55,748 nucleotides of DNA from an uncultured Rubritalea sp. (GTDB lineage: Bacteria > Verrucomicrobiota > Verrucomicrobiia > Verrucomicrobiales > Akkermansiaceae), in contig CAKZNV010000053.1 in NCBI GenBank assembly GCA_937132085.1, forward strand, positions 1 to 55,748. The letters are read 5' to 3'. Under the pieces are notes generated by a model, which saw nothing but the letters and a program-made list of their open reading frames with translations, ran no database searches and had not been told where the DNA came from. Of this stretch, positions 1 to 55,748 are shown piece by piece (positions within the stretch are counted from its first letter, which is position 1; every line of letters begins with the position of its first letter). A program made the translations under genes and the position numbers.

Positions 1-1002
1 CAGTGCAAGATGGGGCGTTATGCTGATGCTGTGGAGCGTAGGCTTTGCCTTGATTCCAAAACAAGACAGTGCAAGATTGGAGGCATTGGCACAATCCTCA
101 GCATGTAGCTTTGCCTTGATTCCAAAACAAGACAGTGCAAGATCTTTTACAACTAGACAATTCAAAAGCATTCGCTTTGCCTTGATTCCAAAACAAGACA
201 GTGCAAGATACCTACCAGAAGCCAAACATGCAAGAAGCAGCTTTGCCTTGATTCCAAAACAAGACAGTGCAAGATATTTGAGTAGCTTCGGATGTGGTTC
301 TATTGGCTTTGCCTTGATTCCAAAACAAGACAGTGCAAGATTGGATCTGATGATGCATCGAGATCAGCTGTAGCTTTGCCTTGATTCCAAAACAAGACAG
401 TGCAAGATGAGTGGTGGGGTGCTGATCAAGCTGGTATGGCTTTGCCTTGATTCCAAAACAAGACAGTGCAAGATAGGCTGTAAGGTGGTATTATGCCAAA
501 GACGGCTTTGCCTTGATTCCAAAACAAGACAGTGCAAGATAAAAATAAAAATCTAAAGCCTCTAACAATGGCTTTGCCTTGATTCCAAAACAAGACAGTG
601 CAAGATCTCCTTGCATGATGCCCCACGCCCGCCCTAGCTTTGCCTTGATTCCAAAACAAGACAGTGCAAGATGCAGTTCGTTGTGATCAAAACTATGAAA
701 GAGCTTTGCCTTGATTCCAAAACAAGACAGTGCAAGATAGCACACCTCCTTGAGCTAGCAGAGCTACAGCTTTGCCTTGATTCCAAAACAAGACAGTGCA
801 AGATTGTCTTGCGCTATACCTACCGCAAAGGCAGGCTTTGCCTTGATTCCAAAACAAGACAGTGCAAGATGCCATGGATCTCTACCATCAGCGATAACGA
901 GCTTTGCCTTGATTCCAAAACAAGACAGTGCAAGATTGATGAATAGGATAAAGTTTGAAGGTGTTTGCTTTGCCTTGATTCCAAAACAAGACAGTGCAAG
1001 AT
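1..1002 (+). CRISPR. CRISPR array, 15 full identical repeats plus one partial, no cas genes
   Basis: The window opens with the last 11 bases of a repeat (1-11). Fifteen complete 36-nt repeats follow, starting at 42, 108, 174, 240, 306, 373, 439, 505, 571, 637, 703, 769, 835, 901 and 967. Each begins GCTTTGCCTTG and ends CAGTGCAAGAT, and I see no mismatch among them. Spacers are 30 nt except one of 31 nt (342-372). The 36/30 geometry and the partial terminal complementarity (TTGC near the start, GCAA near the end) are typical of type II, especially II-C, arrays. The cas genes are not in the window, so the type is an inference. The sixteenth spacer position (1003-1032) lies inside phage tail-spike sequence. 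No leader is visible because the array runs off the left edge. The array most likely belongs to a host chromosome joined to the phage during assembly. Confidence 0.95.
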
Positions 1003-2417
1003 TTCAGAGTTGCTCCTGTGAAGTTGAATTTAAGAGCGTTTAATTCTGAGGATCTAACAACATTGTTAGGTGAGCCTATGATTTCCACAGAACCGCTAGG
1101 TGCGTATATGTCTTCGATTATATGGCCGCCAGCAGAACCGCTGTCTATCTGAACAACCTCCCTGCTAGTCTCACAAGTTACATTCTTGATTTTCCAAGGA
1201 GTATCTACCTCAGAACCTAGCTTAATACCAGTTCCTCCAGATTTCTTCATAGTGATGCCGTCTACAACTCCTCTACAGTTGTCTTCAACTCGGATGTCAT
1301 TACCAAAGATTGATTCAGTAAACACCGTATCTCCCCCAACATAGACATCATACCCATTGGTATTTTGAACATAGATGCCGTGGTTAGTGGGATCAATCTC
1401 ACAACCTTTAACGGATAATCGACCGCCATCCTCAACTTTAATACCGTCTCGCCCTCGGATATAGCATTGCGAAAACTCGGCAGACTGAAACGCATCACTC
1501 AGTAGAACCCCTTGAGCTAAATTATCGGTTGCTCCAATAATGCAACAGTTCGCAAACTTTGCATTTCCTTTGTTGGTAAACGGTTTTCCACGGAGACCTA
1601 CAGCAGGCTTTGCTGTTGATCCAATAAATATACTGTTTGAAACGTGAACCCTCCTGCTACCAAACACCGAGAGAGGTCTCGGACCTCCTACAGATATACA
1701 GTTGTTGACTGTCACATAGTCAGATACTAGTAAGTCCAAATTACCAGCACTCAACGCACCATCTCCAGACGCGTTCACACGCACTCCGCCATTATTATAA
1801 AGCTGGCAATCGCTGATTGTCAGGTAAACAACCCCCGAGCCAGCAGCATGGATTCCACATCCACCATTGTCATCAAGTAATAGATTCGTTAGAGCTATCT
1901 TAGTTCCTCCGTCCAAGTCCACCCCGTCCATCCCGCAGTTCGTGGCTCTTACATTTGTAATGGAGATATCTTCACCATTTTTGAAATTAATCCCCTCATT
2001 TTCATCGGCGGTAGGGATGGGATTGAATCTTCCTTTGTTCCCGTCCACTGTAAAGTCAGTAAGGGAAACATTAGAAATGACACCTCCTACATCACCTGAC
2101 ATTACAGGTGTATCGGATGCTACGCTGTCTAGCAGTTTGAAAATAGTTCCTTCTCTCGACCAACCTTTCAAACTCACGTTCGACAATAATGAAATAGCCT
2201 GTTTAGGTGAAGAGGGGTCTTTAGAGAGCATATATGTTCCATCTGGAAAAAATACTGTTCCACCACCAATGCTATTAACAAACCCAATAGCACTATTAAT
2301 AGCAGGTCGATCATCCGCAACACCGTCACCCTTAGCTCCGAAGTCTTTGACATTGTATGCTAACACCTCTTTGATGCGTTCAGCGTTCCTACCTGATCTG
2401 TTAAATAAGTCATTCAT
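888..2417 (-). CDS. Pectate-lyase-fold tail spike, N-terminal 471 residues plus array-encoded end
   Basis: This is a receptor-binding or depolymerase tail spike. Near the N-terminus (about residues 20-65) it carries the VKDFGAKGDGVADDRPAI signature of phage pectate_lyase_3 proteins. A long series of right-handed beta-helix turns follows (ITNVRATN, LTISDCQ, VSNSIFIG, FANCCIIG and similar). Residues 1-471 are phage sequence. After base 1003 the frame runs into the CRISPR array, and the last 37 residues (SCTVLFWNQGKA twice) are translated repeat and spacer, so they are almost surely artefactual. The genuine C-terminus is probably encoded at 55748-55451, giving a 570-residue protein when the genome is circularised. 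No SD precedes the ATG at 2417. It lies downstream of the capsid gene cluster in the late operon. Confidence 0.85.
   Translation of the reverse strand: MNDLFNRSGRNAERIKEVLAYNVKDFGAKGDGVADDRPAINSAIGFVNSIGGGTVFFPDGTYMLSKDPSSPKQAISLLSNVSLKGWSREGTIFKLLDSVASDTPVMSGDVGGVISNVSLTDFTVDGNKGRFNPIPTADENEGINFKNGEDISITNVRATNCGMDGVDLDGGTKIALTNLLLDDNGGCGIHAAGSGVVYLTISDCQLYNNGGVRVNASGDGALSAGNLDLLVSDYVTVNNCISVGGPRPLSVFGSRRVHVSNSIFIGSTAKPAVGLRGKPFTNKGNAKFANCCIIGATDNLAQGVLLSDAFQSAEFSQCYIRGRDGIKVEDGGRLSVKGCEIDPTNHGIYVQNTNGYDVYVGGDTVFTESIFGNDIRVEDNCRGVVDGITMKKSGGTGIKLGSEVDTPWKIKNVTCETSREVVQIDSGSAGGHIIEDIYAPSGSVEIIGSPNNVVRSSELNALKFNFTGATLKSCTVLFWNQGKANTFKLYPIHQSCTVLFWNQGKARYR
1003..1032 (+). other. Protospacer/spacer shared by array and phage; probable chimeric junction
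   Basis: These 30 bases directly follow the last repeat, so they sit where spacer 16 should be and have exactly the spacer length. They are also in-frame tail-spike coding sequence on the minus strand. In the reconstructed phage they would be preceded by base 55748 and followed by AGAGCGTT (1033-1040). That would be the PAM side if crRNAs are transcribed in the plus orientation, as type II repeats of this shape suggest. No terminal repeat follows, as expected if assembly left the array here and continued into the phage. Confidence 0.7.
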
Positions 2418-2418
2418 A

Positions 2419-2868
2419 TTATGTGATTGGTGTGTAGTTTATTCTTAGTTTGGCTGACCCTATAAGGGTTAAAGAGATAGGAGGATGAGCCTGTCCGTCA
2501 GAACGCTTGGATTGATAAGCTACCTCGTATATAGAAATGGAGTTATCACCGTTGACATAAGAACCCGTTCCTTCAATAACCTCAGCCTTCCATTCTATAG
2601 AGGAAGGGATTATAACGTCGTTTGTGACGTTTTTAAATACTGCTGGCTGCGGCACAGGAAGTGACGGTGATGATCCCCAAGACCCTCCTGGAACAGGTCG
2701 AGTTGATGATGCGGCTCCTGCTGCTTGAGCGGCGTAAATGAGAAGAGCTTGCTTCTCTGTAGGTGTAATTGTAGAACAGTTTAGAGTGTCAAGCTCTGCG
2801 GCTGACAATGTCCCTGCTTCTATTGCAGAAGCTAGTGCTTCAAAGTATGTATCTTGAGGTAAAGGCAT
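2419..2868 (-). CDS. Hypothetical virion-associated protein
   Basis: This 149-residue protein of unknown function sits between the capsid gene and the tail spike. The start is placed at ATG 2868, after an A/T-rich leader and the capsid terminator hairpin; an upstream in-frame ATG at 2910 would put the hairpin inside the coding region. The N-terminal 40 residues look helical (EALASAIEAGTLSAAELDTLN, resembling a short motif used by other phages for head or tail attachment). A Pro/Ser/Gly linker follows, then a beta-rich C-terminal half (SIEWKAEVIEG, ISLTLIGSAKLRINY). The stop nearly abuts the tail-spike ATG. Position suggests a head-tail, baseplate-collar or decoration role, but that is only inference. 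Confidence 0.7.
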   Translation of the reverse strand: MPLPQDTYFEALASAIEAGTLSAAELDTLNCSTITPTEKQALLIYAAQAAGAASSTRPVPGGSWGSSPSLPVPQPAVFKNVTNDVIIPSSIEWKAEVIEGTGSYVNGDNSISIYEVAYQSKRSDGQAHPPISLTLIGSAKLRINYTPIT

Positions 2869-2896
2869 AATAAAATTTTTGTTAGATTTAGTATAA

Positions 2897-2925
2897 AGGC
2901 AGGGAGGCACTAAGCTTCCCTGCCT
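2897..2925 (-). terminator. Hairpin after the capsid gene
   Basis: A perfect 9-bp stem (AGGCAGGGA with TCCCTGCCT) encloses an 11-nt loop. It is followed on the minus strand by TTATACTAAA. It lies between the capsid stop (2939) and the next start (2868). The U-tract is short, so it may only attenuate, lowering expression of downstream genes relative to capsid. Confidence 0.65.
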
Positions 2926-2938
2926 ATTAAATTACATG

Positions 2939-4750
2939 CTAGGAAGCGTCTACGATGATGAGATCTACGTAGGTGTCTTCAAGAGTAACTCCGACAGGGT
3001 TGCTAAGTGTAACCTTAACTCCATCGTCTACACCATCCAACGTGTCACCCGTAAGGATAGCAACATAGATAGTCTTGTGAGTTTCCCCAGCGGCAAATGC
3101 GATTGTTCCGTTAGCTGCTGTGTAGTGAGTGTCAGCCACTGCATCACCAAGTTCGGTGAGTGCGTAGTCAACTGATCCTGCAACACTGGTTACTCCTGTG
3201 CGTGTGATGTCGAGAGTAACAGCGTGGGCTGTGCCATCACTGAGTGTAGTTACTTTGCCACCAGAAGGAGACATTGATACTGCACTATCTCCAGGCTTGT
3301 CAACACACTGATGATTGTCATTAGCGTCTTGTCCACAAGCTCCGCAAGCTTCGATCTCTGCTGCGTTAGGAGCACACTTCTCGTGCTCTTGCGCAAAGAC
3401 TTCAGCTTCACCAACTGCACGTTCAGCCCCACGGGTAGGTAGGATGAGGTAAGGATCGTCCTTAGAGTGGCAGTATGCAATAGCTCCTGCTCTCTCGGCG
3501 TGCTCACACTTAAGTCTATAAGCGTGGTTAGAGATGAGCTGGAACTTAGAGTTCTTCTTATTGTTCGGCAACCAAGCACCGTCCAGAACAGAGATTGAGA
3601 AGTTAGTAGGAAGCTGTGCGTCTCCCACTGGTTTCATTGTCTCTTTGATTCTGAATCGAGAGAACGCTGTAGGGTGGATATGGAATGCAAGCGTGCACAT
3701 GTCGTAAGTCTGACCATCGCACTTGATGCGTGCTTGATTGTAGTCATGGTTAGGACGTTGTCCAACTCCGCCAAGCTCTTCGACAATGTTCTTCTTAGGG
3801 AAGACACGGACGAAAGCATACTGAGTCGCTCCTGTCACAGGGTGGACTCCGTCAGGCTTGAAGTAGCCACGAACAGGTCGTGCGATGAACACAGCTTTGA
3901 TGTCTTCGTAGACATGGAACGAACGTCCGTAGAGAGCCTCTTTAGGATCTTTAAGAACTTCCACATTGAAGCTTGCGTTACCAGCTCCGAGTGCTCCAGC
4001 TTTTCTACCTTGGTGCTCAACGATAGCGTCATACCAGTCGTTACGAGTGACCTCGATACTTAGGTTTCCGTCAGCGTCAAGAGCATCTTCAAACATCATG
4101 TGATCTCTGTAGTCGATGAGATACGAGATGCTGAGTCGTCCTTCAGGTGGTGCGTGCCAGCCGCCCTTAGTCAGGGTGAATGCTCCGCTAGTGATAGACC
4201 CGTTAGCTTCACCAAACTCGATTACTCGGTTTTGGAGTTCAGCTTCGTAGTTCTCCATACCATACTTACGGTATGAACTATACATTCCTGCGAAGAATCC
4301 GTCAACGTGTGCGTCACCGATACGTAGGTAATCGTTTACGCAGTAGATTGGCGTGCTCATTGGACGCTCGAAATCTTTGCTTTGGAATCTACGGAATCCT
4401 TGTGCGTAGGTGAACTCACAGAATCCATCACCGCAAGCGAGAGGATCTTTCTCATTCACATTTGTAGTGAATGATCGGTTCTTGCCATTACAGCCCTCCG
4501 CTTCCATTGAACCTTCCACCAATGCTCTTGGTGAATTGTCTCTATCTGCATACCCCGTGAATGCGGGGGTAGCTGTGGTATATTCAAACGAGTCCGTCTG
4601 AGTATTGTCCTTGATGTCGCCCTTGTCGGGGATCTGTGCCATGACGAAGGAGTTTGAATCCTCAAGGTCATGCTTTACAATGTCGGTGACGTTATCCGCC
4701 TCTTCGTGAAGAGCAGAGATAAACTCACCAGGTGTCATATTTGATGCCAT
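2939..4750 (-). CDS. Major capsid protein with C-terminal Calx-beta-like domain
   Basis: This 603-residue protein lies directly after the scaffold gene, the standard place for the major capsid protein. The first ~450 residues fit a phage capsid of HK97-like fold by context; I recognise no single diagnostic motif. Residues 459-482 hold a four-cysteine cluster (C459, C469, C472, C482) that could bind metal or form disulfides. Residues ~488-603 read as a Calx-beta-like domain: VDYALTELGDAV, HYTAANGTIAFAAGETHKTI, then VTLSNPVGV. That beta-sandwich is common in surface adhesins and is probably displayed on the capsid exterior. No SD precedes the ATG. An upstream structured leader and a possible TTGACT element (4948-4953) may allow separate high-level expression. 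An alternative is that the protein is a capsid/decoration fusion. Confidence 0.85.
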   Translation of the reverse strand: MASNMTPGEFISALHEEADNVTDIVKHDLEDSNSFVMAQIPDKGDIKDNTQTDSFEYTTATPAFTGYADRDNSPRALVEGSMEAEGCNGKNRSFTTNVNEKDPLACGDGFCEFTYAQGFRRFQSKDFERPMSTPIYCVNDYLRIGDAHVDGFFAGMYSSYRKYGMENYEAELQNRVIEFGEANGSITSGAFTLTKGGWHAPPEGRLSISYLIDYRDHMMFEDALDADGNLSIEVTRNDWYDAIVEHQGRKAGALGAGNASFNVEVLKDPKEALYGRSFHVYEDIKAVFIARPVRGYFKPDGVHPVTGATQYAFVRVFPKKNIVEELGGVGQRPNHDYNQARIKCDGQTYDMCTLAFHIHPTAFSRFRIKETMKPVGDAQLPTNFSISVLDGAWLPNNKKNSKFQLISNHAYRLKCEHAERAGAIAYCHSKDDPYLILPTRGAERAVGEAEVFAQEHEKCAPNAAEIEACGACGQDANDNHQCVDKPGDSAVSMSPSGGKVTTLSDGTAHAVTLDITRTGVTSVAGSVDYALTELGDAVADTHYTAANGTIAFAAGETHKTIYVAILTGDTLDGVDDGVKVTLSNPVGVTLEDTYVDLIIVDAS

Positions 4751-4866
4751 AGTGTTATAAATTAGTTAAAGGTTATCGTGTCTGCCTTGAAAACGGAGCG
4801 ACCCGACAATCACTCTAATTAACTTACTAAGGGCTTCGGCAGGATTCGATCTCTGCTTACGAACAA

Positions 4867-4943
4867 AAGAAGCTTCAGTTGTAAAGAGCTGGGGAAAATA
4901 GGCTAATCCCCTGACGCTATATCTTTACTAACTGAAGCTTCTT
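4867..4943 (-). promoter_or_regulatory. Long hairpin in the scaffold-capsid intergenic region, with upstream TTGACT box
   Basis: Bases 4867-4887 and 4922-4943 form a ~21-bp inverted repeat with a single bulged base. Its loop contains a second GGGG/CCCC hairpin. On the minus strand the stem is followed by TTTTGTTC, so it could terminate scaffold transcripts. A TTGACT box (4948-4953, minus) sits just before it, but the -10 is poor (TAGTAA at 17 bp). The remaining leader up to the capsid ATG (4750) has no gene and no SD. A terminator, processing site or attenuator are all possible. Confidence 0.6.
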
Positions 4944-4962
4944 GATAAGTCAATAGTTAAGT

Positions 4963-6477
4963 TTAACTTTTTTTACGTTCTCTCATCTTCTGAGAAGCTG
5001 GGACGTAACCCTTCGGTCTACCTTCAGGTCTAATGTTTCTAACATGCTCATAAGGTTCCTTATCTTTATCTGACTTACTAGAGCTATCAGAAGACTTAGC
5101 TTTACTTGTAGCAGCCGCAGCACCCTTCTTCTTCTTCTTGGCTTTAAGATAACGATCATACACTTTCCGCATGTCCTTATACTCATCCATAGCCATCTCG
5201 TTATGAAAGGCATCGTTGATGAACTGCGCTCTACCACGCTCGTAGTTCTCCTCACGTCTCTTCATATACTGGTCGAGGGTTATACCGTCCGAGGTAGCTA
5301 TCTTCTCAACACGATCCATCTCTGCCTGTGTTAGGGGGCGGAGACCGTGAACGAACTCCATAGCTCTGCGCTTGAACTTCTCTCCATGCTTCTTGAACTT
5401 GTCGTCACTCTTGTAGCGTCTGCCCACAATAGACTCGATTGCATCAGGGTTGGTCTCGATGAACTCATCATCTACATCACCCAGCTGGTCGATGTCAGGT
5501 TTGTATTTCGAGATCACAGCATCGTAGTCAGAACTTCCGACAGACAGTTTGTTGTTAGCGTGCTGATCTTTAAGCTTCTCAGTAGCGTCCTCGATACCCA
5601 TGTAGATAGTGAGAGCCTTGTTGAGGTTGTTCACTGCGCTTGTAGGATTATCCATACCGTAGCGATCTTCTAGTATTTTCTTGAACTCTTTCTTAGCAGT
5701 GATCTCCTGTGATAGGTTCGTAGCATCCTTGGTTGCCGTGTAGTATTCGTTGAGAAGTGGTCCTTGTGAGTCTCTGATGAACTTGTCACGCAGATCATCG
5801 TCATCGATATTCATGGCTGCCTGACCCACTTCACTGTCGAAGGTCTTCCACATAGGAATTACGGTGTCGTGCTTGTTCCAGTCGATGTTCTGAGAAGCTA
5901 GTGTTTTGGATCTTTCGGTCTCTGCATCGAGCTGTTCACGCAGAGCATCACGCTCCGCCTCTAGCTCAATAGCTCTGGTCTCGGCAATCTTACGTGCCTT
6001 ACCCTGCTCTTGCACTCGTGATCGCCATCCAGCGATTGCATCCTTACCTTCAGGCTCATTCTCTTCCTGTTCTCCAGACTTGTCATCTTCGCCAGCAACA
6101 TCGGACTTGTCGTCTCCTTTATCCTCCTCGTCATCGTCAAGGAAATCATCGAAGATAGAATCGTCATCCTCATCTGGCTTATCGTCTTTCTTATCTTTAG
6201 ATTTATCATCAGGCTTATCTTCCTTCTTATCCGCATCCTTATCTCTAAGGTCTTTGATCTCATCATGTTTGGTATCATGAGTAGTTTCGGACTCCTTCTT
6301 ATCCTTATCCTCCTCTTCCTCTTCCGATGGGAAGCGGGACTTCTTCATGCGAGCTTCACGCTGGGCGAGAGCACTATCCTCCAGCTCCTTGATTTTAGCT
6401 TTACGCTCTTCTGGGAGGGGATCATTATCTCCTCTACCTTTCGGTTCTTTCGGGAACCAACCTTGGCTTAGTCTCAT
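4963..6477 (-). CDS. Scaffolding protein
   Basis: This 504-residue, highly charged protein lies between the portal and capsid genes, the usual scaffold position. Residues ~35-150 are dominated by Asp, Glu and Lys runs (DKDKKE, DDEEDKGDD). Residues ~150-210 form a heptad-rich coiled coil (ELEAERDALREQLDAETERS). The C-terminus is basic (KKKKKG, ending MRERKKS), as expected for the part of a scaffold that contacts capsid subunits. It would guide prohead assembly and then leave or be degraded. No protease gene is adjacent, although an HExxH protein is encoded at 13305-13721. The start ATG at 6477 follows an A/C-rich leader. Confidence 0.8.
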   Translation of the reverse strand: MRLSQGWFPKEPKGRGDNDPLPEERKAKIKELEDSALAQREARMKKSRFPSEEEEEDKDKKESETTHDTKHDEIKDLRDKDADKKEDKPDDKSKDKKDDKPDEDDDSIFDDFLDDDEEDKGDDKSDVAGEDDKSGEQEENEPEGKDAIAGWRSRVQEQGKARKIAETRAIELEAERDALREQLDAETERSKTLASQNIDWNKHDTVIPMWKTFDSEVGQAAMNIDDDDLRDKFIRDSQGPLLNEYYTATKDATNLSQEITAKKEFKKILEDRYGMDNPTSAVNNLNKALTIYMGIEDATEKLKDQHANNKLSVGSSDYDAVISKYKPDIDQLGDVDDEFIETNPDAIESIVGRRYKSDDKFKKHGEKFKRRAMEFVHGLRPLTQAEMDRVEKIATSDGITLDQYMKRREENYERGRAQFINDAFHNEMAMDEYKDMRKVYDRYLKAKKKKKGAAAATSKAKSSDSSSKSDKDKEPYEHVRNIRPEGRPKGYVPASQKMRERKKS

Positions 6478-6481
6478 GTTG

Positions 6482-6724
6482 TTATGTGGTTTGATTTTTC
6501 TTTCGTTCAGCTATGCGCTTCCTACCTTCTAAAGCGAAGGTCTCGATCACGTTGTATGCAATCGTGAATCCCTTCAGCTCGTCTGGTGTGCACTCGCTAC
6601 CTTCACGGCAGGACAGTGCACGCTGTTGTGCAAGTAGGACTGGCTCTAGCTCGTCCCATACCTCAGCTATAATCTCAGCTTTAGGGCTGGATAGGAGCTG
6701 CTTCATGTGTTCGGATGTTTCCAT
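6482..6724 (-). CDS. Small helical protein between portal and scaffold
   Basis: This 80-residue soluble protein is predicted mostly alpha-helical (AEIIAEVWDELEPVLLAQQRAL, then ETFALEGRKRIAERKK). Its ATG follows the portal stop with no gap, so translation is probably coupled. The two cysteines near the middle (SCREGSEC) are the only notable residues. Small helical proteins of this kind next to portals are common in podoviruses, but their function is usually unknown. Confidence 0.75.
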   Translation of the reverse strand: METSEHMKQLLSSPKAEIIAEVWDELEPVLLAQQRALSCREGSECTPDELKGFTIAYNVIETFALEGRKRIAERKKNQTT

Positions 6725-9016
6725 TTATTCTTGTGGTTGTTGGTTAGTATCTCTGTCTAATTTTTCCTTCTTGAGAACGAAGTCTTGATCGTGCTTACGA
6801 CCTACCTGATCTTGGCGAACCTTACGTTGTTCTGCTATAGACTTCGTATCGAAGTCCTTACGATCCTGCTCACGGTCTTTGCGCTCAGACTCGGCGATCT
6901 TCAGATCCTGCTCTATCTGAGCAGCGTTAGCACCGCCCTCCTCGGCTTCACGAGCCTCAAGGTCTTGAAGTAAGCCATCACCCTGTGCAGCTAACTTAGC
7001 CATGTCCTGAGCGTATGACTGACCCTCTGCAACAGTAGTCTTGTTCCGAAGCAGTTCATCAAGGTGTAGTCCTCCGTGATTCTGTAAACCAGCGAATGTC
7101 ACAGCATCTTCTCGTGTCCAAGGCTTAAGCTCGCCACGTCTGATAAGGACGGCTTGTTGCTTAAGGTGTATCGGCATGTGATCTTGATGAACGTCCTCTA
7201 CTCCAAGAGGAGTATCTATCCCAAGAACTGAGTCACGAGCAATCTGCTCAAATTCAGACTCAGCAGTTACACGTTGTGCAGATGAGATCTTAGGAAGAAT
7301 CTCAGTCAGCTTGTCAGCGAACTCTGGATCATGTGTGATGAGCGTTGTGAATCTACGGATGATGAACGGTCTGACAGCTGCTGGGTAGTTGTTGATGTTC
7401 TGCATAAGTAGTTCCGCAGCTGCTAGGTCAAGATCACTCTCTCCGCTGAGAGAAGACCTGACGCACTTAACTTTGATATTCTCAAAGAATCCGAACTTCT
7501 GTTTAGCAAGCTCCTTACGTTTGATACCCTTAGCTTTAAGCTTATACCTGAACCATTTAATCTCCTCATACCCAGGTGATCCAGGATCTACCTTACCTAT
7601 CAGGAATCTACGGACTATCTCACGGAAGAGAATGTCGAGGCTCTTGTATGCGTCAGCGATGCGAGATCCCTGTGTAGCTTGATCGTCACCCGCTTGTCTA
7701 ACAGCTTGTGTTCGTAGCTGCTGGTCTCTACCAGTGTTAGAGAATCCGCTGCCAGATATGGCTGCTGAGTTCTGCTGTAGAAGAGCCATAGGATTTGAGA
7801 GACCTCCGCCTCCGTTAGGGAAGCTGAACGGTGCTAGGTTGTCAGGAACAATAGGATCTCTTGCGGGGTCCCAACCCATCAGACCTTCGGTAGATCCTTT
7901 GCCGTTGTCTTGAAATCTAGGGACGGCACGTAACTTCTCTCCGTCATACCAACGATTCATTAGTTCCTCTGCATCAATATCAGAGTTATACTTGATCTCA
8001 CACACACCTTTTGAACCAGAGAATTTCTTCTCTCCTCCAATGGAGGCATCGATTACGAATAAGTGCATCCACTCAGAAGGTCTCTTGTAGAATGCTGGCA
8101 GATGGGCAATCACCTTAGCCTTTCCCCCGTCATCGTTAGTTATAAAGTTATCCGTAAAGATAGTAATATCTACAACCTTACTCTTAAGAGCCTTGTCAAA
8201 TCTGACTTCATAGTAATACCAGACACTTGCTTTGGTCTTGTTACCATCTTTGAATCCGTCTGTGTTAGTAGCTTCACGATCCTCGGACTCATGATCACCA
8301 GCAGTGCCCACACTATCCTTCTCGATGTTCGATTCAATTTGCTTGATGATCTTTTTAATCAGAGGTTTGTCCAGATTGACCTCGTCACCCTCCTTGAGAG
8401 TATCGTCAATCTCTCGTTGCTCATCGGTAAGATCGTCATCTTCTTCCTCATCCGACATAAGCTCCTTGAGCTGCATGATTGTCAACTCTCTTGGAGCAAA
8501 TGCGTATGTCATCTCCGAAGCATCAGATCCAGTTGAGTCTGGGAATAACATCTTAACATGAAGCTTGGGACACCAGTCACTATCCTCTGGGTAGACACAC
8601 GCTGCTCTGCCAGAGATAACGATCTCTCCAGAGACGGATCTCCAGAAGGAGCCGAACTTACTAGTGTTATAGATAGCCTCATTGATATACTCATTCACAA
8701 AGGCAGACTCTGTCTCAGTCTGATCCAGGTCGCCACGTAGAACGTCTACATCTACTATCTTGTTAGAGGTAGACCAGAGTGCGTATAGCTTGATCTCTAG
8801 GATGTGAGCAGCAGCGTAACCAAGTAGGTGATTTGTTAGAGTCTCTAGGTTCTCCTCATCCCCCTCTTCCTCAGTCATGATAGGCTTACCGTTGTAGAAG
8901 TCTCGTATGATACATTCACGTAGCTCACGCTCGCTATGTTTCTTACGGACACTGTCTTTCTCACAGCACAGTTCTGTCGTGCCGCTGAAGAAGTTAGATT
9001 TTAGTTTTAGTGACAT
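6725..9016 (-). CDS. Portal protein
   Basis: This 763-residue protein lies downstream of the large terminase and upstream of the scaffold and capsid genes, with size and layout matching podovirus portals. It would form the dodecameric DNA gate at one capsid vertex. Consistent features are an acidic segment at ~195-240 (SDEEEDDDLTDEQ), a glutamine-rich tract at ~410-450 (ALLQQNSAAISG, GRDQQLRTQAVRQ), and a long charged C-terminal helix (~690-763, LKIAESERKDREQDRKDF) that may be a barrel or crown. No enzymatic motif is expected or seen. The start ATG at 9016 follows an A/T-rich leader only 4 bp from the preceding stop. Confidence 0.85.
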   Translation of the reverse strand: MSLKLKSNFFSGTTELCCEKDSVRKKHSERELRECIIRDFYNGKPIMTEEEGDEENLETLTNHLLGYAAAHILEIKLYALWSTSNKIVDVDVLRGDLDQTETESAFVNEYINEAIYNTSKFGSFWRSVSGEIVISGRAACVYPEDSDWCPKLHVKMLFPDSTGSDASEMTYAFAPRELTIMQLKELMSDEEEDDDLTDEQREIDDTLKEGDEVNLDKPLIKKIIKQIESNIEKDSVGTAGDHESEDREATNTDGFKDGNKTKASVWYYYEVRFDKALKSKVVDITIFTDNFITNDDGGKAKVIAHLPAFYKRPSEWMHLFVIDASIGGEKKFSGSKGVCEIKYNSDIDAEELMNRWYDGEKLRAVPRFQDNGKGSTEGLMGWDPARDPIVPDNLAPFSFPNGGGGLSNPMALLQQNSAAISGSGFSNTGRDQQLRTQAVRQAGDDQATQGSRIADAYKSLDILFREIVRRFLIGKVDPGSPGYEEIKWFRYKLKAKGIKRKELAKQKFGFFENIKVKCVRSSLSGESDLDLAAAELLMQNINNYPAAVRPFIIRRFTTLITHDPEFADKLTEILPKISSAQRVTAESEFEQIARDSVLGIDTPLGVEDVHQDHMPIHLKQQAVLIRRGELKPWTREDAVTFAGLQNHGGLHLDELLRNKTTVAEGQSYAQDMAKLAAQGDGLLQDLEAREAEEGGANAAQIEQDLKIAESERKDREQDRKDFDTKSIAEQRKVRQDQVGRKHDQDFVLKKEKLDRDTNQQPQE

Positions 9017-9020
9017 AGTA

Positions 9021-9695
9021 TTAGTTCCATCGATTTAATTGTTGTGCCTGTTTATATGTGATAACAGACTTGCCTAGTTTGGCGTTGACTTTGTTATGCG
9101 TATTGAACAACCACTGTCTAGCATCAGCTAGTTTGTGGATAGGATTGGTCCTCAACATGCTCACATACTTTGAAAATTCTCGGAAGCATTCGATGCAACC
9201 TATGCGTGAGGCGTGGACTGGATTCAAAAGTTTTAGAGTGGTCTCAACTCGTGATACAAATTCGTTAAACGAGTAGCTGGAATCGTCTACGTTGAGGTAG
9301 TTAGCCATAGCGTTCCATTCAATACTGCCCCACTCTGACGGATGGTGGTATTCATGCGGAGTAGCATCATGCTCGTGACCGACTACCGCTGCCTCTATGA
9401 TGTTCTTAGGAACTACCATGTTGTTGTCACTGACTCTACTCATCCATTGATAGTTGAGCGTGAACCATAGGTTATCGTCTGATATATCTACACCGTTATC
9501 TGTAAGCAACTTCTTAGACTTATTGAATACCTCATTAGGAGTTGCACCCGACACAGTAGATTTATTCTTCTTGACTATGAACGACACTCGCCAGCCTCCA
9601 CGAGGAGTGGTCATGCTGGTGACTAGACACCTACCGACCTTAACGGTTCTGCCACGTCTATCAATAAGACTCTTCTTATCTGTAAGTATGATCAT
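9021..9695 (-). CDS. Hypothetical protein between terminase and portal
   Basis: This 224-residue protein belongs to no family I can name. The N-terminal third is beta-rich (RGRTVKVGRCLVTSMTT, GGWRVSFIVKKN). The middle has a His-rich stretch (GHEHDATPHEYHHPSEW), and the C-terminus is helical with two nearby cysteines (IGCIECFREF). The ATG (9695) overlaps the terminase stop (9692) by 4 bases, so the two are likely translationally coupled. Position suggests a packaging accessory or connector role. The His/Cys residues might bind metal, but no known motif is complete. Confidence 0.7.
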   Translation of the reverse strand: MIILTDKKSLIDRRGRTVKVGRCLVTSMTTPRGGWRVSFIVKKNKSTVSGATPNEVFNKSKKLLTDNGVDISDDNLWFTLNYQWMSRVSDNNMVVPKNIIEAAVVGHEHDATPHEYHHPSEWGSIEWNAMANYLNVDDSSYSFNEFVSRVETTLKLLNPVHASRIGCIECFREFSKYVSMLRTNPIHKLADARQWLFNTHNKVNAKLGKSVITYKQAQQLNRWN

Positions 9696-11719
9696 ATTCT
9701 CTTAGCTCTCTTAATTCTAAACTTTCCTGTAACTCTGCTCTTTGAATTACTATCACCCTTTACTTCAGACTTCAAGGACTTTGTTACCATACCCTTAAGA
9801 CTAGCCATACCTACCAGACCTACCAACACGTCTCGGTCATCGGGTGAGTATTTCCACTGGTGCTTGTAGCTCTTCTTGTCCTCACATTTCTTCTTCTTCG
9901 CCTTACCTATCTCCTCTACACGAGTTCGTGCCAGCTGGATAATCCCTTCCTCACAAAACTCTCCCCCTCTGAACTGGCGACTGTTGAAGAGGTCAGCCGT
10001 CAAGTAGCAGAGTTCCGAGATCCTGTCCTCGCAGTGCTCATCCGTGGTCTTGTTGAGGCTCTCTAATCGATAGCCGTCTGGCTTTCTATTATAACCGAAA
10101 GGTTTGCATGATGTTCCGATGTAGCGTGCCATAGAAGGTCCTATGTCCTCACGCATCGAGAAGTCATACCCAAAGTTGTCTGGTGAGATTCCGTGCTCCT
10201 GATTCTTCTCAGCACACTGGATAGCCAGCTGGTCCTCAATCGATACCTCAGAGTCTACCACGACCTGGCTTGTGTCGATTCCGACCATCCTCATGCGATC
10301 AAACCAGAACTGATTATACTTAGCATCCTTGACAAGTGTCAGCTTTTCAAAGTGATGAGTGACTTGAAAAATCATCTCAACAGTTTCGGCTCCGAGTCCG
10401 TCCACAACTATCGCATGTCCGAAGCTGGCAAATCCCCACTTAGCTTCATCCTTTCCTCCGAATGCTGGGTCACAGAATGATACTCGTGTGTGATCCCCTG
10501 TTACAGTAAACCACGGATCTGTGTAACGAGATCCAGAGATCTTGGATTGAGACAGCACCTTGTTGTTCTCGGCATCGCCCCTGACAGGGAATGATCTGGC
10601 TTGGGAGTAGAACGTGTTACTCTCCGTTCCCTTCTCTGCCAGTCTGTCCCAGTCTTCCTGATGGAACAGGTATGAGTATATCTTACGCTTAGCTTGTATG
10701 TTAGCAGCTCGCTTACCATCGAATCGCAGAGTCATCGAACGCTCAGCTGACGACCATAGGTGATCGAGTTCAACGTCTAGGTCTTTGTATCTGGCAACAT
10801 CCCCTTCGTATCTACCAACAGGCTCGCAGATCATACCACCCATATCATCCTCAGACTTGAAGTTCTGGGATGTAATCACCATGAAGTTCTGAGACTGTAG
10901 GTTTGGTAACACTGCGAGGTAGGCGAAGTTTCTTACCTCATTGATCTCGTCAAAAATATGGAGGATCAATCCTCGTGTGTCATCGTTACTCTTCTTGGTC
11001 TTGTTACCTTTAAGCTTAGAAGCTTCCTTAGCATCTACTACCTTTATAAAGCCAGCTTTAGCTAACTTAGGAATAGCTGTGATGTATCGGTCTTGGTAGA
11101 CAAATCCTTTAGGGAAGAGTGCCGTCTTCTTCTCTCCGTCTTCATGCGGGTGAGTGAGACAGATATTGTCCCACATCTCCAAGATGTCTCCCCAGACCGT
11201 AGACTCGGAAGTATTGGTATAGGGGTTTAGAACGTAGATGGATGTGAACTCTGGATCGATATAGAAGCAGCAGAAAGCTATTCTCACCGACCCAGCTGAC
11301 TTTCCCGCATTCTGGGAGCCAATCAGGTTCAAGGCTTTTATACCGTGGCTGAAGCTCATACAGAACATCTGAGTAGCATCTGCTATGGTAGGCGTGATGT
11401 CAGTGTTCTCATCAAGCAACGCCATCAGAGTTAGAAAGTGCTGGTAATACTTCTTGCCGTGAACAGACTCGTATGCCCATTGCTCACGACCAGCTTCAAA
11501 GAGGATCTCCTTCTCGATCTCATGAGGCTGCATAGCCTCCTGTAGTATCTCTCCGTCTTTGTTTCGGACTTCACCATAGATAGGATCGTCCCAGTAGCTG
11601 ACGCTGCCCATCAGCTTCTTGCCAATGGACTTTGCGTCTAGCTTTTTGTCAGTCCAATCAAACCATGTGTCATGTAGTTTGAAGTTCTTGAACGGTGATT
11701 CTGGTAGAGTATCTTCCAT
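9692..11719 (-). CDS. terL: Terminase large subunit (packaging ATPase-nuclease)
   Basis: This 675-residue motor pumps DNA into proheads and cuts concatemers. The ATPase has a Walker A-like P-loop GSQNAGKS (residues 134-141) and a Walker B LILHIFDEI with D257/E258. The coupling-type motif VITSQN follows at ~282. The nuclease half begins near residue 410 with RVSFCDPAFGG, where D417 is a predicted metal ligand of the RNase H-like fold. The P-loop is atypical but is acceptable in terminases. It lies upstream of the portal as usual. No certain small subunit is next to it; the 133-residue gene upstream is too divergent to call, and an HTH protein at 17154-17663 is an alternative. Confidence 0.93.
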   Translation of the reverse strand: MEDTLPESPFKNFKLHDTWFDWTDKKLDAKSIGKKLMGSVSYWDDPIYGEVRNKDGEILQEAMQPHEIEKEILFEAGREQWAYESVHGKKYYQHFLTLMALLDENTDITPTIADATQMFCMSFSHGIKALNLIGSQNAGKSAGSVRIAFCCFYIDPEFTSIYVLNPYTNTSESTVWGDILEMWDNICLTHPHEDGEKKTALFPKGFVYQDRYITAIPKLAKAGFIKVVDAKEASKLKGNKTKKSNDDTRGLILHIFDEINEVRNFAYLAVLPNLQSQNFMVITSQNFKSEDDMGGMICEPVGRYEGDVARYKDLDVELDHLWSSAERSMTLRFDGKRAANIQAKRKIYSYLFHQEDWDRLAEKGTESNTFYSQARSFPVRGDAENNKVLSQSKISGSRYTDPWFTVTGDHTRVSFCDPAFGGKDEAKWGFASFGHAIVVDGLGAETVEMIFQVTHHFEKLTLVKDAKYNQFWFDRMRMVGIDTSQVVVDSEVSIEDQLAIQCAEKNQEHGISPDNFGYDFSMREDIGPSMARYIGTSCKPFGYNRKPDGYRLESLNKTTDEHCEDRISELCYLTADLFNSRQFRGGEFCEEGIIQLARTRVEEIGKAKKKKCEDKKSYKHQWKYSPDDRDVLVGLVGMASLKGMVTKSLKSEVKGDSNSKSRVTGKFRIKRAKRI

Positions 11720-12121
11720 CTAAGGTATGATAATCTTGCTCTCCTCTTCTTCAGGAGGTTCGTCTTCAAATTGAGTAGGATTTGTTAGAACGTATGTTCC
11801 AGTCACATCCTTCTCGTAAAATGGTAGTATGCTGAAGCTAGGGTTGATAGCTATAGCTCCAGTTCTAGGGTTATGGATAGCATTCGGTTCTCCGAACAGA
11901 GTGTCGCTTATAGCCATGCCTATGAAGGTCATGATAGCCTGTCTCTCGTTCTTGTGAAATCCTCTGAACTCACGAGGACTCAGAGGTATGCTTATGTTGG
12001 CTACGAATACGATAGGAACCCAGTATCTTACTGCGTTCTGTGTCCATCGTATCTGAGGCTTCTGCTGAGCAGCTACCTCCGCCTTGGTCGGCTTCTTATC
12101 TTTCTTATGTTTCTGTCCCAT
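11720..12121 (-). CDS. Hypothetical protein directly upstream of terL
   Basis: This 133-residue protein has a basic, Lys-rich N-terminus (KHKKDKKPTKAEV), a hydrophobic middle (RYWVPIVFVANISIPL) and an acidic tail (EDEPPEEEESK). Its stop abuts the terminase ATG, so the two are expressed together. Small terminase subunits often sit here, but I see no helix-turn-helix, so that assignment is not supported. A packaging accessory role is plausible. Confidence 0.7.
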   Translation of the reverse strand: MGQKHKKDKKPTKAEVAAQQKPQIRWTQNAVRYWVPIVFVANISIPLSPREFRGFHKNERQAIMTFIGMAISDTLFGEPNAIHNPRTGAIAINPSFSILPFYEKDVTGTYVLTNPTQFEDEPPEEEESKIIIP

Positions 12122-12131
12122 GATAATGAAA

Positions 12132-12155
12132 GAGGACGGTTTTTACGCCGCCCTC
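12132..12155 (-). terminator. Hairpin between the acidic-protein gene and the pre-terminase gene
   Basis: An 8-bp stem (GAGGGCGG with CCGTCCTC, one G-U pair) with an A-rich loop is followed by TTTC on the minus strand. It lies between the stop at 12176 and the next ATG at 12121. It is a likely rho-independent terminator or attenuator that separates the preceding small late genes from the packaging module. Confidence 0.6.
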
Positions 12156-12175
12156 CATTAAGTGTTTGAGTTGTG

Positions 12176-12784
12176 CTAGTTAGCTGCGAGTGCCAGTGCT
12201 AGGAGCTTGGCGTTAGTCATACCGTAATCGCTCTGTGCCATCTGGTCAAGCTTTCTAAGCGGGACGAGATCGACTTCGATTACTTCACCCTTGACCATGA
12301 GACTGACAACCTGTGTAGTAGGCTTCTCTGTGAAGGTGATGATCTTATCGGATTTGCTGGTCTGCTCAATCTCTACTGATGTGCCGTTGGCAAGCTTCAG
12401 GTAGAATCGGAAGCCAGCAGGTTTATCTTTAGCTTTAGCTTTATCTTTAGCTCTAGGCTTAGGCTTGGCAGGAACTGGATCAGGTTCAGGCTCTTCCTCC
12501 TCTTCCTCCTCAACTTCTTCTTCAGCTTCTTCCTCTTCGGACTCAGCTTCTGGCTCTTCTTCTTCGCCGTCCTCCTCCTCGTTATAAGGATTGTCTCCGC
12601 CGATCTTAAGATTCACTAACCATTCATCATGCTCCTCAAGGGAGTCGAGATAGGCTACGAAAGTTGAGTCCTGGGTTTTAGTAGTAGCTCCGATTGCAGC
12701 AGCTAGTGATTCTTTATCGAGAGAGCCACCTTCTTGAAGGTGCTCAATAAGTTTTTGTTGCTTTGCTTTGTTAATACGTGACAT
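12176..12784 (-). CDS. Acidic low-complexity protein
   Basis: This 202-residue protein starts at ATG 12784; an in-frame upstream ATG at 12829 is less likely because the A/C-rich leader typical of this phage precedes 12784. Residues ~65-105 are almost all Glu/Asp with a Pro-Lys stretch after it (PAKPKPRAKDKAKAKDK). The ends look folded: an N-terminal helical segment (SRINKAKQQKLIEHLQEGG) and a C-terminal beta-rich part (FRFYLKLANGTSVEIEQ). The next upstream gene makes a very basic protein, so the pair may interact electrostatically. Function is unknown. Confidence 0.75.
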   Translation of the reverse strand: MSRINKAKQQKLIEHLQEGGSLDKESLAAAIGATTKTQDSTFVAYLDSLEEHDEWLVNLKIGGDNPYNEEEDGEEEEPEAESEEEEAEEEVEEEEEEEPEPDPVPAKPKPRAKDKAKAKDKPAGFRFYLKLANGTSVEIEQTSKSDKIITFTEKPTTQVVSLMVKGEVIEVDLVPLRKLDQMAQSDYGMTNAKLLALALAAN

Positions 12785-12799
12785 AGTTGTTGTGTGGTT

Positions 12800-12829
12800 G
12801 ATAAGGTGTGGGGTGTTTAGCTCCCCCAC
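12800..12829 (-). terminator. GC-rich hairpin before the acidic-protein gene
   Basis: On the minus strand AGGTGGGG pairs with CCCCACACCT across a short loop, leaving two unpaired bases. It lies between the stop of the basic protein (12880) and the start of the acidic one (12784). A weaker CCTGA/TCAGG hairpin precedes it. There is no clear U-tract, so it may be an mRNA-stabilising or attenuating structure. Confidence 0.4.
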
Positions 12830-12879
12830 CTGACCTCTAGGATCAGGCGCAGCTTCTTAGACACTGACACCCTAAATTT

Positions 12880-13242
12880 TTAGATACCTAGTTTGAGTTG
12901 TGCTTCGCTCTCGATCTGATCCTTCTGCAACTTCAAGACGAAGTTACGAGATACTGTGACTAGCGCAGAGTCGTCATTGCCAAGAAGCTCCTTGATCTTG
13001 CCGAGTTCGATCTCAGCGAAGAGTGGGATTCCTGATTGGCGGTTACGCTTCTTAGGCTCCCCTGCCTTAGCTTTAGGTTTAGGCTTAGCTACAGGAGCTG
13101 GCTTAACTTTAGCAGCTGGCTTGGTAGCTTTAGTGACTGCCTTCTTAGCTACCTTCTTATTAGGTGCTTTTTTGACTGTCTTCTTAGCAGCTGGCTTTTT
13201 CTTAGCGGCTGCACGTTTACGTGGTGGTTGTGGTTTAGGCAT
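12880..13242 (-). CDS. Lys/Ala/Pro-rich H1-like DNA-binding protein
   Basis: This 120-residue protein is extremely basic over residues 1-68 (repeats of KKAPNKKVAKKA, KPAAKVKPAPVAKPKPKAK), resembling histone H1 C-terminal tails and bacterial AlgP/HU-tail sequences. The C-terminal 50 residues appear folded (IPLFAEIELGKIKELLG). It could coat nucleic acid in the virion or condense intracellular DNA. The upstream region 13243-13304 carries a TTGACG box with an A/T-rich stretch (TATAGA) at -10 distance, so it may have its own promoter. The neighbouring acidic protein could be a partner. Confidence 0.75.
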   Translation of the reverse strand: MPKPQPPRKRAAAKKKPAAKKTVKKAPNKKVAKKAVTKATKPAAKVKPAPVAKPKPKAKAGEPKKRNRQSGIPLFAEIELGKIKELLGNDDSALVTVSRNFVLKLQKDQIESEAQLKLGI

Positions 13243-13304
13243 AATAGTTCTGTGGTTAGTTCGGGTATAGTTATCTATATAACTAAGTTCGTCAATAAGA
13301 AATT

Positions 13305-13721
13305 CTATAAAAGTTTCAGATCTTCTTTGTCTGACTTATTGTTTAAAGTGTAAGTCCATTCTAGGTATCTCCTGATAGCCCACGCTACGTAGTAGGCGTG
13401 AAACTCCTGCGTCTTCAAATGGTCTGTGAATCCAATACTCTCTGCTGATCCAAATGCAGCATGGACTAGCTCATGCGCTGTAGTAGCAGTGCATTGATCA
13501 AAGTCATCGGACGGGTGTGATCCTACCCATAGTAACTGCTTATGACCACAATCCCAACATCGTCCTTTCGCCCCGTCTTCGTTGCCGTCACCGAATGTTT
13601 CTGGCTCTGAGTTTGGATCGAGTTCTTTTAGTATCTTGTCGAAGTCCTGTCTATCATACTCCCCTACGATAATAGTTACTTGGAGACCGTAGAGCTGCTC
13701 TGATGCGTGTAGGTATTCCAT
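13305..13721 (-). CDS. Predicted zinc metalloprotease-like protein (HELVH)
   Basis: This 138-residue protein has an HExxH zinc-protease motif (H83-E84-L85-V86-H87 in TTAHELVHAAFG). A possible third ligand lies in the following helix (QEFHAYYVAW, residues ~105-114). A CWDCGH pair (C55, C58) resembles half of a zinc ribbon. The start is placed at ATG 13721 because it overlaps the preceding stop in a TAATG, giving tight translational coupling; the frame stays open 20 codons further upstream. It is encoded with late genes, so prohead maturation protease or host-protein cleavage are possible roles. It has no export signal. The catalytic assignment rests on the motif alone. Confidence 0.72.
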   Translation of the reverse strand: MEYLHASEQLYGLQVTIIVGEYDRQDFDKILKELDPNSEPETFGDGNEDGAKGRCWDCGHKQLLWVGSHPSDDFDQCTATTAHELVHAAFGSAESIGFTDHLKTQEFHAYYVAWAIRRYLEWTYTLNNKSDKEDLKLL

Positions 13722-13978
13722 TACATTTTTACTTTGCTGAGGGACTCTACTACCGACTCGACAGTATCTTGACTGTCGCAATCACAATCAACGACAGAGT
13801 GCTCTTTAAGATACTCAGATGGACCGTGACTGTCCATAGATCTTTGCATGACTCGGCACGTCTCTTGTTTCATCTGGGTTGCGATCTCGTCTGTGAGAAG
13901 TGATCCTCCGTCTGCCATCAGTCTGGCTATCTGTCCTGCTAGAGCTACCCGATCTTCTAGTGTTGTTATCTTTGCCAT
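13721..13978 (-). CDS. Hypothetical first gene of the packaging-side late operon
   Basis: This 85-residue, mainly helical protein (EDRVALAGQIARLMADGGSL) has a Cys-Asp cluster CDCDSQD near the end. It is the first gene after a terminator (14039-14062) and a good minus-strand promoter (13989-14016), so it starts the main late transcript on this side. Its stop overlaps the start of the HExxH protein gene by one base. Function is unknown. Confidence 0.72.
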   Translation of the reverse strand: MAKITTLEDRVALAGQIARLMADGGSLLTDEIATQMKQETCRVMQRSMDSHGPSEYLKEHSVVDCDCDSQDTVESVVESLSKVKM

Positions 13979-13988
13979 AGTGATGAGA

Positions 13989-14016
13989 CTTATAGCTGAT
14001 CCTATAGATAAGTCAA
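13989..14016 (-). promoter_or_regulatory. Sigma70-like promoter for the late leftward operon
   Basis: On the minus strand TTGACT (14011-14016) lies 16 bp from TATAAG (13989-13994), each one base off consensus. It sits just after a strong terminator and just before the ATG at 13978. The predicted leader would be very short. It should allow host RNA polymerase to start the capsid-packaging operon. Confidence 0.65.
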
Positions 14017-14024
14017 CATTTAAT

Positions 14025-14062
14025 TTACAAAAGAAAAAGACTGCCTCCGTGAAGAGACAGCC
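14025..14062 (-). terminator. Rho-independent terminator downstream of the GT29-like gene
   Basis: A 9-bp stem (GGCTGTCTC with GAGGCAGTC, two G-U pairs) with loop TTCACG is followed on the minus strand by TTTTTCTTTT. It ends transcripts of the 14175-15834 gene group. A second perfect hairpin, GGGATC-ATGA-GATCCC, lies just upstream at 14081-14096. The region 14063-14174 has no gene. Confidence 0.8.
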
Positions 14063-14174
14063 TTCCGTTTCCAGGTAAGAGGGATCATGAGATCCCGATT
14101 AGACAAAAATGCCAAGAAGATAATGGCTAGTGGATTTACTTTCTAGCAGTCTGCTTGAGGTTCGTCAACAACTT

Positions 14175-14669
14175 TTATTTTTCTACGCAGCATTCCAGTA
14201 AGCCTACCTGAGAATGCTTGCCTGATCTGAGCTGGTGGGGTTGACTTCTATCGAACATGTTGAATCCGAAGACACGGGATCTGTCTAATCCGTATGTTCG
14301 GTGAATCCAATACAGCATGGCGATGCCTGTGCTGGGTTTCGGAACCAGCTTGATAAGATCCTCGTAGATGTCAACAGGCATGAACTGGACGTATGCTTTC
14401 TTTAAGTTAGCTCGGTTCGTGCCTGGGTATTTGACTAGATACTTATTTACGTTCAACGGAAGTGGGCATAGGATGTGTTGATGCTCCCTGAAAACTACAT
14501 CGCTATAAAAGGACGTGACCCAGTGTGTGACCTTACTACCGACCACACTACTATGATCGCCCAGCTTGTAATTGTTGAATCGAAGAACGTGCTCGGCTGA
14601 ATCGATCTTGGCAGCGTTGCTGGAGTCTTGAGGAGCGTTACCGACAACAGAGTAGTTACGGCTTAGCAT
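14175..14669 (-). CDS. GT29 (sialyltransferase-like) glycosyltransferase
   Basis: This 164-residue protein carries shortened versions of both sialyl motifs. The L-motif-like stretch is SVVGNAPQD (residues 7-15) through HVLRFNNY (27-34). The S-motif-like stretch is PKPSTGIAMLYW (110-121). It should use a nucleotide-activated sugar, often CMP-sialic acid in this family, and transfer it to a glycan, but donor and acceptor cannot be told here. It is shorter than cellular enzymes and has no membrane anchor. Its ATG overlaps the previous stop by 14 bases. It may modify a host surface glycan to block superinfection, or a virion protein. The assignment rests on motif resemblance. Confidence 0.72.
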   Translation of the reverse strand: MLSRNYSVVGNAPQDSSNAAKIDSAEHVLRFNNYKLGDHSSVVGSKVTHWVTSFYSDVVFREHQHILCPLPLNVNKYLVKYPGTNRANLKKAYVQFMPVDIYEDLIKLVPKPSTGIAMLYWIHRTYGLDRSRVFGFNMFDRSQPHQLRSGKHSQVGLLECCVEK

Positions 14670-14886
14670 ACCGTCTGAACTTGAATCCTTTCTTTATGAA
14701 GAAGGTTTTAAACAGGATGTCACCGTGATGAGTCTCAAAGCCCAGCCTCGCACACGTCCTCAGAAAACAGTTCCAGAATCCTTTAGCACGATCCTGCTTT
14801 TTTAATATCACGATGCGCTCCTTCTTTTCTTTTGATAGAAATGGATTAACTATATTACCCCTCTCGTTCTTGAATATGTTTTTCAT
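14656..14886 (-). CDS. Small basic protein coupled to the GT29-like gene
   Basis: This 76-residue protein is rich in Lys, Arg and Phe (KERIVILKKQDRAKGFW, FFIKKGFKFRRYAKP). I recognise no family. The start is placed at ATG 14886, the first one after the promoter at 14894-14921; the open frame upstream to 14955 would cross that promoter and a terminator. It overlaps the GT29-like gene by 14 bases, so both are probably co-translated. It may be an accessory to the glycosyltransferase, but that is inference from position. Confidence 0.55.
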   Translation of the reverse strand: MKNIFKNERGNIVNPFLSKEKKERIVILKKQDRAKGFWNCFLRTCARLGFETHHGDILFKTFFIKKGFKFRRYAKP

Positions 14887-14893
14887 AGACCAC

Positions 14894-14921
14894 ACGATAG
14901 ATACCGTTATCTGTAAGTCAA
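14894..14921 (-). promoter_or_regulatory. Minus-strand promoter for the GT29-like pair
   Basis: TTGACT (14916-14921) lies 16 bp from TATCGT (14894-14899). It comes directly after a terminator (14931-14997) and just before the ATG at 14886. The -35 is good and the -10 is moderate (4 of 6). Confidence 0.5.
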
Positions 14922-14930
14922 TCAAAAACA

Positions 14931-14997
14931 AAAGACCACTGGAATGAAAGCGCATCGGATATATCTACGACTGCCTCCACTTAAACCAGTGGTCCTT
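14931..14997 (-). terminator. Terminator upstream of the GT29-like pair
   Basis: AAGGACCACTGG (14986-14997 on the minus strand) pairs with CCAGTGGTCTTT (14931-14942) over 11 of 12 positions. The loop contains GGAGGCAGTC, also found in the 14039-14062 terminator. TTTTGTTTTTG follows on the minus strand. A smaller CCACT/AGTGG hairpin overlaps it (14977-14992). It should end transcripts from the genes and RNA to the right. Confidence 0.65.
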
Positions 14998-15086
14998 CGG
15001 ATGCTTTATTTAGATCTCACACCATTTGATCCGACTCTGAGTAATTATTGGACTTACGTATTTCGCCCTATTTGCCAGCCGATTTT

Positions 15087-15182
15087 TGTAACGAGAAGAA
15101 TCGAACTCCCTGCACCCATACATTACTGCATGACCTCTCACCTGTTAGGGTGGCACGCTCACCTATACGTGCGATGCGTTAC
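15087..15182 (-). ncRNA. tRNA-like RNA with long variable arm
   Basis: A cloverleaf-like fold can be drawn on the minus strand. The acceptor has six pairs (GTAACG at 15182-15177 with CGTTAC). The D-like arm has five pairs (GCACG/CGTGC) and a GG-containing loop. A short arm CACC/GGTG has a 6-nt loop where the anticodon should be. An extra arm of six pairs (CATGCA/TGTATG) has a GTAA tetraloop. The T-arm is convincing (GGGAG-TTCGATT-CTTCT). The undersized anticodon arm argues against a normal working tRNA, so it may be a degenerate tRNA or tRNA mimic. Together with 14998-15241 this is the content of a stretch of more than 300 bases with no gene. Confidence 0.4.
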
Positions 15183-15241
15183 GCTGTTGTTATAGCACAG
15201 AAACAAATGGTGTCTATGAAAATCGTTCGCATATCAGGGCA

Positions 15242-15649
15242 TTAGGCTACCGACTCCCACACAATATCTGTTAGATTGTCCGACATGACATTTATCTCGT
15301 ATCGGCAAAGATCTTCTGTGCAAGCAATCACCATACCACGTTTTATGATCACAGCGGCTGGTTGCCATTCCCCGTCTGACTCAAAGCACTTGTATTTATA
15401 CAGACCTGGTTTGAACGGTATTCCTTTATTGATCTCCTCAGTAGGAGCAATCGTGTTGGCGAGGTCTCTTGCAGCAGATAGTTTATGGAATACTTTTATC
15501 AGCGGGTAGTCTTCATACATCTCCTCAAAACTATCGTAGCTGTTGAGAGGGTCTTCGCCAATCTGACCCTCAAGTGTCTCCCACGCTTCGTTGAGAAGTT
15601 TAAGCAGGTTGGCATCCGTATCGTTGTTCTTATCTGTATCATTCATCAT
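15242..15649 (-). CDS. Hypothetical acidic protein
   Basis: This protein is about 135 residues from ATG 15649. An in-frame ATG at 15667 would overlap the preceding stop, and the shorter start has the A/T-rich context seen elsewhere in this phage. The N-terminal half is acidic and helical (NLLKLLNEAWETLEGQIGE, SFEEMYEDYPLIKVFHK). The C-terminal half is beta-rich (GLYKYKCFESDGEWQPAAVI) with one CTEDLC pair. No family is recognised. It shares a leftward transcript with the small gene to its right. Confidence 0.65.
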   Translation of the reverse strand: MMNDTDKNNDTDANLLKLLNEAWETLEGQIGEDPLNSYDSFEEMYEDYPLIKVFHKLSAARDLANTIAPTEEINKGIPFKPGLYKYKCFESDGEWQPAAVIIKRGMVIACTEDLCRYEINVMSDNLTDIVWESVA

Positions 15650-15657
15650 TAACTTAG

Positions 15658-15834
15658 CTATACGCATTGATCACTGTAGTCAATAAAAATGATACGCATA
15701 TCTTTCTGGTTACACATAAAAAGATCATAACCTAGCGGGGAAAAAGTTCCGAAGGGTAGGGGGTGGTCTTCTGATGCGGGCGTGGGGGTCCCACGTAACT
15801 CCTTGATAACCAATGACTTATCCATAGGCATCAT
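15658..15834 (-). CDS. Small hypothetical protein
   Basis: This protein is about 58 residues. The start is uncertain; ATG codons at 15834, 15831 and 15825 are in frame, and the longer frame begins with TTG. The sequence has a Pro-rich middle (TPTPASEDHPLPFG) and a beta-rich end (MRIIFIDYSDQC). It is the most upstream gene of the leftward arm, next to the central control region. It may not be real. Confidence 0.45.
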   Translation of the reverse strand: MMPMDKSLVIKELRGTPTPASEDHPLPFGTFSPLGYDLFMCNQKDMRIIFIDYSDQCV

Positions 15835-15867
15835 ACGTATGCCACTGATACTCAATGACTTACGCAA

Positions 15868-16421
15868 TCGGATGATGATCTAGCCTAAGATCTACAGCCT
15901 GCACCGTCACATCGTAACTTGTTTAAATTCAAAGTGTTACAACTCGTCTACACTACGTGCGTGGACTAGAGTTTTAAATGTCACATTGAAAATTTGTTAC
16001 AAAAAGAAATTGACATTACAAAAGAAGTATGTTTTAATGTTTTCACGATCAGCAACAGCCGATCAAGTGCGAGTGGATTCTCTCACTATAACCTTACAAC
16101 CTTTAAAAGTCTCATGATGCGAGCAGTAGAATCTTAACACTACTTAGGACAAGCCAGCTTTGATTGCTTATTGCATACGCTCCGCTCCGCCCTGCATTGA
16201 TTGCTTAGCGATCATGTCAAGGGTATCCTAGTCGAACACGGGCACGGCAAGCGAACACGCTTCCCTTCAATCTCTAATACAGACTAGCTTGGATTGTCAC
16301 ACGGCAATTTATCACAAGTAAAAATAACATTATTCCATAACTCACTAACTATTGTGAGTTGTGCAATCAGTGCATAAACGATTTATGTATTGATACACAC
16401 AACTTAAACCATACTAAAATT
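15868..16421. promoter_or_regulatory. Central intergenic control region between late and early arms
   Basis: About 550 bases separate the divergent gene blocks and hold no convincing gene. The main feature is the rightward promoter at 16010-16038. Left of it, A/T-rich runs with paired motifs (TTTAAATTCAAAG and TTTTAAATGTCACATTG) could bind a regulator or carry leftward promoters, but I see no good consensus. Right of it, a long untranslated leader (about 16045-16421) contains a repeated TTGATTGCTTA (about 16160 and 16198) and may form structure. Confidence 0.5.
16010..16038 (+). promoter_or_regulatory. Strong early promoter
   Basis: TTGACA (16010-16015) lies exactly 17 bp from TTTAAT (16033-16038), five of six to the -10 consensus. 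Start of transcription is expected near 16045. It points into the early arm with about 375 bases of leader before the first gene. This is the best sigma70-type promoter I see in the window and probably serves immediate-early transcription by the host enzyme. Confidence 0.75.
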
Positions 16422-16853
16422 ATGAATACTGAAACACTAAGCAAAAAGCAAATCAAAGAAACATTCAAGGCAAGCGGCCATGCTATGGCATACGCTTTAG
16501 ACTCACTCGGCTTGACTGAGACAATGAAGGAACAGAAATGCAAACCTTCAAAAAATAATAAAGCTCCACAAGTTCACACGGTGCGAGTCTATGCAGAAAT
16601 CGAAAAAGCGATTGAAGCTAGAAAGAGTATGAAGAAGACAAAGCAAGGCAAGCTTGCATCAGCACTGCTTGAAACAATCCTCGAATTCAAATCAGAGTTT
16701 GGTTCGTCTGATTCCAAATTCTTCTCAATGGTGGTAACTGGCAATTCTCGAACCGTTGCATTCTACATCGATGCACCACAAGCAATCAAGCAATCACGTA
16801 AGCCTATCGCCTTGCCTAAGAAGAAAAAGGCAGTAGCTACGAAGGCGGCTTAA
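16422..16853 (+). CDS. Hypothetical first early protein
   Basis: This 143-residue basic protein is the first gene behind the early promoter. The start is ATG 16422 with leader ACCATACTAAAATT and no SD; a longer GTG frame from 16359 looks like leader. Helical segments (ETLSKKQIKETFKASGHAM, KQGKLASALLETILEF) precede a Lys-rich tail (PKKKKAVATKAA) that may bind nucleic acid. First early genes often act on the host, but no family is recognised, so that is only a guess. Confidence 0.7.
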   Translation: MNTETLSKKQIKETFKASGHAMAYALDSLGLTETMKEQKCKPSKNNKAPQVHTVRVYAEIEKAIEARKSMKKTKQGKLASALLETILEFKSEFGSSDSKFFSMVVTGNSRTVAFYIDAPQAIKQSRKPIALPKKKKAVATKAA

Positions 16854-16878
16854 TCTCTCAATCCCTAACCACAAAAAC

Positions 16879-16965
16879 ATGCAATTAATAATGAAGTGCT
16901 TGATAGTCAGCCTAGCCGTGTGGACACTCGTCCTCACTATCTACATAATCCGCAAACTAAAATAA
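16879..16965 (+). CDS. 28-residue single-span membrane peptide
   Basis: The peptide MQLIMKCLIVSLAVW continues into TLVLTIYIIRKLK. That is one hydrophobic segment (about residues 3-23) with a basic end, giving an inner-membrane peptide with the C-terminus probably cytoplasmic. The leader CCTAACCACAAAAAC fits the non-SD start pattern of neighbouring genes. The next start lies immediately after its stop. Confidence 0.5.
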   Translation: MQLIMKCLIVSLAVWTLVLTIYIIRKLK

Positions 16966-16966
16966 T

Positions 16967-17110
16967 ATGACATTATACGAACAAATCAAAGAAGCAATCG
17001 ACACGTGCCTATTTCAAAAAGCAATCCACTTGCTTGAGACTATGGGGCATTTTCTTACACCTAACGATAAAGCTAAGCTTGACGACCAATGCTACCAGCT
17101 TGTAAGTTAG
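16967..17110 (+). CDS. Small 47-residue helical protein
   Basis: The protein starts MTLYEQIKEAIDTCLFQKA and is helical throughout, soluble, with two cysteines. Its ATG follows the stop of the membrane peptide by one base, so the two are probably co-translated. Function is unknown. The reading frame ends just before a hairpin (17118-17146). Confidence 0.5.
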   Translation: MTLYEQIKEAIDTCLFQKAIHLLETMGHFLTPNDKAKLDDQCYQLVS

Positions 17111-17117
17111 TTCATCA

Positions 17118-17146
17118 TCCGTGCCTAGCCTAAGCACTAGACACGG
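17118..17146. terminator. Symmetrical hairpin between convergent genes
   Basis: CCGTG and CACGG flank two CTAG tetramers around a short loop. It separates the rightward small genes from the leftward HTH gene and can fold on either strand. No strong U-tract is present on either side, so bidirectional termination is only likely. Confidence 0.45.
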
Positions 17147-17153
17147 TCATGAG

Positions 17154-17663
17154 TTAATCAGCAAATCTACTACGGTCAACCTTACGCTTAACTTTAGGCG
17201 TATCACCTTGCTTACCTTTAGCACGTTCATGTGCTCTTGCTCTTTCCTTCATAGCGGCTTCCGCTGTATTGTAGTGAGCAAGTAAGCCAGACGACTTCTC
17301 CCACTTCGTGAGGGCTGTCTGGTATGCCTGTAATGCTACGTAATAGTTCTGAGTCTTATCTCTTGACCATTTCTTAACCTCCTCACGTAGAGTCTTCACT
17401 TCATTTCCTAAGAAGTCAATTTCATCTCGATGCTGAATCAAAACCTCTTCACTTAGAGCTAAACTGTAAGGCGAGTTAGGGTTATTCAAGGCAAGCTCAG
17501 AGCTAGTCTGTCTCCACTCTGCTATATGGTCTCTGATACCTCTTTCAGACACTCCTGCAAGCTTTGCAAGTGTCTTAGTGTTCTTAACTGGCTTGGTGCT
17601 GCCTTCTCCATACAAGTAGAGTTGTTTAGCATACTGCATTGGTTCACTTAATCCTTTTCCCAT
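17154..17663 (-). CDS. HTH protein; possible small terminase subunit or regulator
   Basis: This 169-residue protein has an N-terminal helix-turn-helix (NTKTLAKLAGVSERGIRDHI, about residues 29-48) preceded by a segment QYAKQLYLYGEGSTKPV that resembles small terminase N-termini. Its middle is a long coiled coil (about 85-130), and the tail is basic (KVKRKVDRSRFAD). This layout suits a TerS-like DNA-recognition subunit, but the gene is far from terL and beside the putative origin, so a replication or transcription regulator is equally possible. The start is ATG 17663; an in-frame ATG at 17675 is also possible. Upstream are TTGACT and TATAAT boxes only 14 bp apart. Confidence 0.7.
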   Translation of the reverse strand: MGKGLSEPMQYAKQLYLYGEGSTKPVKNTKTLAKLAGVSERGIRDHIAEWRQTSSELALNNPNSPYSLALSEEVLIQHRDEIDFLGNEVKTLREEVKKWSRDKTQNYYVALQAYQTALTKWEKSSGLLAHYNTAEAAMKERARAHERAKGKQGDTPKVKRKVDRSRFAD

Positions 17664-17725
17664 GATGCACGACATTATACATGCAAGCTAACAAGTCAAT
17701 CATTTTAACCTAACCAAACTAAACT

Positions 17726-17899
17726 ATGAAATATCAAGCAACTTACCATTATGAAGGTATGGTCTATGCTGTGCATGTTTACGACCTTGAATCAAACAAG
17801 TCAACTGCGATACGGCAAGCTATCTGTGAACAGGAGGGATTCTCAATCTCTACATCATATAGGCGTGGATTGTCTATCTGGGATGTAAAGTCACAATGA
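17726..17899 (+). CDS. Small hypothetical protein beside the putative origin
   Basis: This 57-residue protein begins MKYQATYHYEGMVYAVHVYD and has an alternating beta pattern followed by a helix (KSTAIRQAICEQEGF). It is divergent from the HTH gene and ends just before the origin-like region. The leader TTTTAACCTAACCAAACTAAACT is a typical non-SD leader in this phage. No family is recognised. Confidence 0.55.
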   Translation: MKYQATYHYEGMVYAVHVYDLESNKSTAIRQAICEQEGFSISTSYRRGLSIWDVKSQ

Positions 17900-17930
17900 C
17901 TTTGTAACAAACCAACGTAACACAGTTAAT

Positions 17931-18176
17931 CCCATTTACCTTTTTTTACCTTTTTTTACCAGATTGATTTGGTAACTGGCAATCCCTTATTCTATATAGT
18001 AAAAATAATAATAATTATATAATATAGCAGTATAGCAGACAGGGGGTATCACTTCACACTCTACCGTATCAGAGAGCACAAGACCGATACCCTCTGCTAA
18101 TTTGGTAAATTGCCTCACAAATCGCCCCCAGCCTTTATCCCCCTAGGCACGGACGTTTACCAAATCCATCTGGTAA
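17931..18176. other. Putative replication origin: iterons, inverted 20-bp sites, A/T-rich core, stem-loop
   Basis: Three tandem 10-mers ending TTTACC (17931-17960) lead into TTACCA-N8-TGGTAA (17956-17975). A second TTACCA-N8-TGGTAA (18157-18176) is the reverse complement of the first at 19 of 20 positions, and a half-site TGGTAA lies at 18103-18108. Between them are an A/T-only-like tract (17989-18028) and a 13-bp stem with a four-base bulge (18034-18050 with 18086-18098) enclosing a 35-nt loop. Repeated protein sites, an easily melted core and a stem-loop are the usual ingredients of an origin. No gene fits in 17900-18279. An operator cluster is the alternative. Confidence 0.6.
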
Positions 18177-18279
18177 ATTCTGCTATCCCACATTCACGCT
18201 TGTAAACAAATTACAACGTGACAATTAACCAACAACCAACACGACTAACCTATGGAACACCACCGAATTTAATCACCTA

Positions 18280-18390
18280 ATGAGGATGAGAGATGCAATA
18301 GATCGAGCCTACTTCTCCGCTGTAACTTGGCTACCTACTAACGAGGAGGTCATCGCTCAGTTCCGCAAGATCCGTCAGCTTATGCAGTAG
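18280..18390 (+). CDS. Small 36-residue protein
   Basis: The peptide begins MRMRDAIDRAYFSAVTWLPT and ends with a helix EEVIAQFRKIRQLMQ. It is soluble and amphipathic. The leader CGAATTTAATCACCTA has no SD. It follows the origin-like region and precedes the structured region at 18391-18688. It may be real, but nothing beyond an open frame and a sensible amino-acid pattern supports it. Confidence 0.4.
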   Translation: MRMRDAIDRAYFSAVTWLPTNEEVIAQFRKIRQLMQ

Positions 18391-18688
18391 GACAGCGGGA
18401 AGGACCTGTAGCGAGTGTTAGTGGTGCTTTCCTTGATATAGGTGCATTTGTATCGGGTGAACCTGAGTGCTTCCAAGAGTTCGCACCTGTAGAGACGCCA
18501 AAGGGCATAACAATAGGCCCACAATAGTGGGACAGGTAAAATTATGCCGATAATGAATAGGTTCAATTCCTATCCATAGCTTGCACTACTTTCAAATGCT
18601 CCGTCCGTGATGGGATTCACGATTTCCAGAAACTCTCAGTTCGAGTCTGAGGTCGGGGTACACTTTTAACCAATAGACTAAAAACGAT
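18391..18688 (+). ncRNA. Structured non-coding region with two tRNA T-arm-like hairpins
   Basis: This ~300-base stretch has no gene. It holds a two-tier stem (GGCATAA 18504-18510 with TTATGCC 18542-18548, enclosing CCCAC-AATA-GTGGG), a stem AGGTGC/GCACCT (18440-18445 with 18483-18488), and two perfect T-arms: ATAGG-TTCAATT-CCTAT (18557-18573) and CTCAG-TTCGAGT-CTGAG (18635-18651). The second could close with CTCCGTC/GTCGGGG into a shortened 60-nt tRNA-like unit. I could not complete a normal cloverleaf for either. Decayed tRNAs, tRNA mimics or one larger RNA are possible. Confidence 0.45.
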
Positions 18689-19213
18689 ATGAGAACACAC
18701 ACAGAAGAAGAAGAAGAGCTAAAAACGATATTGGCAAACCACGCACTTTGGCTAACAGGCAACTCAAAAGGTTCACATGCAAACCTAAAGGGTGCAGACC
18801 TAGAGAATGCATATCTGAAGGGTGCAGACCTACGGGGTGCAAACCTACGGGGTGCAAACCTAAAGGGTGCAGACCTAGAGAATGCATATCTGAAGGGTGC
18901 AGACCTACGGAATGCAGACCTACGGAATGCAGACCTACGGGGTGCAGACCTACGGAATGCAGACCTATGGAATGCAAACCTAGCAGAATCTGGTGGCATC
19001 CAATACAGCCAAGCATCTTGGTCACAGCATGGTGAATGTGGCCGAATGTTGATTGGAGTAAAAATAAACGGTGAAGATGTTTATTTTTGTGGGTGTTTCA
19101 GAGGCACACTGTCAGAACTTGAAGAATTTATACAAGGTGACGAAGAGAGGTATAAACAGTCTCGCACTATGACAATGGAGTTTGTTAGCAAGACACTAAA
19201 TTTTAACCAATAG
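18689..19213 (+). CDS. Pentapeptide-repeat protein
   Basis: This 174-residue protein has about fourteen A(D/N)LxxA-type pentapeptides in residues ~30-98 ([18 protein letters not shown] and similar), predicted to form a right-handed quadrilateral beta-helix. The N-terminus is acidic and helical ([18 protein letters not shown]). The C-terminal ~75 residues appear to be a separate domain with three cysteines (HGECGRM, YFCGCF). Some pentapeptide proteins mimic DNA and inhibit gyrase, but no such role can be shown here. The repeats are near-identical in DNA, which suggests recent expansion. The leader is almost duplicated before the next gene. Confidence 0.85.
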
Positions 19214-19225
19214 ACTAAAGACGAT

Positions 19226-19528
19226 ATGAACGACCTAGAATGTCCTTATTGCGACGCAGAACTCAAAGTTAACCATGATGACGGTTTTGGCTATGCTGAA
19301 GATGAAAGCCATGAGATGGAGTGTGATAAATGCGAAAAATCATTCACATTCCAGACACATATTAATTTCTCTTATCACCCTTCAAAGGCTGACTGTCTAA
19401 ACACTGGACACCACATATTTTCAGAATGGAAACAACTTTGGGAGCATGAAGGTATATCAACACAAGATCGGGAGTGTGAAACTTGTGGCAAATATGAACG
19501 TAGGAATTTACCTCTTTCCACTAAGTAG
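19226..19528 (+). CDS. Zinc-ribbon-like early protein
   Basis: This 100-residue protein has two CxxC pairs near the N-terminus (ECPYCDAEL and MECDKCEKS), consistent with one zinc ribbon. A third CETCGKYER lies close to the end. It may bind nucleic acid or protein partners. The 25-base leader before its ATG is nearly the same as that before the pentapeptide gene. The next gene starts three bases after its stop. Function beyond zinc binding is not evident. Confidence 0.78.
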   Translation: MNDLECPYCDAELKVNHDDGFGYAEDESHEMECDKCEKSFTFQTHINFSYHPSKADCLNTGHHIFSEWKQLWEHEGISTQDRECETCGKYERRNLPLSTK

Positions 19529-19530
19529 AT

Positions 19531-19746
19531 ATGGACACTGACCCAATCCAATTCCTACCAGTCCATTTACGTGAGGCTGCTAGCAAACTCCCGAAAGGAC
19601 AACAGCATACAGTGCTGGAGCTTCCCGATGCAGGGGAAGGGCATAACTCTGGCTTACTCTCCATTGCTAGCACGTGCTACTGGATGGGAGTGTCACAGGA
19701 AGGTGAGCGTGACGGAAGGATATACTCTCTCGGCGATGCCATGTAG
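19531..19746 (+). CDS. Small hypothetical protein
   Basis: This 71-residue protein, MDTDPIQFLPVHLREAASK then LPKGQQHTVLELPDAGEG, starts just after the zinc-ribbon gene stop, so it is likely co-translated. The segment GEGHNSGLLSIASTCYWMG looks folded. A longer frame on the same strand overlaps it but its true start (19784) lies downstream. Function is unknown. Confidence 0.6.
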   Translation: MDTDPIQFLPVHLREAASKLPKGQQHTVLELPDAGEGHNSGLLSIASTCYWMGVSQEGERDGRIYSLGDAM

Positions 19747-19783
19747 CATCGTCCAACTAACTAACCACAACCAAACTACTACA

Positions 19784-20158
19784 ATGACTACACACAAGAC
19801 AGCATACGGACGAATCACTCGACTGACTCAAGATTTAAACGATGTCGAGAGCTGGAACCTATCAGGTGACACCCGATTCACTTTACAAAAAGGAACTAAG
19901 GTCAAGATCATCCATGTCTATGATACATTCCATACGATTATCGTGCTCCTAGATGAGAACGGGAAGTCCACACACCATCCAGATAACAAGAGTGCATACC
20001 GATTCATCGTGAACAACATCGCACTGAGTGACGTTACTGGAATCTACATACCGACCCGCACCCGTGACGTTGTAGGTGAAATAATTCAAGCTGAATATTC
20101 AGAGGGCTACGATAACGAACTAGAGACATGGTTCTTTGACGGCTACGACAAAGATTAA
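19784..20158 (+). CDS. Hypothetical early protein
   Basis: This 124-residue protein appears beta-rich (FTLQKGTKVKIIHVYDTFHTI, TGIYIPTRTRDVVGE). The start is ATG 19784 after CCACAACCAAACTACTACA; the frame is open for 71 more codons upstream, but that part overlaps the previous gene. Its composition is acidic towards the end. No family is recognised. It is part of the row of small early genes with similar leaders. Confidence 0.7.
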   Translation: MTTHKTAYGRITRLTQDLNDVESWNLSGDTRFTLQKGTKVKIIHVYDTFHTIIVLLDENGKSTHHPDNKSAYRFIVNNIALSDVTGIYIPTRTRDVVGEIIQAEYSEGYDNELETWFFDGYDKD

Positions 20159-20170
20159 ACACTAGACTAT

Positions 20171-20506
20171 ATGAAATACGCAATCAAAACTAAGGACGGC
20201 TACCTCTGCGTGCAGGGAGAGACTCACTGGACTCAGCCTCAACCTATCGGATGGGCAGTCATATCGGATAACAAAGATTATCTTGAGTATGCCAACACAC
20301 GATATCTTGAAGGTGTGGGCGAGATCGTAGAGGTCGGGGATTACTACATCGTAAGAGATCAAGGCGAGACCCTGGATTACGTGTATCATGTGCATAGACG
20401 GACAGGTAAGCAAGCTGGTAAGCATATCTTCACGTTCCGCTATGCAGAATTTCAAACGGACGAGCAACTTGACTACATCTTACGTGTAGAAACACTCAAA
20501 CTATAA
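20171..20506 (+). CDS. Hypothetical early protein
   Basis: This 111-residue protein begins MKYAIKTKDGYLCVQGETHW and is beta-rich with many aromatic residues. The leader AAACACTAGACTAT has no SD. It lies 12 bases after the previous stop and 13 bases before the next start, so it belongs to one early operon. Function is unknown. Confidence 0.72.
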   Translation: MKYAIKTKDGYLCVQGETHWTQPQPIGWAVISDNKDYLEYANTRYLEGVGEIVEVGDYYIVRDQGETLDYVYHVHRRTGKQAGKHIFTFRYAEFQTDEQLDYILRVETLKL

Positions 20507-20519
20507 CTACCGAACTATC

Positions 20520-21116
20520 ATGAGCATACTGGAAAACAACAACGCACAAGCCCAGAACTTAATAGATCACGTCATCTCGTGGTGGCTGGCTGGTAACACT
20601 GAACAAGCCACGGAGATATACATGCAGAAGCACGAGCTATATCCTACACAGTTCGCTACGTCTTACATCAGTGAGATTGTAGCTGAGGTATTCACTAACG
20701 AGTATGCCAAGCTGGAAAGCCAGCCACCGCATACTCGCAAGTCAGTGCTCAGCTACATCACCACTATGTTATGGGCCAGCGTTGGCGATGACGGTGAACC
20801 TTTAGATTGTCATTATAGTTACACTGACTTGCATCCTTCAGCAATGCACCACTGTATTGCTGACTGGCAAACTTTCAATGAAGAGTGCGCCCGTCAAGAT
20901 TGTGCTGACTTCACTGAGTATGCAGAGGCAGGTCGCAGGACAATTACCAACGAGATAGCAGCCCATGATCTATGGCTTACACGGTGCGGTCACGGTGCTG
21001 GATTCTGGGACGGAGATTACATCGAACCGTATGCCGCCAGACTAACTACTATTGCTGAGACGATGGGCAATCTCGATCCATACATCGGCGATGACGGGCT
21101 AATTTACCTACAATAA
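20520..21116 (+). CDS. Conserved phage early protein with HDLWLTRCGHGAGFWDGDY motif
   Basis: This 198-residue protein ends with AAHDLWLTRCGHGAGFWDGD (about residues 155-174). Variants of this motif occur in many tailed phages of unrelated hosts. The motif is His/Asp/Trp-rich and may be a metal or nucleotide site, but its biochemical role is not known to me. The N-terminal half is helical (QNLIDHVISWWLAGNTEQA). It belongs to the small early gene row. Confidence 0.75.
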   Translation: MSILENNNAQAQNLIDHVISWWLAGNTEQATEIYMQKHELYPTQFATSYISEIVAEVFTNEYAKLESQPPHTRKSVLSYITTMLWASVGDDGEPLDCHYSYTDLHPSAMHHCIADWQTFNEECARQDCADFTEYAEAGRRTITNEIAAHDLWLTRCGHGAGFWDGDYIEPYAARLTTIAETMGNLDPYIGDDGLIYLQ

Positions 21117-21139
21117 TATAACACTAACCAACTAAGAAT

Positions 21140-21430
21140 ATGAAAAAGAAGTATGTCAAGTATAGAATGATAGAGGCAACAGCCTTACCACGGACCAACA
21201 CGTTGCCGTGTAGAGTTAAGATCTTTGAGCGACCAAGGTTCAGCAATGACCGTCAGAAGTCTAAGGTGTTCAGCTTTGAACAGGAACACGATAACGTGCT
21301 TGATCAAGCTGAGGCGGTGTTAATCCGATCAGGGTTCAACATCAAAGCAAGAGCTGAACATCGAGATGCGTATGTATTTCTTGTGGACAACTGGGGCGAG
21401 AATTTTATTAAAATTAAATCACTCAAATAA
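21140..21430 (+). CDS. Hypothetical early protein
   Basis: This 96-residue basic protein starts MKKKYVKYRMIEATALPRTN. It has mixed alpha/beta character and ends DNWGENFIKIKSLK. The next ATG follows its stop by one base. The leader is CACTAACCAACTAAGAAT. No family is recognised; charge suggests possible nucleic acid contact. Confidence 0.68.
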   Translation: MKKKYVKYRMIEATALPRTNTLPCRVKIFERPRFSNDRQKSKVFSFEQEHDNVLDQAEAVLIRSGFNIKARAEHRDAYVFLVDNWGENFIKIKSLK

Positions 21431-21431
21431 T

Positions 21432-21614
21432 ATGTCAGAACAAGAGATACGAGAGCTACGTGATAGCTACATAAACGGGAACCTATCCTACGTCAAACTG
21501 CAACTCAATGACAGTAACGATAGCGTTGGAGATACAGCTAAGTTTATTCTTAGCTATATAGAGGCTGGCTACCGAGACGAACTCGCATTGCTGGTAAGAC
21601 GGCTTGAATCCTAA
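21432..21614 (+). CDS. Small helical early protein
   Basis: This 60-residue protein, MSEQEIRELRDSYINGNLSY then helical LQLNDSNDSVGDTAKFILSY, is acidic. The start ATG at 21432 sits one base after the previous stop. It may be an antiparallel helical bundle. Function is unknown; its size and charge resemble small inhibitory phage proteins, but that is only an analogy. Confidence 0.6.
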   Translation: MSEQEIRELRDSYINGNLSYVKLQLNDSNDSVGDTAKFILSYIEAGYRDELALLVRRLES

Positions 21615-21625
21615 CCTACATTGTC

Positions 21626-21892
21626 ATGAGAAACTTTACAACTGATGACCACGCTACTCTCTTAGCAGAGTGGCGTGAAGAGTATGAAGATGACACTTAC
21701 GGAGATGCCTCTGGCTGGACTGAGAACTTTGCTGAAATTATGAACCGTAACAAAGCAGAGCGAGAACAACAGCAACGTATAGACAAAGCTCTGGCGGTAG
21801 GCTACGCCGAGCTTGATGTCAAACACAAGATGGGATATGCGCCCAGACCTAACAATCCTGACTTCGATAGGCACGGGCTGTTCTCGTGCTAA
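21626..21892 (+). CDS. Small acidic early protein
   Basis: This 88-residue protein contains long helices (HATLLAEWREEYEDDTYGDA, ENFAEIMNRNKAEREQQQR). The N-terminal half is strongly acidic. The leader CTAACCTACATTGTC is a non-SD leader. No family is recognised. Confidence 0.65.
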   Translation: MRNFTTDDHATLLAEWREEYEDDTYGDASGWTENFAEIMNRNKAEREQQQRIDKALAVGYAELDVKHKMGYAPRPNNPDFDRHGLFSC

Positions 21893-21925
21893 CCTAACTA
21901 CTAAACAAATAGATACCAAAGATAT

Positions 21926-22303
21926 ATGACAGCCAAAGAACAACAAAAGAAATCTAACTCTGAGATCATAGCACGCCTTGGAGTTATCTTCGCATTCAGC
22001 ACCACTCAATTTAATGAGAGCAAGAAAGAGGGTGTTAAGTATGTGAACATGGGAGCGGGTATGATCTGCCCCAAAGAGAATCAAGCAGAGCTTAGGGCTG
22101 GCTTAGCCGAGCAGTGGACTGCGTTCTTGAAGCAGGATAAAGAGGAGCGCACTAAGGAGACTATCATCGAGAGTTGCCTGTCAAATTACGAGTGCTTCTA
22201 CACTGGTGATATTGAAGACGCTTGGGGTGAGCTTGAAGACTACGGCTATACTCAAGAGGAAGTCATGACAGTTCTCCGTGAAAGAGCGCACGCTTACGAA
22301 TAA
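21926..22303 (+). CDS. Hypothetical early protein
   Basis: This 125-residue protein has a short basic start (TAKEQQKKSNSEIIARLGVI) and an acidic C-terminal half (DIEDAWGELEDYGYTQEEVM). It is likely helical and soluble. The leader is ACAAATAGATACCAAAGATAT. It sits in the small-gene row and no function can be assigned. Confidence 0.68.
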   Translation: MTAKEQQKKSNSEIIARLGVIFAFSTTQFNESKKEGVKYVNMGAGMICPKENQAELRAGLAEQWTAFLKQDKEERTKETIIESCLSNYECFYTGDIEDAWGELEDYGYTQEEVMTVLRERAHAYE

Positions 22304-22332
22304 CATTAACTCTAACCATACTACTAAAAGAT

Positions 22333-22608
22333 ATGATAACTACAGTATACTTCAACACAGGAGTCAAGCCAGCCAACAGGAACGGTCTGTTCGGCATACA
22401 AGAGTGGCGCAATGGAACGCTACAGATACCTATGAAATGTGAGGACGTTCCAGAGGGTGCGGTGTTCTTACACGCCAGCTCTAAGTCTGAACCTAAATAC
22501 CCGACGCATACAGTGTGCAAGATAGTTAACGCTGGCGACAAAGGCGGGATCGTTTCTGAGTTTGCACACTTCAGCTTACCCACACCTGACAAGGAGGTAG
22601 TAGCGTAA
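22333..22608 (+). CDS. Hypothetical beta-rich early protein
   Basis: This 91-residue protein, MITTVYFNTGVKPANRNGLF and VPEGAVFLHASSKSEPKYPT, appears to be a small beta-barrel. Its stop overlaps the next ATG by one base (TAATG), so the two are translationally coupled. Function is unknown. Confidence 0.68.
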   Translation: MITTVYFNTGVKPANRNGLFGIQEWRNGTLQIPMKCEDVPEGAVFLHASSKSEPKYPTHTVCKIVNAGDKGGIVSEFAHFSLPTPDKEVVA

Positions 22609-23072
22609 TGGTGATTCTAAATATATTTGGACTGGCATCAAAGGCTATGGAACAAAGCCCTATCAAACCCTACGTCCTTAATGAAGAGCACCTTCAACTA
22701 CCCTCACCCTTACCGCAAGGTCTACGTGATGAAGCGATGCGAGTCTTCTGGCGTTACATGACGGACGATCGCTTGATAGATACGTGGCACGGTTTTGAAT
22801 ACGAAGGTAGGCACTACGACATTAACGCTCATCAGCCTGAAGAGGACGACCCTATCCATATAAACCTCTACCCCTGTCACGTAACAGAAGAGGGCTACCT
22901 CAGCACAAACTGGGATGCAGACTGGGCAGACCTTGGCGAAGTAACCGAGGATGAAGTCGAGCAGTATCTTGCCGACAAGCAGGCATGGCAGGTGGTCGTG
23001 TTCTTATCCATACTCCTAGCCATGGGTGTAACTGTTAAGCTACTGCTTGACACCTATCATTTTTCTCAATAG
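22608..23072 (+). CDS. Hypothetical protein with C-terminal membrane anchor
   Basis: This 154-residue protein has an acidic soluble part (residues ~20-125) and one C-terminal transmembrane segment (VVVFLSILLAMGVTVKLLLD, about 128-148). That topology would leave most of the protein cytoplasmic as a tail-anchored protein. It is coupled to the preceding gene through a TAATG overlap. It may act at the host membrane. The structured region 23076-23407 follows directly. Confidence 0.68.
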   Translation: MVILNIFGLASKAMEQSPIKPYVLNEEHLQLPSPLPQGLRDEAMRVFWRYMTDDRLIDTWHGFEYEGRHYDINAHQPEEDDPIHINLYPCHVTEEGYLSTNWDADWADLGEVTEDEVEQYLADKQAWQVVVFLSILLAMGVTVKLLLDTYHFSQ

Positions 23073-23075
23073 CAT

Positions 23076-23407
23076 GGGAGCATACATAAACTGAGAGAGT
23101 GTGGCAGGGTGACTTAATTCAGCCCGAGTATTAGATCTTTCCTTGCGAGACAGCTATCCTCAGAAGCAAGGCGATTCAAACTGCACATCGTTGACTTAAA
23201 CCAACGGTGTGTAGTCGTGAGTTGATAACTCTAAACCATATAGCTCCCTAGTGAGCATACAATTATGAACGCAGAGCACGGGTATGTGCTCGATGTTACA
23301 CACGAAAAGGATGGCAACCTAAGCCAGTGATATTTCTCGGAGCTTCACACTACAAAGAAGCTACCTACTCATATCAAACGAGGTCGTTCATCAAGTTGAG
23401 CGACCTC
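23076..23407 (+). ncRNA. Candidate structured phage RNA with at least five stems
   Basis: A 365-base gap between genes (23073-23437) holds GGGAGC (23076-23081) able to pair with GCTCCC (23243-23248). Inside is CCTTGC/GCAAGG (23141-23146 with 23166-23171) and a 10-bp stem CACATCGTTG/CAACGGTGTG (23184-23193 with 23202-23211). After it come GAGCAC/GTGCTC (23274-23279 with 23286-23291), AGCTTC/GAAGCT (23341-23346 with 23357-23362), and an 11-bp terminator-like stem (23380-23390 with 23397-23407). A 21-codon frame (23265-23330) overlaps one stem and is probably not real. It matches no RNA family I know. Confidence 0.55.
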
Positions 23408-23437
23408 TAATATATAACAGAACAAACTTAAATAATT

Positions 23438-23896
23438 ATGCAACATTATATACTGAAACTGCACGATATAGGTGACAACTTAGGTATCGTATCGATGGAT
23501 GAGCCTAACCTAGTGCTCATGGTAGAAGCGGTGAGGCAGGCACTCAATGATCATCAGACACACGACAGTAGACTGACGGATCTGGAAGCAAGGGAGACGG
23601 ACGAAGGCTGGCACTTTGATGTGTGGACTAACATCGGATACTGCTACGAAATCAAAGCTGACCGAGCTGCTCACTACGACATGGATGAATCGAACGATGC
23701 CGATACAATCTGCTCCTCGTGGCACATCACTGACGTTCAATCAAGAGATGAAGATCTAACAGACGATCAGGCACGAGACATACTGCACGCAGTAGACCAC
23801 AAGCATGATGCCAACGAGGGTATCAACTGGGAAGTGATCGATGTTCACATTGCTAACTTCCGTAGAGAGGAGGAAGCAGGGGATGTCTTACCATAA
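23438..23896 (+). CDS. Hypothetical early protein
   Basis: This 152-residue acidic protein has mixed alpha/beta segments (QHYILKLHDIGDNLGIVSMD, WHFDVWTNIGYCYEIKADRA). It follows the structured RNA region, so that region may serve as its leader. The next ATG overlaps its last 14 bases. Function is unknown. Confidence 0.7.
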   Translation: MQHYILKLHDIGDNLGIVSMDEPNLVLMVEAVRQALNDHQTHDSRLTDLEARETDEGWHFDVWTNIGYCYEIKADRAAHYDMDESNDADTICSSWHITDVQSRDEDLTDDQARDILHAVDHKHDANEGINWEVIDVHIANFRREEEAGDVLP

Positions 23897-24254
23897 ATGC
23901 AAACGATGCAACGGCACGGGCACACTCAACATGGGAGGCAGGATGGAAGATGCTGGGATCTGCTGTGACGGTGGTGTCTACACCTGTGACGAATGTGACG
24001 GCGAGATTCACAACTCTGATACGATGCTGACTGTCAGTGACACCGAGCACTACTGCGAACCATGCTCTGTGAAGTGCACTAACTGCGAGGAGCTTATCAA
24101 TAGAGGAGAAGAGTTAAAGTCTCCAAGCGGTGAGTTCATGTGCGAAGACTGCTTCTATGTTCGTCACTGTGAGGACTGCGGTAGACTAAAGGATGATGAC
24201 GGTGAGCCGTCATGCACATTCTGTAGTGAGAAGGAAGGAGAGTTATATGATTGA
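23883..24254 (+). CDS. Cysteine-rich multi-zinc-finger protein
   Basis: This 123-residue protein has an N-terminal DnaJ-type CKRCNGTG motif followed by CxxC-type pairs (YTCDECDGE, YCEPCSVKCTNCEEL, FMCEDCFYVRHCEDC, PSCTFCSEK). The spacing suggests three or four zinc sites in a string, partly like LIM domains. It may act as a protein-protein adaptor or bind nucleic acid. The start is ATG 23883, inside the end of the preceding gene, with an SD-like GAGGAGG upstream at about 23869. It overlaps the next gene by 8 bases. Confidence 0.8.
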   Translation: MSYHKCKRCNGTGTLNMGGRMEDAGICCDGGVYTCDECDGEIHNSDTMLTVSDTEHYCEPCSVKCTNCEELINRGEELKSPSGEFMCEDCFYVRHCEDCGRLKDDDGEPSCTFCSEKEGELYD

Positions 24255-24615
24255 GCTACCCACACTAACTGATCAGTCGTCTGGACTCATGAAGAGCAGA
24301 GGTAAGTGGTGTATGTTCTACTACGAAGACGGTAAGACTAAGCGTGTCTCTACTGGCACTGATGACATCAACACTGCTGTTATCTTTAGAGATACCTTAC
24401 ACCTACGCCTAACTAATCAAGGGGCTGTCTACAAAACTAAATCTAAGCCAGCACTACAGGCTGCTATCGATGACCCTAAAGGTGACGCTTGCATATATGA
24501 AGTTGTAAACTATCGAGTGATAGTGGATGGCGTGCAAGTAGGAACCTCGGCTGATAAAGAAAAGGCTAAGAAACTGAGAAACAATTACATCATAGATAAC
24601 TACGATGTGATCTAA
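24247..24615 (+). CDS. Integrase arm-binding/AP2-like small protein
   Basis: This 122-residue protein begins with a beta-strand pattern KSRGKWCMFYYEDGKTKRVS (about residues 13-32), then a helix, as in the arm-binding N-terminus of tyrosine integrases. A second strand-rich unit (YEVVNYRVIVDGVQVGTSAD) with a following helix (KEKAKKLRNNYI) resembles an AP2-like module. There is no catalytic integrase domain here or elsewhere in the window, so it is probably a stand-alone DNA-binding protein. The fold assignment is tentative. It overlaps the zinc-finger gene by 8 bases. Confidence 0.6.
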   Translation: MIELPTLTDQSSGLMKSRGKWCMFYYEDGKTKRVSTGTDDINTAVIFRDTLHLRLTNQGAVYKTKSKPALQAAIDDPKGDACIYEVVNYRVIVDGVQVGTSADKEKAKKLRNNYIIDNYDVI

Positions 24616-24627
24616 CATAACAAAACT

Positions 24628-25443
24628 ATGCAAAAAATAATTAAGATCGGAACTAACCGAAAGAAAGCAAGACTCTGGCTTGAAGGGCAATGCCTACTGG
24701 CTATGGGATGGGAGAAAGGAGACTACTTCATAGCAGAGTTCAAGAAAGGTGAGGTCATCTATCGAAGACCTGCTGACTGGAGAGAAACAGAGCTTGCTGA
24801 TAAACAACGTCAACTTAGAACCGTCTCTGGAACCAAAGCCCGTCCAGTCATCGACACCAACACAGACAAAATCCTAAACTCAATCGGTGATTTTAAATAC
24901 GTCGAAGTCTCCATAAATAAAGATCGTATTGAGATAGTAGGCACCGAAACCAAACCTAACTCTATCATAAATCGCATCACGAAAGGCGCTGTAATGCTCG
25001 CAGCAATGATAGCACCGCTAGTCACTCAGTTCAAACCCCACTCCCAGAAAATCCTAGTTGCCTGCGAAGAATCAGGCCGAGTTAGAAATGAACTCACCAA
25101 GCTAGGACACGACGCCATAAGTTGCGACCTCATGCCCACCTCTGACCCCAGCGGATGGCACATCCAGGACGACGTCTTAAAATACCTAGACTACAACTGG
25201 GACAAAGTCATAGCATTCACCCCCTGCACATTCTTCACCAACTCCGCAGCGTGGGCGTTCAAGGATGGCCCACAAACTGTAGTCAGCGTCAACTCCTCAA
25301 GAGGATCTATGACGTTACACGCATGGAAAAAGAGTGAGTCGCATGACGCTAGAGCAAAGCTGTTTGCTGACTCATTCAGACATATAACAGGGATAGGGTT
25401 GCTGAAGAGCAACAAAACATCTAACCGAGAGGAGGACGCATGA
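24628..25443 (+). CDS. DNA methyltransferase-fold protein, probably incomplete or repurposed
   Basis: This 271-residue protein has two parts. The N-terminal part (about 1-105) resembles small beta domains found before some phage methyltransferases (KIGTNRKKARLWLEGQCLLA). After a hydrophobic linker (121-135), residues 141-212 match a Rossmann-like methyltransferase start: KILVACEESGRVRNELTKLG, CDLMP, HIQDDV, then FTPCTFFTN with a PC pair at 199-200. The end is short, only about 60 residues follow, and I see no target-recognition domain. It may be an inactive or minimal cytosine methyltransferase, or a DNA-mimicking relic. ATGA overlap couples it to the next gene. Confidence 0.65.
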   Translation: MQKIIKIGTNRKKARLWLEGQCLLAMGWEKGDYFIAEFKKGEVIYRRPADWRETELADKQRQLRTVSGTKARPVIDTNTDKILNSIGDFKYVEVSINKDRIEIVGTETKPNSIINRITKGAVMLAAMIAPLVTQFKPHSQKILVACEESGRVRNELTKLGHDAISCDLMPTSDPSGWHIQDDVLKYLDYNWDKVIAFTPCTFFTNSAAWAFKDGPQTVVSVNSSRGSMTLHAWKKSESHDARAKLFADSFRHITGIGLLKSNKTSNREEDA

Positions 25444-25946
25444 TCTACACTGTAATAGGCTTCAAATATAAAGGCAATGGTAAGTGTAAAGATAAGTGGG
25501 TCTGCGCCAGCACGATAGAGACCGCACGTAAGATTGAAGATAAGTGGATATCTAAGGGCTACGAGTCAGTCTCTATCTGCGTGCCGATTAGCTCAACTGA
25601 TTACACTGCCAGCAAGGGTGTGATGGCTGACTGTCTGAAGCTACTCAAGGACATCGTCAAGAGCAACGGGGGAAATCTTATAGTCCAAGACTATGGGTTA
25701 CTTAACCGAGTGATGTGTGATCTCGGAAGAGATGACGTGCCATTCAAAGACGAGCCTCAAGAACTGTGCGGATGGATCAAAGCCGGTAGCTACGTGCCTA
25801 AGAACACGGGTCGGCTTGAGGATGGCGACGTGGTATTCAGCGAGGACCCTATTGATCCTAAATGGGAGACTCCTGCTGCAAAGGACGCAGCTATACCCGT
25901 GTATGAGTTTCACGCAGTGATAACCAAACAGGGAGGTAAGTCATGA
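25440..25946 (+). CDS. Hypothetical early protein
   Basis: This 168-residue protein starts MIYTVIGFKYKGNGKCKDKW and has an alpha/beta pattern. Residues ~55-95 (KGVMADCLKLLKDIVKSNGG) look helical, and the C-terminal part has many Asp/Pro residues. It overlaps both its neighbours through ATGA junctions, so it is part of a tightly coupled operon. No family is recognised. Confidence 0.68.
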   Translation: MIYTVIGFKYKGNGKCKDKWVCASTIETARKIEDKWISKGYESVSICVPISSTDYTASKGVMADCLKLLKDIVKSNGGNLIVQDYGLLNRVMCDLGRDDVPFKDEPQELCGWIKAGSYVPKNTGRLEDGDVVFSEDPIDPKWETPAAKDAAIPVYEFHAVITKQGGKS

Positions 25947-26347
25947 GCTTAGGCGTAATCTACGGCGTGACACACCCGAGAGTGTATGAAGAACTGCTCA
26001 AGAAATTGGAAGCTACTGATGATCCTAAAGAGAAGATCACGATAGAGGTTCAGATAGCAGCTCACACATTCATTGATGACTACATACACAAATCAGCAGA
26101 CAGCCTGATCAAACGAATGGATGAGCTACAGAAGGAGGGAGTTGATAACTACATCAAGGCAACCGAGCGGGTCAAAACTGTAGAGGGTATGGTGTATATC
26201 GGATGCACTGTTAGATTGAACAAAGGTTATACTCACATTATAGATAAGAGTGGTAGTAAGTATGCACTTAAGGTTCACCGCACGGAAGGTATCGGAACGG
26301 GTAACGCTGATGAGTGCATCTACTACGTTGACCTCCTCCCGACCTAA
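25943..26347 (+). CDS. Hypothetical helical early protein
   Basis: This 134-residue protein is mostly helical (ELLKKLEATDDPKEKITIEV, DELQKEGVDNYIKATERVK) with a beta-rich end (MVYIGCTVRLNKGYTHII). It is the last gene of this rightward group. It ends by overlapping the stop of the convergent primase-helicase gene by 4 bases. Function is unknown. Confidence 0.68.
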   Translation: MSLGVIYGVTHPRVYEELLKKLEATDDPKEKITIEVQIAAHTFIDDYIHKSADSLIKRMDELQKEGVDNYIKATERVKTVEGMVYIGCTVRLNKGYTHIIDKSGSKYALKVHRTEGIGTGNADECIYYVDLLPT

Positions 26348-28758
26348 CCCCCGTTGTATCTTAGCAGGTTGGCTGACGAACCGTAGTCATCATAGGCTTC
26401 GTTCTTAGTCATCCTGCTTAGGATGCCAGCTTTACATAAGCTATCTATACATCTATCTATAGCAGTGATAGCACCCAGATTGTCTGACTGGAAGCTTGTT
26501 CTCTTCTTCGCTTCATTGCGGAGACGGGAGTAAGTAACCAGTGAGTTGTCCTCAGCGACAGCCTCTGGAAACCTATACGACTTGAGTCTCTTACTCGGTG
26601 ACGCAGTCACGATGATCCTCACGATGTGCATGATGTCAGCTTCCTGCTTGAGCTGTCCCTTACCTACTTCCCCTGATGTAAACTTCTTCACCATGTAATC
26701 ATCGCAACGATGTATATACCATATAGCAAAGTCGATGTGCTCCTGCTTAATTACAGGGTTGTGCGGGTTGTCTCCGATAGCTAACTGCGATGCGAAACGA
26801 TAAGCTTTCAACGCTGTCCGTGTCATGTAGCTAGAGCGCAACTCATCCTTGTTCTTCTTGTGAGTATATTTTCTAAGCTCCCTTGAGAAATCTTTGATAG
26901 TGTGGTTAGCTGCCTTAGTAATCCTAACTATAACTGTATCGTCTGTGAGATCTAAGTTGTCAGCTATACCGATGGTCTCTATCAACATATCCTTAAGTCT
27001 CCGTGGCATAGGCTCACGGAAATGATTCTCTTCAACGAACTCACTGTCGTCTAAGCCCACAATTATCTGACGCTGTAGCAAACCAGTGCTGATGGACGAC
27101 TGATCCAAGTCACCGAAGAAGTCGGCGAAGGTAGTCTCTCCGTAGAAAGACCCAGCTGCACGGAAGATAGAGTCCTTAATGTCGTCGTCAGTCTTAGCCT
27201 TACGTCTTGAACGATAGAACTTCCCTTTATCAGTAGACATGAACAGAGTTAAGATACCTTCAGCCAGTGAGTCAATGTGCGCTGGCTTGTTAGGTGCGAG
27301 TAACTTTCTCCACCAAGCACCAGCCTCCGAGACCTTTGATATAAATGTGGGCTGCTTACCAAGTATAGTCTCCATCGCCTCACCTGATGCCATCTTACCT
27401 ACGTGCCTAGCTCCGAAGTGGGGCATGTCAGTAGATAAGGCACTAATGACCGCATCGAACCCTGACGTGAGAACATCCTTACCTTTACCTGAGTCAGCGA
27501 CTAGCCACCAGTTAAGGTTCAGTCCTGTGTTGGTTGGCGTGACGTAAGCACGTTGAGCTATAGCTGTAACTATAATGTTAGCCATACATAAGCTTACCTC
27601 TTGGTTAGGTATGAAGCTGTTGCGATACAGCCACGTAGCCAGCAACTTATGTAGCTTGGATGGCACGCTGTCTATCTTATCAGTAGGGTATACGAACGGT
27701 GCTTCCTCCATGAGATCTTCTAACTCATCATCACTATACTCCTCCTCTACCTCTGGTTCTGGATCTGGTTCAGGGGCTACTCTCTTCCTAGCCTTTTTCT
27801 TAGCAGACTTTTTAGCACGGGTCTTGCGCTGTGCCTCTACCTTTAGATTGTCTTGCGCCATCTTCTTAAGCTCAGCTCTGCGTTCAATCTCTGCCTCTGT
27901 CTTCTCCCGATATAGTTGGATGGTGTAGTCGATATAGGTCTGCGGATCTCCGCCGCCCTTCCACTCACGATACAGCCCTGACTCAGCGAACAGGTAACGG
28001 ACTAGAGAGTTGGACTCAGTGAATTCACACAGCATGGAGATCAGTGCGTGATCAGCTTCTGACTGTGAAGGGTAAACTGGGACTAACTCTCCTCTAACAA
28101 GAGTGGTAAACCGCTTCCACTCACCACCCATAAGGTCAATGAACTTCTGCTTATACACGCTCATCGCTGTGTTATACAGTGCCCAGTGTGGCATGTCCCA
28201 CTCGACTTCTTCTAACGGAAAGTTATAACCTCTACCACTAGATGTCCTAACATCAGTCTGTAGTTGTTTAAGCTTATCAGTATTAGCGATTCTAATCTTA
28301 TCTTTACCAGCAACTATATGACCCGTGAGTAGGATGAATCTGCATGAGTCGAACAATCCAAAGTATTCATTGTGAAGACCCCGACCATCCAGCTTACCCT
28401 TGGCTATGATGTGAGCACCCTTACCGCTGATTGATTTCTCAGTCCAGCTGGGAAAGATCTGCATCACTTCCTTTAGCTCGACAAGTTGCTCGTCCGTCTG
28501 AGGTTCATCGAGATCGAAGAAGATGTAGGGATCGTCCACACTAAAGCAGAAGCCGAGATACTGACGAGCACCATTGGTCACATCTTCAAGAGCTTCATCA
28601 AACGAACGCCAAGTGGACGACTGATTTGATCTGGCTTTCTTGTGGGAGCCTGGGATGTAAGGGATCTTACTGTCGCCCTCAATGTCGAAACAGATAAACT
28701 GATCAAGCGTCTTGAGTTCTTCGGGTATGTTTCCGTAGTCTATTTTAACCTTGCTCAT
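26344..28758 (-). CDS. Primase-helicase (AEP-like primase plus DUF3987-like helicase)
   Basis: This 804-residue protein would prime and unwind phage DNA. The N-terminus (1-200) fits the archaeo-eukaryotic primase/primase-polymerase family: NIPEELKTLDQFICFD, FFDLDE (metal ligands D82 and D84), SGKGAHI (111-117) and ILLTGH (141-146). A Lys/Arg- and acid-rich linker follows at ~310-375. The helicase half has a P-loop-like DSGKGKDVL near 419-427, as in DUF3987 and related SF3/RecA-like proteins. The start is ATG 28758; a longer frame crosses the upstream HTH gene stop. It is encoded against the surrounding early genes. Its promoter is likely shared with the small HTH gene. Confidence 0.85.
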   Translation of the reverse strand: MSKVKIDYGNIPEELKTLDQFICFDIEGDSKIPYIPGSHKKARSNQSSTWRSFDEALEDVTNGARQYLGFCFSVDDPYIFFDLDEPQTDEQLVELKEVMQIFPSWTEKSISGKGAHIIAKGKLDGRGLHNEYFGLFDSCRFILLTGHIVAGKDKIRIANTDKLKQLQTDVRTSSGRGYNFPLEEVEWDMPHWALYNTAMSVYKQKFIDLMGGEWKRFTTLVRGELVPVYPSQSEADHALISMLCEFTESNSLVRYLFAESGLYREWKGGGDPQTYIDYTIQLYREKTEAEIERRAELKKMAQDNLKVEAQRKTRAKKSAKKKARKRVAPEPDPEPEVEEEYSDDELEDLMEEAPFVYPTDKIDSVPSKLHKLLATWLYRNSFIPNQEVSLCMANIIVTAIAQRAYVTPTNTGLNLNWWLVADSGKGKDVLTSGFDAVISALSTDMPHFGARHVGKMASGEAMETILGKQPTFISKVSEAGAWWRKLLAPNKPAHIDSLAEGILTLFMSTDKGKFYRSRRKAKTDDDIKDSIFRAAGSFYGETTFADFFGDLDQSSISTGLLQRQIIVGLDDSEFVEENHFREPMPRRLKDMLIETIGIADNLDLTDDTVIVRITKAANHTIKDFSRELRKYTHKKNKDELRSSYMTRTALKAYRFASQLAIGDNPHNPVIKQEHIDFAIWYIHRCDDYMVKKFTSGEVGKGQLKQEADIMHIVRIIVTASPSKRLKSYRFPEAVAEDNSLVTYSRLRNEAKKRTSFQSDNLGAITAIDRCIDSLCKAGILSRMTKNEAYDDYGSSANLLRYNGG

Positions 28759-28945
28759 TATCTTTAAGGGGAGTGGTGAAGTAGTTGTATAAGCTAACCA
28801 TATACTCTGACTTAGCGTCAGCGTCACTGTTCTTTATACGGTAGACAATACCGTATGGAACGCCAGCCTTCTTAGCTATTATGGTCAGCGCAACGTCACT
28901 CTTGACGAGGAACTCCTTGACCTCTTCCCTTAAATTTTTCAACAT
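28745..28945 (-). CDS. Small Cro/CI-like HTH regulator
   Basis: This 66-residue protein contains an XRE-type helix-turn-helix (LTIIAKKAGVPYGIVYRI, about residues 20-37) and little else, so it is Cro-sized. The start is ATG 28945 just upstream of the primase gene, whose start it overlaps by 14 bases. It lies next to divergent promoters, a layout typical of a regulator that controls both. A longer frame to 29041 would run through the promoter and is not used. Confidence 0.75.
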   Translation of the reverse strand: MLKNLREEVKEFLVKSDVALTIIAKKAGVPYGIVYRIKNSDADAKSEYMVSLYNYFTTPLKDNEQG

Positions 28946-29056
28946 GCCGAAACTATTACCGAGAGTTTGTGGCATTGTCAACCGTGAAAATGTTTTTTTA
29001 TTTTTAATAAACTTTTTCTTTACAACTCGGTCAACATACACTAAACAAATAACATC
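28946..29056. promoter_or_regulatory. Divergent promoter region of the replication modules
   Basis: Leftward, TTGACA (28976-28981) lies 17 bp from a weak TAATAG (28953-28958); transcription would start almost at the HTH start codon, so the mRNA may be leaderless. Rightward, TTTACA (29019-29024) lies 17 bp from TAAACA (29042-29047), just before the gene at 29057. A poly-T/A-rich spacer lies between them. The small HTH protein is a candidate to bind here. Confidence 0.55.
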
Positions 29057-29443
29057 ATGAGCAGAAAGAAACTACCAAGTAAGAAAAAGATAGAAGATAC
29101 AAAGGCTGAGCTAGAGCAGCTCGCTATTGATAAGAAGCAGATCACCGAGCGTGAGAACGAACTTCGTATAGCCATTGCTGATGCTCTTCACCACGGAGAG
29201 GACGGCACTGAGAACTTTGAGATCGAAGGTTATGAGATCAAGGTCACTCGTAAGATGGGCATCACACTCTCTAAGTCTGAAGCTGCACGTCTTGAGGATG
29301 AGAACGAAGAACTCTATGAGGAGATCATGGATCACAAGGTCGCTCTCAACGCATCCCGTGCCAAGAAGCGTGTCGATGATCTAGGAGACTACGTCACACT
29401 CAAACAGGGTCTTCCGACCATAGCAATCAAACCAATAGCGTAA
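29057..29443 (+). CDS. Coiled-coil protein preceding the Sak4-like ATPase
   Basis: This 128-residue protein is a long N-terminal coiled coil (about 8-50, KKIEDTKAELEQLAIDKKQI) with a beta segment NFEIEGYEIKVTRKMG. Proteins of this shape commonly precede phage Sak4-type ATPases in the same order (ATPase, then SSB-like). They are thought to take part in recombination or replication, but the biochemistry is unknown. Its stop TAA overlaps the next ATG by one base. Confidence 0.75.
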   Translation: MSRKKLPSKKKIEDTKAELEQLAIDKKQITERENELRIAIADALHHGEDGTENFEIEGYEIKVTRKMGITLSKSEAARLEDENEELYEEIMDHKVALNASRAKKRVDDLGDYVTLKQGLPTIAIKPIA

Positions 29444-30156
29444 TGGAAATTAAATCAGCGTCAGCCATCAGACGAGTGGGTGGTATAAAGATAGCTATTC
29501 AAGCAGCAGCTGGCATGGGTAAGACCATGTTGACTGCGACCTTGAAGAAGCCCATTATAATTCTAACGGAACGCACAGGTGCTTCATCACTCAGTCTCAA
29601 GAATATTAAGGCTGTCTACGGGGAGTCGGCAGTCACTACTAAGATACCCGTAGTCGAGGCTTATACTGTTGCTGAGGTAGAGGAAGCTGTAGCTAAGTTA
29701 AGCAAAGATAAGAGGTTCGATACCATTGTCTTTGACTCTATGAGTGAGCTTAGTAAGATGCTACTTAAGGAGGCTATACCTAACTATAAGAATAAGCTTC
29801 AAGCTTACGGTGACATGGCAGACCAAGTTGACGAGTTTATTCGCAGTCTTAACTCATGCAAGAAGAACATCGTCTTCCTCTTCCACTCAGTAGCATCGGA
29901 ATCATACGACGAAGAGGGTGATCCGATTGGGACTGTGATGGTCCCAGGGTTTGAGGGTCAGAAAATGAAAGCTGACTTTCCATTTCTTAACGGCGACATC
30001 TTCTGCATGGTCAACGAGTTTGACGATGAGGGTAACGAGAAGAGATTCTTACGAACCAGACAGGGAGACACAATCCATTATGCAAAGAATCGTAGTGGTG
30101 GTCTCAAGGAATTAGAAGAGCCACACCTAGAGAAGATCTTCGCTAAGCTCAAGTAA
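29443..30156 (+). CDS. Sak4-like RecA-fold ATPase (recombinase)
   Basis: This 237-residue ATPase has a Walker A AAAGMGKT (residues 21-28) and a Walker B TIVFDSMSEL (about 94-103). These match the phage Sak4 family, short RecA/Rad51-related single-strand annealing proteins that act with an SSB. The SSB-like gene follows. It may also support replication fork restart. The gene starts in TAATG overlap with the coiled-coil gene. Other short AAA/RecA-like helper ATPases would look similar, so Sak4 is the best fit rather than certain. Confidence 0.82.
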   Translation: MEIKSASAIRRVGGIKIAIQAAAGMGKTMLTATLKKPIIILTERTGASSLSLKNIKAVYGESAVTTKIPVVEAYTVAEVEEAVAKLSKDKRFDTIVFDSMSELSKMLLKEAIPNYKNKLQAYGDMADQVDEFIRSLNSCKKNIVFLFHSVASESYDEEGDPIGTVMVPGFEGQKMKADFPFLNGDIFCMVNEFDDEGNEKRFLRTRQGDTIHYAKNRSGGLKELEEPHLEKIFAKLK

Positions 30157-30235
30157 TAATTTAACAGGGTGTCACCTAGCCTGTAGTAAAAGAGTGAGTT
30201 CGGAATGCAGACCACAACAATAACAAAATAATATT

Positions 30236-30937
30236 ATGGCATTTATATTCGATACAGGCAAACACGGGTCGATCAACGACAACGCAATGAGAGACTTACC
30301 AGTAGGTAAGCATAACTATGAGATCATCGAGATCAAAGTAGTTCCAGTCAAGGCTGACAAGCTTAAGAAACGTAAGCAAATCTCAATCGCTCTCAAAGCA
30401 GAGGACGGTAAGAACTACACTACGTTTCTTGAGACACAGCCTAAGCCAGTCAAGGCAGCCGAGAAAGAGGGCGAGGAGATGCGAGCTAGAATTGCTGGCG
30501 AAACATTCAACGCTCTGCTTCTAGCAGCTGGCATCACGAAAGGGGTGAAGGTCACACTGCCTATGCTCAAGAAGCTCAAGGGTAAGATCGTTGGCATCGA
30601 GACCTCAGCTACTACCGTAGGTAAGGGCGAGACTGCTAAGGTCTATGTAAACATCCGCCTCATCGACTCACCATTTGAACTCGCTGACACTGGCTCTGAT
30701 GAAGAGGAAGAGGAGTATGAAGACGAAGAAGAAGGTGAAGAAGAATACGAAGCCGAAGCCGAAGAGGACGAGGAAGAGTATGAAGATGACGAGGAGGAAG
30801 AGGAGGAAGAGCCTGAACCACCGAAGCCGAAGAAGAAACGTGCTGCCAAGAAAGCAGCTAAGAAGCGTGCTAAGAAAGTAGTCGAGCCTGAAGAGGACGA
30901 GGAAGAAGAAGAAGGCGACTCAGACGAGCCTTGGTAA
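30236..30937 (+). CDS. SSB-like protein with acidic tail (DUF669-like)
   Basis: This 233-residue protein has an N-terminal beta-rich domain (residues 1-150, PVGKHNYEIIEIKVVPVKAD), followed by a long Glu/Asp tail interrupted by a Lys/Ala stretch (PPKPKKKRAAKKAAKKRAKK) and ending DSDEPW. Phage proteins next to Sak4-type ATPases commonly bind single-stranded DNA. The acidic tip with a terminal aromatic resembles the SSB C-terminal tail that recruits partner proteins. The OB fold itself is inferred. Confidence 0.75.
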   Translation: MAFIFDTGKHGSINDNAMRDLPVGKHNYEIIEIKVVPVKADKLKKRKQISIALKAEDGKNYTTFLETQPKPVKAAEKEGEEMRARIAGETFNALLLAAGITKGVKVTLPMLKKLKGKIVGIETSATTVGKGETAKVYVNIRLIDSPFELADTGSDEEEEEYEDEEEGEEEYEAEAEEDEEEYEDDEEEEEEEPEPPKPKKKRAAKKAAKKRAKKVVEPEEDEEEEEGDSDEPW

Positions 30938-30955
30938 ACCCTAACGTAGCTTGCG

Positions 30956-31336
30956 ATGATTGATAAGAAAATAATTACCTTAGAACTACCTCACAAAAGT
31001 CTTAGCCCTAACGCTAGACCTAACAGGTTTGCTAAGAGTAATCTTACCAAGCAAGCTAGAACTACAGCTAGCAGGGAGACCTACAAGTGTATGAACACTT
31101 GGGGTCTCCCCTCTGGCACTTACTACGTAGTGAGCCTACGGTTCATTGCTTACTGGAAAACTACACGGGGGAAGAGAGACGATGTAAATCTACTCGCCTC
31201 CTGTAAAGCTTACGAAGATGGTGTGCAGGATGCCATCGGACAAGACGACTCAACATGGTCGCTTGAGAAACCTGTTCACGGGTTTGATCCTGATAATCCA
31301 AGATTAGAAATAGAAATAGAAATAGAAATATTATGA
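30956..31336 (+). CDS. RusA-like Holliday junction resolvase
   Basis: This 126-residue protein shows the RusA pattern: LPHKSLSPNARPN near the start, then KRDDVNLLASCKAYEDGVQD (about 77-96) and GQDDSTW. In RusA the acidic residues of the RDDxN...DG region bind metal for branched-DNA cleavage. It would resolve recombination and replication intermediates before packaging. The end is a short Glu/Ile repeat (LEIEIEIEIL) encoded by a GAAATA microsatellite. It overlaps the exonuclease gene by 4 bases. Confidence 0.82.
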   Translation: MIDKKIITLELPHKSLSPNARPNRFAKSNLTKQARTTASRETYKCMNTWGLPSGTYYVVSLRFIAYWKTTRGKRDDVNLLASCKAYEDGVQDAIGQDDSTWSLEKPVHGFDPDNPRLEIEIEIEIL

Positions 31337-32058
31337 AACTTACTCTCGATTACTTAGCCTATTTTGACACAGAGACTACTGGGACTGACAAGGAGGATAG
31401 GCTGGTTCAGATAGCCTACCGCTACCCAGCAGCAAGCGAAGACGTGAATGCCTACTTCAAAGCACCACTACCTATCAAGTATCTAGCTATGGCAGTCCAT
31501 CACATAACACAGAAGATGGTGGACGACAGACCAGCATTCATCGATGACTCAGTTTCATCACGCATCGCTACTCTGGCTGAGCAGGGTGTAGTATTTGTTG
31601 CACACAACGCACAGTTCGATGTAAAGATGTTAGCCAAGGAAGGTATCGAGATACCAACCTACATTTGCACACTCAAGGTGATCAAGTATCTTGATGTGGA
31701 CCTCAAGTGTGAGTGCTACCAGCAACAGTATCTTCGCTACCTAGCTGGTATTGAAGTAGAGGCTCATGCCCATGATGCGTGGGGTGACATCCTAGTCCTT
31801 GAGCAACTGTTCATTAGATTTCTCAAGACCTTGATGAAGCGTGAGAAGCTGAGCTGCGAGGACGCTATCGATAAGATGATCTCTATCACACTAGAGCCAT
31901 CCGAGATCAAGGTCTTTACATTCGGTAAGCACAAGGGCGAGAAGATTGCTGACATCGCTCAGTCAGACAACGGCTACCTCAAGTGGTTATACAAAGAGAA
32001 GTCTGGTGAGGAGGAGCCTGACGAGGATTGGATCTACACGTTAGAGAAGTATGTTTGA
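31333..32058 (+). CDS. DnaQ-like 3'-5' exonuclease with ExoX-type C-terminus
   Basis: This 241-residue exonuclease of the DEDDh type has ExoI YFDTETTG (D12, E14), ExoII FVAHNAQFDV (about 87-96) and ExoIII-like HAHDAWGD (about 141-148). The end FTFGKHKGEKIADIAQSDNG with YLKWLYKEK is the small domain found at the C-terminus of ExoX-like enzymes. It likely proofreads or trims ends during replication and recombination. The ATG overlaps the RusA-like gene stop, and its stop overlaps the next start by 8 bases. Confidence 0.87.
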   Translation: MKLTLDYLAYFDTETTGTDKEDRLVQIAYRYPAASEDVNAYFKAPLPIKYLAMAVHHITQKMVDDRPAFIDDSVSSRIATLAEQGVVFVAHNAQFDVKMLAKEGIEIPTYICTLKVIKYLDVDLKCECYQQQYLRYLAGIEVEAHAHDAWGDILVLEQLFIRFLKTLMKREKLSCEDAIDKMISITLEPSEIKVFTFGKHKGEKIADIAQSDNGYLKWLYKEKSGEEEPDEDWIYTLEKYV

Positions 32059-33190
32059 TCCTGAAAGCACAGCATTGGATATTTTAATCCCTAAGTATCT
32101 AGTGCACTGCTACATCTACTACAAACTAGGGACTAGCATAATATCTGACAGCCAGTTTGACACTATGGCTCAGAGAATTTACAGGAACTGGGATGATATA
32201 GATCACCCTAACAAAGATCTTATAGATAAAGAAGGACTCAAATCAGGAGGCAGTTACATACAGTTCACGTCACGTATAGAGCACGCTGCTAACTACCTAC
32301 TAAGAAACCAAGACACCACTATGAAATTCGACATACTAAAACTACGCAAGGCGATAGATAAATACTCAATGAATATCGGTGAGGAGAATATCCACATCCA
32401 TGTTCCAGATAACAGAGCCAAGGAGCGCACACACCTAGGTCTCTCAGAAGTTTGCCACAAGTGTCCGAGGTCTGCGTGGTTTGCTTTCAGAAAGATACAC
32501 CAGAAGGAGCACCCGCCCCAGCTAATGCGACTCTTCCAACGTGGACATCGTGAGGAATTTTTCTTCACTGAGTTGCTGAATCGTATCGGTCTAACAGTTT
32601 GGGAGATCAACCCGAAGACTGGTAAGCATTTCAAGGTGTCAGATTGTGAGGGACATTTACGAGGGACGATGGATAGGGTGGGTAAGGATAAGCTCATGCA
32701 CTTCGCCTCCACGACTGACGCATTCCTCATTGAGTTCAAGACATCCAACGATGCTCGATTCAAGAAGCTTAAGAAAGAAGGTCTTAAGAAATCCAACCCG
32801 CAATACTACGGTCAGATCCAAGGTTACATGGGGCTGGAGAAAAATCTAAAAGGCTGTCTCTTTATGTCAGTCAATAAGAACGATGACGAGATCTACATAG
32901 AGTGGGTGACTCCAGATCCAGAGGCTCTTCAACACATCTTAGTCAGAGCTGAGGACATACTCAACGCTACTGCTCCGATACGCCGTATAGCTAAGCGAAA
33001 AGGTTACTGGGAGTGCAAGACTATGTGTAGTTACATGGATCATTGCTTCGATAAAGATAGGCAGTCTGATAGGAGTTGTCGGTCTTGCCGCAATGCTCGT
33101 CCTATAGCTGGTGGAAAATGGAAGTGCGTTCTGAGCAAACAAAAGTATGGTAAGCTATGCAAGCAGTGGGAGGATTGCAATGTCAAGTAA
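32051..33190 (+). CDS. LigA-related N-terminus fused to Cas4/RecB-like nuclease
   Basis: Residues ~1-90 of this 379-residue protein resemble the small phage 'DNA ligase LigA-related' family (YYKLGTSIISDSQFDTMAQR). From ~120 on it looks like a PD-(D/E)xK nuclease of Cas4/RecB type: ERTHLGLSEVCHKCPRSAW with cysteines near 134-137, EFKTSND near 228, QIQGYMG near 255, and the C-terminal cluster CKTMCSYMDHC near 322. Cas4-like enzymes bind a 4Fe-4S cluster through such cysteines and chew DNA ends. A Cys-rich end (SCRSCRNARP) follows. Phages carry related exonucleases for recombination. It is not evidence for a phage CRISPR system. Confidence 0.72.
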   Translation: MFDPESTALDILIPKYLVHCYIYYKLGTSIISDSQFDTMAQRIYRNWDDIDHPNKDLIDKEGLKSGGSYIQFTSRIEHAANYLLRNQDTTMKFDILKLRKAIDKYSMNIGEENIHIHVPDNRAKERTHLGLSEVCHKCPRSAWFAFRKIHQKEHPPQLMRLFQRGHREEFFFTELLNRIGLTVWEINPKTGKHFKVSDCEGHLRGTMDRVGKDKLMHFASTTDAFLIEFKTSNDARFKKLKKEGLKKSNPQYYGQIQGYMGLEKNLKGCLFMSVNKNDDEIYIEWVTPDPEALQHILVRAEDILNATAPIRRIAKRKGYWECKTMCSYMDHCFDKDRQSDRSCRSCRNARPIAGGKWKCVLSKQKYGKLCKQWEDCNVK

Positions 33191-33431
33191 CATACCACTA
33201 GACTGCTCTGTAGCACTATTTCAGAACTGGTTCTTCACCCAAATAGAGTATGGTAACAATCACTACTTAACTGACGCACAGATAGCTGAGAAAGCAGGGA
33301 TCAGTCCTGGCTACTACAGCAACTGCAAGAATGGCAAGACATCTATATCGTTCAACGCTGCTATAAAAATAGCTGACGTTGTAGGACTCAAAGTAGAATT
33401 TAAAGTTATACCGAATGAGAAAAAAACCTAG
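33180..33431 (+). CDS. Cro/CI-family HTH protein
   Basis: This 83-residue protein has an XRE-type helix-turn-helix (YLTDAQIAEKAGISPGYYSN with NCKNGKTSIS), about residues 29-55. The start is ATG 33180, which overlaps the previous stop by 11 bases; an earlier in-frame ATG at 33147 lies inside that gene. It ends 17 bases inside the helicase gene. It may regulate early or replication genes. Confidence 0.75.
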   Translation: MSSNIPLDCSVALFQNWFFTQIEYGNNHYLTDAQIAEKAGISPGYYSNCKNGKTSISFNAAIKIADVVGLKVEFKVIPNEKKT

Positions 33432-35112
33432 AGACTACCAGATAGAAGGACTGAATTGTATGTGGGATAAACTTCACAATACTACAGACAACCTGCTGTG
33501 CATATCGCCCACTGGAACGGGTAAGACTTTCAAGATAAACGCATTCTGCAAACGATTCCTGAATACATACCGCAGGACTAAGATACTATGTATTACGCAC
33601 GATAAGACAATCATTAGCCAGAATGCCCAAGCTATGAGGGACTACTGGGAGACAGCAGACATCGGCATATACTCAGCTGGTTTGAAGCGCAAGGATACTA
33701 GAAACAGAATGATCTACGGAGGTATTCAATCCGTTAGAGATAAGGCTAAGTCTTTCGGTAAGGTTAACATATTGATCATCGATGAGGCTCACCTACTATC
33801 TCCAAATGATGGGACGAGCTATAAGAAATTCATCGAAGGTCTTATGAAGAAGAATCCTAAGTTACGAATCTTCCTGTTCTCAGCCACACCCTACAGGCTG
33901 GGTCAGGGTCATCTGCTGGAGAGCGACTTCGCTGATTCAATAGCATTCGATTTCACAGAAACATCCAAGTTCATGTGGTTCGTTTATCAGGGCTACCTAT
34001 CTAAGCTGATCACCAAGAAAGCTGTCAAAGAAATCGACATCACCGATGCTCGTATGCGTGGTGGTGAATTTAACAACACCGATATTCAACGACTCTCCAA
34101 CACAAGAGAGAACAACATCGCTGTAGTAGAGGAGTGTATGCGCTACGGTATGGACAGGAGACACTGGATGGTGTTCGCCTCTGGAGTCGAGCACGGTATG
34201 GCTCTGGCTGAGCAGTTCAAAGCTTACGGCATTCAAGCTGTCTGTCTCCATGCTAAGTCTGCTAGCAGAGACGAGGAGCTGGCGAAGTGGGAGGCTGGCG
34301 AGTATCGTGTCATGATCAATGTCGGTCTCTACACTACAGGCTACGACTTCCCTGCCCTAGATCTTATCGCTGTAGCCCGTGCAACGCAGTCTACGGCTCT
34401 CTGGGTGCAGATGTGTGGGCGTGGCACTAGATGTGTCTACGCTGGCTCTCACGACCTCTCAACGCAAGCTGGTAGGCTCGCATCCATAGCCGAAGGACCT
34501 AAGCAGAATTGCCTAGTCCTCGACTTCGCTGGCAACACACGTAGACTAGGACCAATCAACTGCCCCGTCATTCCCAAGTCTCGACAAAAAGGAGATGGTG
34601 ATACGGGCGAGGCTCCTGTCAAGACATGTCCTAAGTGCGAGACCTATAATCACACTAGAGCACCAGTCTGTGAGGAGTGTGGCTACGAGTTCCCTCCACC
34701 TGAGTCAGTGACTTCGGAGGCAGACGACATGGACATCATGGTATCTGAGGCACTGGAGCCAGATATACAGGACGTGAGTATTATCAACGGGACTTACGAC
34801 AAAGGCACAGCGAGATCCACTAACCGAGACTACTTCAAGTGCGTCTACAATTCATTCTCGGAAGAGTATGTCCAGTACTTCCATCCTGGATTCAATCATA
34901 AAGAAATTAGAGATAGATTTGAAAACTGGTGGTGGTCTTGTATTGAGCCAGCTGACAAACGTCTACACAAAACACGAACTACTTACTCATTCCCTAAGTC
35001 TATAGGTGAGGCTTTAGATAGAGCTAGTAATGAGCTTAGAGTTCCAGATATAATTAAGGTTGACATGAACAGTCATTTCAGGAATATTGAGGGAGTTGAA
35101 TTTAAACTATGA
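33415..35112 (+). CDS. DEAD/DEAH-box SF2 helicase with zinc ribbon
   Basis: This 565-residue helicase of the SSL2/RadD-like type has Walker A PTGTGKT (32-38), DEAH near 122-125 (LIIDEAH), SATPYR, and a C-terminal motor ending in QMCGRGTR (motif VI). A four-cysteine zinc ribbon (CPKCETYNHTRAPVCEECGY, about 403-422) follows. The last 100 residues (YVQYFHPGFNHKEIRDRFEN) resemble a domain often seen after such phage helicases. It probably unwinds DNA or branched structures in replication. It overlaps the clamp-like gene by four bases. Confidence 0.88.
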   Translation: MRKKPRDYQIEGLNCMWDKLHNTTDNLLCISPTGTGKTFKINAFCKRFLNTYRRTKILCITHDKTIISQNAQAMRDYWETADIGIYSAGLKRKDTRNRMIYGGIQSVRDKAKSFGKVNILIIDEAHLLSPNDGTSYKKFIEGLMKKNPKLRIFLFSATPYRLGQGHLLESDFADSIAFDFTETSKFMWFVYQGYLSKLITKKAVKEIDITDARMRGGEFNNTDIQRLSNTRENNIAVVEECMRYGMDRRHWMVFASGVEHGMALAEQFKAYGIQAVCLHAKSASRDEELAKWEAGEYRVMINVGLYTTGYDFPALDLIAVARATQSTALWVQMCGRGTRCVYAGSHDLSTQAGRLASIAEGPKQNCLVLDFAGNTRRLGPINCPVIPKSRQKGDGDTGEAPVKTCPKCETYNHTRAPVCEECGYEFPPPESVTSEADDMDIMVSEALEPDIQDVSIINGTYDKGTARSTNRDYFKCVYNSFSEEYVQYFHPGFNHKEIRDRFENWWWSCIEPADKRLHKTRTTYSFPKSIGEALDRASNELRVPDIIKVDMNSHFRNIEGVEFKL

Positions 35113-36104
35113 AAAGTAAACTACAGATCGCAATGAAAGCTTGTAACTCTAACGGGACACAGGCTGAAGCTGCTATGGTAAAATTCCAGAATGGAAAACT
35201 CATAGCATACGGAGGAACATTTTGTCTCCAGATACCAATTAGCATAGGTGCTGAGTGTGCATTCAAGCCACAAACATTGCTGAACTTCTATCGTAAGGAT
35301 AGGACAGGCGCATCGTTCACAGTGAAGAACGGAAAGCTCAAGGTCAAGCATGGGAGTGAGACTGTCACGATGCAGTGTCTATCTCCTGAGAAGCTGGCTA
35401 TCATCGATGTATTCAAGGAACCTAAAGAGACACCTTGGATTCCAGCTCCAGCTCTCAAAGCTCTGACTCTGTGCGTTGACTCATCACACTCGATGCAAGC
35501 ACTACAAGGTATCTGTGTTAGGGACCAAGAAGCGATAGCTACTAATGGTAGAGCTGTTGTAGCTATACCTCTGGACTTTGGAGCTGCCGAGTTCACCATA
35601 CCTATGTACACCGTAGCGTTCCTCTCCACTTGTGACGACAAGGTTACACACTACGCATTCGATGAGACCTGTCTGAAACTTTGGATGGAATCTGGTATGA
35701 CACTCTGCACCCGATTGATCAGTGCCGAAGGTTTTCCTGATGTAGATAAGATACTGGATCAGAAAGACGAGGCTATCGTTATGAACAAGGGGATCAAGGA
35801 CGAGCTACGAACTTTGAAGTGCGACACAATCGAGCTAACCCAGAAAGGCATTCGATACAAGGTGGATTCCGAAGGTGTGGGCACTATTGTATGCAAGTCA
35901 CCGAAACGATACTGCTTCGTGATGAATAAGTCTACATTCGATACGATACTTAATATAAATATAGGAACTAAGTTCTTTACTTCTGATAATAAAGATATCA
36001 TCATAGGTAACGGTAAAGATAAGTTCCGAAGTGCCTGTAGTCTACTGCGCACCAATCCATTCATAACAGTCAGACCCAGCGGCGATGACGACATCCCATT
36101 CTAG
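35109..36104 (+). CDS. DnaN-like sliding clamp
   Basis: This 331-residue protein resembles DNA polymerase III beta-type clamps in the central and C-terminal part: ALQGICVRDQEAIATNGRAV (about 137-156), a following LP-type strand, and LISAEGFPDVDKIL (about 203-216). It would encircle DNA and tether the polymerase encoded next to it. The similarity is to folding pattern and short motifs, not high identity. It ends DDDIPF, which could be a tail or partner contact. It overlaps the helicase gene by an ATGA junction. I see no clamp loader in the window. Confidence 0.72.
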   Translation: MKSKLQIAMKACNSNGTQAEAAMVKFQNGKLIAYGGTFCLQIPISIGAECAFKPQTLLNFYRKDRTGASFTVKNGKLKVKHGSETVTMQCLSPEKLAIIDVFKEPKETPWIPAPALKALTLCVDSSHSMQALQGICVRDQEAIATNGRAVVAIPLDFGAAEFTIPMYTVAFLSTCDDKVTHYAFDETCLKLWMESGMTLCTRLISAEGFPDVDKILDQKDEAIVMNKGIKDELRTLKCDTIELTQKGIRYKVDSEGVGTIVCKSPKRYCFVMNKSTFDTILNINIGTKFFTSDNKDIIIGNGKDKFRSACSLLRTNPFITVRPSGDDDIPF

Positions 36105-36105
36105 T

Positions 36106-38106
36106 ATGAGCCTATTTGAAATCCCTAAAGGAAAGCGAACCAAAGTAAAGTTCAACCCCAAGCCAGCAATACCACCTACCACTTGGAGGAAAGATAACCA
36201 CTTCCCTGATCTATCAGGAGCAAAGGCTATCTCGTTTGACGTAGAAACTTACGATCCTGATTTGAATACCTATGGTCCTGGCTGGGGCAGAGGCAGGGGG
36301 CATATAGTTGGTATAGCTCTGGGAACTGATGACGGGTTTCAGCACTACTACCCGATGCGTCATGAAGATGAGTCGGAAGACAACTATGATCCAGAGCAGG
36401 TTTTAGCATACGCACGGGAACAGCTCTCTCGTCCACACCAACGCAAGGTCGGACACAATACAATCTATGACGTAGGTTGGCTTGAGTTTGAGGGCGTGCC
36501 CGTTGTAGGTAAGATCTGGGACACCATGCTTGCTGAGCGTTTGATCGATTACAACGAGCCAGCATCACTGGAAGCTACTGCTACACGATATAATATTGCT
36601 GGTAAAGATTCAGCAGATCTATACAAATGGCTCTATGATTACTACGGTCAGACTGCCAAGCCAAGCTCTGGTAGAAAGCTTCGTAGCGTAGCAGCCTCCA
36701 ACTTCTACCGATGCCCACCAAGGCTCATCGGATCGTATGCTGAGTCTGATGTTAGGATTCCAATTCAAGTAGCTAGAAAGCAGCACGACATCCTCAATCG
36801 TGCAGGACTGTCTGACGTATTCGATATGGAGTGCCGACTGATTCCTGTCTTGGTGTCAATGCGTATGCAAGGTGTGCGAGTTGATCTCGACAAAGCGGAG
36901 CGAGCGTATGACGGTATCAATAAGGAGATAGATAAGACCCAGAGTAGGATTGATAAGATAGCTGGTATCAGAGGAGTAGAGACAGGGTCTCCCGTTGCTA
37001 TGGAGAAAGTGTTCGGAAAGCTAGGTCTCAATCCAGTAATAAATCCTAATGGTAAAGTATCACTGTCGGCTGCTAACTTAGCTGGCATGAGCCACCCGAT
37101 CATTCAGGAGATGGTAGATCTTGCTGAGCTTACTAAATATAACTCTACCTTTATTGAGAGTTATATACTTAACTCTAACGTAGGCGGCATAGTCTACGGA
37201 GAGTTCAACCAGATGGGTGCGATCACTGGACGTTTCAGTAGCTCCAACCCTAACCTACAGAACTTGCCGTCTAAGAACGAGCTGGCTCGTATGGTGCGTG
37301 AGATCTTCGTCCCTCACCACGGACACAGGTTCTGGAGAAAGTATGACTACTCGTCCATCGAGAACAGGGTCTTCGCTGAGTATGCTGTCGGTGATGCTGG
37401 TGAGAAACTACGTCAGCAGTATATCGACCAGCCTCTGACAGATTATCACAACTGGTGTCTTGAGCTAGTAGCTCCGTATGCTAAGTGGGACATATCTACT
37501 GAGCTTAAGTATAAGAAGAAGCGTAAGCCTATTAAGAACATTAACTTCGGTATTGTTTACGGTATGGGCATTGATAAGTTAGCAGCTAGTTTGGGTATTC
37601 CAAGAGCTGAGGCTGAGATTCTGATGGCAGCGTATCATGATGCACTTCCGCACGTAAAGAAGACGATGGACTACTTGGCTGACCAAGCCGACAAGAGAGG
37701 CTTCTCTGAGACCATCATGGGACGCAAGGTTAAGTTTGATATGTGGGAGCCTGATGAGTGGTCAGCCACACCTAAGCCAGCCTTACAACGCAACCACGCC
37801 CTCGCTAACTACGGATTCAACATCAGGAAAGCTGGTCTATACAAAGCCACCAACTACACAATTCAGGGATCAGCTGCCGACCTCATGAAGATGGCTATGG
37901 TTCAGTGCTGGGAGCAAGGGATCTTCGATGCTACTGGGATTCCAGTAATGACAGTGCATGATGAGCTTAACTTCTCCGAGGACGGAGGAGAGGACGATGC
38001 TTTCGATGAGATGGTGAACGTCATGGAGACTGCTATACCTATGCGTGTTCCAATACTGGTTGACGGTGAGATAGGTAAGAACTGGTCAGATCTGGAGGAC
38101 TTATAA
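36106..38106 (+). CDS. Family A DNA polymerase with 3'-5' exonuclease
   Basis: This 666-residue replicative polymerase is T7/Pol I-like. The exonuclease has SFDVET (D45, E47), GHNTIYDVGW and YAESDVR. The polymerase has motif A KYDYSSIE (about 413-420), motif B RKPIKNINFGIVYGMG (about 473-488) and motif C TVHDEL (about 616-621). The DIE-type site in motif A is typical of this family. The start is ATG 36106, one base after the clamp-like gene stop; an earlier in-frame ATG at 36085 is inside it. There is no 5'-nuclease domain. It is the last replication gene before the convergent late operon. Confidence 0.95.
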   Translation: MSLFEIPKGKRTKVKFNPKPAIPPTTWRKDNHFPDLSGAKAISFDVETYDPDLNTYGPGWGRGRGHIVGIALGTDDGFQHYYPMRHEDESEDNYDPEQVLAYAREQLSRPHQRKVGHNTIYDVGWLEFEGVPVVGKIWDTMLAERLIDYNEPASLEATATRYNIAGKDSADLYKWLYDYYGQTAKPSSGRKLRSVAASNFYRCPPRLIGSYAESDVRIPIQVARKQHDILNRAGLSDVFDMECRLIPVLVSMRMQGVRVDLDKAERAYDGINKEIDKTQSRIDKIAGIRGVETGSPVAMEKVFGKLGLNPVINPNGKVSLSAANLAGMSHPIIQEMVDLAELTKYNSTFIESYILNSNVGGIVYGEFNQMGAITGRFSSSNPNLQNLPSKNELARMVREIFVPHHGHRFWRKYDYSSIENRVFAEYAVGDAGEKLRQQYIDQPLTDYHNWCLELVAPYAKWDISTELKYKKKRKPIKNINFGIVYGMGIDKLAASLGIPRAEAEILMAAYHDALPHVKKTMDYLADQADKRGFSETIMGRKVKFDMWEPDEWSATPKPALQRNHALANYGFNIRKAGLYKATNYTIQGSAADLMKMAMVQCWEQGIFDATGIPVMTVHDELNFSEDGGEDDAFDEMVNVMETAIPMRVPILVDGEIGKNWSDLEDL

Positions 38107-38107
38107 T

Positions 38108-38377
38108 ATGGGATACCACGTAATCAATCACATGGAGATAAGAAACCCTGAGCTTGTTAGGCTAGGGCTTGTAATAGCTAGGGAGTATCATGAAGGATTC
38201 GAGCTGAAGCACTTCAGAGCCACACCTACTGGCGTGGTATTCTACGGTGACGGGGATCAGGAAGTAGAATACACTTGGGACGCAATAGGTTTCAGATTCT
38301 ATGCCAACGGTAGTGTCAGTTTCCTAGATGGATTTGCTGAACAGTGTCATGATAAGTTTAAAGGCAGTAAGACCTAA
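38108..38377 (+). CDS. Small hypothetical protein after the polymerase
   Basis: This 89-residue protein begins MGYHVINHMEIRNPELVRLG and has a beta-rich middle (VVFYGDGDQEVEYTWDAIG). It starts right after the polymerase stop, so it is co-transcribed with it. It ends at the convergence point: the stop overlaps the stop of the leftward giant virion gene by four bases. Function is unknown. Confidence 0.68.
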   Translation: MGYHVINHMEIRNPELVRLGLVIAREYHEGFELKHFRATPTGVVFYGDGDQEVEYTWDAIGFRFYANGSVSFLDGFAEQCHDKFKGSKT

Positions 38378-41300
38378 CGTCTATTGACTTTAGGTAGTTT
38401 ATATTCTGATCTGAGTAGATCGATGTGCTCTTCCGCAGCTTCCTGCAACTCGTCTCTTCTCATACCTTGATCGTAACTAGTGTTTACTTTACTGTAGAAC
38501 TTAGTAGAGATCTCTTCTCTTATATTATCAGGTATATAAACTCTAACTTTATCATCACCTACTGAAACGTATCTAGGTATCAATGAAGGTATAGCATTCT
38601 GAAGGTTTTTATCTATATTGTTAAATCTAACTCTACCGATATTATTTTTAAGATCTTCTCTATTATTCTTAAATATATCTCCCATTCTATCAGAGTCAAA
38701 CTTAGGCTTAGATATTCCAACTTCAGCCATACCTTTATTTACCTCAACAGCCTCAGTGAGAGACAGCTGACTGTAAGACTTAGCGAACAACTCAGAAGAG
38801 ACATCATCTCTTTTCTTAGCGTAAACTGAGTAAGCCCCTTTTTGATAACCACCCTCTCCAAAGAAGTTGAGTGCAAAATCAAAAGCATTGGCTGACCAGT
38901 CCAGGTCTTGCTTCTGACTTATGCGAGACTCAGTGACTAACCCTAGCCCTAATTCTTTCTGCAAGAATAAAGCCATGCTATCGGTAGTAGATTCTACTAT
39001 GCCTTTAAATGCAATCGGAGTTTGACTATCTCGTATTATCTCAAAAGTAGTGGCAGGGTTGCCGAGGAAGTCTTCCTGCTTTCTAAGGTTATGGATCATG
39101 TGCAATGAACCTCTTCCTTTATTGAACGCAAAATCTATAAGACCATCTCCTCTAGCTCCCTCGATCTCACCTTCAGTAAACTCACTCACCCCAGCTCGAA
39201 CGGTCTGTCCCACTGCATTGAAAAGTCCTCTATGGAAAGCACCTAGAGACATTCTCCTTATGCCCCCTCCCATCTCTACATCTACTGACAAGTAATCAGG
39301 ATCTCCAGGAACAAGTCGTTTACCTAGTCGTTTAAGTCTAGTCTCGAAATCTTCATCATCTGTATTAGAGGCATCGAAAGCTAAGCCCATACCCAAGACA
39401 AGACCATTAGTAACAGCTAGATGGATACCTAACCTAGCTCTTGCGTATTTTCTTACACGAGGGCTATCGGACTTTAGATCAGTGACTATGGAGATGCCAG
39501 CTACATACATACCAGCAGCAGTGACAACCCCTCTTTGGACATCCTGAGCTGTTTTACTAACTCCATACCTACTGAGGTTCTCTCTTCCTGCTGAGTTGTT
39601 GTTTAACTTAGCTAACTCTGACAGTAACTCTGGAGTTAATTCATCTCCTCTTGATTTAGCTGCTAGGACATCTGACTTAAAGTTAAGTAGTGCTATTGCT
39701 GATTGTAACATACCCTGCGCTCTCTGACTCTTCCTGTAGAGTGTGGACACTAGGTTAAACTTACTGTCAGATATTTTATTATAGACAACACCCATCTTAG
39801 AAGTAGGCTTTTCTAAAGATTTGAGAGCGGTATTAGTGTCGCCGAAATCTTCTACTGAAAGGTTCATGTCGCCGCCGTGATTGACAAATAATTTATAGTA
39901 ATGAAACTCGTCTTCTAGTAGCTTCAAGTATGACTTTGGCTTCCCTACAAAATCAAGCATAGTTGTTCCAATCGCTTTCATTGTAAGCTTAGGGGAAGTG
40001 CTCATCAATAGAGCAGCTTGGTTACGCACAGCACTAAAGTCAGAGGATAGAGTGGCAACTGATAACTTGACCGAAACATCGCTGATTCTTTTAACCAGAG
40101 GGTTTGCAGTGGTCAACCTATCAATAGCTGGTTTGAGTCTGTTGTAGTCAGATTGATCTACACGCATAGAGAACGCTCCCATAGTTAAAACTTTCGTCCC
40201 TAACTTCCTATTGAATGTGGACTTCTCGACAACAGTATCTCCTGAGTCCAAGTCTATCGTTTCTTTGGTTATAACAGTTTCTGGTCGTTTAGCTACAGAT
40301 CTGAATGCTGAGTCAGATACTAAGTCGAACTGTGCAGCGTTCTGAACGAATCCTACATATTGATGAACAAGTCGCTCAGTCATACTTAACGGATAAATGT
40401 AATCGTGATCTACACCATCCTGCTCCCTTGTATAGACTCGCTGCTTTGGTGCTGAAGTTCCTTGATTGGCTGCCACGTATTTAGGAGAACCAGTAGGATT
40501 ATCAAACATATCCTTATGATATACTGCACCCCTAGTTGCATGGTGGTTATCATTAACTAGACCTATGTCCACAACCTTACCATCGTTACTAGCAAAATCT
40601 CCCAGAGGCATACCCTTCTCTTCAGCTACCTTTATTAGGTAGTTATTGAGTTCCTTATACTTCTCTACAAATTGAAAAATTCTATCATCAATTACAGTAT
40701 AAGAGTCAGGGTTCTCGCTCAGTGCCTCCAATACATCTGAAGGACGTAGGCTCTGCTCTCCGTCCTCCTTAGGGACTACAGCCTTATCTAAAGACCTATT
40801 GCCATTATCTTCTACTCTAACAAGTTCACCTTCTATTACAGATAGGTCTTTTAATCTTGCTTGCATACCAACCGCCACACCTTCTAAACTGGCTATCGTG
40901 TGTGCAAACGAGGCAAGCGGCAACATCGGAGCATAATCTAATTGGCTTTGGAGCTGTAGAGGCTCGACATAACTACCTGTTATATTGGATAATAATTTAG
41001 CCATAGAGTCTGCACTAGAGAGCACCGTGCTCTTCTGTTTTGAAGCTTCTTTTGACTCACGTCTATCTCTTACTGGAACTAGCCAGTTAGGTATCGGTAT
41101 GCTTCCTGTATCGACTACAGTATTTCCAAGAGAATCGTTGAATGCTGCTTGCTCTTGATCTTCAACTGTATCTACAGTAGGTTCGTCAATAACTGGTGAT
41201 GGTCTATCGTCTTTAATCTCACCTTTGTTTTTCTTGAGATCATTGAAGTAGTTTCTCAAGAAAGGTTTTATCTTCTCTCCAACTAAATTTATCATTCTTT

Positions 41301-44300
41301 TTGAAAACCCTACAAAATCCTTAGCTATCTTATAGACACTGTGAGCAGTATCCTTTATCAAGTCTGGATCGAACAAAGCAAAACCACCGTAAAGCTTAAC
41401 CTGATTTCTTTTAACCTTACCAGACTCTGACCTATCGACATCAGCGACTAACTCATCAATAGTCTTAAAGTTATCTATACCGTCACGGTTAGCTATATCA
41501 CTAACTATAGTTGCTGCGTCCTCTTCAGCAACCCTATTGAAAAATTCAAATTCTTGGTCAGCGTTGGCGAACTCTCTGAACCTTTTTACACTGATTTGTT
41601 CTACAGGAGTAGGGTCAGAGTCAACTAGATTATCTTCAACTGGTCGAGATGTAGGAGACATTATATCTACCAACTCTTTTTGGATGGCATTCAATTCTTC
41701 ACTCGTCTTAGCATCTGATATGCCTTTAGTGATTCTATTTTTTACAGATACATCTAACTTACTAGACTCGAAAATATCGTCAGACATTTCAAATGTATCG
41801 TCACGCAGTAGATCCAGATTCTCTGAAGGTTTAGTATCCTCTTCCAACTTGACTTCTTTTTTAGCAACTGTCAGGTTCTGCTCGGATTTCAAAATAGATT
41901 CATCAGTTTCATCTATCTTAACAGTTTGAGGCTCAAATTGAATACGAACTGTGTGAGGTCTTTTTCCTGTGACCCCTCCTCCTTTGTGCTGTATGCCAGA
42001 ATAACCTTCACGCTCTACTACTTCAGATATTATACCGAAGTATTCCTGGACTTCATCAGCACTCATGAATGGTTCGTCTCTCAGGGAATCATACAAGTCT
42101 CTGACAGTATTGAAATCTCCTGATAGCTCATCGCTGGCTTTCTCCAGAGCTTCACGCATACCATCGGACACTGGTTCTTCAATATTATAGAATTTAGCAT
42201 CTTCAGGAAAGGTAGCCTTATAAACACGAGGATCATCCCCCCCGCCTTTCTTAGTATAACCACCATTGGCTACTCTGAAAGAATCGGTAGTGTAAAAACC
42301 TTGTCCGAAGTAATTTAAAGTTGTGTATTGACCTTCGTCTAGGCTTGTGATAGGGCGGCTACTTCCGTGGAAGAACTCATCCCCTCCTACGGTATCAAAA
42401 GTCTCATTGGTCGGATCTCCTGAAGCATCTTTTTTTGTATCCACATCAGCAACACTTTCTGGTGTGTTCAAATCTTCGACTAGATCTTTGTCCTCAGTAT
42501 CTGTCGGAATATTTTCAGAAGATTCTTCAGTATCTTTTTCCACTACATTAGCAGAAGCTTCTTGTTCTTGAGCAGACTCTACAGGTTGTGGATTCTTCTG
42601 TTGCTCTAACTCAATGGGCTTGACCTCAGGTGAAACTACATCAAGATCTATTTCCTCAGATAGGGTAGGCTGGGGTTCTGGTGTTGGACTATTTTCTGGA
42701 GACACTACGTCTAGGTCTATCTCCTCAGCTAAGATAGGATCAGCCTCTGGTGCAGTCCCTTCTACTAGTGCTTCTTTCTGATCATATAGATCCTGTAACA
42801 GCTCTGCGTCCTGTTCTCCTAGTGACTCTAAGTTTTCTAGTTTAGTTATCTCTACGTCTAAGTCTTGTATCTTAGTAGTGTCGGTGCTGTCTGGCTGACC
42901 TCTAAGACTATCAGCAGCTGCGTCAGCTTCTACTTTAAGTTCTCTATCAGATCTGGCAGTTTGGTCAGGGTTGAACTTATTTGATATACCATCAGCAACT
43001 TCTCCCGATAATTTATTTCCCCCGCCAAGTAAAAGACCAGCAATTCCAGCGTAATACGCCTGATCAATAGCACCGTCTATACTGGTCTGCTTGCCGTTAT
43101 ACTCTGCCTGAATAAGAGAGTTCACGAACTCGTCAATAAACTCCTCCATACCCTCACCAACGGCAGCAGCAGAGACAGCCTTCAACTGATCGCTGAATGC
43201 TTTTGCTCCTGCCTGTGCGTTGCGTCTAAAACTCTCTACACCGCCGAACTTGCCGTCACCTATTTTACCCACTCCTGCACTTACTAAGTAAGTTGTTGCA
43301 AAACCTTTAAAGCCCTCTAACAAAGCTCCACCAGTGTTAGTGGGATCAGCGTCTAACGCTCTTCGTATGTTACCTTGAGCAGATTGAGAAGCACCAAAGG
43401 CTATAGCAAACCTAGAGGCTGCTGCCTCGGAAGCTCCGAACTTGAGTGCAGTTGATCCTACACCACGGGTGAGTATGACACCAGGAATAGCCCTGCCGAT
43501 AACATTACTAATCTTCTCACCACCTGTCTCTGGAGTTATGTTAGCGAGGCTGTTAAGAGCTTGCCTACTGCCGTTGATTTCTTTTTGAAATTTGTCTATG
43601 TCCTTAACCGCTTCATCGTCTCCGAATAATCCAGCGGTGAGTTGTCCTGCCGAGTTAGTGGCATCATACATCAAGCCAAAAGATCCTTGATCTGCACCGA
43701 TCACTAGGTTGTTGACATTACCATCAGCTTGTTCAAGCTCTGCTAACACAGCCTTTTCCATTTGCTCTTGAGTAAACTCTTCTCGAACTAATTTAGCTGG
43801 GTGATCATCTTGTCTGAAAAACTTATCACTCAGATCTTCTCTCTCTTTATGTCCATCGGAGAACACTTCAGCCAGCACACCAGTAGCCCCATACTTAGCA
43901 GATATTTTAGGATTACCATTGCTATCTAAAGTCACATTCTCATTACGAAGATTTTCATAGAAGGCATTAAATATTACAGCTTTTCTGAGACTATCTGCTC
44001 TAGCTAAGCCTCTGGCTTTAGCTTGAGGACTTAGGTCGTGAGAACGTATAGACTTGTATGTGTTCTCAGGATTCTGTAGTAACTCACCTAAGTTTGGAAC
44101 TTGCACTTCACTATCAGTATCCACAAAACTGAGTTCGTCTTCCTTTGAAAAATCCTCACCATCCTTAATAAGATTATTGAAAAGATCTTCATCAAGGTTC
44201 TGGTCAGTAAGCTCCTTCTCTATTTCTGAAATTCTACTACGCCTACTCTTAGATAGATCACTATCGGTGTCAGCATCTAAAGCAAAGTCACCACCAAACA

Positions 44301-44751
44301 CCCCATCAATAACTCTCCCAGCGTGATGAAATGGGGAGATGTCTCTTAGTAGGCTATCGTTGGTTTCTATGGAGTCTGCCTCTGATTTCCTAAGCTGCGC
44401 CAATTCCCTGCTGAGGGTCAGATTGTCTCTGCGTGTGGATGTTGATGAAAGTCTTTGCTTTTCTATCGAAGCATAACCATCTAATAACTGTTTACCTAAG
44501 GCACTCATGTCAGCATTAGGATTACTACGAGACTCCTCGGTTATATTCAAAAACAGATCTCTCCTACGCTGTGCAGCTGATGAGTCCACACGATTACCGT
44601 TGGCTATATTGTGATCTAAACCTATCAGATGTTTGACACCGCTAGAGGGTGAGTCTGGATTTACACTAAAGTAGTGATCTACTACCTTATTCTTCTCATC
44701 TAAAGTTAGATTAGTGAACTGCTCAGATTGCGTTATTTCAGATAGTGTCAT
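38374..44751 (-). CDS. Giant internal virion (ejection) protein with ART-like domain
   Basis: This 2125-residue protein is the last gene of the late arm and is coupled to two other internal virion genes, as in T7-like phages where the three proteins are ejected to carry DNA across the envelope. Residues ~785-960 resemble an ADP-ribosyltransferase-like fold seen in polyvalent phage proteins (EFFHGSSRPITSLDEGQYTT, FGQGFYTTDS). The rest is helical, with a glycine/alanine-rich segment at ~390-520 and a hydrophobic segment at ~1780-1800 (LAVTNGLVLGMGLAF). Long acidic linkers (~690-770) divide the domains. Ejected toxin-like or enzyme domains may act on the host early in infection. The catalytic residues cannot be confirmed here. 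Confidence 0.78.
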   Translation of the reverse strand: MTLSEITQSEQFTNLTLDEKNKVVDHYFSVNPDSPSSGVKHLIGLDHNIANGNRVDSSAAQRRRDLFLNITEESRSNPNADMSALGKQLLDGYASIEKQRLSSTSTRRDNLTLSRELAQLRKSEADSIETNDSLLRDISPFHHAGRVIDGVFGGDFALDADTDSDLSKSRRSRISEIEKELTDQNLDEDLFNNLIKDGEDFSKEDELSFVDTDSEVQVPNLGELLQNPENTYKSIRSHDLSPQAKARGLARADSLRKAVIFNAFYENLRNENVTLDSNGNPKISAKYGATGVLAEVFSDGHKEREDLSDKFFRQDDHPAKLVREEFTQEQMEKAVLAELEQADGNVNNLVIGADQGSFGLMYDATNSAGQLTAGLFGDDEAVKDIDKFQKEINGSRQALNSLANITPETGGEKISNVIGRAIPGVILTRGVGSTALKFGASEAAASRFAIAFGASQSAQGNIRRALDADPTNTGGALLEGFKGFATTYLVSAGVGKIGDGKFGGVESFRRNAQAGAKAFSDQLKAVSAAAVGEGMEEFIDEFVNSLIQAEYNGKQTSIDGAIDQAYYAGIAGLLLGGGNKLSGEVADGISNKFNPDQTARSDRELKVEADAAADSLRGQPDSTDTTKIQDLDVEITKLENLESLGEQDAELLQDLYDQKEALVEGTAPEADPILAEEIDLDVVSPENSPTPEPQPTLSEEIDLDVVSPEVKPIELEQQKNPQPVESAQEQEASANVVEKDTEESSENIPTDTEDKDLVEDLNTPESVADVDTKKDASGDPTNETFDTVGGDEFFHGSSRPITSLDEGQYTTLNYFGQGFYTTDSFRVANGGYTKKGGGDDPRVYKATFPEDAKFYNIEEPVSDGMREALEKASDELSGDFNTVRDLYDSLRDEPFMSADEVQEYFGIISEVVEREGYSGIQHKGGGVTGKRPHTVRIQFEPQTVKIDETDESILKSEQNLTVAKKEVKLEEDTKPSENLDLLRDDTFEMSDDIFESSKLDVSVKNRITKGISDAKTSEELNAIQKELVDIMSPTSRPVEDNLVDSDPTPVEQISVKRFREFANADQEFEFFNRVAEEDAATIVSDIANRDGIDNFKTIDELVADVDRSESGKVKRNQVKLYGGFALFDPDLIKDTAHSVYKIAKDFVGFSKRMINLVGEKIKPFLRNYFNDLKKNKGEIKDDRPSPVIDEPTVDTVEDQEQAAFNDSLGNTVVDTGSIPIPNWLVPVRDRRESKEASKQKSTVLSSADSMAKLLSNITGSYVEPLQLQSQLDYAPMLPLASFAHTIASLEGVAVGMQARLKDLSVIEGELVRVEDNGNRSLDKAVVPKEDGEQSLRPSDVLEALSENPDSYTVIDDRIFQFVEKYKELNNYLIKVAEEKGMPLGDFASNDGKVVDIGLVNDNHHATRGAVYHKDMFDNPTGSPKYVAANQGTSAPKQRVYTREQDGVDHDYIYPLSMTERLVHQYVGFVQNAAQFDLVSDSAFRSVAKRPETVITKETIDLDSGDTVVEKSTFNRKLGTKVLTMGAFSMRVDQSDYNRLKPAIDRLTTANPLVKRISDVSVKLSVATLSSDFSAVRNQAALLMSTSPKLTMKAIGTTMLDFVGKPKSYLKLLEDEFHYYKLFVNHGGDMNLSVEDFGDTNTALKSLEKPTSKMGVVYNKISDSKFNLVSTLYRKSQRAQGMLQSAIALLNFKSDVLAAKSRGDELTPELLSELAKLNNNSAGRENLSRYGVSKTAQDVQRGVVTAAGMYVAGISIVTDLKSDSPRVRKYARARLGIHLAVTNGLVLGMGLAFDASNTDDEDFETRLKRLGKRLVPGDPDYLSVDVEMGGGIRRMSLGAFHRGLFNAVGQTVRAGVSEFTEGEIEGARGDGLIDFAFNKGRGSLHMIHNLRKQEDFLGNPATTFEIIRDSQTPIAFKGIVESTTDSMALFLQKELGLGLVTESRISQKQDLDWSANAFDFALNFFGEGGYQKGAYSVYAKKRDDVSSELFAKSYSQLSLTEAVEVNKGMAEVGISKPKFDSDRMGDIFKNNREDLKNNIGRVRFNNIDKNLQNAIPSLIPRYVSVGDDKVRVYIPDNIREEISTKFYSKVNTSYDQGMRRDELQEAAEEHIDLLRSEYKLPKVNRR

Positions 44752-44756
44752 TGTAT

Positions 44757-46010
44757 TTATTTTACTTTTAATGCCTCACCGATGAAGTCATCTACTGAGG
44801 TGTTCTTTCTGAGTATAGTATTTAATTGCCCTGTAGCAATAAGAACTTGGACATGTTTATAGAACTGTCTTCTATTCTGCTTATCCGCAGGTGACTGATT
44901 AGAGCTATTCTGACTAACATAATTTAACTCGCTTGATGAGGATAACGCTGTCCGTATCTCATCATTAAGAGAATTTCCAAAAGATTTACTGTTATCTTTA
45001 CTAAAGTTTCTCTCATAAATAGTTCTAGCAGATTCAAAACTTTCGTTAGCTTTAGTAGATCTAGCACGATCACCACTAGGATCAGCAGAGTCGGTATCTT
45101 TAAGTATATCTTTTCTCTTATCACTAAGCTGAGTTGTTAGTGTTAGAGCTTCTGATGCAATCGATGTTTGACCTGATGCTTTAGCTTGGGCGTAAACCCT
45201 TGAGGCTACTTGCTCAGCTTGCTCATACTGACCCTGACCTCTAAGTTTAGCAGCTTCATCTAATCCAGCTCGTGCTTCAGAAGTATCAACCCTACCTTGT
45301 CGTAGTTGGTCTGACTTAATTACGATAGCACGTTTTAGTCTGAGTCTGTCTGCTTCAGGATCTTTGGAATTAGGATCGTAGAGTAAAGAGGCTTTAAATT
45401 TTTCTGGAGTTGAGATAGTTTCCAACGCATCATCAACATCTCTCTGATCGTTTATTTCTGCTGTTATTGCATCGTCAGATGATTCATTGATCTTAAAATT
45501 ATTCAGCTCAGTTCCAGAATTTATCTGAGCTATTCTAGCCACACTCTCTTCGCCAGCTCTGCTATCGGCGTTGAATCTGAGATCAAAGTTTCTGTTAGAA
45601 TCTTTCTCGGCTAGGTCAAGTCTTCTATCTTGACGTGATAGATTCGCAAAGCCAAGTTCACGTTGAAGTCCACGACTAGCGTCAGCATTAGCGTCTTGCA
45701 CGTTAAACTGCCTGACATTCTCAGCGAATCCCCTGTCAGATTCCAAGACCTTGCGACCAAAGTTTCTTCTGTCTTGGAACGTAGCTTCCTTAAAGTTACG
45801 TCTATCTTTAAACTGATTCTCTTGCAACTGAGTAAAGAATCTACGCTCGCCAAGAAAACTTCTCTCTTGCCCAGCTTGTCGATTTATTTGATCTCTGTTA
45901 GACTGTGTAACTGCACTGAGTGATTGAGAAAAAGACACGCTCTGCCTACCGAGGATTCCACTCAGAAGCTCGTTGTTTCTTGTTAATACTGTTCCGTCTT
46001 TAATTGGCAT
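44757..46010 (-). CDS. Internal virion protein, charged repeats
   Basis: This 417-residue protein is strongly charged and rich in Gln, Arg, Asn and Asp. The first half has arginine- and phenylalanine-rich repeats (RSFLGERRFFTQ, FKDRRNFKEATFQDRRNFG, SRGLQRELGF). It is predicted helical and filament-like, fitting an ejection-tube or core protein. It sits between the 348-residue and 2125-residue virion proteins, with five bases to the next start. Identity is inferred from position. Confidence 0.75.
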   Translation of the reverse strand: MPIKDGTVLTRNNELLSGILGRQSVSFSQSLSAVTQSNRDQINRQAGQERSFLGERRFFTQLQENQFKDRRNFKEATFQDRRNFGRKVLESDRGFAENVRQFNVQDANADASRGLQRELGFANLSRQDRRLDLAEKDSNRNFDLRFNADSRAGEESVARIAQINSGTELNNFKINESSDDAITAEINDQRDVDDALETISTPEKFKASLLYDPNSKDPEADRLRLKRAIVIKSDQLRQGRVDTSEARAGLDEAAKLRGQGQYEQAEQVASRVYAQAKASGQTSIASEALTLTTQLSDKRKDILKDTDSADPSGDRARSTKANESFESARTIYERNFSKDNSKSFGNSLNDEIRTALSSSSELNYVSQNSSNQSPADKQNRRQFYKHVQVLIATGQLNTILRKNTSVDDFIGEALKVK

Positions 46011-46011
46011 A

Positions 46012-47058
46012 TTATTCGTAAATTGGCGTGTTACCGTTGTATCCTGTTATTGTTCTTCCGAAACCGCTAGTGTCCAACTCAGCGGTTCCGTCCTTAGATC
46101 TTCCGTAGACGGGTGCATCTCCCCCCGCCTCTACACTGGTCTTGACGTTGCTTCCCATCAAAGCACCTGTGATAGATTTGATCTGGGGTGAGATTAGTGA
46201 TGCAAAGTCTGGCACAAATGCGTTCAACAGTGAAGCCTTTTGTGTGCATACCTGTAGCTTAGTTCCTATCTTTTGTAAATCAGCCTGCATCTTAGCAAAG
46301 GCAGTAGGATCTCCCGCCGCTTCCAAGTTGAACTTATTCTGCAAACTATTCTGAATTAGCTGATGCTGCGTGAGCGCATAGCCTAATCTAAACTCAGGCT
46401 TAACCATCATATCCTGTATCGACATTCTACGTTGGTGTGGACTGACCTGTTGGACTAGACCAGCCTGCTGCTGTAACATAGAGAACCCACGAGCTTGCAT
46501 CGAGAGTCTAGCCACACCTAAGTCACGGGCTGATGTCTGGCACGAGTTACCTACTCTACCGTTGAGCATGTCCTGCTCTGCTCTATCTGTAAGAACATCT
46601 ATGGCTGAATCTATAGGAAGCTTTCCATCTATCAGATCTTTTATCTGACGGTCTACCTTGTGCATACTGTTAAGGAATGCTGGGCAGAAGAATGTCATAC
46701 GCACTAGATCATCGTTCCTGTTGAGTAGGTTAACAGCTGCCATCAAACGGTCAGCTGATGGGACGTTCTGAAGATTGTCATTTATGGTGGCGCACTGGAC
46801 CGATAGCTCGTCTACAGACACGTATTCAGCAGGGGTAGGCACAGAGCCATAAGCCTTAGTGAACAGACCTGATCCTATAGTAGCATCCATAGATGCACAG
46901 TAGTCGGCGACACATCGATCAAGGATGGCTACCCGATCCGCAGACAGTGAGTCATACTGGCTCTTCTGATATTTCAGTAGCGTAATTGTAGCCAGTGCTT
47001 GTAGTGCTGGTAATGCTAAGTTAGTTATTGCTGCTGATGCTATTCCGCCTCCCGCCAT
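46012..47058 (-). CDS. Internal virion protein
   Basis: This 348-residue, mostly helical protein has an alanine-rich hydrophobic start (GGGIASAAITNLALPALQAL) and many cysteines (RCVADYC, SCQTS, VCTQK). Its position after the tail-tube and GNAT-like genes and before two other large virion proteins matches T7 gp14-type ejection proteins. The stop is one base from the next start. Evidence is mainly order and size. Confidence 0.72.
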   Translation of the reverse strand: MAGGGIASAAITNLALPALQALATITLLKYQKSQYDSLSADRVAILDRCVADYCASMDATIGSGLFTKAYGSVPTPAEYVSVDELSVQCATINDNLQNVPSADRLMAAVNLLNRNDDLVRMTFFCPAFLNSMHKVDRQIKDLIDGKLPIDSAIDVLTDRAEQDMLNGRVGNSCQTSARDLGVARLSMQARGFSMLQQQAGLVQQVSPHQRRMSIQDMMVKPEFRLGYALTQHQLIQNSLQNKFNLEAAGDPTAFAKMQADLQKIGTKLQVCTQKASLLNAFVPDFASLISPQIKSITGALMGSNVKTSVEAGGDAPVYGRSKDGTAELDTSGFGRTITGYNGNTPIYE

Positions 47059-47062
47059 AATT

Positions 47063-47506
47063 TTATAGGTGTTTAGTTGTTACTATTTCTTGGGTCTTAT
47101 ATCCAAGCCTGTTCCATATCTTGACTACGTCAGGTGATCCTTCGTAGACCCATGACGATAGGTGTGACACAGTGCACTTGTGGTATTTGAAGAATGTCTC
47201 CGCAGCCTTGACCATCTCAACGATACGCTTAACCTTGTGCTTACAGTTATCAGATATGTAGATAGCTTCCACTAGACCAGCCAGCTCGTTAAAGATAGAC
47301 CGTCTGTTGACCGTCCCGTATATGTAGCACGTAGGGTTCTCTAAGTCATCTACCCATAAGCAGCCGTTACCAGCCTGTAGTGCGATTACTACAGCTGAGC
47401 TTGCGTAGGTAACGTCAGTGCGTTTGTCTGCCTTAGAACGTATGATATGCTCCTGAAATATTTCAGCAAGCATCGGGACATCGTGTATGGTTATCTTCTT
47501 GAGCAT
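47063..47506 (-). CDS. GNAT-like protein next to internal virion genes
   Basis: This 147-residue protein has a beta-alpha pattern compatible with a GNAT acetyltransferase (KITIHDVPMLAEIFQEH, VDDLENPTCYIYG, YISDNCKHKVKRIVE, VVKIWNRLGYKT). The last piece matches the usual GNAT end (FYxKxGF-type). A GNAT-like protein also occurs beside internal virion genes in T7-type phages (gp13 position). The acetyl-CoA loop is not clearly conserved, so it may be structural. The ATG overlaps the preceding gene end and follows a GTT repeat. Confidence 0.6.
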   Translation of the reverse strand: MLKKITIHDVPMLAEIFQEHIIRSKADKRTDVTYASSAVVIALQAGNGCLWVDDLENPTCYIYGTVNRRSIFNELAGLVEAIYISDNCKHKVKRIVEMVKAAETFFKYHKCTVSHLSSWVYEGSPDVVKIWNRLGYKTQEIVTTKHL

Positions 47507-48501
47507 CGTGTTGTTGTTGTTGTTGTTTTATATCCAGGTAATCCTCTACGTCTACGTCTAGGTGCGTTCTTGCCTATGTCGGCTCCGTCCTGCTGTGATC
47601 GTCCTTCTTGACGCTTAACTATAGACTTAACTCTACGCATCATCTCGGCTTTATCTCTAGCACCCTTAACCATCTCGTCTTGGTTCTTGGATCTGTAATA
47701 TTTGAAGTATCCAGCAGCGTGTTCTATGGCGAGCTGGTCTCCTACTTCGACTATGTCGAAGTCATCACAGACTGGTCGGTATTCACGGTAGCCTCGTATC
47801 AAGATACAGTTAGACGGGCAGTGAGTTATCAGCTTGTAGCGTGAGTAAGATCTAACCTGTGAACCAGGCTCATACATACTCAAGCATCTCCCGTCTTTCT
47901 CGGATAGAGTTAGCATACCGCACTGGTCAGCTGGTGTGACCACACTTATGATACTGCAAACTGGCTCTGCTACGACAGCGTGCTTACCGCTCACTAGCGT
48001 AAAGCAAAGTCGTTTCTCAGATCCGTCAGCCATGATAGCTGTGACCCAAACTTCCTTACCGTTATCTTGTATACTGTCGGTGTATATCTGTAGGCTTCGA
48101 CCAGGAGTAACTTCTCTCTCCGTGGCAAACTCTCCAACGATGGGAACAGTCTGCATGTCTCCGTCACCCTGCATAAGAAGACCTGTGTGAACTTCCCTCC
48201 AGCGTGATCTGAGTATAGCACTGTCATTGTGCTGCCAGACTGCTGAGAGACTAGACATATCAGGCGGTAGTGTAAAACCAAAGTAGGTGTTACACGAGTC
48301 AGATCCGCAGTCCATCTTGAACTTGCCGAGACGTATGCACTGCTGGTATTCAAACAGACGGAACTCATCGAACTCGCTGTAGAGAAAAGCTCTGAATCTA
48401 TTCAGATTCACGAGAATCTCTTCACGATGTTGTGGGTATTTGAGACCCAGTATCGGAGCCATCCACGCTAAAGCTTGAGCGACTGTTACTTTCATACCCA
48501 C
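47491..48501 (-). CDS. Tail tubular protein A-like (T7 gp11-type)
   Basis: This 336-residue protein probably forms the connector between portal and tail nozzle. It shows the usual architecture: an N-terminal helical segment (EEILVNLNRFRAFLYSEFDE), a Cys-containing beta part (CGSDSCNTYFGFTLPP), a middle with SWREV-like RSRWREVHTGL, and a final helical piece with IVEVGDQLAIEHAAGYFK. The end carries an Arg-rich stretch and six threonines encoded by a (GTT)6 microsatellite. It lies upstream of the GNAT-like and virion genes. The assignment is by layout and pattern. Confidence 0.75.
   Translation of the reverse strand: MGMKVTVAQALAWMAPILGLKYPQHREEILVNLNRFRAFLYSEFDEFRLFEYQQCIRLGKFKMDCGSDSCNTYFGFTLPPDMSSLSAVWQHNDSAILRSRWREVHTGLLMQGDGDMQTVPIVGEFATEREVTPGRSLQIYTDSIQDNGKEVWVTAIMADGSEKRLCFTLVSGKHAVVAEPVCSIISVVTPADQCGMLTLSEKDGRCLSMYEPGSQVRSYSRYKLITHCPSNCILIRGYREYRPVCDDFDIVEVGDQLAIEHAAGYFKYYRSKNQDEMVKGARDKAEMMRRVKSIVKRQEGRSQQDGADIGKNAPRRRRRGLPGYKTTTTTTRCSRR
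47510..47527 (+). repeat. (GTT)6 microsatellite
   Basis: Six GTT units on the plus strand encode a run of Thr codons at the end of the tail tubular A-like gene and lie just upstream of the GNAT-like ATG. Length variation here would change the run and the leader without shifting frame. Confidence 0.9.
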
Positions 48502-48719
48502 TCGCCCTCCCTGTAGAATTTCATCTTACCTACGGGTGCTCCGCAGCAGTTGACCTTCTGCCAAGGGCTACATGTGTCCATCGGAGGATCTTCGGAAAAT
48601 ATTACAACACGTCCTCCATCAGGAATACATGCAGTAAAATTCTCTTTGATCTCTAAGACTTGCGCCTCGGTTAGATGCTCAAAGTGAGATCCGTTTTTGA
48701 CTTGTAAATTTAGGTCCAT
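48492..48719 (-). CDS. Small hypothetical protein between tail-tube genes
   Basis: This 75-residue protein, MDLNLQVKNGSHFEHLTEAQ then VLEIKENFTACIPDGGRVVI, has a CSPWQKVNCC cluster near the end. It overlaps both tail-tube genes by about ten bases. It may be a tail accessory or chaperone, but no function is known. Confidence 0.65.
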   Translation of the reverse strand: MDLNLQVKNGSHFEHLTEAQVLEIKENFTACIPDGGRVVIFSEDPPMDTCSPWQKVNCCGAPVGKMKFYREGEWV

Positions 48720-50686
48720 CGTTCGGTGCTAGGTGTTTGAGTAAACTTATAGGGATTATCTAGGTAATCTATGTCATCTCTACAAGGGATTGTTTTATTT
48801 AACTTATCAGAATTAAGGACAACATCAACATCTAAATTCATGATCTCAGCTGCACCTATACCGCTAACTCTAAACTGAAACCAAGTGGCTTCGTTAAGGT
48901 TAGCTGGTAACGATCCTAGATCAAGTGAGCAGAAAGATTTCTCAGGCAGAACCTTATCAGATGAGCACCACTCCTTCCAACCTTCTGAGGCATCCGTCAA
49001 GACCTCCACCTTGACCCGTGCCCCTCCGTCAAGAGAGAGTTCTAATACACCAGCTGATATAGATTTAGTGCTGCCAAAGTCTCCGAAATCTTTTCTTCCA
49101 GTTACTATCTCCCACTCGATAGGTATATCTTTAAGTTTAGTCTTGCACTTATCGTTACGATTACTTTTAACAGCATCCTTAGTTCTATGCTTAGTGAACT
49201 CAGTGAAGTATATGTTAGCGTCTTTGTCGCAAGTCACTGCTCCAAACATTGTTGCACAACTAACGTCATCGATATTCAACAGAGTGTCGAATCCTACGAT
49301 AGTTTCATCAGCTGTCCACAAACCTAACCATGCAGGAATTGGTGTTCGATCCTCCGTGTATCTCAGTGCTTGATCCCATACTACGAGTCCTTTACCGATT
49401 GGCTCAGTGGAAAGATAGTCGAGATCTGTGAAACCACATGAACACATAATTCGATGGTTATCCTTCCACTGAGAAATTGTAGTGCCATACAGTAGATGAC
49501 CTGAGTCTCCGTCTAACAGCGGCTGAACGTCTTGAGCTATGGTATTTATAAACTCATCCTTAAAAGTTCCTTCTCCTAAAGTAGTCTTGAGGAAGTGAAT
49601 GCCGAACTTAGATCGGAACACTTGATCACGAGGCAGTGCGTGAACTGCCTTTCTTCCCACTGCTGACACGTTATTGAGGATGTGTGATACTTGACGCTGT
49701 GTGTCCCAGCCATCACGCTCCTTCTTACCCTCACCAGAGAACTTTGTATCTCTACCGAAGATAGCGGTGTTATAGCTAACGACTCCTCTATCGTAGTAAG
49801 CTATAATCTCTCCTTGCCCGTTGGCAGAATTAAGTATAGGCAAGACAGCCATAGCTCTGAGCTGACCCAGGCTTGAGTTTGTGGACAGTGGTGGTGCGCT
49901 GGAAGCAAGCTGTTGCTCTTCCATTAAGAGTATGTCATCCGTAGACAGGGAGCCTCTTTTGTGGATGATGTCACTGACGTAGATACTATACGGTCCTTGC
50001 TGGTGGATTCTTCCGTGAGCGTAGATTCCTAAGCACGCAGAGTTGATGAGAAAGTTCTTGTGATTATCAAAATCAAAGGTGTCGTGTGAGTGTTGATCGA
50101 CATCCTCGCTGACTATCGGATCTTCAATACAAACTTCTATTCTCTGAAAACAACAATCCATCTGAGCACCGACCAGCTCTTTTGTTATCCTGTTAGATTC
50201 TGTTAGACGCTCAGCTATTGTTCCATTCTCTCCAAGACCAGGACTACAGACATAGGCTCCGTGACCTTCCCACCATGCGGTAGGTGTCTGAGGACTTTGA
50301 ATTATCAAGTAGTTCTCAGCTTGGTATAGGTTGACACTCTGACAATCGGTGTCGAGGCACTCTCCGTTTATTGTTGTAGTTTTTCCGAAGTCACTGTTAC
50401 ATACAAGAGAGTAGTAGAACTCACCGCCGGCAGCTATAACTAAGGCAGTCAAAGGACTGGCAAAGGGTTTGTGCGAAAGTCCTCTTGATGGGCTATAGAC
50501 AGTAGCACCCTGAATATGACCGTCTATTTTTAGGTCATGATGTATGAATCCAGGGCGTGTCCTAGCAACACCCTCAGAGAATGTCATGTTAGTCGCAGAC
50601 GCTAGCTTACCTTCGCCCAAGTTGAACGGGCTAGATTGCATATCCACGCCCGTAACTGATCTGTTTATGATATTTATTTTAGCCAT
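48710..50686 (-). CDS. Tail tubular protein B-like (T7 gp12-type nozzle)
   Basis: This 658-residue protein has the beta-rich layout of podovirus nozzle proteins. The start MAKINIINRSVTGVDMQSSP with FNLGEGKLASATNMTFSEGV and ARTRPGF is characteristic of these proteins, which begin with a strand-rich domain describing each chain as a propeller unit. It would form the nozzle at the tip of the short tail. It lies next to the tail tubular A-like gene and the small intermediate gene. Its ATG overlaps the glycosyltransferase stop by eight bases. Confidence 0.78.
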   Translation of the reverse strand: MAKINIINRSVTGVDMQSSPFNLGEGKLASATNMTFSEGVARTRPGFIHHDLKIDGHIQGATVYSPSRGLSHKPFASPLTALVIAAGGEFYYSLVCNSDFGKTTTINGECLDTDCQSVNLYQAENYLIIQSPQTPTAWWEGHGAYVCSPGLGENGTIAERLTESNRITKELVGAQMDCCFQRIEVCIEDPIVSEDVDQHSHDTFDFDNHKNFLINSACLGIYAHGRIHQQGPYSIYVSDIIHKRGSLSTDDILLMEEQQLASSAPPLSTNSSLGQLRAMAVLPILNSANGQGEIIAYYDRGVVSYNTAIFGRDTKFSGEGKKERDGWDTQRQVSHILNNVSAVGRKAVHALPRDQVFRSKFGIHFLKTTLGEGTFKDEFINTIAQDVQPLLDGDSGHLLYGTTISQWKDNHRIMCSCGFTDLDYLSTEPIGKGLVVWDQALRYTEDRTPIPAWLGLWTADETIVGFDTLLNIDDVSCATMFGAVTCDKDANIYFTEFTKHRTKDAVKSNRNDKCKTKLKDIPIEWEIVTGRKDFGDFGSTKSISAGVLELSLDGGARVKVEVLTDASEGWKEWCSSDKVLPEKSFCSLDLGSLPANLNEATWFQFRVSGIGAAEIMNLDVDVVLNSDKLNKTIPCRDDIDYLDNPYKFTQTPSTERWT

Positions 50687-51368
50687 CCGTTTCCTTTAAT
50701 CTTTTCAGCTTGTTTATTCTATTCATGAGGAACAGAACTCGTGCTCTACCTAACGTGTCCTTGCCGAACTGTCCAGCGTGATTGATTCCGTAGTTGAGGA
50801 ATGCGTAGGTCTCAAACTCTACATTAGCAGATGTTCCGCAAAACAATTTACCCATCTTAGATCTATAGCATGGGATGCCGAGTCTTTTTACAGCCCTAGC
50901 CATTCCTAGATCTTCTGGTCTATCCCACTTATCCTGCCTAAGTAGAAACTTAGTTACTCTCGTCAGAGCGTTCAGTGTCATATAGTATGCTGCACCGAAA
51001 AAGTAAGCATCGTTCAGTGTATGCGTAAATCCAACTACTTCATAGTCATCCACGTAAGGTGTAAGCCAATCCATCTTATTATGGATACAATCAACATCTA
51101 GTTTAATTACCGCTTCTGCGTTCTCCTCCTCAGCGGCGTTAAGTAAAGACATAGCTACACCGTTAGCGAGAGGCTTATCTCTATCCTTATCCCATACGAG
51201 GGGGTAGGTAGTAAGTCCCTCAGTATCGAACGGCTCGCTGTCTATATCGACTAGCGCGACAAGCTTCATACCGCTGTCTAGCTTGTTCCAAGATTCGATG
51301 AAGGGCTTGAGAAGCAGTCTGTCTGCGTGGCTTACTAGAACGCAAGCTAGAGTGTTAGTTAGTTTCAT
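50679..51368 (-). CDS. GT-A-fold glycosyltransferase-like protein
   Basis: This 229-residue protein has a GT2/GT-A-like start (ACVLVSHADRLLLKPFIESW) and a DxD metal motif (LDVDC, D91 and D93). C-terminal helices follow (LTRVTKFLLRQDKW). It would transfer an activated sugar, perhaps to a virion or tail protein made by neighbouring genes, since it is embedded in the late operon. There is no membrane anchor. Donor and acceptor are unknown. It differs from the GT29-like enzyme at 14175-14669. Confidence 0.72.
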   Translation of the reverse strand: MKLTNTLACVLVSHADRLLLKPFIESWNKLDSGMKLVALVDIDSEPFDTEGLTTYPLVWDKDRDKPLANGVAMSLLNAAEEENAEAVIKLDVDCIHNKMDWLTPYVDDYEVVGFTHTLNDAYFFGAAYYMTLNALTRVTKFLLRQDKWDRPEDLGMARAVKRLGIPCYRSKMGKLFCGTSANVEFETYAFLNYGINHAGQFGKDTLGRARVLFLMNRINKLKRLKETDG

Positions 51369-51369
51369 A

Positions 51370-52110
51370 TTATGTTGTTATTGTTATACGTAATTCATGA
51401 TCTACAGGAGAACCTCCTCCGTCCTCTATGCTTACGGTAGCTGTGATTTCTCCATTAGCCTGTTGCGTAGCGGTAGCGGATAGCCCTGATACATCAAACG
51501 TAGTGTTGCACGGTGATCCGAATGACACGTTACCTACTATCTCACCTAGCACCATATCCACGATCTCCTGTGGTGTTTGCGGCGGTGCGGTTATTACAGC
51601 AGGGTAGCTGTAGCTATCAGTAGCAGGACAGATAGCAACAGGATTAACCTTCACTCTAACTATGCTGACGTTGTATTGAACATCTGGATCTGGGATCTCG
51701 CTTGAGGTTTCTGGATCAGGTATCTCGCTTGAGGTTTCTGGATCAGGTATCTCGCTTGAGGTTTCTGGATCAGGTATCTCGCTTGAGGTCTCTGGATCTG
51801 GGATCTCGCTTGAGGTCTCTGGATCAGGTATCTCGCTTGAGGTCTCTGGATCTGGGTCAGGTATCGTAGTGTCTGGGTCAGGCACTGTAGTTGGCACAGG
51901 TATTCCAGGACCTGTTCCAGGCAAAGGAGGAATATAATCGGGAATGAAGCAACGCTCCTTCGGAGCAAACTCAGCTAGCTTGGGTGGCGTATCGCAAAAC
52001 ACGATCTTCTCATCAAACCTAGTATGGTTACACGGGTATACTCGCTGACCGTTCTCATCTACTAAGTGATAAAGTCCGTCTTCACCTGAATATTGCAGTC
52101 TATTCGGCAT
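51370..52110 (-). CDS. Fibre-associated protein with IPDPETSSE repeats
   Basis: This 246-residue protein has an N-terminal part (MPNRLQYSGEDGLYHLVDEN, then CFIPDYIPPLPGTGPG) and a Pro-rich tandem repeat of nine residues, IPDPETSSE, about six times (about residues 85-145, encoded by 27-bp repeats around 51690-51865). The C-terminus is beta-rich with GEITATVSIEDGGG. The repeat is likely an extended spacer between two folded ends. It is next to a collagen-like protein and probably forms part of a fibre or surface spacer. The repeat number may vary. Confidence 0.72.
   Translation of the reverse strand: MPNRLQYSGEDGLYHLVDENGQRVYPCNHTRFDEKIVFCDTPPKLAEFAPKERCFIPDYIPPLPGTGPGIPVPTTVPDPDTTIPDPDPETSSEIPDPETSSEIPDPETSSEIPDPETSSEIPDPETSSEIPDPETSSEIPDPDVQYNVSIVRVKVNPVAICPATDSYSYPAVITAPPQTPQEIVDMVLGEIVGNVSFGSPCNTTFDVSGLSATATQQANGEITATVSIEDGGGSPVDHELRITITT
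51690..51865 (-). repeat. 27-bp tandem repeat in the fibre gene
   Basis: Near-identical 27-bp units (GGTATCTCGCTTGAGGTTTC on the plus strand at each start) encode the IPDPETSSE repeat. Only a few silent or conservative changes are seen. Unequal recombination could change copy number and fibre length. Confidence 0.85.
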
Positions 52111-53170
52111 CAGCTAGAACCTCCTCATCTTCGGTGCGATGCCCTACAATGACGCAACTAGAGGACTCGTAAGATACAGCACCGAGCACAGTAGATCCAG
52201 CCAAAGCTATGAGAGTATATTGAGTCCCAGATGCTACGTCCACGTCCACAAAACTGATAGCATTGCTGGATCTCACATGACCGTTTGCACCCGTCTGATA
52301 TGCAGTAGCGGACTCAGCTAGGACTACTCCTCCTTTGAGAAGTCTTAGTGTTGGAGATACGTGAGCCGCTGTTCCTACATAAACCAAACCTACGTTTATT
52401 GTAACGCAGTCAAAGTCTTCGCTAGTGGTGACGATTGCTGTGTCCGTGGTATGGTCTAATCCCGCAGTTACTGCCAGCTGTGTTAGATCTAAAGAAACTG
52501 GTTCATCGCTGTTAACAAGCTGACCAGCTTTAATGATACCTCTAAACTTATCCATAACAGAAAGCTTAATGGTTTTAGTGGTCGGGTTAAAAGTAGCATC
52601 ATTCCCGTCCTGTCCGTTAGATCCAGCCGCACCCTGTGAAGGGTTGCCTGTGTCTTGTCCGTTGACAAACCAATTTCCATTGCCACCGATATACGGAGTA
52701 AAGCCGTCATGACCCATCAAACCTCTCGATGGGAAACCAGTGTCAAGGCTACCTAGATGCCAGTTACCGTTCAATCCAATAGTCGGGGTGATGCCAGCAG
52801 ACCCAGGATCTCCTTTGTCACCTTTCTCACCAGACCCCTCACCTGTTTGTCCAGCGCAAGAACACCAAGCTAGGATGCCTGTGTCACACTCCCCGAACAT
52901 CCATGTTCCCCATGCGCTTATATGCGGGGTAACACCATTGCTGCCATTAGATCCAGCCGCACCCTGTGAAGGGTTGCCTGTGTCTTGTCCGTCAATGAAC
53001 CAGTTTCCGTTCCCGCCTATCTGAGGGAAGTTAGGAGCGGGTGGTGTGTCTTCAGGCTGACTCTTGATAGTGGTGTCACAGCTACCGCACGGAGCCTCTG
53101 GGACTTCGGTAGATGGTGGTGTTGCAGTGAAGGATGTTTGATCACACCCGCATCCGTTGGTAGTAGCCAT
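52100..53170 (-). CDS. Tail-fibre-like protein with GNGNWF modules and collagen-like stretch
   Basis: This 356-residue protein begins with a Cys-rich part (CGCDQTS, CGSCDTT). Modules of the type GGNGNWFIDGQDTGNPSQG follow, at least four times with variation. A short Gly-X-Y stretch (GEKGDKGDPGSAG) interrupts them, and the end is a beta-rich domain (about residues 200-340). Similar GNGNW modules occur in phage fibre and surface proteins of gut-type bacteria. It probably binds host surface glycans. Two modules are almost identical in DNA (about 52622-52660 and 52951-52989). The ATG is just upstream of the lysis genes. Confidence 0.7.
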   Translation of the reverse strand: MATTNGCGCDQTSFTATPPSTEVPEAPCGSCDTTIKSQPEDTPPAPNFPQIGGNGNWFIDGQDTGNPSQGAAGSNGSNGVTPHISAWGTWMFGECDTGILAWCSCAGQTGEGSGEKGDKGDPGSAGITPTIGLNGNWHLGSLDTGFPSRGLMGHDGFTPYIGGNGNWFVNGQDTGNPSQGAAGSNGQDGNDATFNPTTKTIKLSVMDKFRGIIKAGQLVNSDEPVSLDLTQLAVTAGLDHTTDTAIVTTSEDFDCVTINVGLVYVGTAAHVSPTLRLLKGGVVLAESATAYQTGANGHVRSSNAISFVDVDVASGTQYTLIALAGSTVLGAVSYESSSCVIVGHRTEDEEVLADAE

Positions 53171-53188
53171 AATATTTTATAATTTTGT

Positions 53189-53824
53189 TTATTTGAGTAA
53201 AGAGAACTTCAGAATTTTCTTAGCTTCCATCCTCTTCAAGATTGCACCAGCTCCGATCTGTTTAGATATTGCAGTCGAAGACCATTTTCCGTCTGACACA
53301 TATTTTCCCTTACGCTCTATAGTAGTTCCTGCGTAAAGGTAGGGTGTCGGGACGGACCTATGATATTTCCAATAGCCTGTGCCGTTGTATCGCTCGATAG
53401 CCCACACTGTATCGAAGAGGTAAGACCAGCGAACGCTTCCCATGCTATCGTAAGCTAGAGCATCCTTGGCACTATCCTCCCATCGATACGGAGGCTTGCC
53501 CCATCTCGGACGACCTTTTGGAACCCACCGTGTTCTGCCACTGAGAGGGCTACCTTCATGCAGGTGATGTCTGAAAGATCCGCCACTCTCCATGTTGTGT
53601 AGGACTGCTATAATATACCAAGGAACCTGAGATTTGTTATCTACGCTCACATACCTACTTTTATTTTTAACTATACGAGATATAATGCGGTCAACTCTAG
53701 CTTTATTTCTAGGGCTAACTTTAGCATTCTCCCACCGCTGGACTCGTAAATCGTCTGACCTGTAGAAGTCAGCCTGACATAGAGAGCACAGAGCTATTAG
53801 AATGATAGTAATGAAGATACGCAT
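53189..53824 (-). CDS. Secreted muralytic enzyme (endolysin)
   Basis: This 211-residue protein starts with a signal peptide, or signal-anchor-release segment (residues 1-18, MRIFITIILIALCSLCQA). The mature part carries VPWYIIAVLHNMESGG (E79 a likely acid), then HEGSPLSGRT and YRWEDSAKDAL. Similar proteins in bacteria and phages are annotated as peptidoglycan hydrolases or lysozyme-like, but the bond cleaved is not certain. The start is ATG 53824; a longer frame to 53842 adds six residues. It overlaps the holin-like gene, and secretion does not then strictly need a holin. Confidence 0.78.
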   Translation of the reverse strand: MRIFITIILIALCSLCQADFYRSDDLRVQRWENAKVSPRNKARVDRIISRIVKNKSRYVSVDNKSQVPWYIIAVLHNMESGGSFRHHLHEGSPLSGRTRWVPKGRPRWGKPPYRWEDSAKDALAYDSMGSVRWSYLFDTVWAIERYNGTGYWKYHRSVPTPYLYAGTTIERKGKYVSDGKWSSTAISKQIGAGAILKRMEAKKILKFSLLK

Positions 53825-54174
53825 AGTAGCACAATGATGCATGAGATTAGTGTAGCAAACCAGTAGTGAACTAGCTGTGGTGTGAATTTAGTCCCAGTGA
53901 TGAGATCCCTCACTGCTCCAGACTCAGCTATTTCAGCCGCCTCTACAAACACTACAAGACGCACAATAGGGGCTACTACTGCGATGCTCGCAATTAGAAT
54001 AGCAGCATAGAATAATTCTAAGAACGGGCTAGGATCTTCTGAACCCATGCGCATGTATTTAACCATGAGAAGGACTAGTATTAGAATAGCCGCACCCTTG
54101 CTCCATAGAAGCAAGCCAACTGTTTTTAGTTTCACCAGCATATCACTGAGTGACTGTTTTATTTTTGTTTTCAT
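53797..54174 (-). CDS. Holin-like membrane protein
   Basis: This 125-residue protein has about three transmembrane segments (residues ~22-40 GLLLWSKGAAILILVLLMV, ~53-76 and ~104-123) and a Lys-rich N-terminus (MKTKIKQSLSDMLVKLK). The topology and location between spanin and endolysin fit a class I holin that forms the timed membrane lesion. The last 28 bases overlap the endolysin start, so they are coupled. Other small membrane proteins could look the same. Confidence 0.72.
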   Translation of the reverse strand: MKTKIKQSLSDMLVKLKTVGLLLWSKGAAILILVLLMVKYMRMGSEDPSPFLELFYAAILIASIAVVAPIVRLVVFVEAAEIAESGAVRDLITGTKFTPQLVHYWFATLISCIIVLLCVSSLLSF

Positions 54175-54178
54175 AAAT

Positions 54179-54823
54179 CTATCTAATCTTTATTTTGAGG
54201 ACGATGTAGACTACTGTAGCCACCAACAATATCCAGAAGAACCACACGTATTTCATACGACTCTCGGCTCTCTCTTTGTAGGTCTCGTCTAAAGTTTTTG
54301 CTTTCACCATGACCTTGACCAGCTCACGCAGCTTCTCCTTCTCGTCCTCTGCCTTGGCAACCGTAACGTCATGCTCAGAGACCTCCCCCTCAAGCTTCGT
54401 CAAATCATCCTTGAGATCATCTATGTGGTCTAGTGCATTGGTCAGGCTTGTGTTGACATTGTCGTTAGATTCTCTGAGACGGATAATGACTCCTTCGTAG
54501 CGTAACTTGAGATGATCGAAGACTACTCTAGTCTCTTCTTCCAGGCTCTCGATCTTGGTAGCGAAGTCCTTGTTTATACTCTCAAGGTCAGCTATCTGTT
54601 TCTTAGATTCTTTGTTCGCAAGCTCAGCACTAGAGACAGAGTTATCTACTCTAGTAGCTGTAGTGCTAACTACCTCCACTACTTTAACTATCTTCTCTAC
54701 GCTAGGTCTGTCAGTCTCTACAGGAGTAGCGATCTCGATAGCCCTTGAAGAAATAGGTTTAGAAGCACAACTAACCATCAAGGTGAGAGTTAGGAGCTGT
54801 AGAAGAATGTTAGCGTATTTCAT
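54179..54823 (-). CDS. Unimolecular spanin (u-spanin)-like protein
   Basis: This 214-residue protein has a lipoprotein signal (residues 1-19, with lipobox MVSC at C19), a long coiled coil (about 55-170, TKIESLEEETRVVFDHLKLR), and a C-terminal transmembrane segment (about 192-210, WFFWILLVATVVYIVLKIK). One protein with an outer-membrane lipid anchor and an inner-membrane span is the definition of a u-spanin, which fuses the two membranes in the last step of lysis. A diderm host is therefore expected. It lies just upstream of the holin-like gene. Confidence 0.82.
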   Translation of the reverse strand: MKYANILLQLLTLTLMVSCASKPISSRAIEIATPVETDRPSVEKIVKVVEVVSTTATRVDNSVSSAELANKESKKQIADLESINKDFATKIESLEEETRVVFDHLKLRYEGVIIRLRESNDNVNTSLTNALDHIDDLKDDLTKLEGEVSEHDVTVAKAEDEKEKLRELVKVMVKAKTLDETYKERAESRMKYVWFFWILLVATVVYIVLKIKIR

Positions 54824-54828
54824 GTTAT

Positions 54829-55437
54829 CTAAAGTATGTTGTTTCTTATTGCTTGAGCTTTCAATTTAATAAGTGTCTTGTCTTTTTCATCAAGTTTCCC
54901 TTCGTGTAGTGCAACGCTCATATAATAGAGCAAATTGCCTTTAACGCCAAGATAAATAATCATACTCTCAATCACCTTTTCTGCTTCATAGAAGCTTCTG
55001 AGCAACGATTTAGGCATGTCATCCACCAAATAAGTTACAGAATGGTCTCCTGATTGGTAGGTATCTAGTATCATCCGATTATAATACTCATCGACTTCAA
55101 TTTCTTGGTAATCTGAAAGTTTAAAATCTACATGACTCCCTATATCATCAACATAATAAAGTGATGTTGCGAAATATGGTTTTCCTGCTGATGGAAAACC
55201 GCCACAATTATGACCTTTAAATACACATACCCTGTCAGATGGAGTATTGTTTTTTATGTAGCTCAGGTGTTTGAATATGTTAGCGATTTTAAATCTTTCA
55301 GCTATTATTCTTTTTTCGTTATTCTTTGATTTAACTGACTCTCGCCAAGGTAAATAAAATTTCAGAAAAGCAAAAACAACTCCACCAAATCCTGCCAAAC
55401 TAGCTAATGCTGTTATTAGCTTTATCCAATTATCCAT
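54829..55437 (-). CDS. Membrane-anchored hypothetical protein upstream of the spanin
   Basis: This 202-residue protein has one N-terminal transmembrane segment (residues ~8-28, ITALASLAGFGGVVFAFLKF), then a soluble domain with one CVFKGHNCGG turn. The soluble part has the pattern of a GAF/PAS-like sensor, but I cannot support it. It lies directly before the u-spanin, so it may belong to the lysis or superinfection-exclusion group. The leader is A/T-rich. Confidence 0.65.
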   Translation of the reverse strand: MDNWIKLITALASLAGFGGVVFAFLKFYLPWRESVKSKNNEKRIIAERFKIANIFKHLSYIKNNTPSDRVCVFKGHNCGGFPSAGKPYFATSLYYVDDIGSHVDFKLSDYQEIEVDEYYNRMILDTYQSGDHSVTYLVDDMPKSLLRSFYEAEKVIESMIIYLGVKGNLLYYMSVALHEGKLDEKDKTLIKLKAQAIRNNIL

Positions 55438-55450
55438 GTTTTATTTTTCT

Positions 55451-55748
55451 TTAGTTTTCTATCTTCCAGAATACATCAGATAAATCACCTAGGTCGGATG
55501 ACACAATATCAAAGGTGGTACCGTCTACTATGTTAGCTACGTAAAGTTGACCTAGCGTGCCACCTACCCCTTGCCTTGACAACGATATGTTAGAACTAGA
55601 AGAAATGGTATCATTACTTATAGTCTTCGTCCCTGCCGCCAACGTCACTCTACCTGACTGTTCGTAACCTGCTGGCAGTGATCTATTCTCACCCCATTTC
55701 TGACTACTCATCACTGAGCTTCCAGTGGTGATTGTGTTTATTTTGTTG
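55451..55748 (-). CDS. Tail-spike C-terminal fragment, continues past window end
   Basis: The frame is open from the window edge and ends at 55451: 98 residues after one leftover base. It starts NKINTITTGSSVMSSQKWGE, then GRVTLAAGTKTI and LSRQGVGGTLGQLYVANI, the usual small C-terminal domain of phage spikes and fibres. One base of a codon at 55748 plus the two leftover bases at 1003 complete an AAC, so the two pieces read as one 570-residue spike if the genome is circular. The internal GTG at 55714 is not needed as a start. Confidence 0.78.
   Translation of the reverse strand, partial: NKINTITTGSSVMSSQKWGENRSLPAGYEQSGRVTLAAGTKTISNDTISSSSNISLSRQGVGGTLGQLYVANIVDGTTFDIVSSDLGDLSDVFWKIEN

What the first reader, a model, noticed from the sequence alone, without database searches (positions are those of the whole stretch)
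1..1032. Host CRISPR array joined to a phage through its own spacer
The array is followed, exactly one spacer length after the last repeat, by continuous phage coding sequence. The tail-spike frame left incomplete at 1003 is completed by the opposite window edge. The best explanation is that spacer 16 equals a protospacer in this phage and that assembly crossed from host to phage through those 30 bases. This would tie the phage to a host with a type II-like CRISPR and show active targeting of its tail spike.
Basis: partly seen in the sequence, partly recalled or inferred. Interest (0 to 1): 0.9.

Follow-up and report, generated by a model that had tools for sequence, protein, structure and literature searches.

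The report
Host CRISPR array misjoined to phage
The left end of this contig is a bacterial immune-memory array that an assembler most probably glued to a phage genome through one 30-base memory taken from that phage; the join is an artefact, but it gives the phage a likely bacterial host.

Summary
Window 1-1002 is a CRISPR array: one partial and 15 identical 36-nt repeats. Phage sequence starts directly after the last repeat. The tail-spike frame cut at 1003 continues at the opposite edge. One open frame on another contig spans the join at 58% identity, with 15 nt more exactly there, so the circle probably closes with about 15 nt missing.

Two new tests support the spacer reading. First, window 1-77 equals the start of contig 195 and the end of contig 136 of a Verrucomicrobiales MAG with this repeat and cas2-cas1-cas9. 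I read this as a k=77 assembly fork, so the array belongs to that lineage. Second, four other protospacers have 3' flanks fitting NNRRYG (a fifth, weak match does not). AGAGCG after 1032 fits, and only for a 30-nt spacer; chance is 1.9-2.7%.

Most likely spacer 16 equals a protospacer in the phage's tail spike and the assembler crossed over in it. Active targeting is not shown, no reads were available, and spacer 16 followed by a repeat was not found. The join is an artefact; the host link is ordinary.

The parts
1..77 (.). 77-base overlap read as a graph fork: last 11 bases of a repeat, spacer 1 (12-41) and the first full repeat (42-77)
   Evidence: Identical to the first 77 bases of CAKZMG010000195.1 and the last 77 of CAKZMG010000136.1; contig 195 and the window diverge at base 78
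42..1002 (+). CRISPR array: 15 identical 36-nt repeats and 14 spacers between them (15 with spacer 1)
   Evidence: in the + orientation the PAM-like motif is 3' of the protospacers
937..966 (+). spacer 15, 30/30 identical to a site on contig C319 of the host MAG (3' flank ATGGCGGTC)
1003..1032 (+). inferred spacer 16, and protospacer in the phage tail-spike gene: the shared stretch in which host and phage sequence meet
   Evidence: starts at the base after the last repeat; one copy in G000 (up to 3 mismatches); no match in G001; not in viral contigs (exact); 3' motif fits only for a length of 30 among lengths 26-33
1033..1038 (+). AGAGCG, fits the inferred PAM NNRRYG
   Evidence: compare ATGGCG, GAGGCG, GAGATG, TGAGCG at four other protospacers; RRYG at 2.7% and RGCG at 0.42% of phage positions
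1003..2417 (-). tail spike, N-terminal 471 codons and two bases of the next (pectate-lyase-like beta helix)
   Evidence: scan of frame 888-2417: PHROG tail-spike and pre-neck appendage families, Pfam PF12708 and PF13229
55451..55748 (-). tail spike, C-terminal part of the same gene (last base of the split codon, 98 codons and the stop)
   Evidence: joins in frame; one open homologous frame crosses the join; 65% DNA identity to G212:C102; weak, not significant likeness to phage tail-spike, tail-fibre and unnamed proteins (18 records; E of listed rows 0.1-0.9)
1003..55748 (.). phage genome, apparently a circle opened inside the tail-spike gene (about 15 nt possibly missing)
   Evidence: DNA polymerase A, primase, helicase, Sak4-like annealing protein, Cas4-domain exonuclease; no integrase family among the 39 window proteins scanned against PHROGs (further small frames were not scanned)

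Best explanation
Two DNA molecules were joined in assembly. Window 1-1002 is part of the type II CRISPR array of a Verrucomicrobiales host of the lineage ERR2094166_bin.15. Window 1003-55748 is a phage, apparently a circle opened inside its tail-spike gene. The array's 16th spacer is identical to the phage's tail-spike sequence at 1003-1032. A short-read graph assembler entered that 30-nt stretch from the array and left it into the phage; the phage's own sequence leading into the stretch was left as the contig's far end. Shown: the junction exactly at a repeat end, the split and rejoinable tail spike, the 77-base overlap with the host contigs, the matching cas locus, and the PAM-like motif at the right place. 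Inferred: that the 30 bases stand in the host array as a spacer, that iterated k-mer sizes let a 30-nt identity survive into a k=77 assembly, and that the phage infects this lineage.
For: Repeat, spacer and phage boundary. Exact repeat in genome contigs only in ERR2094166_bin.15 (the tool may leave out the window's own records), and, with up to 2 mismatches, in 2 of 260 genomes of the family, both of one genus (G000 and G212; G212 has bin.15's contig numbers and coordinates). Window 1-77 equals the contig 195 start and the contig 136 end. Contig 195 carries array, cas2, cas1 and part of cas9. Tail-spike homologue across the join, 322/558 identical. Four protospacers of this array type with 3' flanks ATGGCG, GAGGCG, GAGATG, TGAGCG; spacer-16 site AGAGCG. 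The motif fits only in the 30-nt register, the length of 55 of 61 other spacers. Chance 1.9-2.7% for RRYG, 0.22-0.42% for RGCG. Relatives of phage protein 48710-50686 in 3 of 260 family genomes, the window's own included, all of one genus.
Against: No reads were available. No contig was found in which spacer 16 is followed by a repeat (G000; G001). The PAM rests on four protospacers, two of them imperfect (26/30 and 27/30); a fifth, weak 25/30 match (spacer 871-900 on C312) has GAAATC, which misses the motif, and was set aside as probable chance. A 30-nt identity is shorter than k=77, so the crossing must have come from smaller k, scaffolding or chimeric reads, and I could not show which. Closure of the phage is probably 15 nt short. 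None of the 101 other spacers (61 of this repeat type, 40 of the C138 type) matches this phage with up to 5 mismatches. In the public phage collection no record covers 80% of the joined spike, and no listed row (20 of 228 records) reaches the join.
Confidence: 0.86

Rival explanations
1. Random chimera: array and phage were joined by chance directly after a repeat, and 1003-1032 is not a spacer.
For: Spacer 16 followed by a repeat was not found in G000 or G001, and the 30 bases are in no IMG/VR contig searched (exact match).
Against: A random break would fall exactly at the repeat end about once in 66 positions (inference from the 66-base period), and the PAM-like motif would follow 1.9-2.7% of sites.
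Confidence: 0.06
2. Real molecule: the circular phage recombined into the host array by single crossover between its protospacer and spacer 16, so the array is truly flanked by an integrated phage opened at its tail spike.
For: The structure array-repeat-30 nt-whole phage is what such an insertion would give. Phage recombination genes (Sak4-like annealing protein, Cas4-domain exonuclease) are present.
Against: 30 bp is short for homologous recombination (general knowledge). Such an event would separate the two parts of the phage's own tail spike. No integrase among the 39 proteins scanned. The contig stops at 55748 instead of running on into 1003-1032 and a repeat.
Confidence: 0.04
3. The phage carries its own CRISPR array next to the tail spike (a virus-borne mini-array that uses host Cas proteins).
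For: Virus-borne mini-arrays are published (PMC6858448, start of abstract in the listing). The repeat is identical to the host's, as such an array would need.
Against: The array start overlaps by 77 bases with the host contigs that hold the cas genes. The array sits inside the tail spike, which is otherwise continuous across the contig edges. The repeat was found in no IMG/VR contig (exact match).
Confidence: 0.03

Closest known systems
Type II CRISPR-Cas with Cas9, Cas1 (NMENI-like) and Cas2 only (subtype II-C-like)
   Same: Cas9 (TIGR01865), type II Cas1 (TIGR03639) and Cas2 (TIGR01573) all above curated cut-offs; 36-nt repeats, mostly 30-nt spacers; motif 3' of the protospacer.
   Different: The host locus lies on another contig (195); a relative with another repeat is on G000:C138. 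Subtype not proven: contig 195 ends inside cas9.
Virus-borne mini-CRISPR arrays (PMC6858448; start of abstract seen in the listing)
   Same: A CRISPR array on one contig with phage genes and no cas genes beside it.
   Different: Here the array is a branch of a host's own long array and sits inside a phage gene; the join is best explained by assembly.
Chimeric contigs at CRISPR repeats in short-read assemblies (one passage of PMC6617893)
   Same: Short-read assembly error at a CRISPR array.
   Different: That passage blames the repeats; here the crossing point is a spacer identical to a co-occurring phage.

Membership tests
Type II-C CRISPR-Cas (for the host locus of this repeat) | Cas9 effector | tested here: met
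   L014:2332-4656 TIGR01865 109.1 bits (cut-off 100), partial protein; relative on C138 216.8 bits
Type II-C CRISPR-Cas (for the host locus of this repeat) | Type II Cas1 and Cas2 next to Cas9 | tested here: met
   TIGR03639 159.7 bits (cut-off 120), TIGR01573 70.9 bits (cut-off 24.5)
Type II-C CRISPR-Cas (for the host locus of this repeat) | No csn2 or cas4 in the locus | tested here: inconclusive
   No further gene-sized frame between cas9 and array in contig 195 (frames of 80 aa or more) or C138 (60 aa or more), but contig 195 ends inside cas9 and no csn2 or cas4 search was run
Type II-C CRISPR-Cas (for the host locus of this repeat) | tracrRNA with an anti-repeat | tested here: inconclusive
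   The stretch next to the last repeat pairs with the repeat: contig 195 -32.6 kcal/mol against a minimum of -25.8 in 56 control stretches; C138 -27.0 against a minimum of -28.1 in 80, so not unique there. Strand and transcript not shown
Spacer-protospacer pair (spacer 16 and phage) | Identity over the spacer | not testable with these tools
   The 30 bases occur once in the contig; a host copy with a following repeat was not found
Spacer-protospacer pair (spacer 16 and phage) | PAM on the correct side | tested here: met
   AGAGCG fits NNRRYG, derived from four other protospacers (a fifth, weak one does not fit); only in the 30-nt register
Virus-borne mini-array | Array lies in the viral genome without breaking a gene of it (my working criterion) | tested here: not met
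   Array sits inside the tail-spike gene, whose two parts are at opposite contig edges
Integrated prophage in a CRISPR array | Integrase | tested here: inconclusive
   No integrase family among 39 window proteins scanned; other frames not scanned
Integrated prophage in a CRISPR array | Host sequence on both sides | tested here: inconclusive
   The last 300 bases are phage tail spike; the contig ends there, so what follows is unseen

The most novel reading that the evidence does not exclude
The joined molecule is real: a circular phage inserted into its host's CRISPR array by recombination between its protospacer and the matching spacer, making the immune memory itself the attachment site.
Probability: 0.04. 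Interest if true: 0.9.

Novelty: new member of a known kind. Interest (0 to 1): 0.35.

Why it matters
The join itself is an artefact, but an informative one. It links a phage of which 20 of 26 minus-strand proteins scanned match no PHROG family to a likely host genus of Verrucomicrobiales, suggests a PAM (NNRRYG) for a Cas9 whose PAM I know of no report on (recalled, not searched), and suggests that a single 30-nt spacer can pull a phage contig and a CRISPR array together. In practice the array in this genome bin should not be read as the bin's own, nor as a phage-borne CRISPR. Contigs of this kind could be mistaken for virus-encoded arrays in automated surveys.

Tried and rejected
Phage-borne array: set aside because the array start overlaps host contigs by 77 bases and the repeat was found in no IMG/VR contig. 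Prophage at the array: no integrase seen among 39 proteins and no host sequence before the right edge.

Searches that led nowhere: relatives of the DNA polymerase, 48710-50686 and 9692-11719 in viral contigs (one weak locus; none); spacer 16 in viral contigs (none); spacers of this type, spacer 16 included, in ten other genomes of the genus (0 of 10); Rfam (none at gathering score); tRNAs (none); papers naming ERR2094166 (none); papers with all of protospacer, CRISPR array, misassembly and de Bruijn graph (none). The DNA polymerase has relatives in 811 phage records, all under 60% identity, too general to name a host. The joined spike matches 228 phage records, none over 80% of its length, and none of the 20 listed crosses the join. 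The contigs with phage relatives in G210 and G215 are short (3.8 and 7.3 kb) and do not reach the junction genes. Duplex energies did not settle the strand of the tracrRNA, since both orientations score alike.

Considered and left open: the 77-base overlap could come from a spacer that occurs twice in one array instead of from two strains.

Rows set aside: the 25/30 match of spacer 871-900 on C312, without the motif. For the second repeat type 7 of 9 protospacer places fit NNRGG; the two others (AGATGG, AATCCC) do not. The rescan covered the window and ten fetched stretches, not whole genomes; the whole-genome part is (BLAST, E up to 0.1).

Full report
What is there. The window is one whole contig (C53) of a 4.46-Mb genome in 254 contigs, G000, which I take to be a MAG. 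It begins with the last 11 bases of a 36-nt repeat, followed by 15 complete identical repeats at 42-1002 and 15 spacers, 14 of 30 nt and one of 31 nt. The next base, 1003, is phage sequence: the minus-strand frame from 2417 is a tail spike with a pectate-lyase-like beta helix (PHROG tail-spike families, Pfam PF12708 and PF13229). No repeat stands at 1033, where one would be due.

The tail spike is one gene cut by the contig ends. Reading 2417 to 1003 and on into 55748 to 55451 gives 570 aa without a stop. On contig C102 of another genome (G001) a single open frame aligns to residues 21-570 with 322 of 558 positions identical, straight across the join. At the join the homologue has 15 extra nt, with similar DNA on both sides; the protein alignment has only two other, shorter gaps. 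The window end shows no overlap longer than 5 bases with the sequence from 1003 on. In the public phage collection the spike matches 228 records, none over 80% of its length, and none of the 20 listed reaches the join; its C-terminal 99 residues alone give only weak matches (18 records, E of the listed rows 0.1-0.9).

Whose array is it? The exact repeat was found in no IMG/VR contig. In the genome collection it was found only in the Verrucomicrobiales MAG ERR2094166_bin.15, on contigs 136 and 195 (the tool may leave out records of the window's own genome). In the family of G000, 2 of 260 genomes have it with up to 2 mismatches: G000 itself (15 copies, those of the window) and G212 (49 copies), a genome of the same genus whose contig numbers and coordinates match bin.15. 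Contig 195 holds 16 repeats, one with a single change, followed by cas2, cas1 and a partial cas9, identified as type II. The first 77 bases of the window equal the first 77 of contig 195 and the last 77 of contig 136, and the window and contig 195 diverge at base 78. Contig ends that overlap by one k-mer length are what a de Bruijn graph assembler leaves at a fork (general knowledge). I infer that window and bin.15 come from the same assembly with k=77, and that the window array is an alternative branch of this host array: a strain variant, or one array in which that spacer occurs twice. G000's one detected cas locus (one Cas1 match; one Cas9 match) is on contig C138 and has a related but different repeat; its Cas9 is 58% identical to the part of Cas9 on contig 195 (422/728). 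The window's array is therefore probably not G000's own.

Is 1003-1032 a spacer? A host copy with a following repeat was not found (in G000; in bin.15). The test I could make was the PAM. I searched 61 distinct spacers of this repeat type (spacer 16 left out) and 40 of the C138 type in G000 and bin.15, then rescanned the window and ten fetched stretches with up to 5 mismatches. Four places outside arrays match the first set: window spacer 937-966 on C319 (30/30, 3' flank ATGGCG), two spacers of contig 136 on C319 (27/30, GAGGCG; 30/30, GAGATG) and one on C102 (26/30, TGAGCG). A fifth, 25/30 on C312, has GAAATC, misses the motif, and I take it as chance. The four share NNRRYG on the 3' side, the side on which type II systems have their PAM (general knowledge). 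The phage bases after 1032 are AGAGCG, which fits. Of the lengths 26-33, only 30 gives the motif, and 55 of the 61 other spacers are 30 nt long. RRYG stands at 2.7% of phage positions on both strands and at 1.9% within the spike on this strand (26 of 1375); the narrower RGCG at 0.42% and 0.22%. Together with a junction exactly at a repeat end, this makes spacer 16 = protospacer much more likely than a random chimera. The motif was drawn from few sites, so the percentages are a guide and not a formal test.

How it probably arose. At k smaller than 30 the shared stretch is one graph node entered from the array and from the phage and left towards a repeat and towards the phage. If the weaker arms are dropped, the array is carried into the phage; contigs of small k are fed into later rounds in iterative assemblers (general knowledge), so the join can survive to k=77. 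This step is inferred; scaffolding or chimeric reads are alternatives that only reads can separate.

What the phage is. It encodes DNA polymerase A, primase and helicase, a Sak4-like annealing protein and a Cas4-domain exonuclease. None of 39 window proteins scanned against PHROGs matched an integrase; further frames were not scanned. Of the 26 minus-strand proteins among them 20 match no PHROG family. A relative of protein 48710-50686 is present in 3 of 260 family genomes (G000 itself, G210, G215), all of one genus, in line with a host in that genus. The tail-spike homologue lies in bin.15. Spacers of this type matched nothing in the ten other genomes of the genus.

What is not shown. Active targeting, expression, and the crossing at read level. 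Of 101 other spacers none matches this phage with up to 5 mismatches.

Literature. One passage of PMC6617893 says that repeats in CRISPR arrays can cause chimeric contigs in short-read assembly. Virus-borne mini-arrays are published (PMC6858448, start of abstract in the listing). A search for papers holding protospacer, CRISPR array, misassembly and de Bruijn graph together found none, and a looser search found 28 papers, of which I saw 15 in the listing; this is not proof that such joins are unreported.

Verdict. The feature is most likely an assembly chimera with a real and ordinary biological cause: a host that carries a spacer against a co-occurring phage.

Noticed in passing
L025 (G001:C319) 18002-19805: A contig with what look like host housekeeping genes (glycine cleavage system, a gyrase-B-like protein) ends in about 1.8 kb with an amidase-like gene (all named by reading, no family search) that holds three protospacers of this CRISPR lineage (two exact), so this host seems to carry an element that its own array lineage targets.
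   Followed up: partly
L009 (G000:C138) 132-7641: Type II locus of G000 with 42 repeats of a second repeat type; 7 of 9 protospacer places fit a 3' motif NNRGG; one 30-nt spacer occurs twice in the array.
   Followed up: partly
window 38374-44751: A 2125-codon reading frame without any PHROG match.
   Followed up: no
window 51683-51852 and 18777-18989: Tandem repeats: a 27-bp unit (6.3 copies) within the 51370-52110 frame, and 15/30/45/75-bp periods within the 18689-19213 frame that read like pentapeptide repeats (by eye).
   Followed up: no
L088 (G001:C12) 1659-1688 and 2458-2487: Two exact protospacers of the two cas-proximal spacers of C138, which would fit new spacers entering at the cas side of these arrays.
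   Followed up: partly
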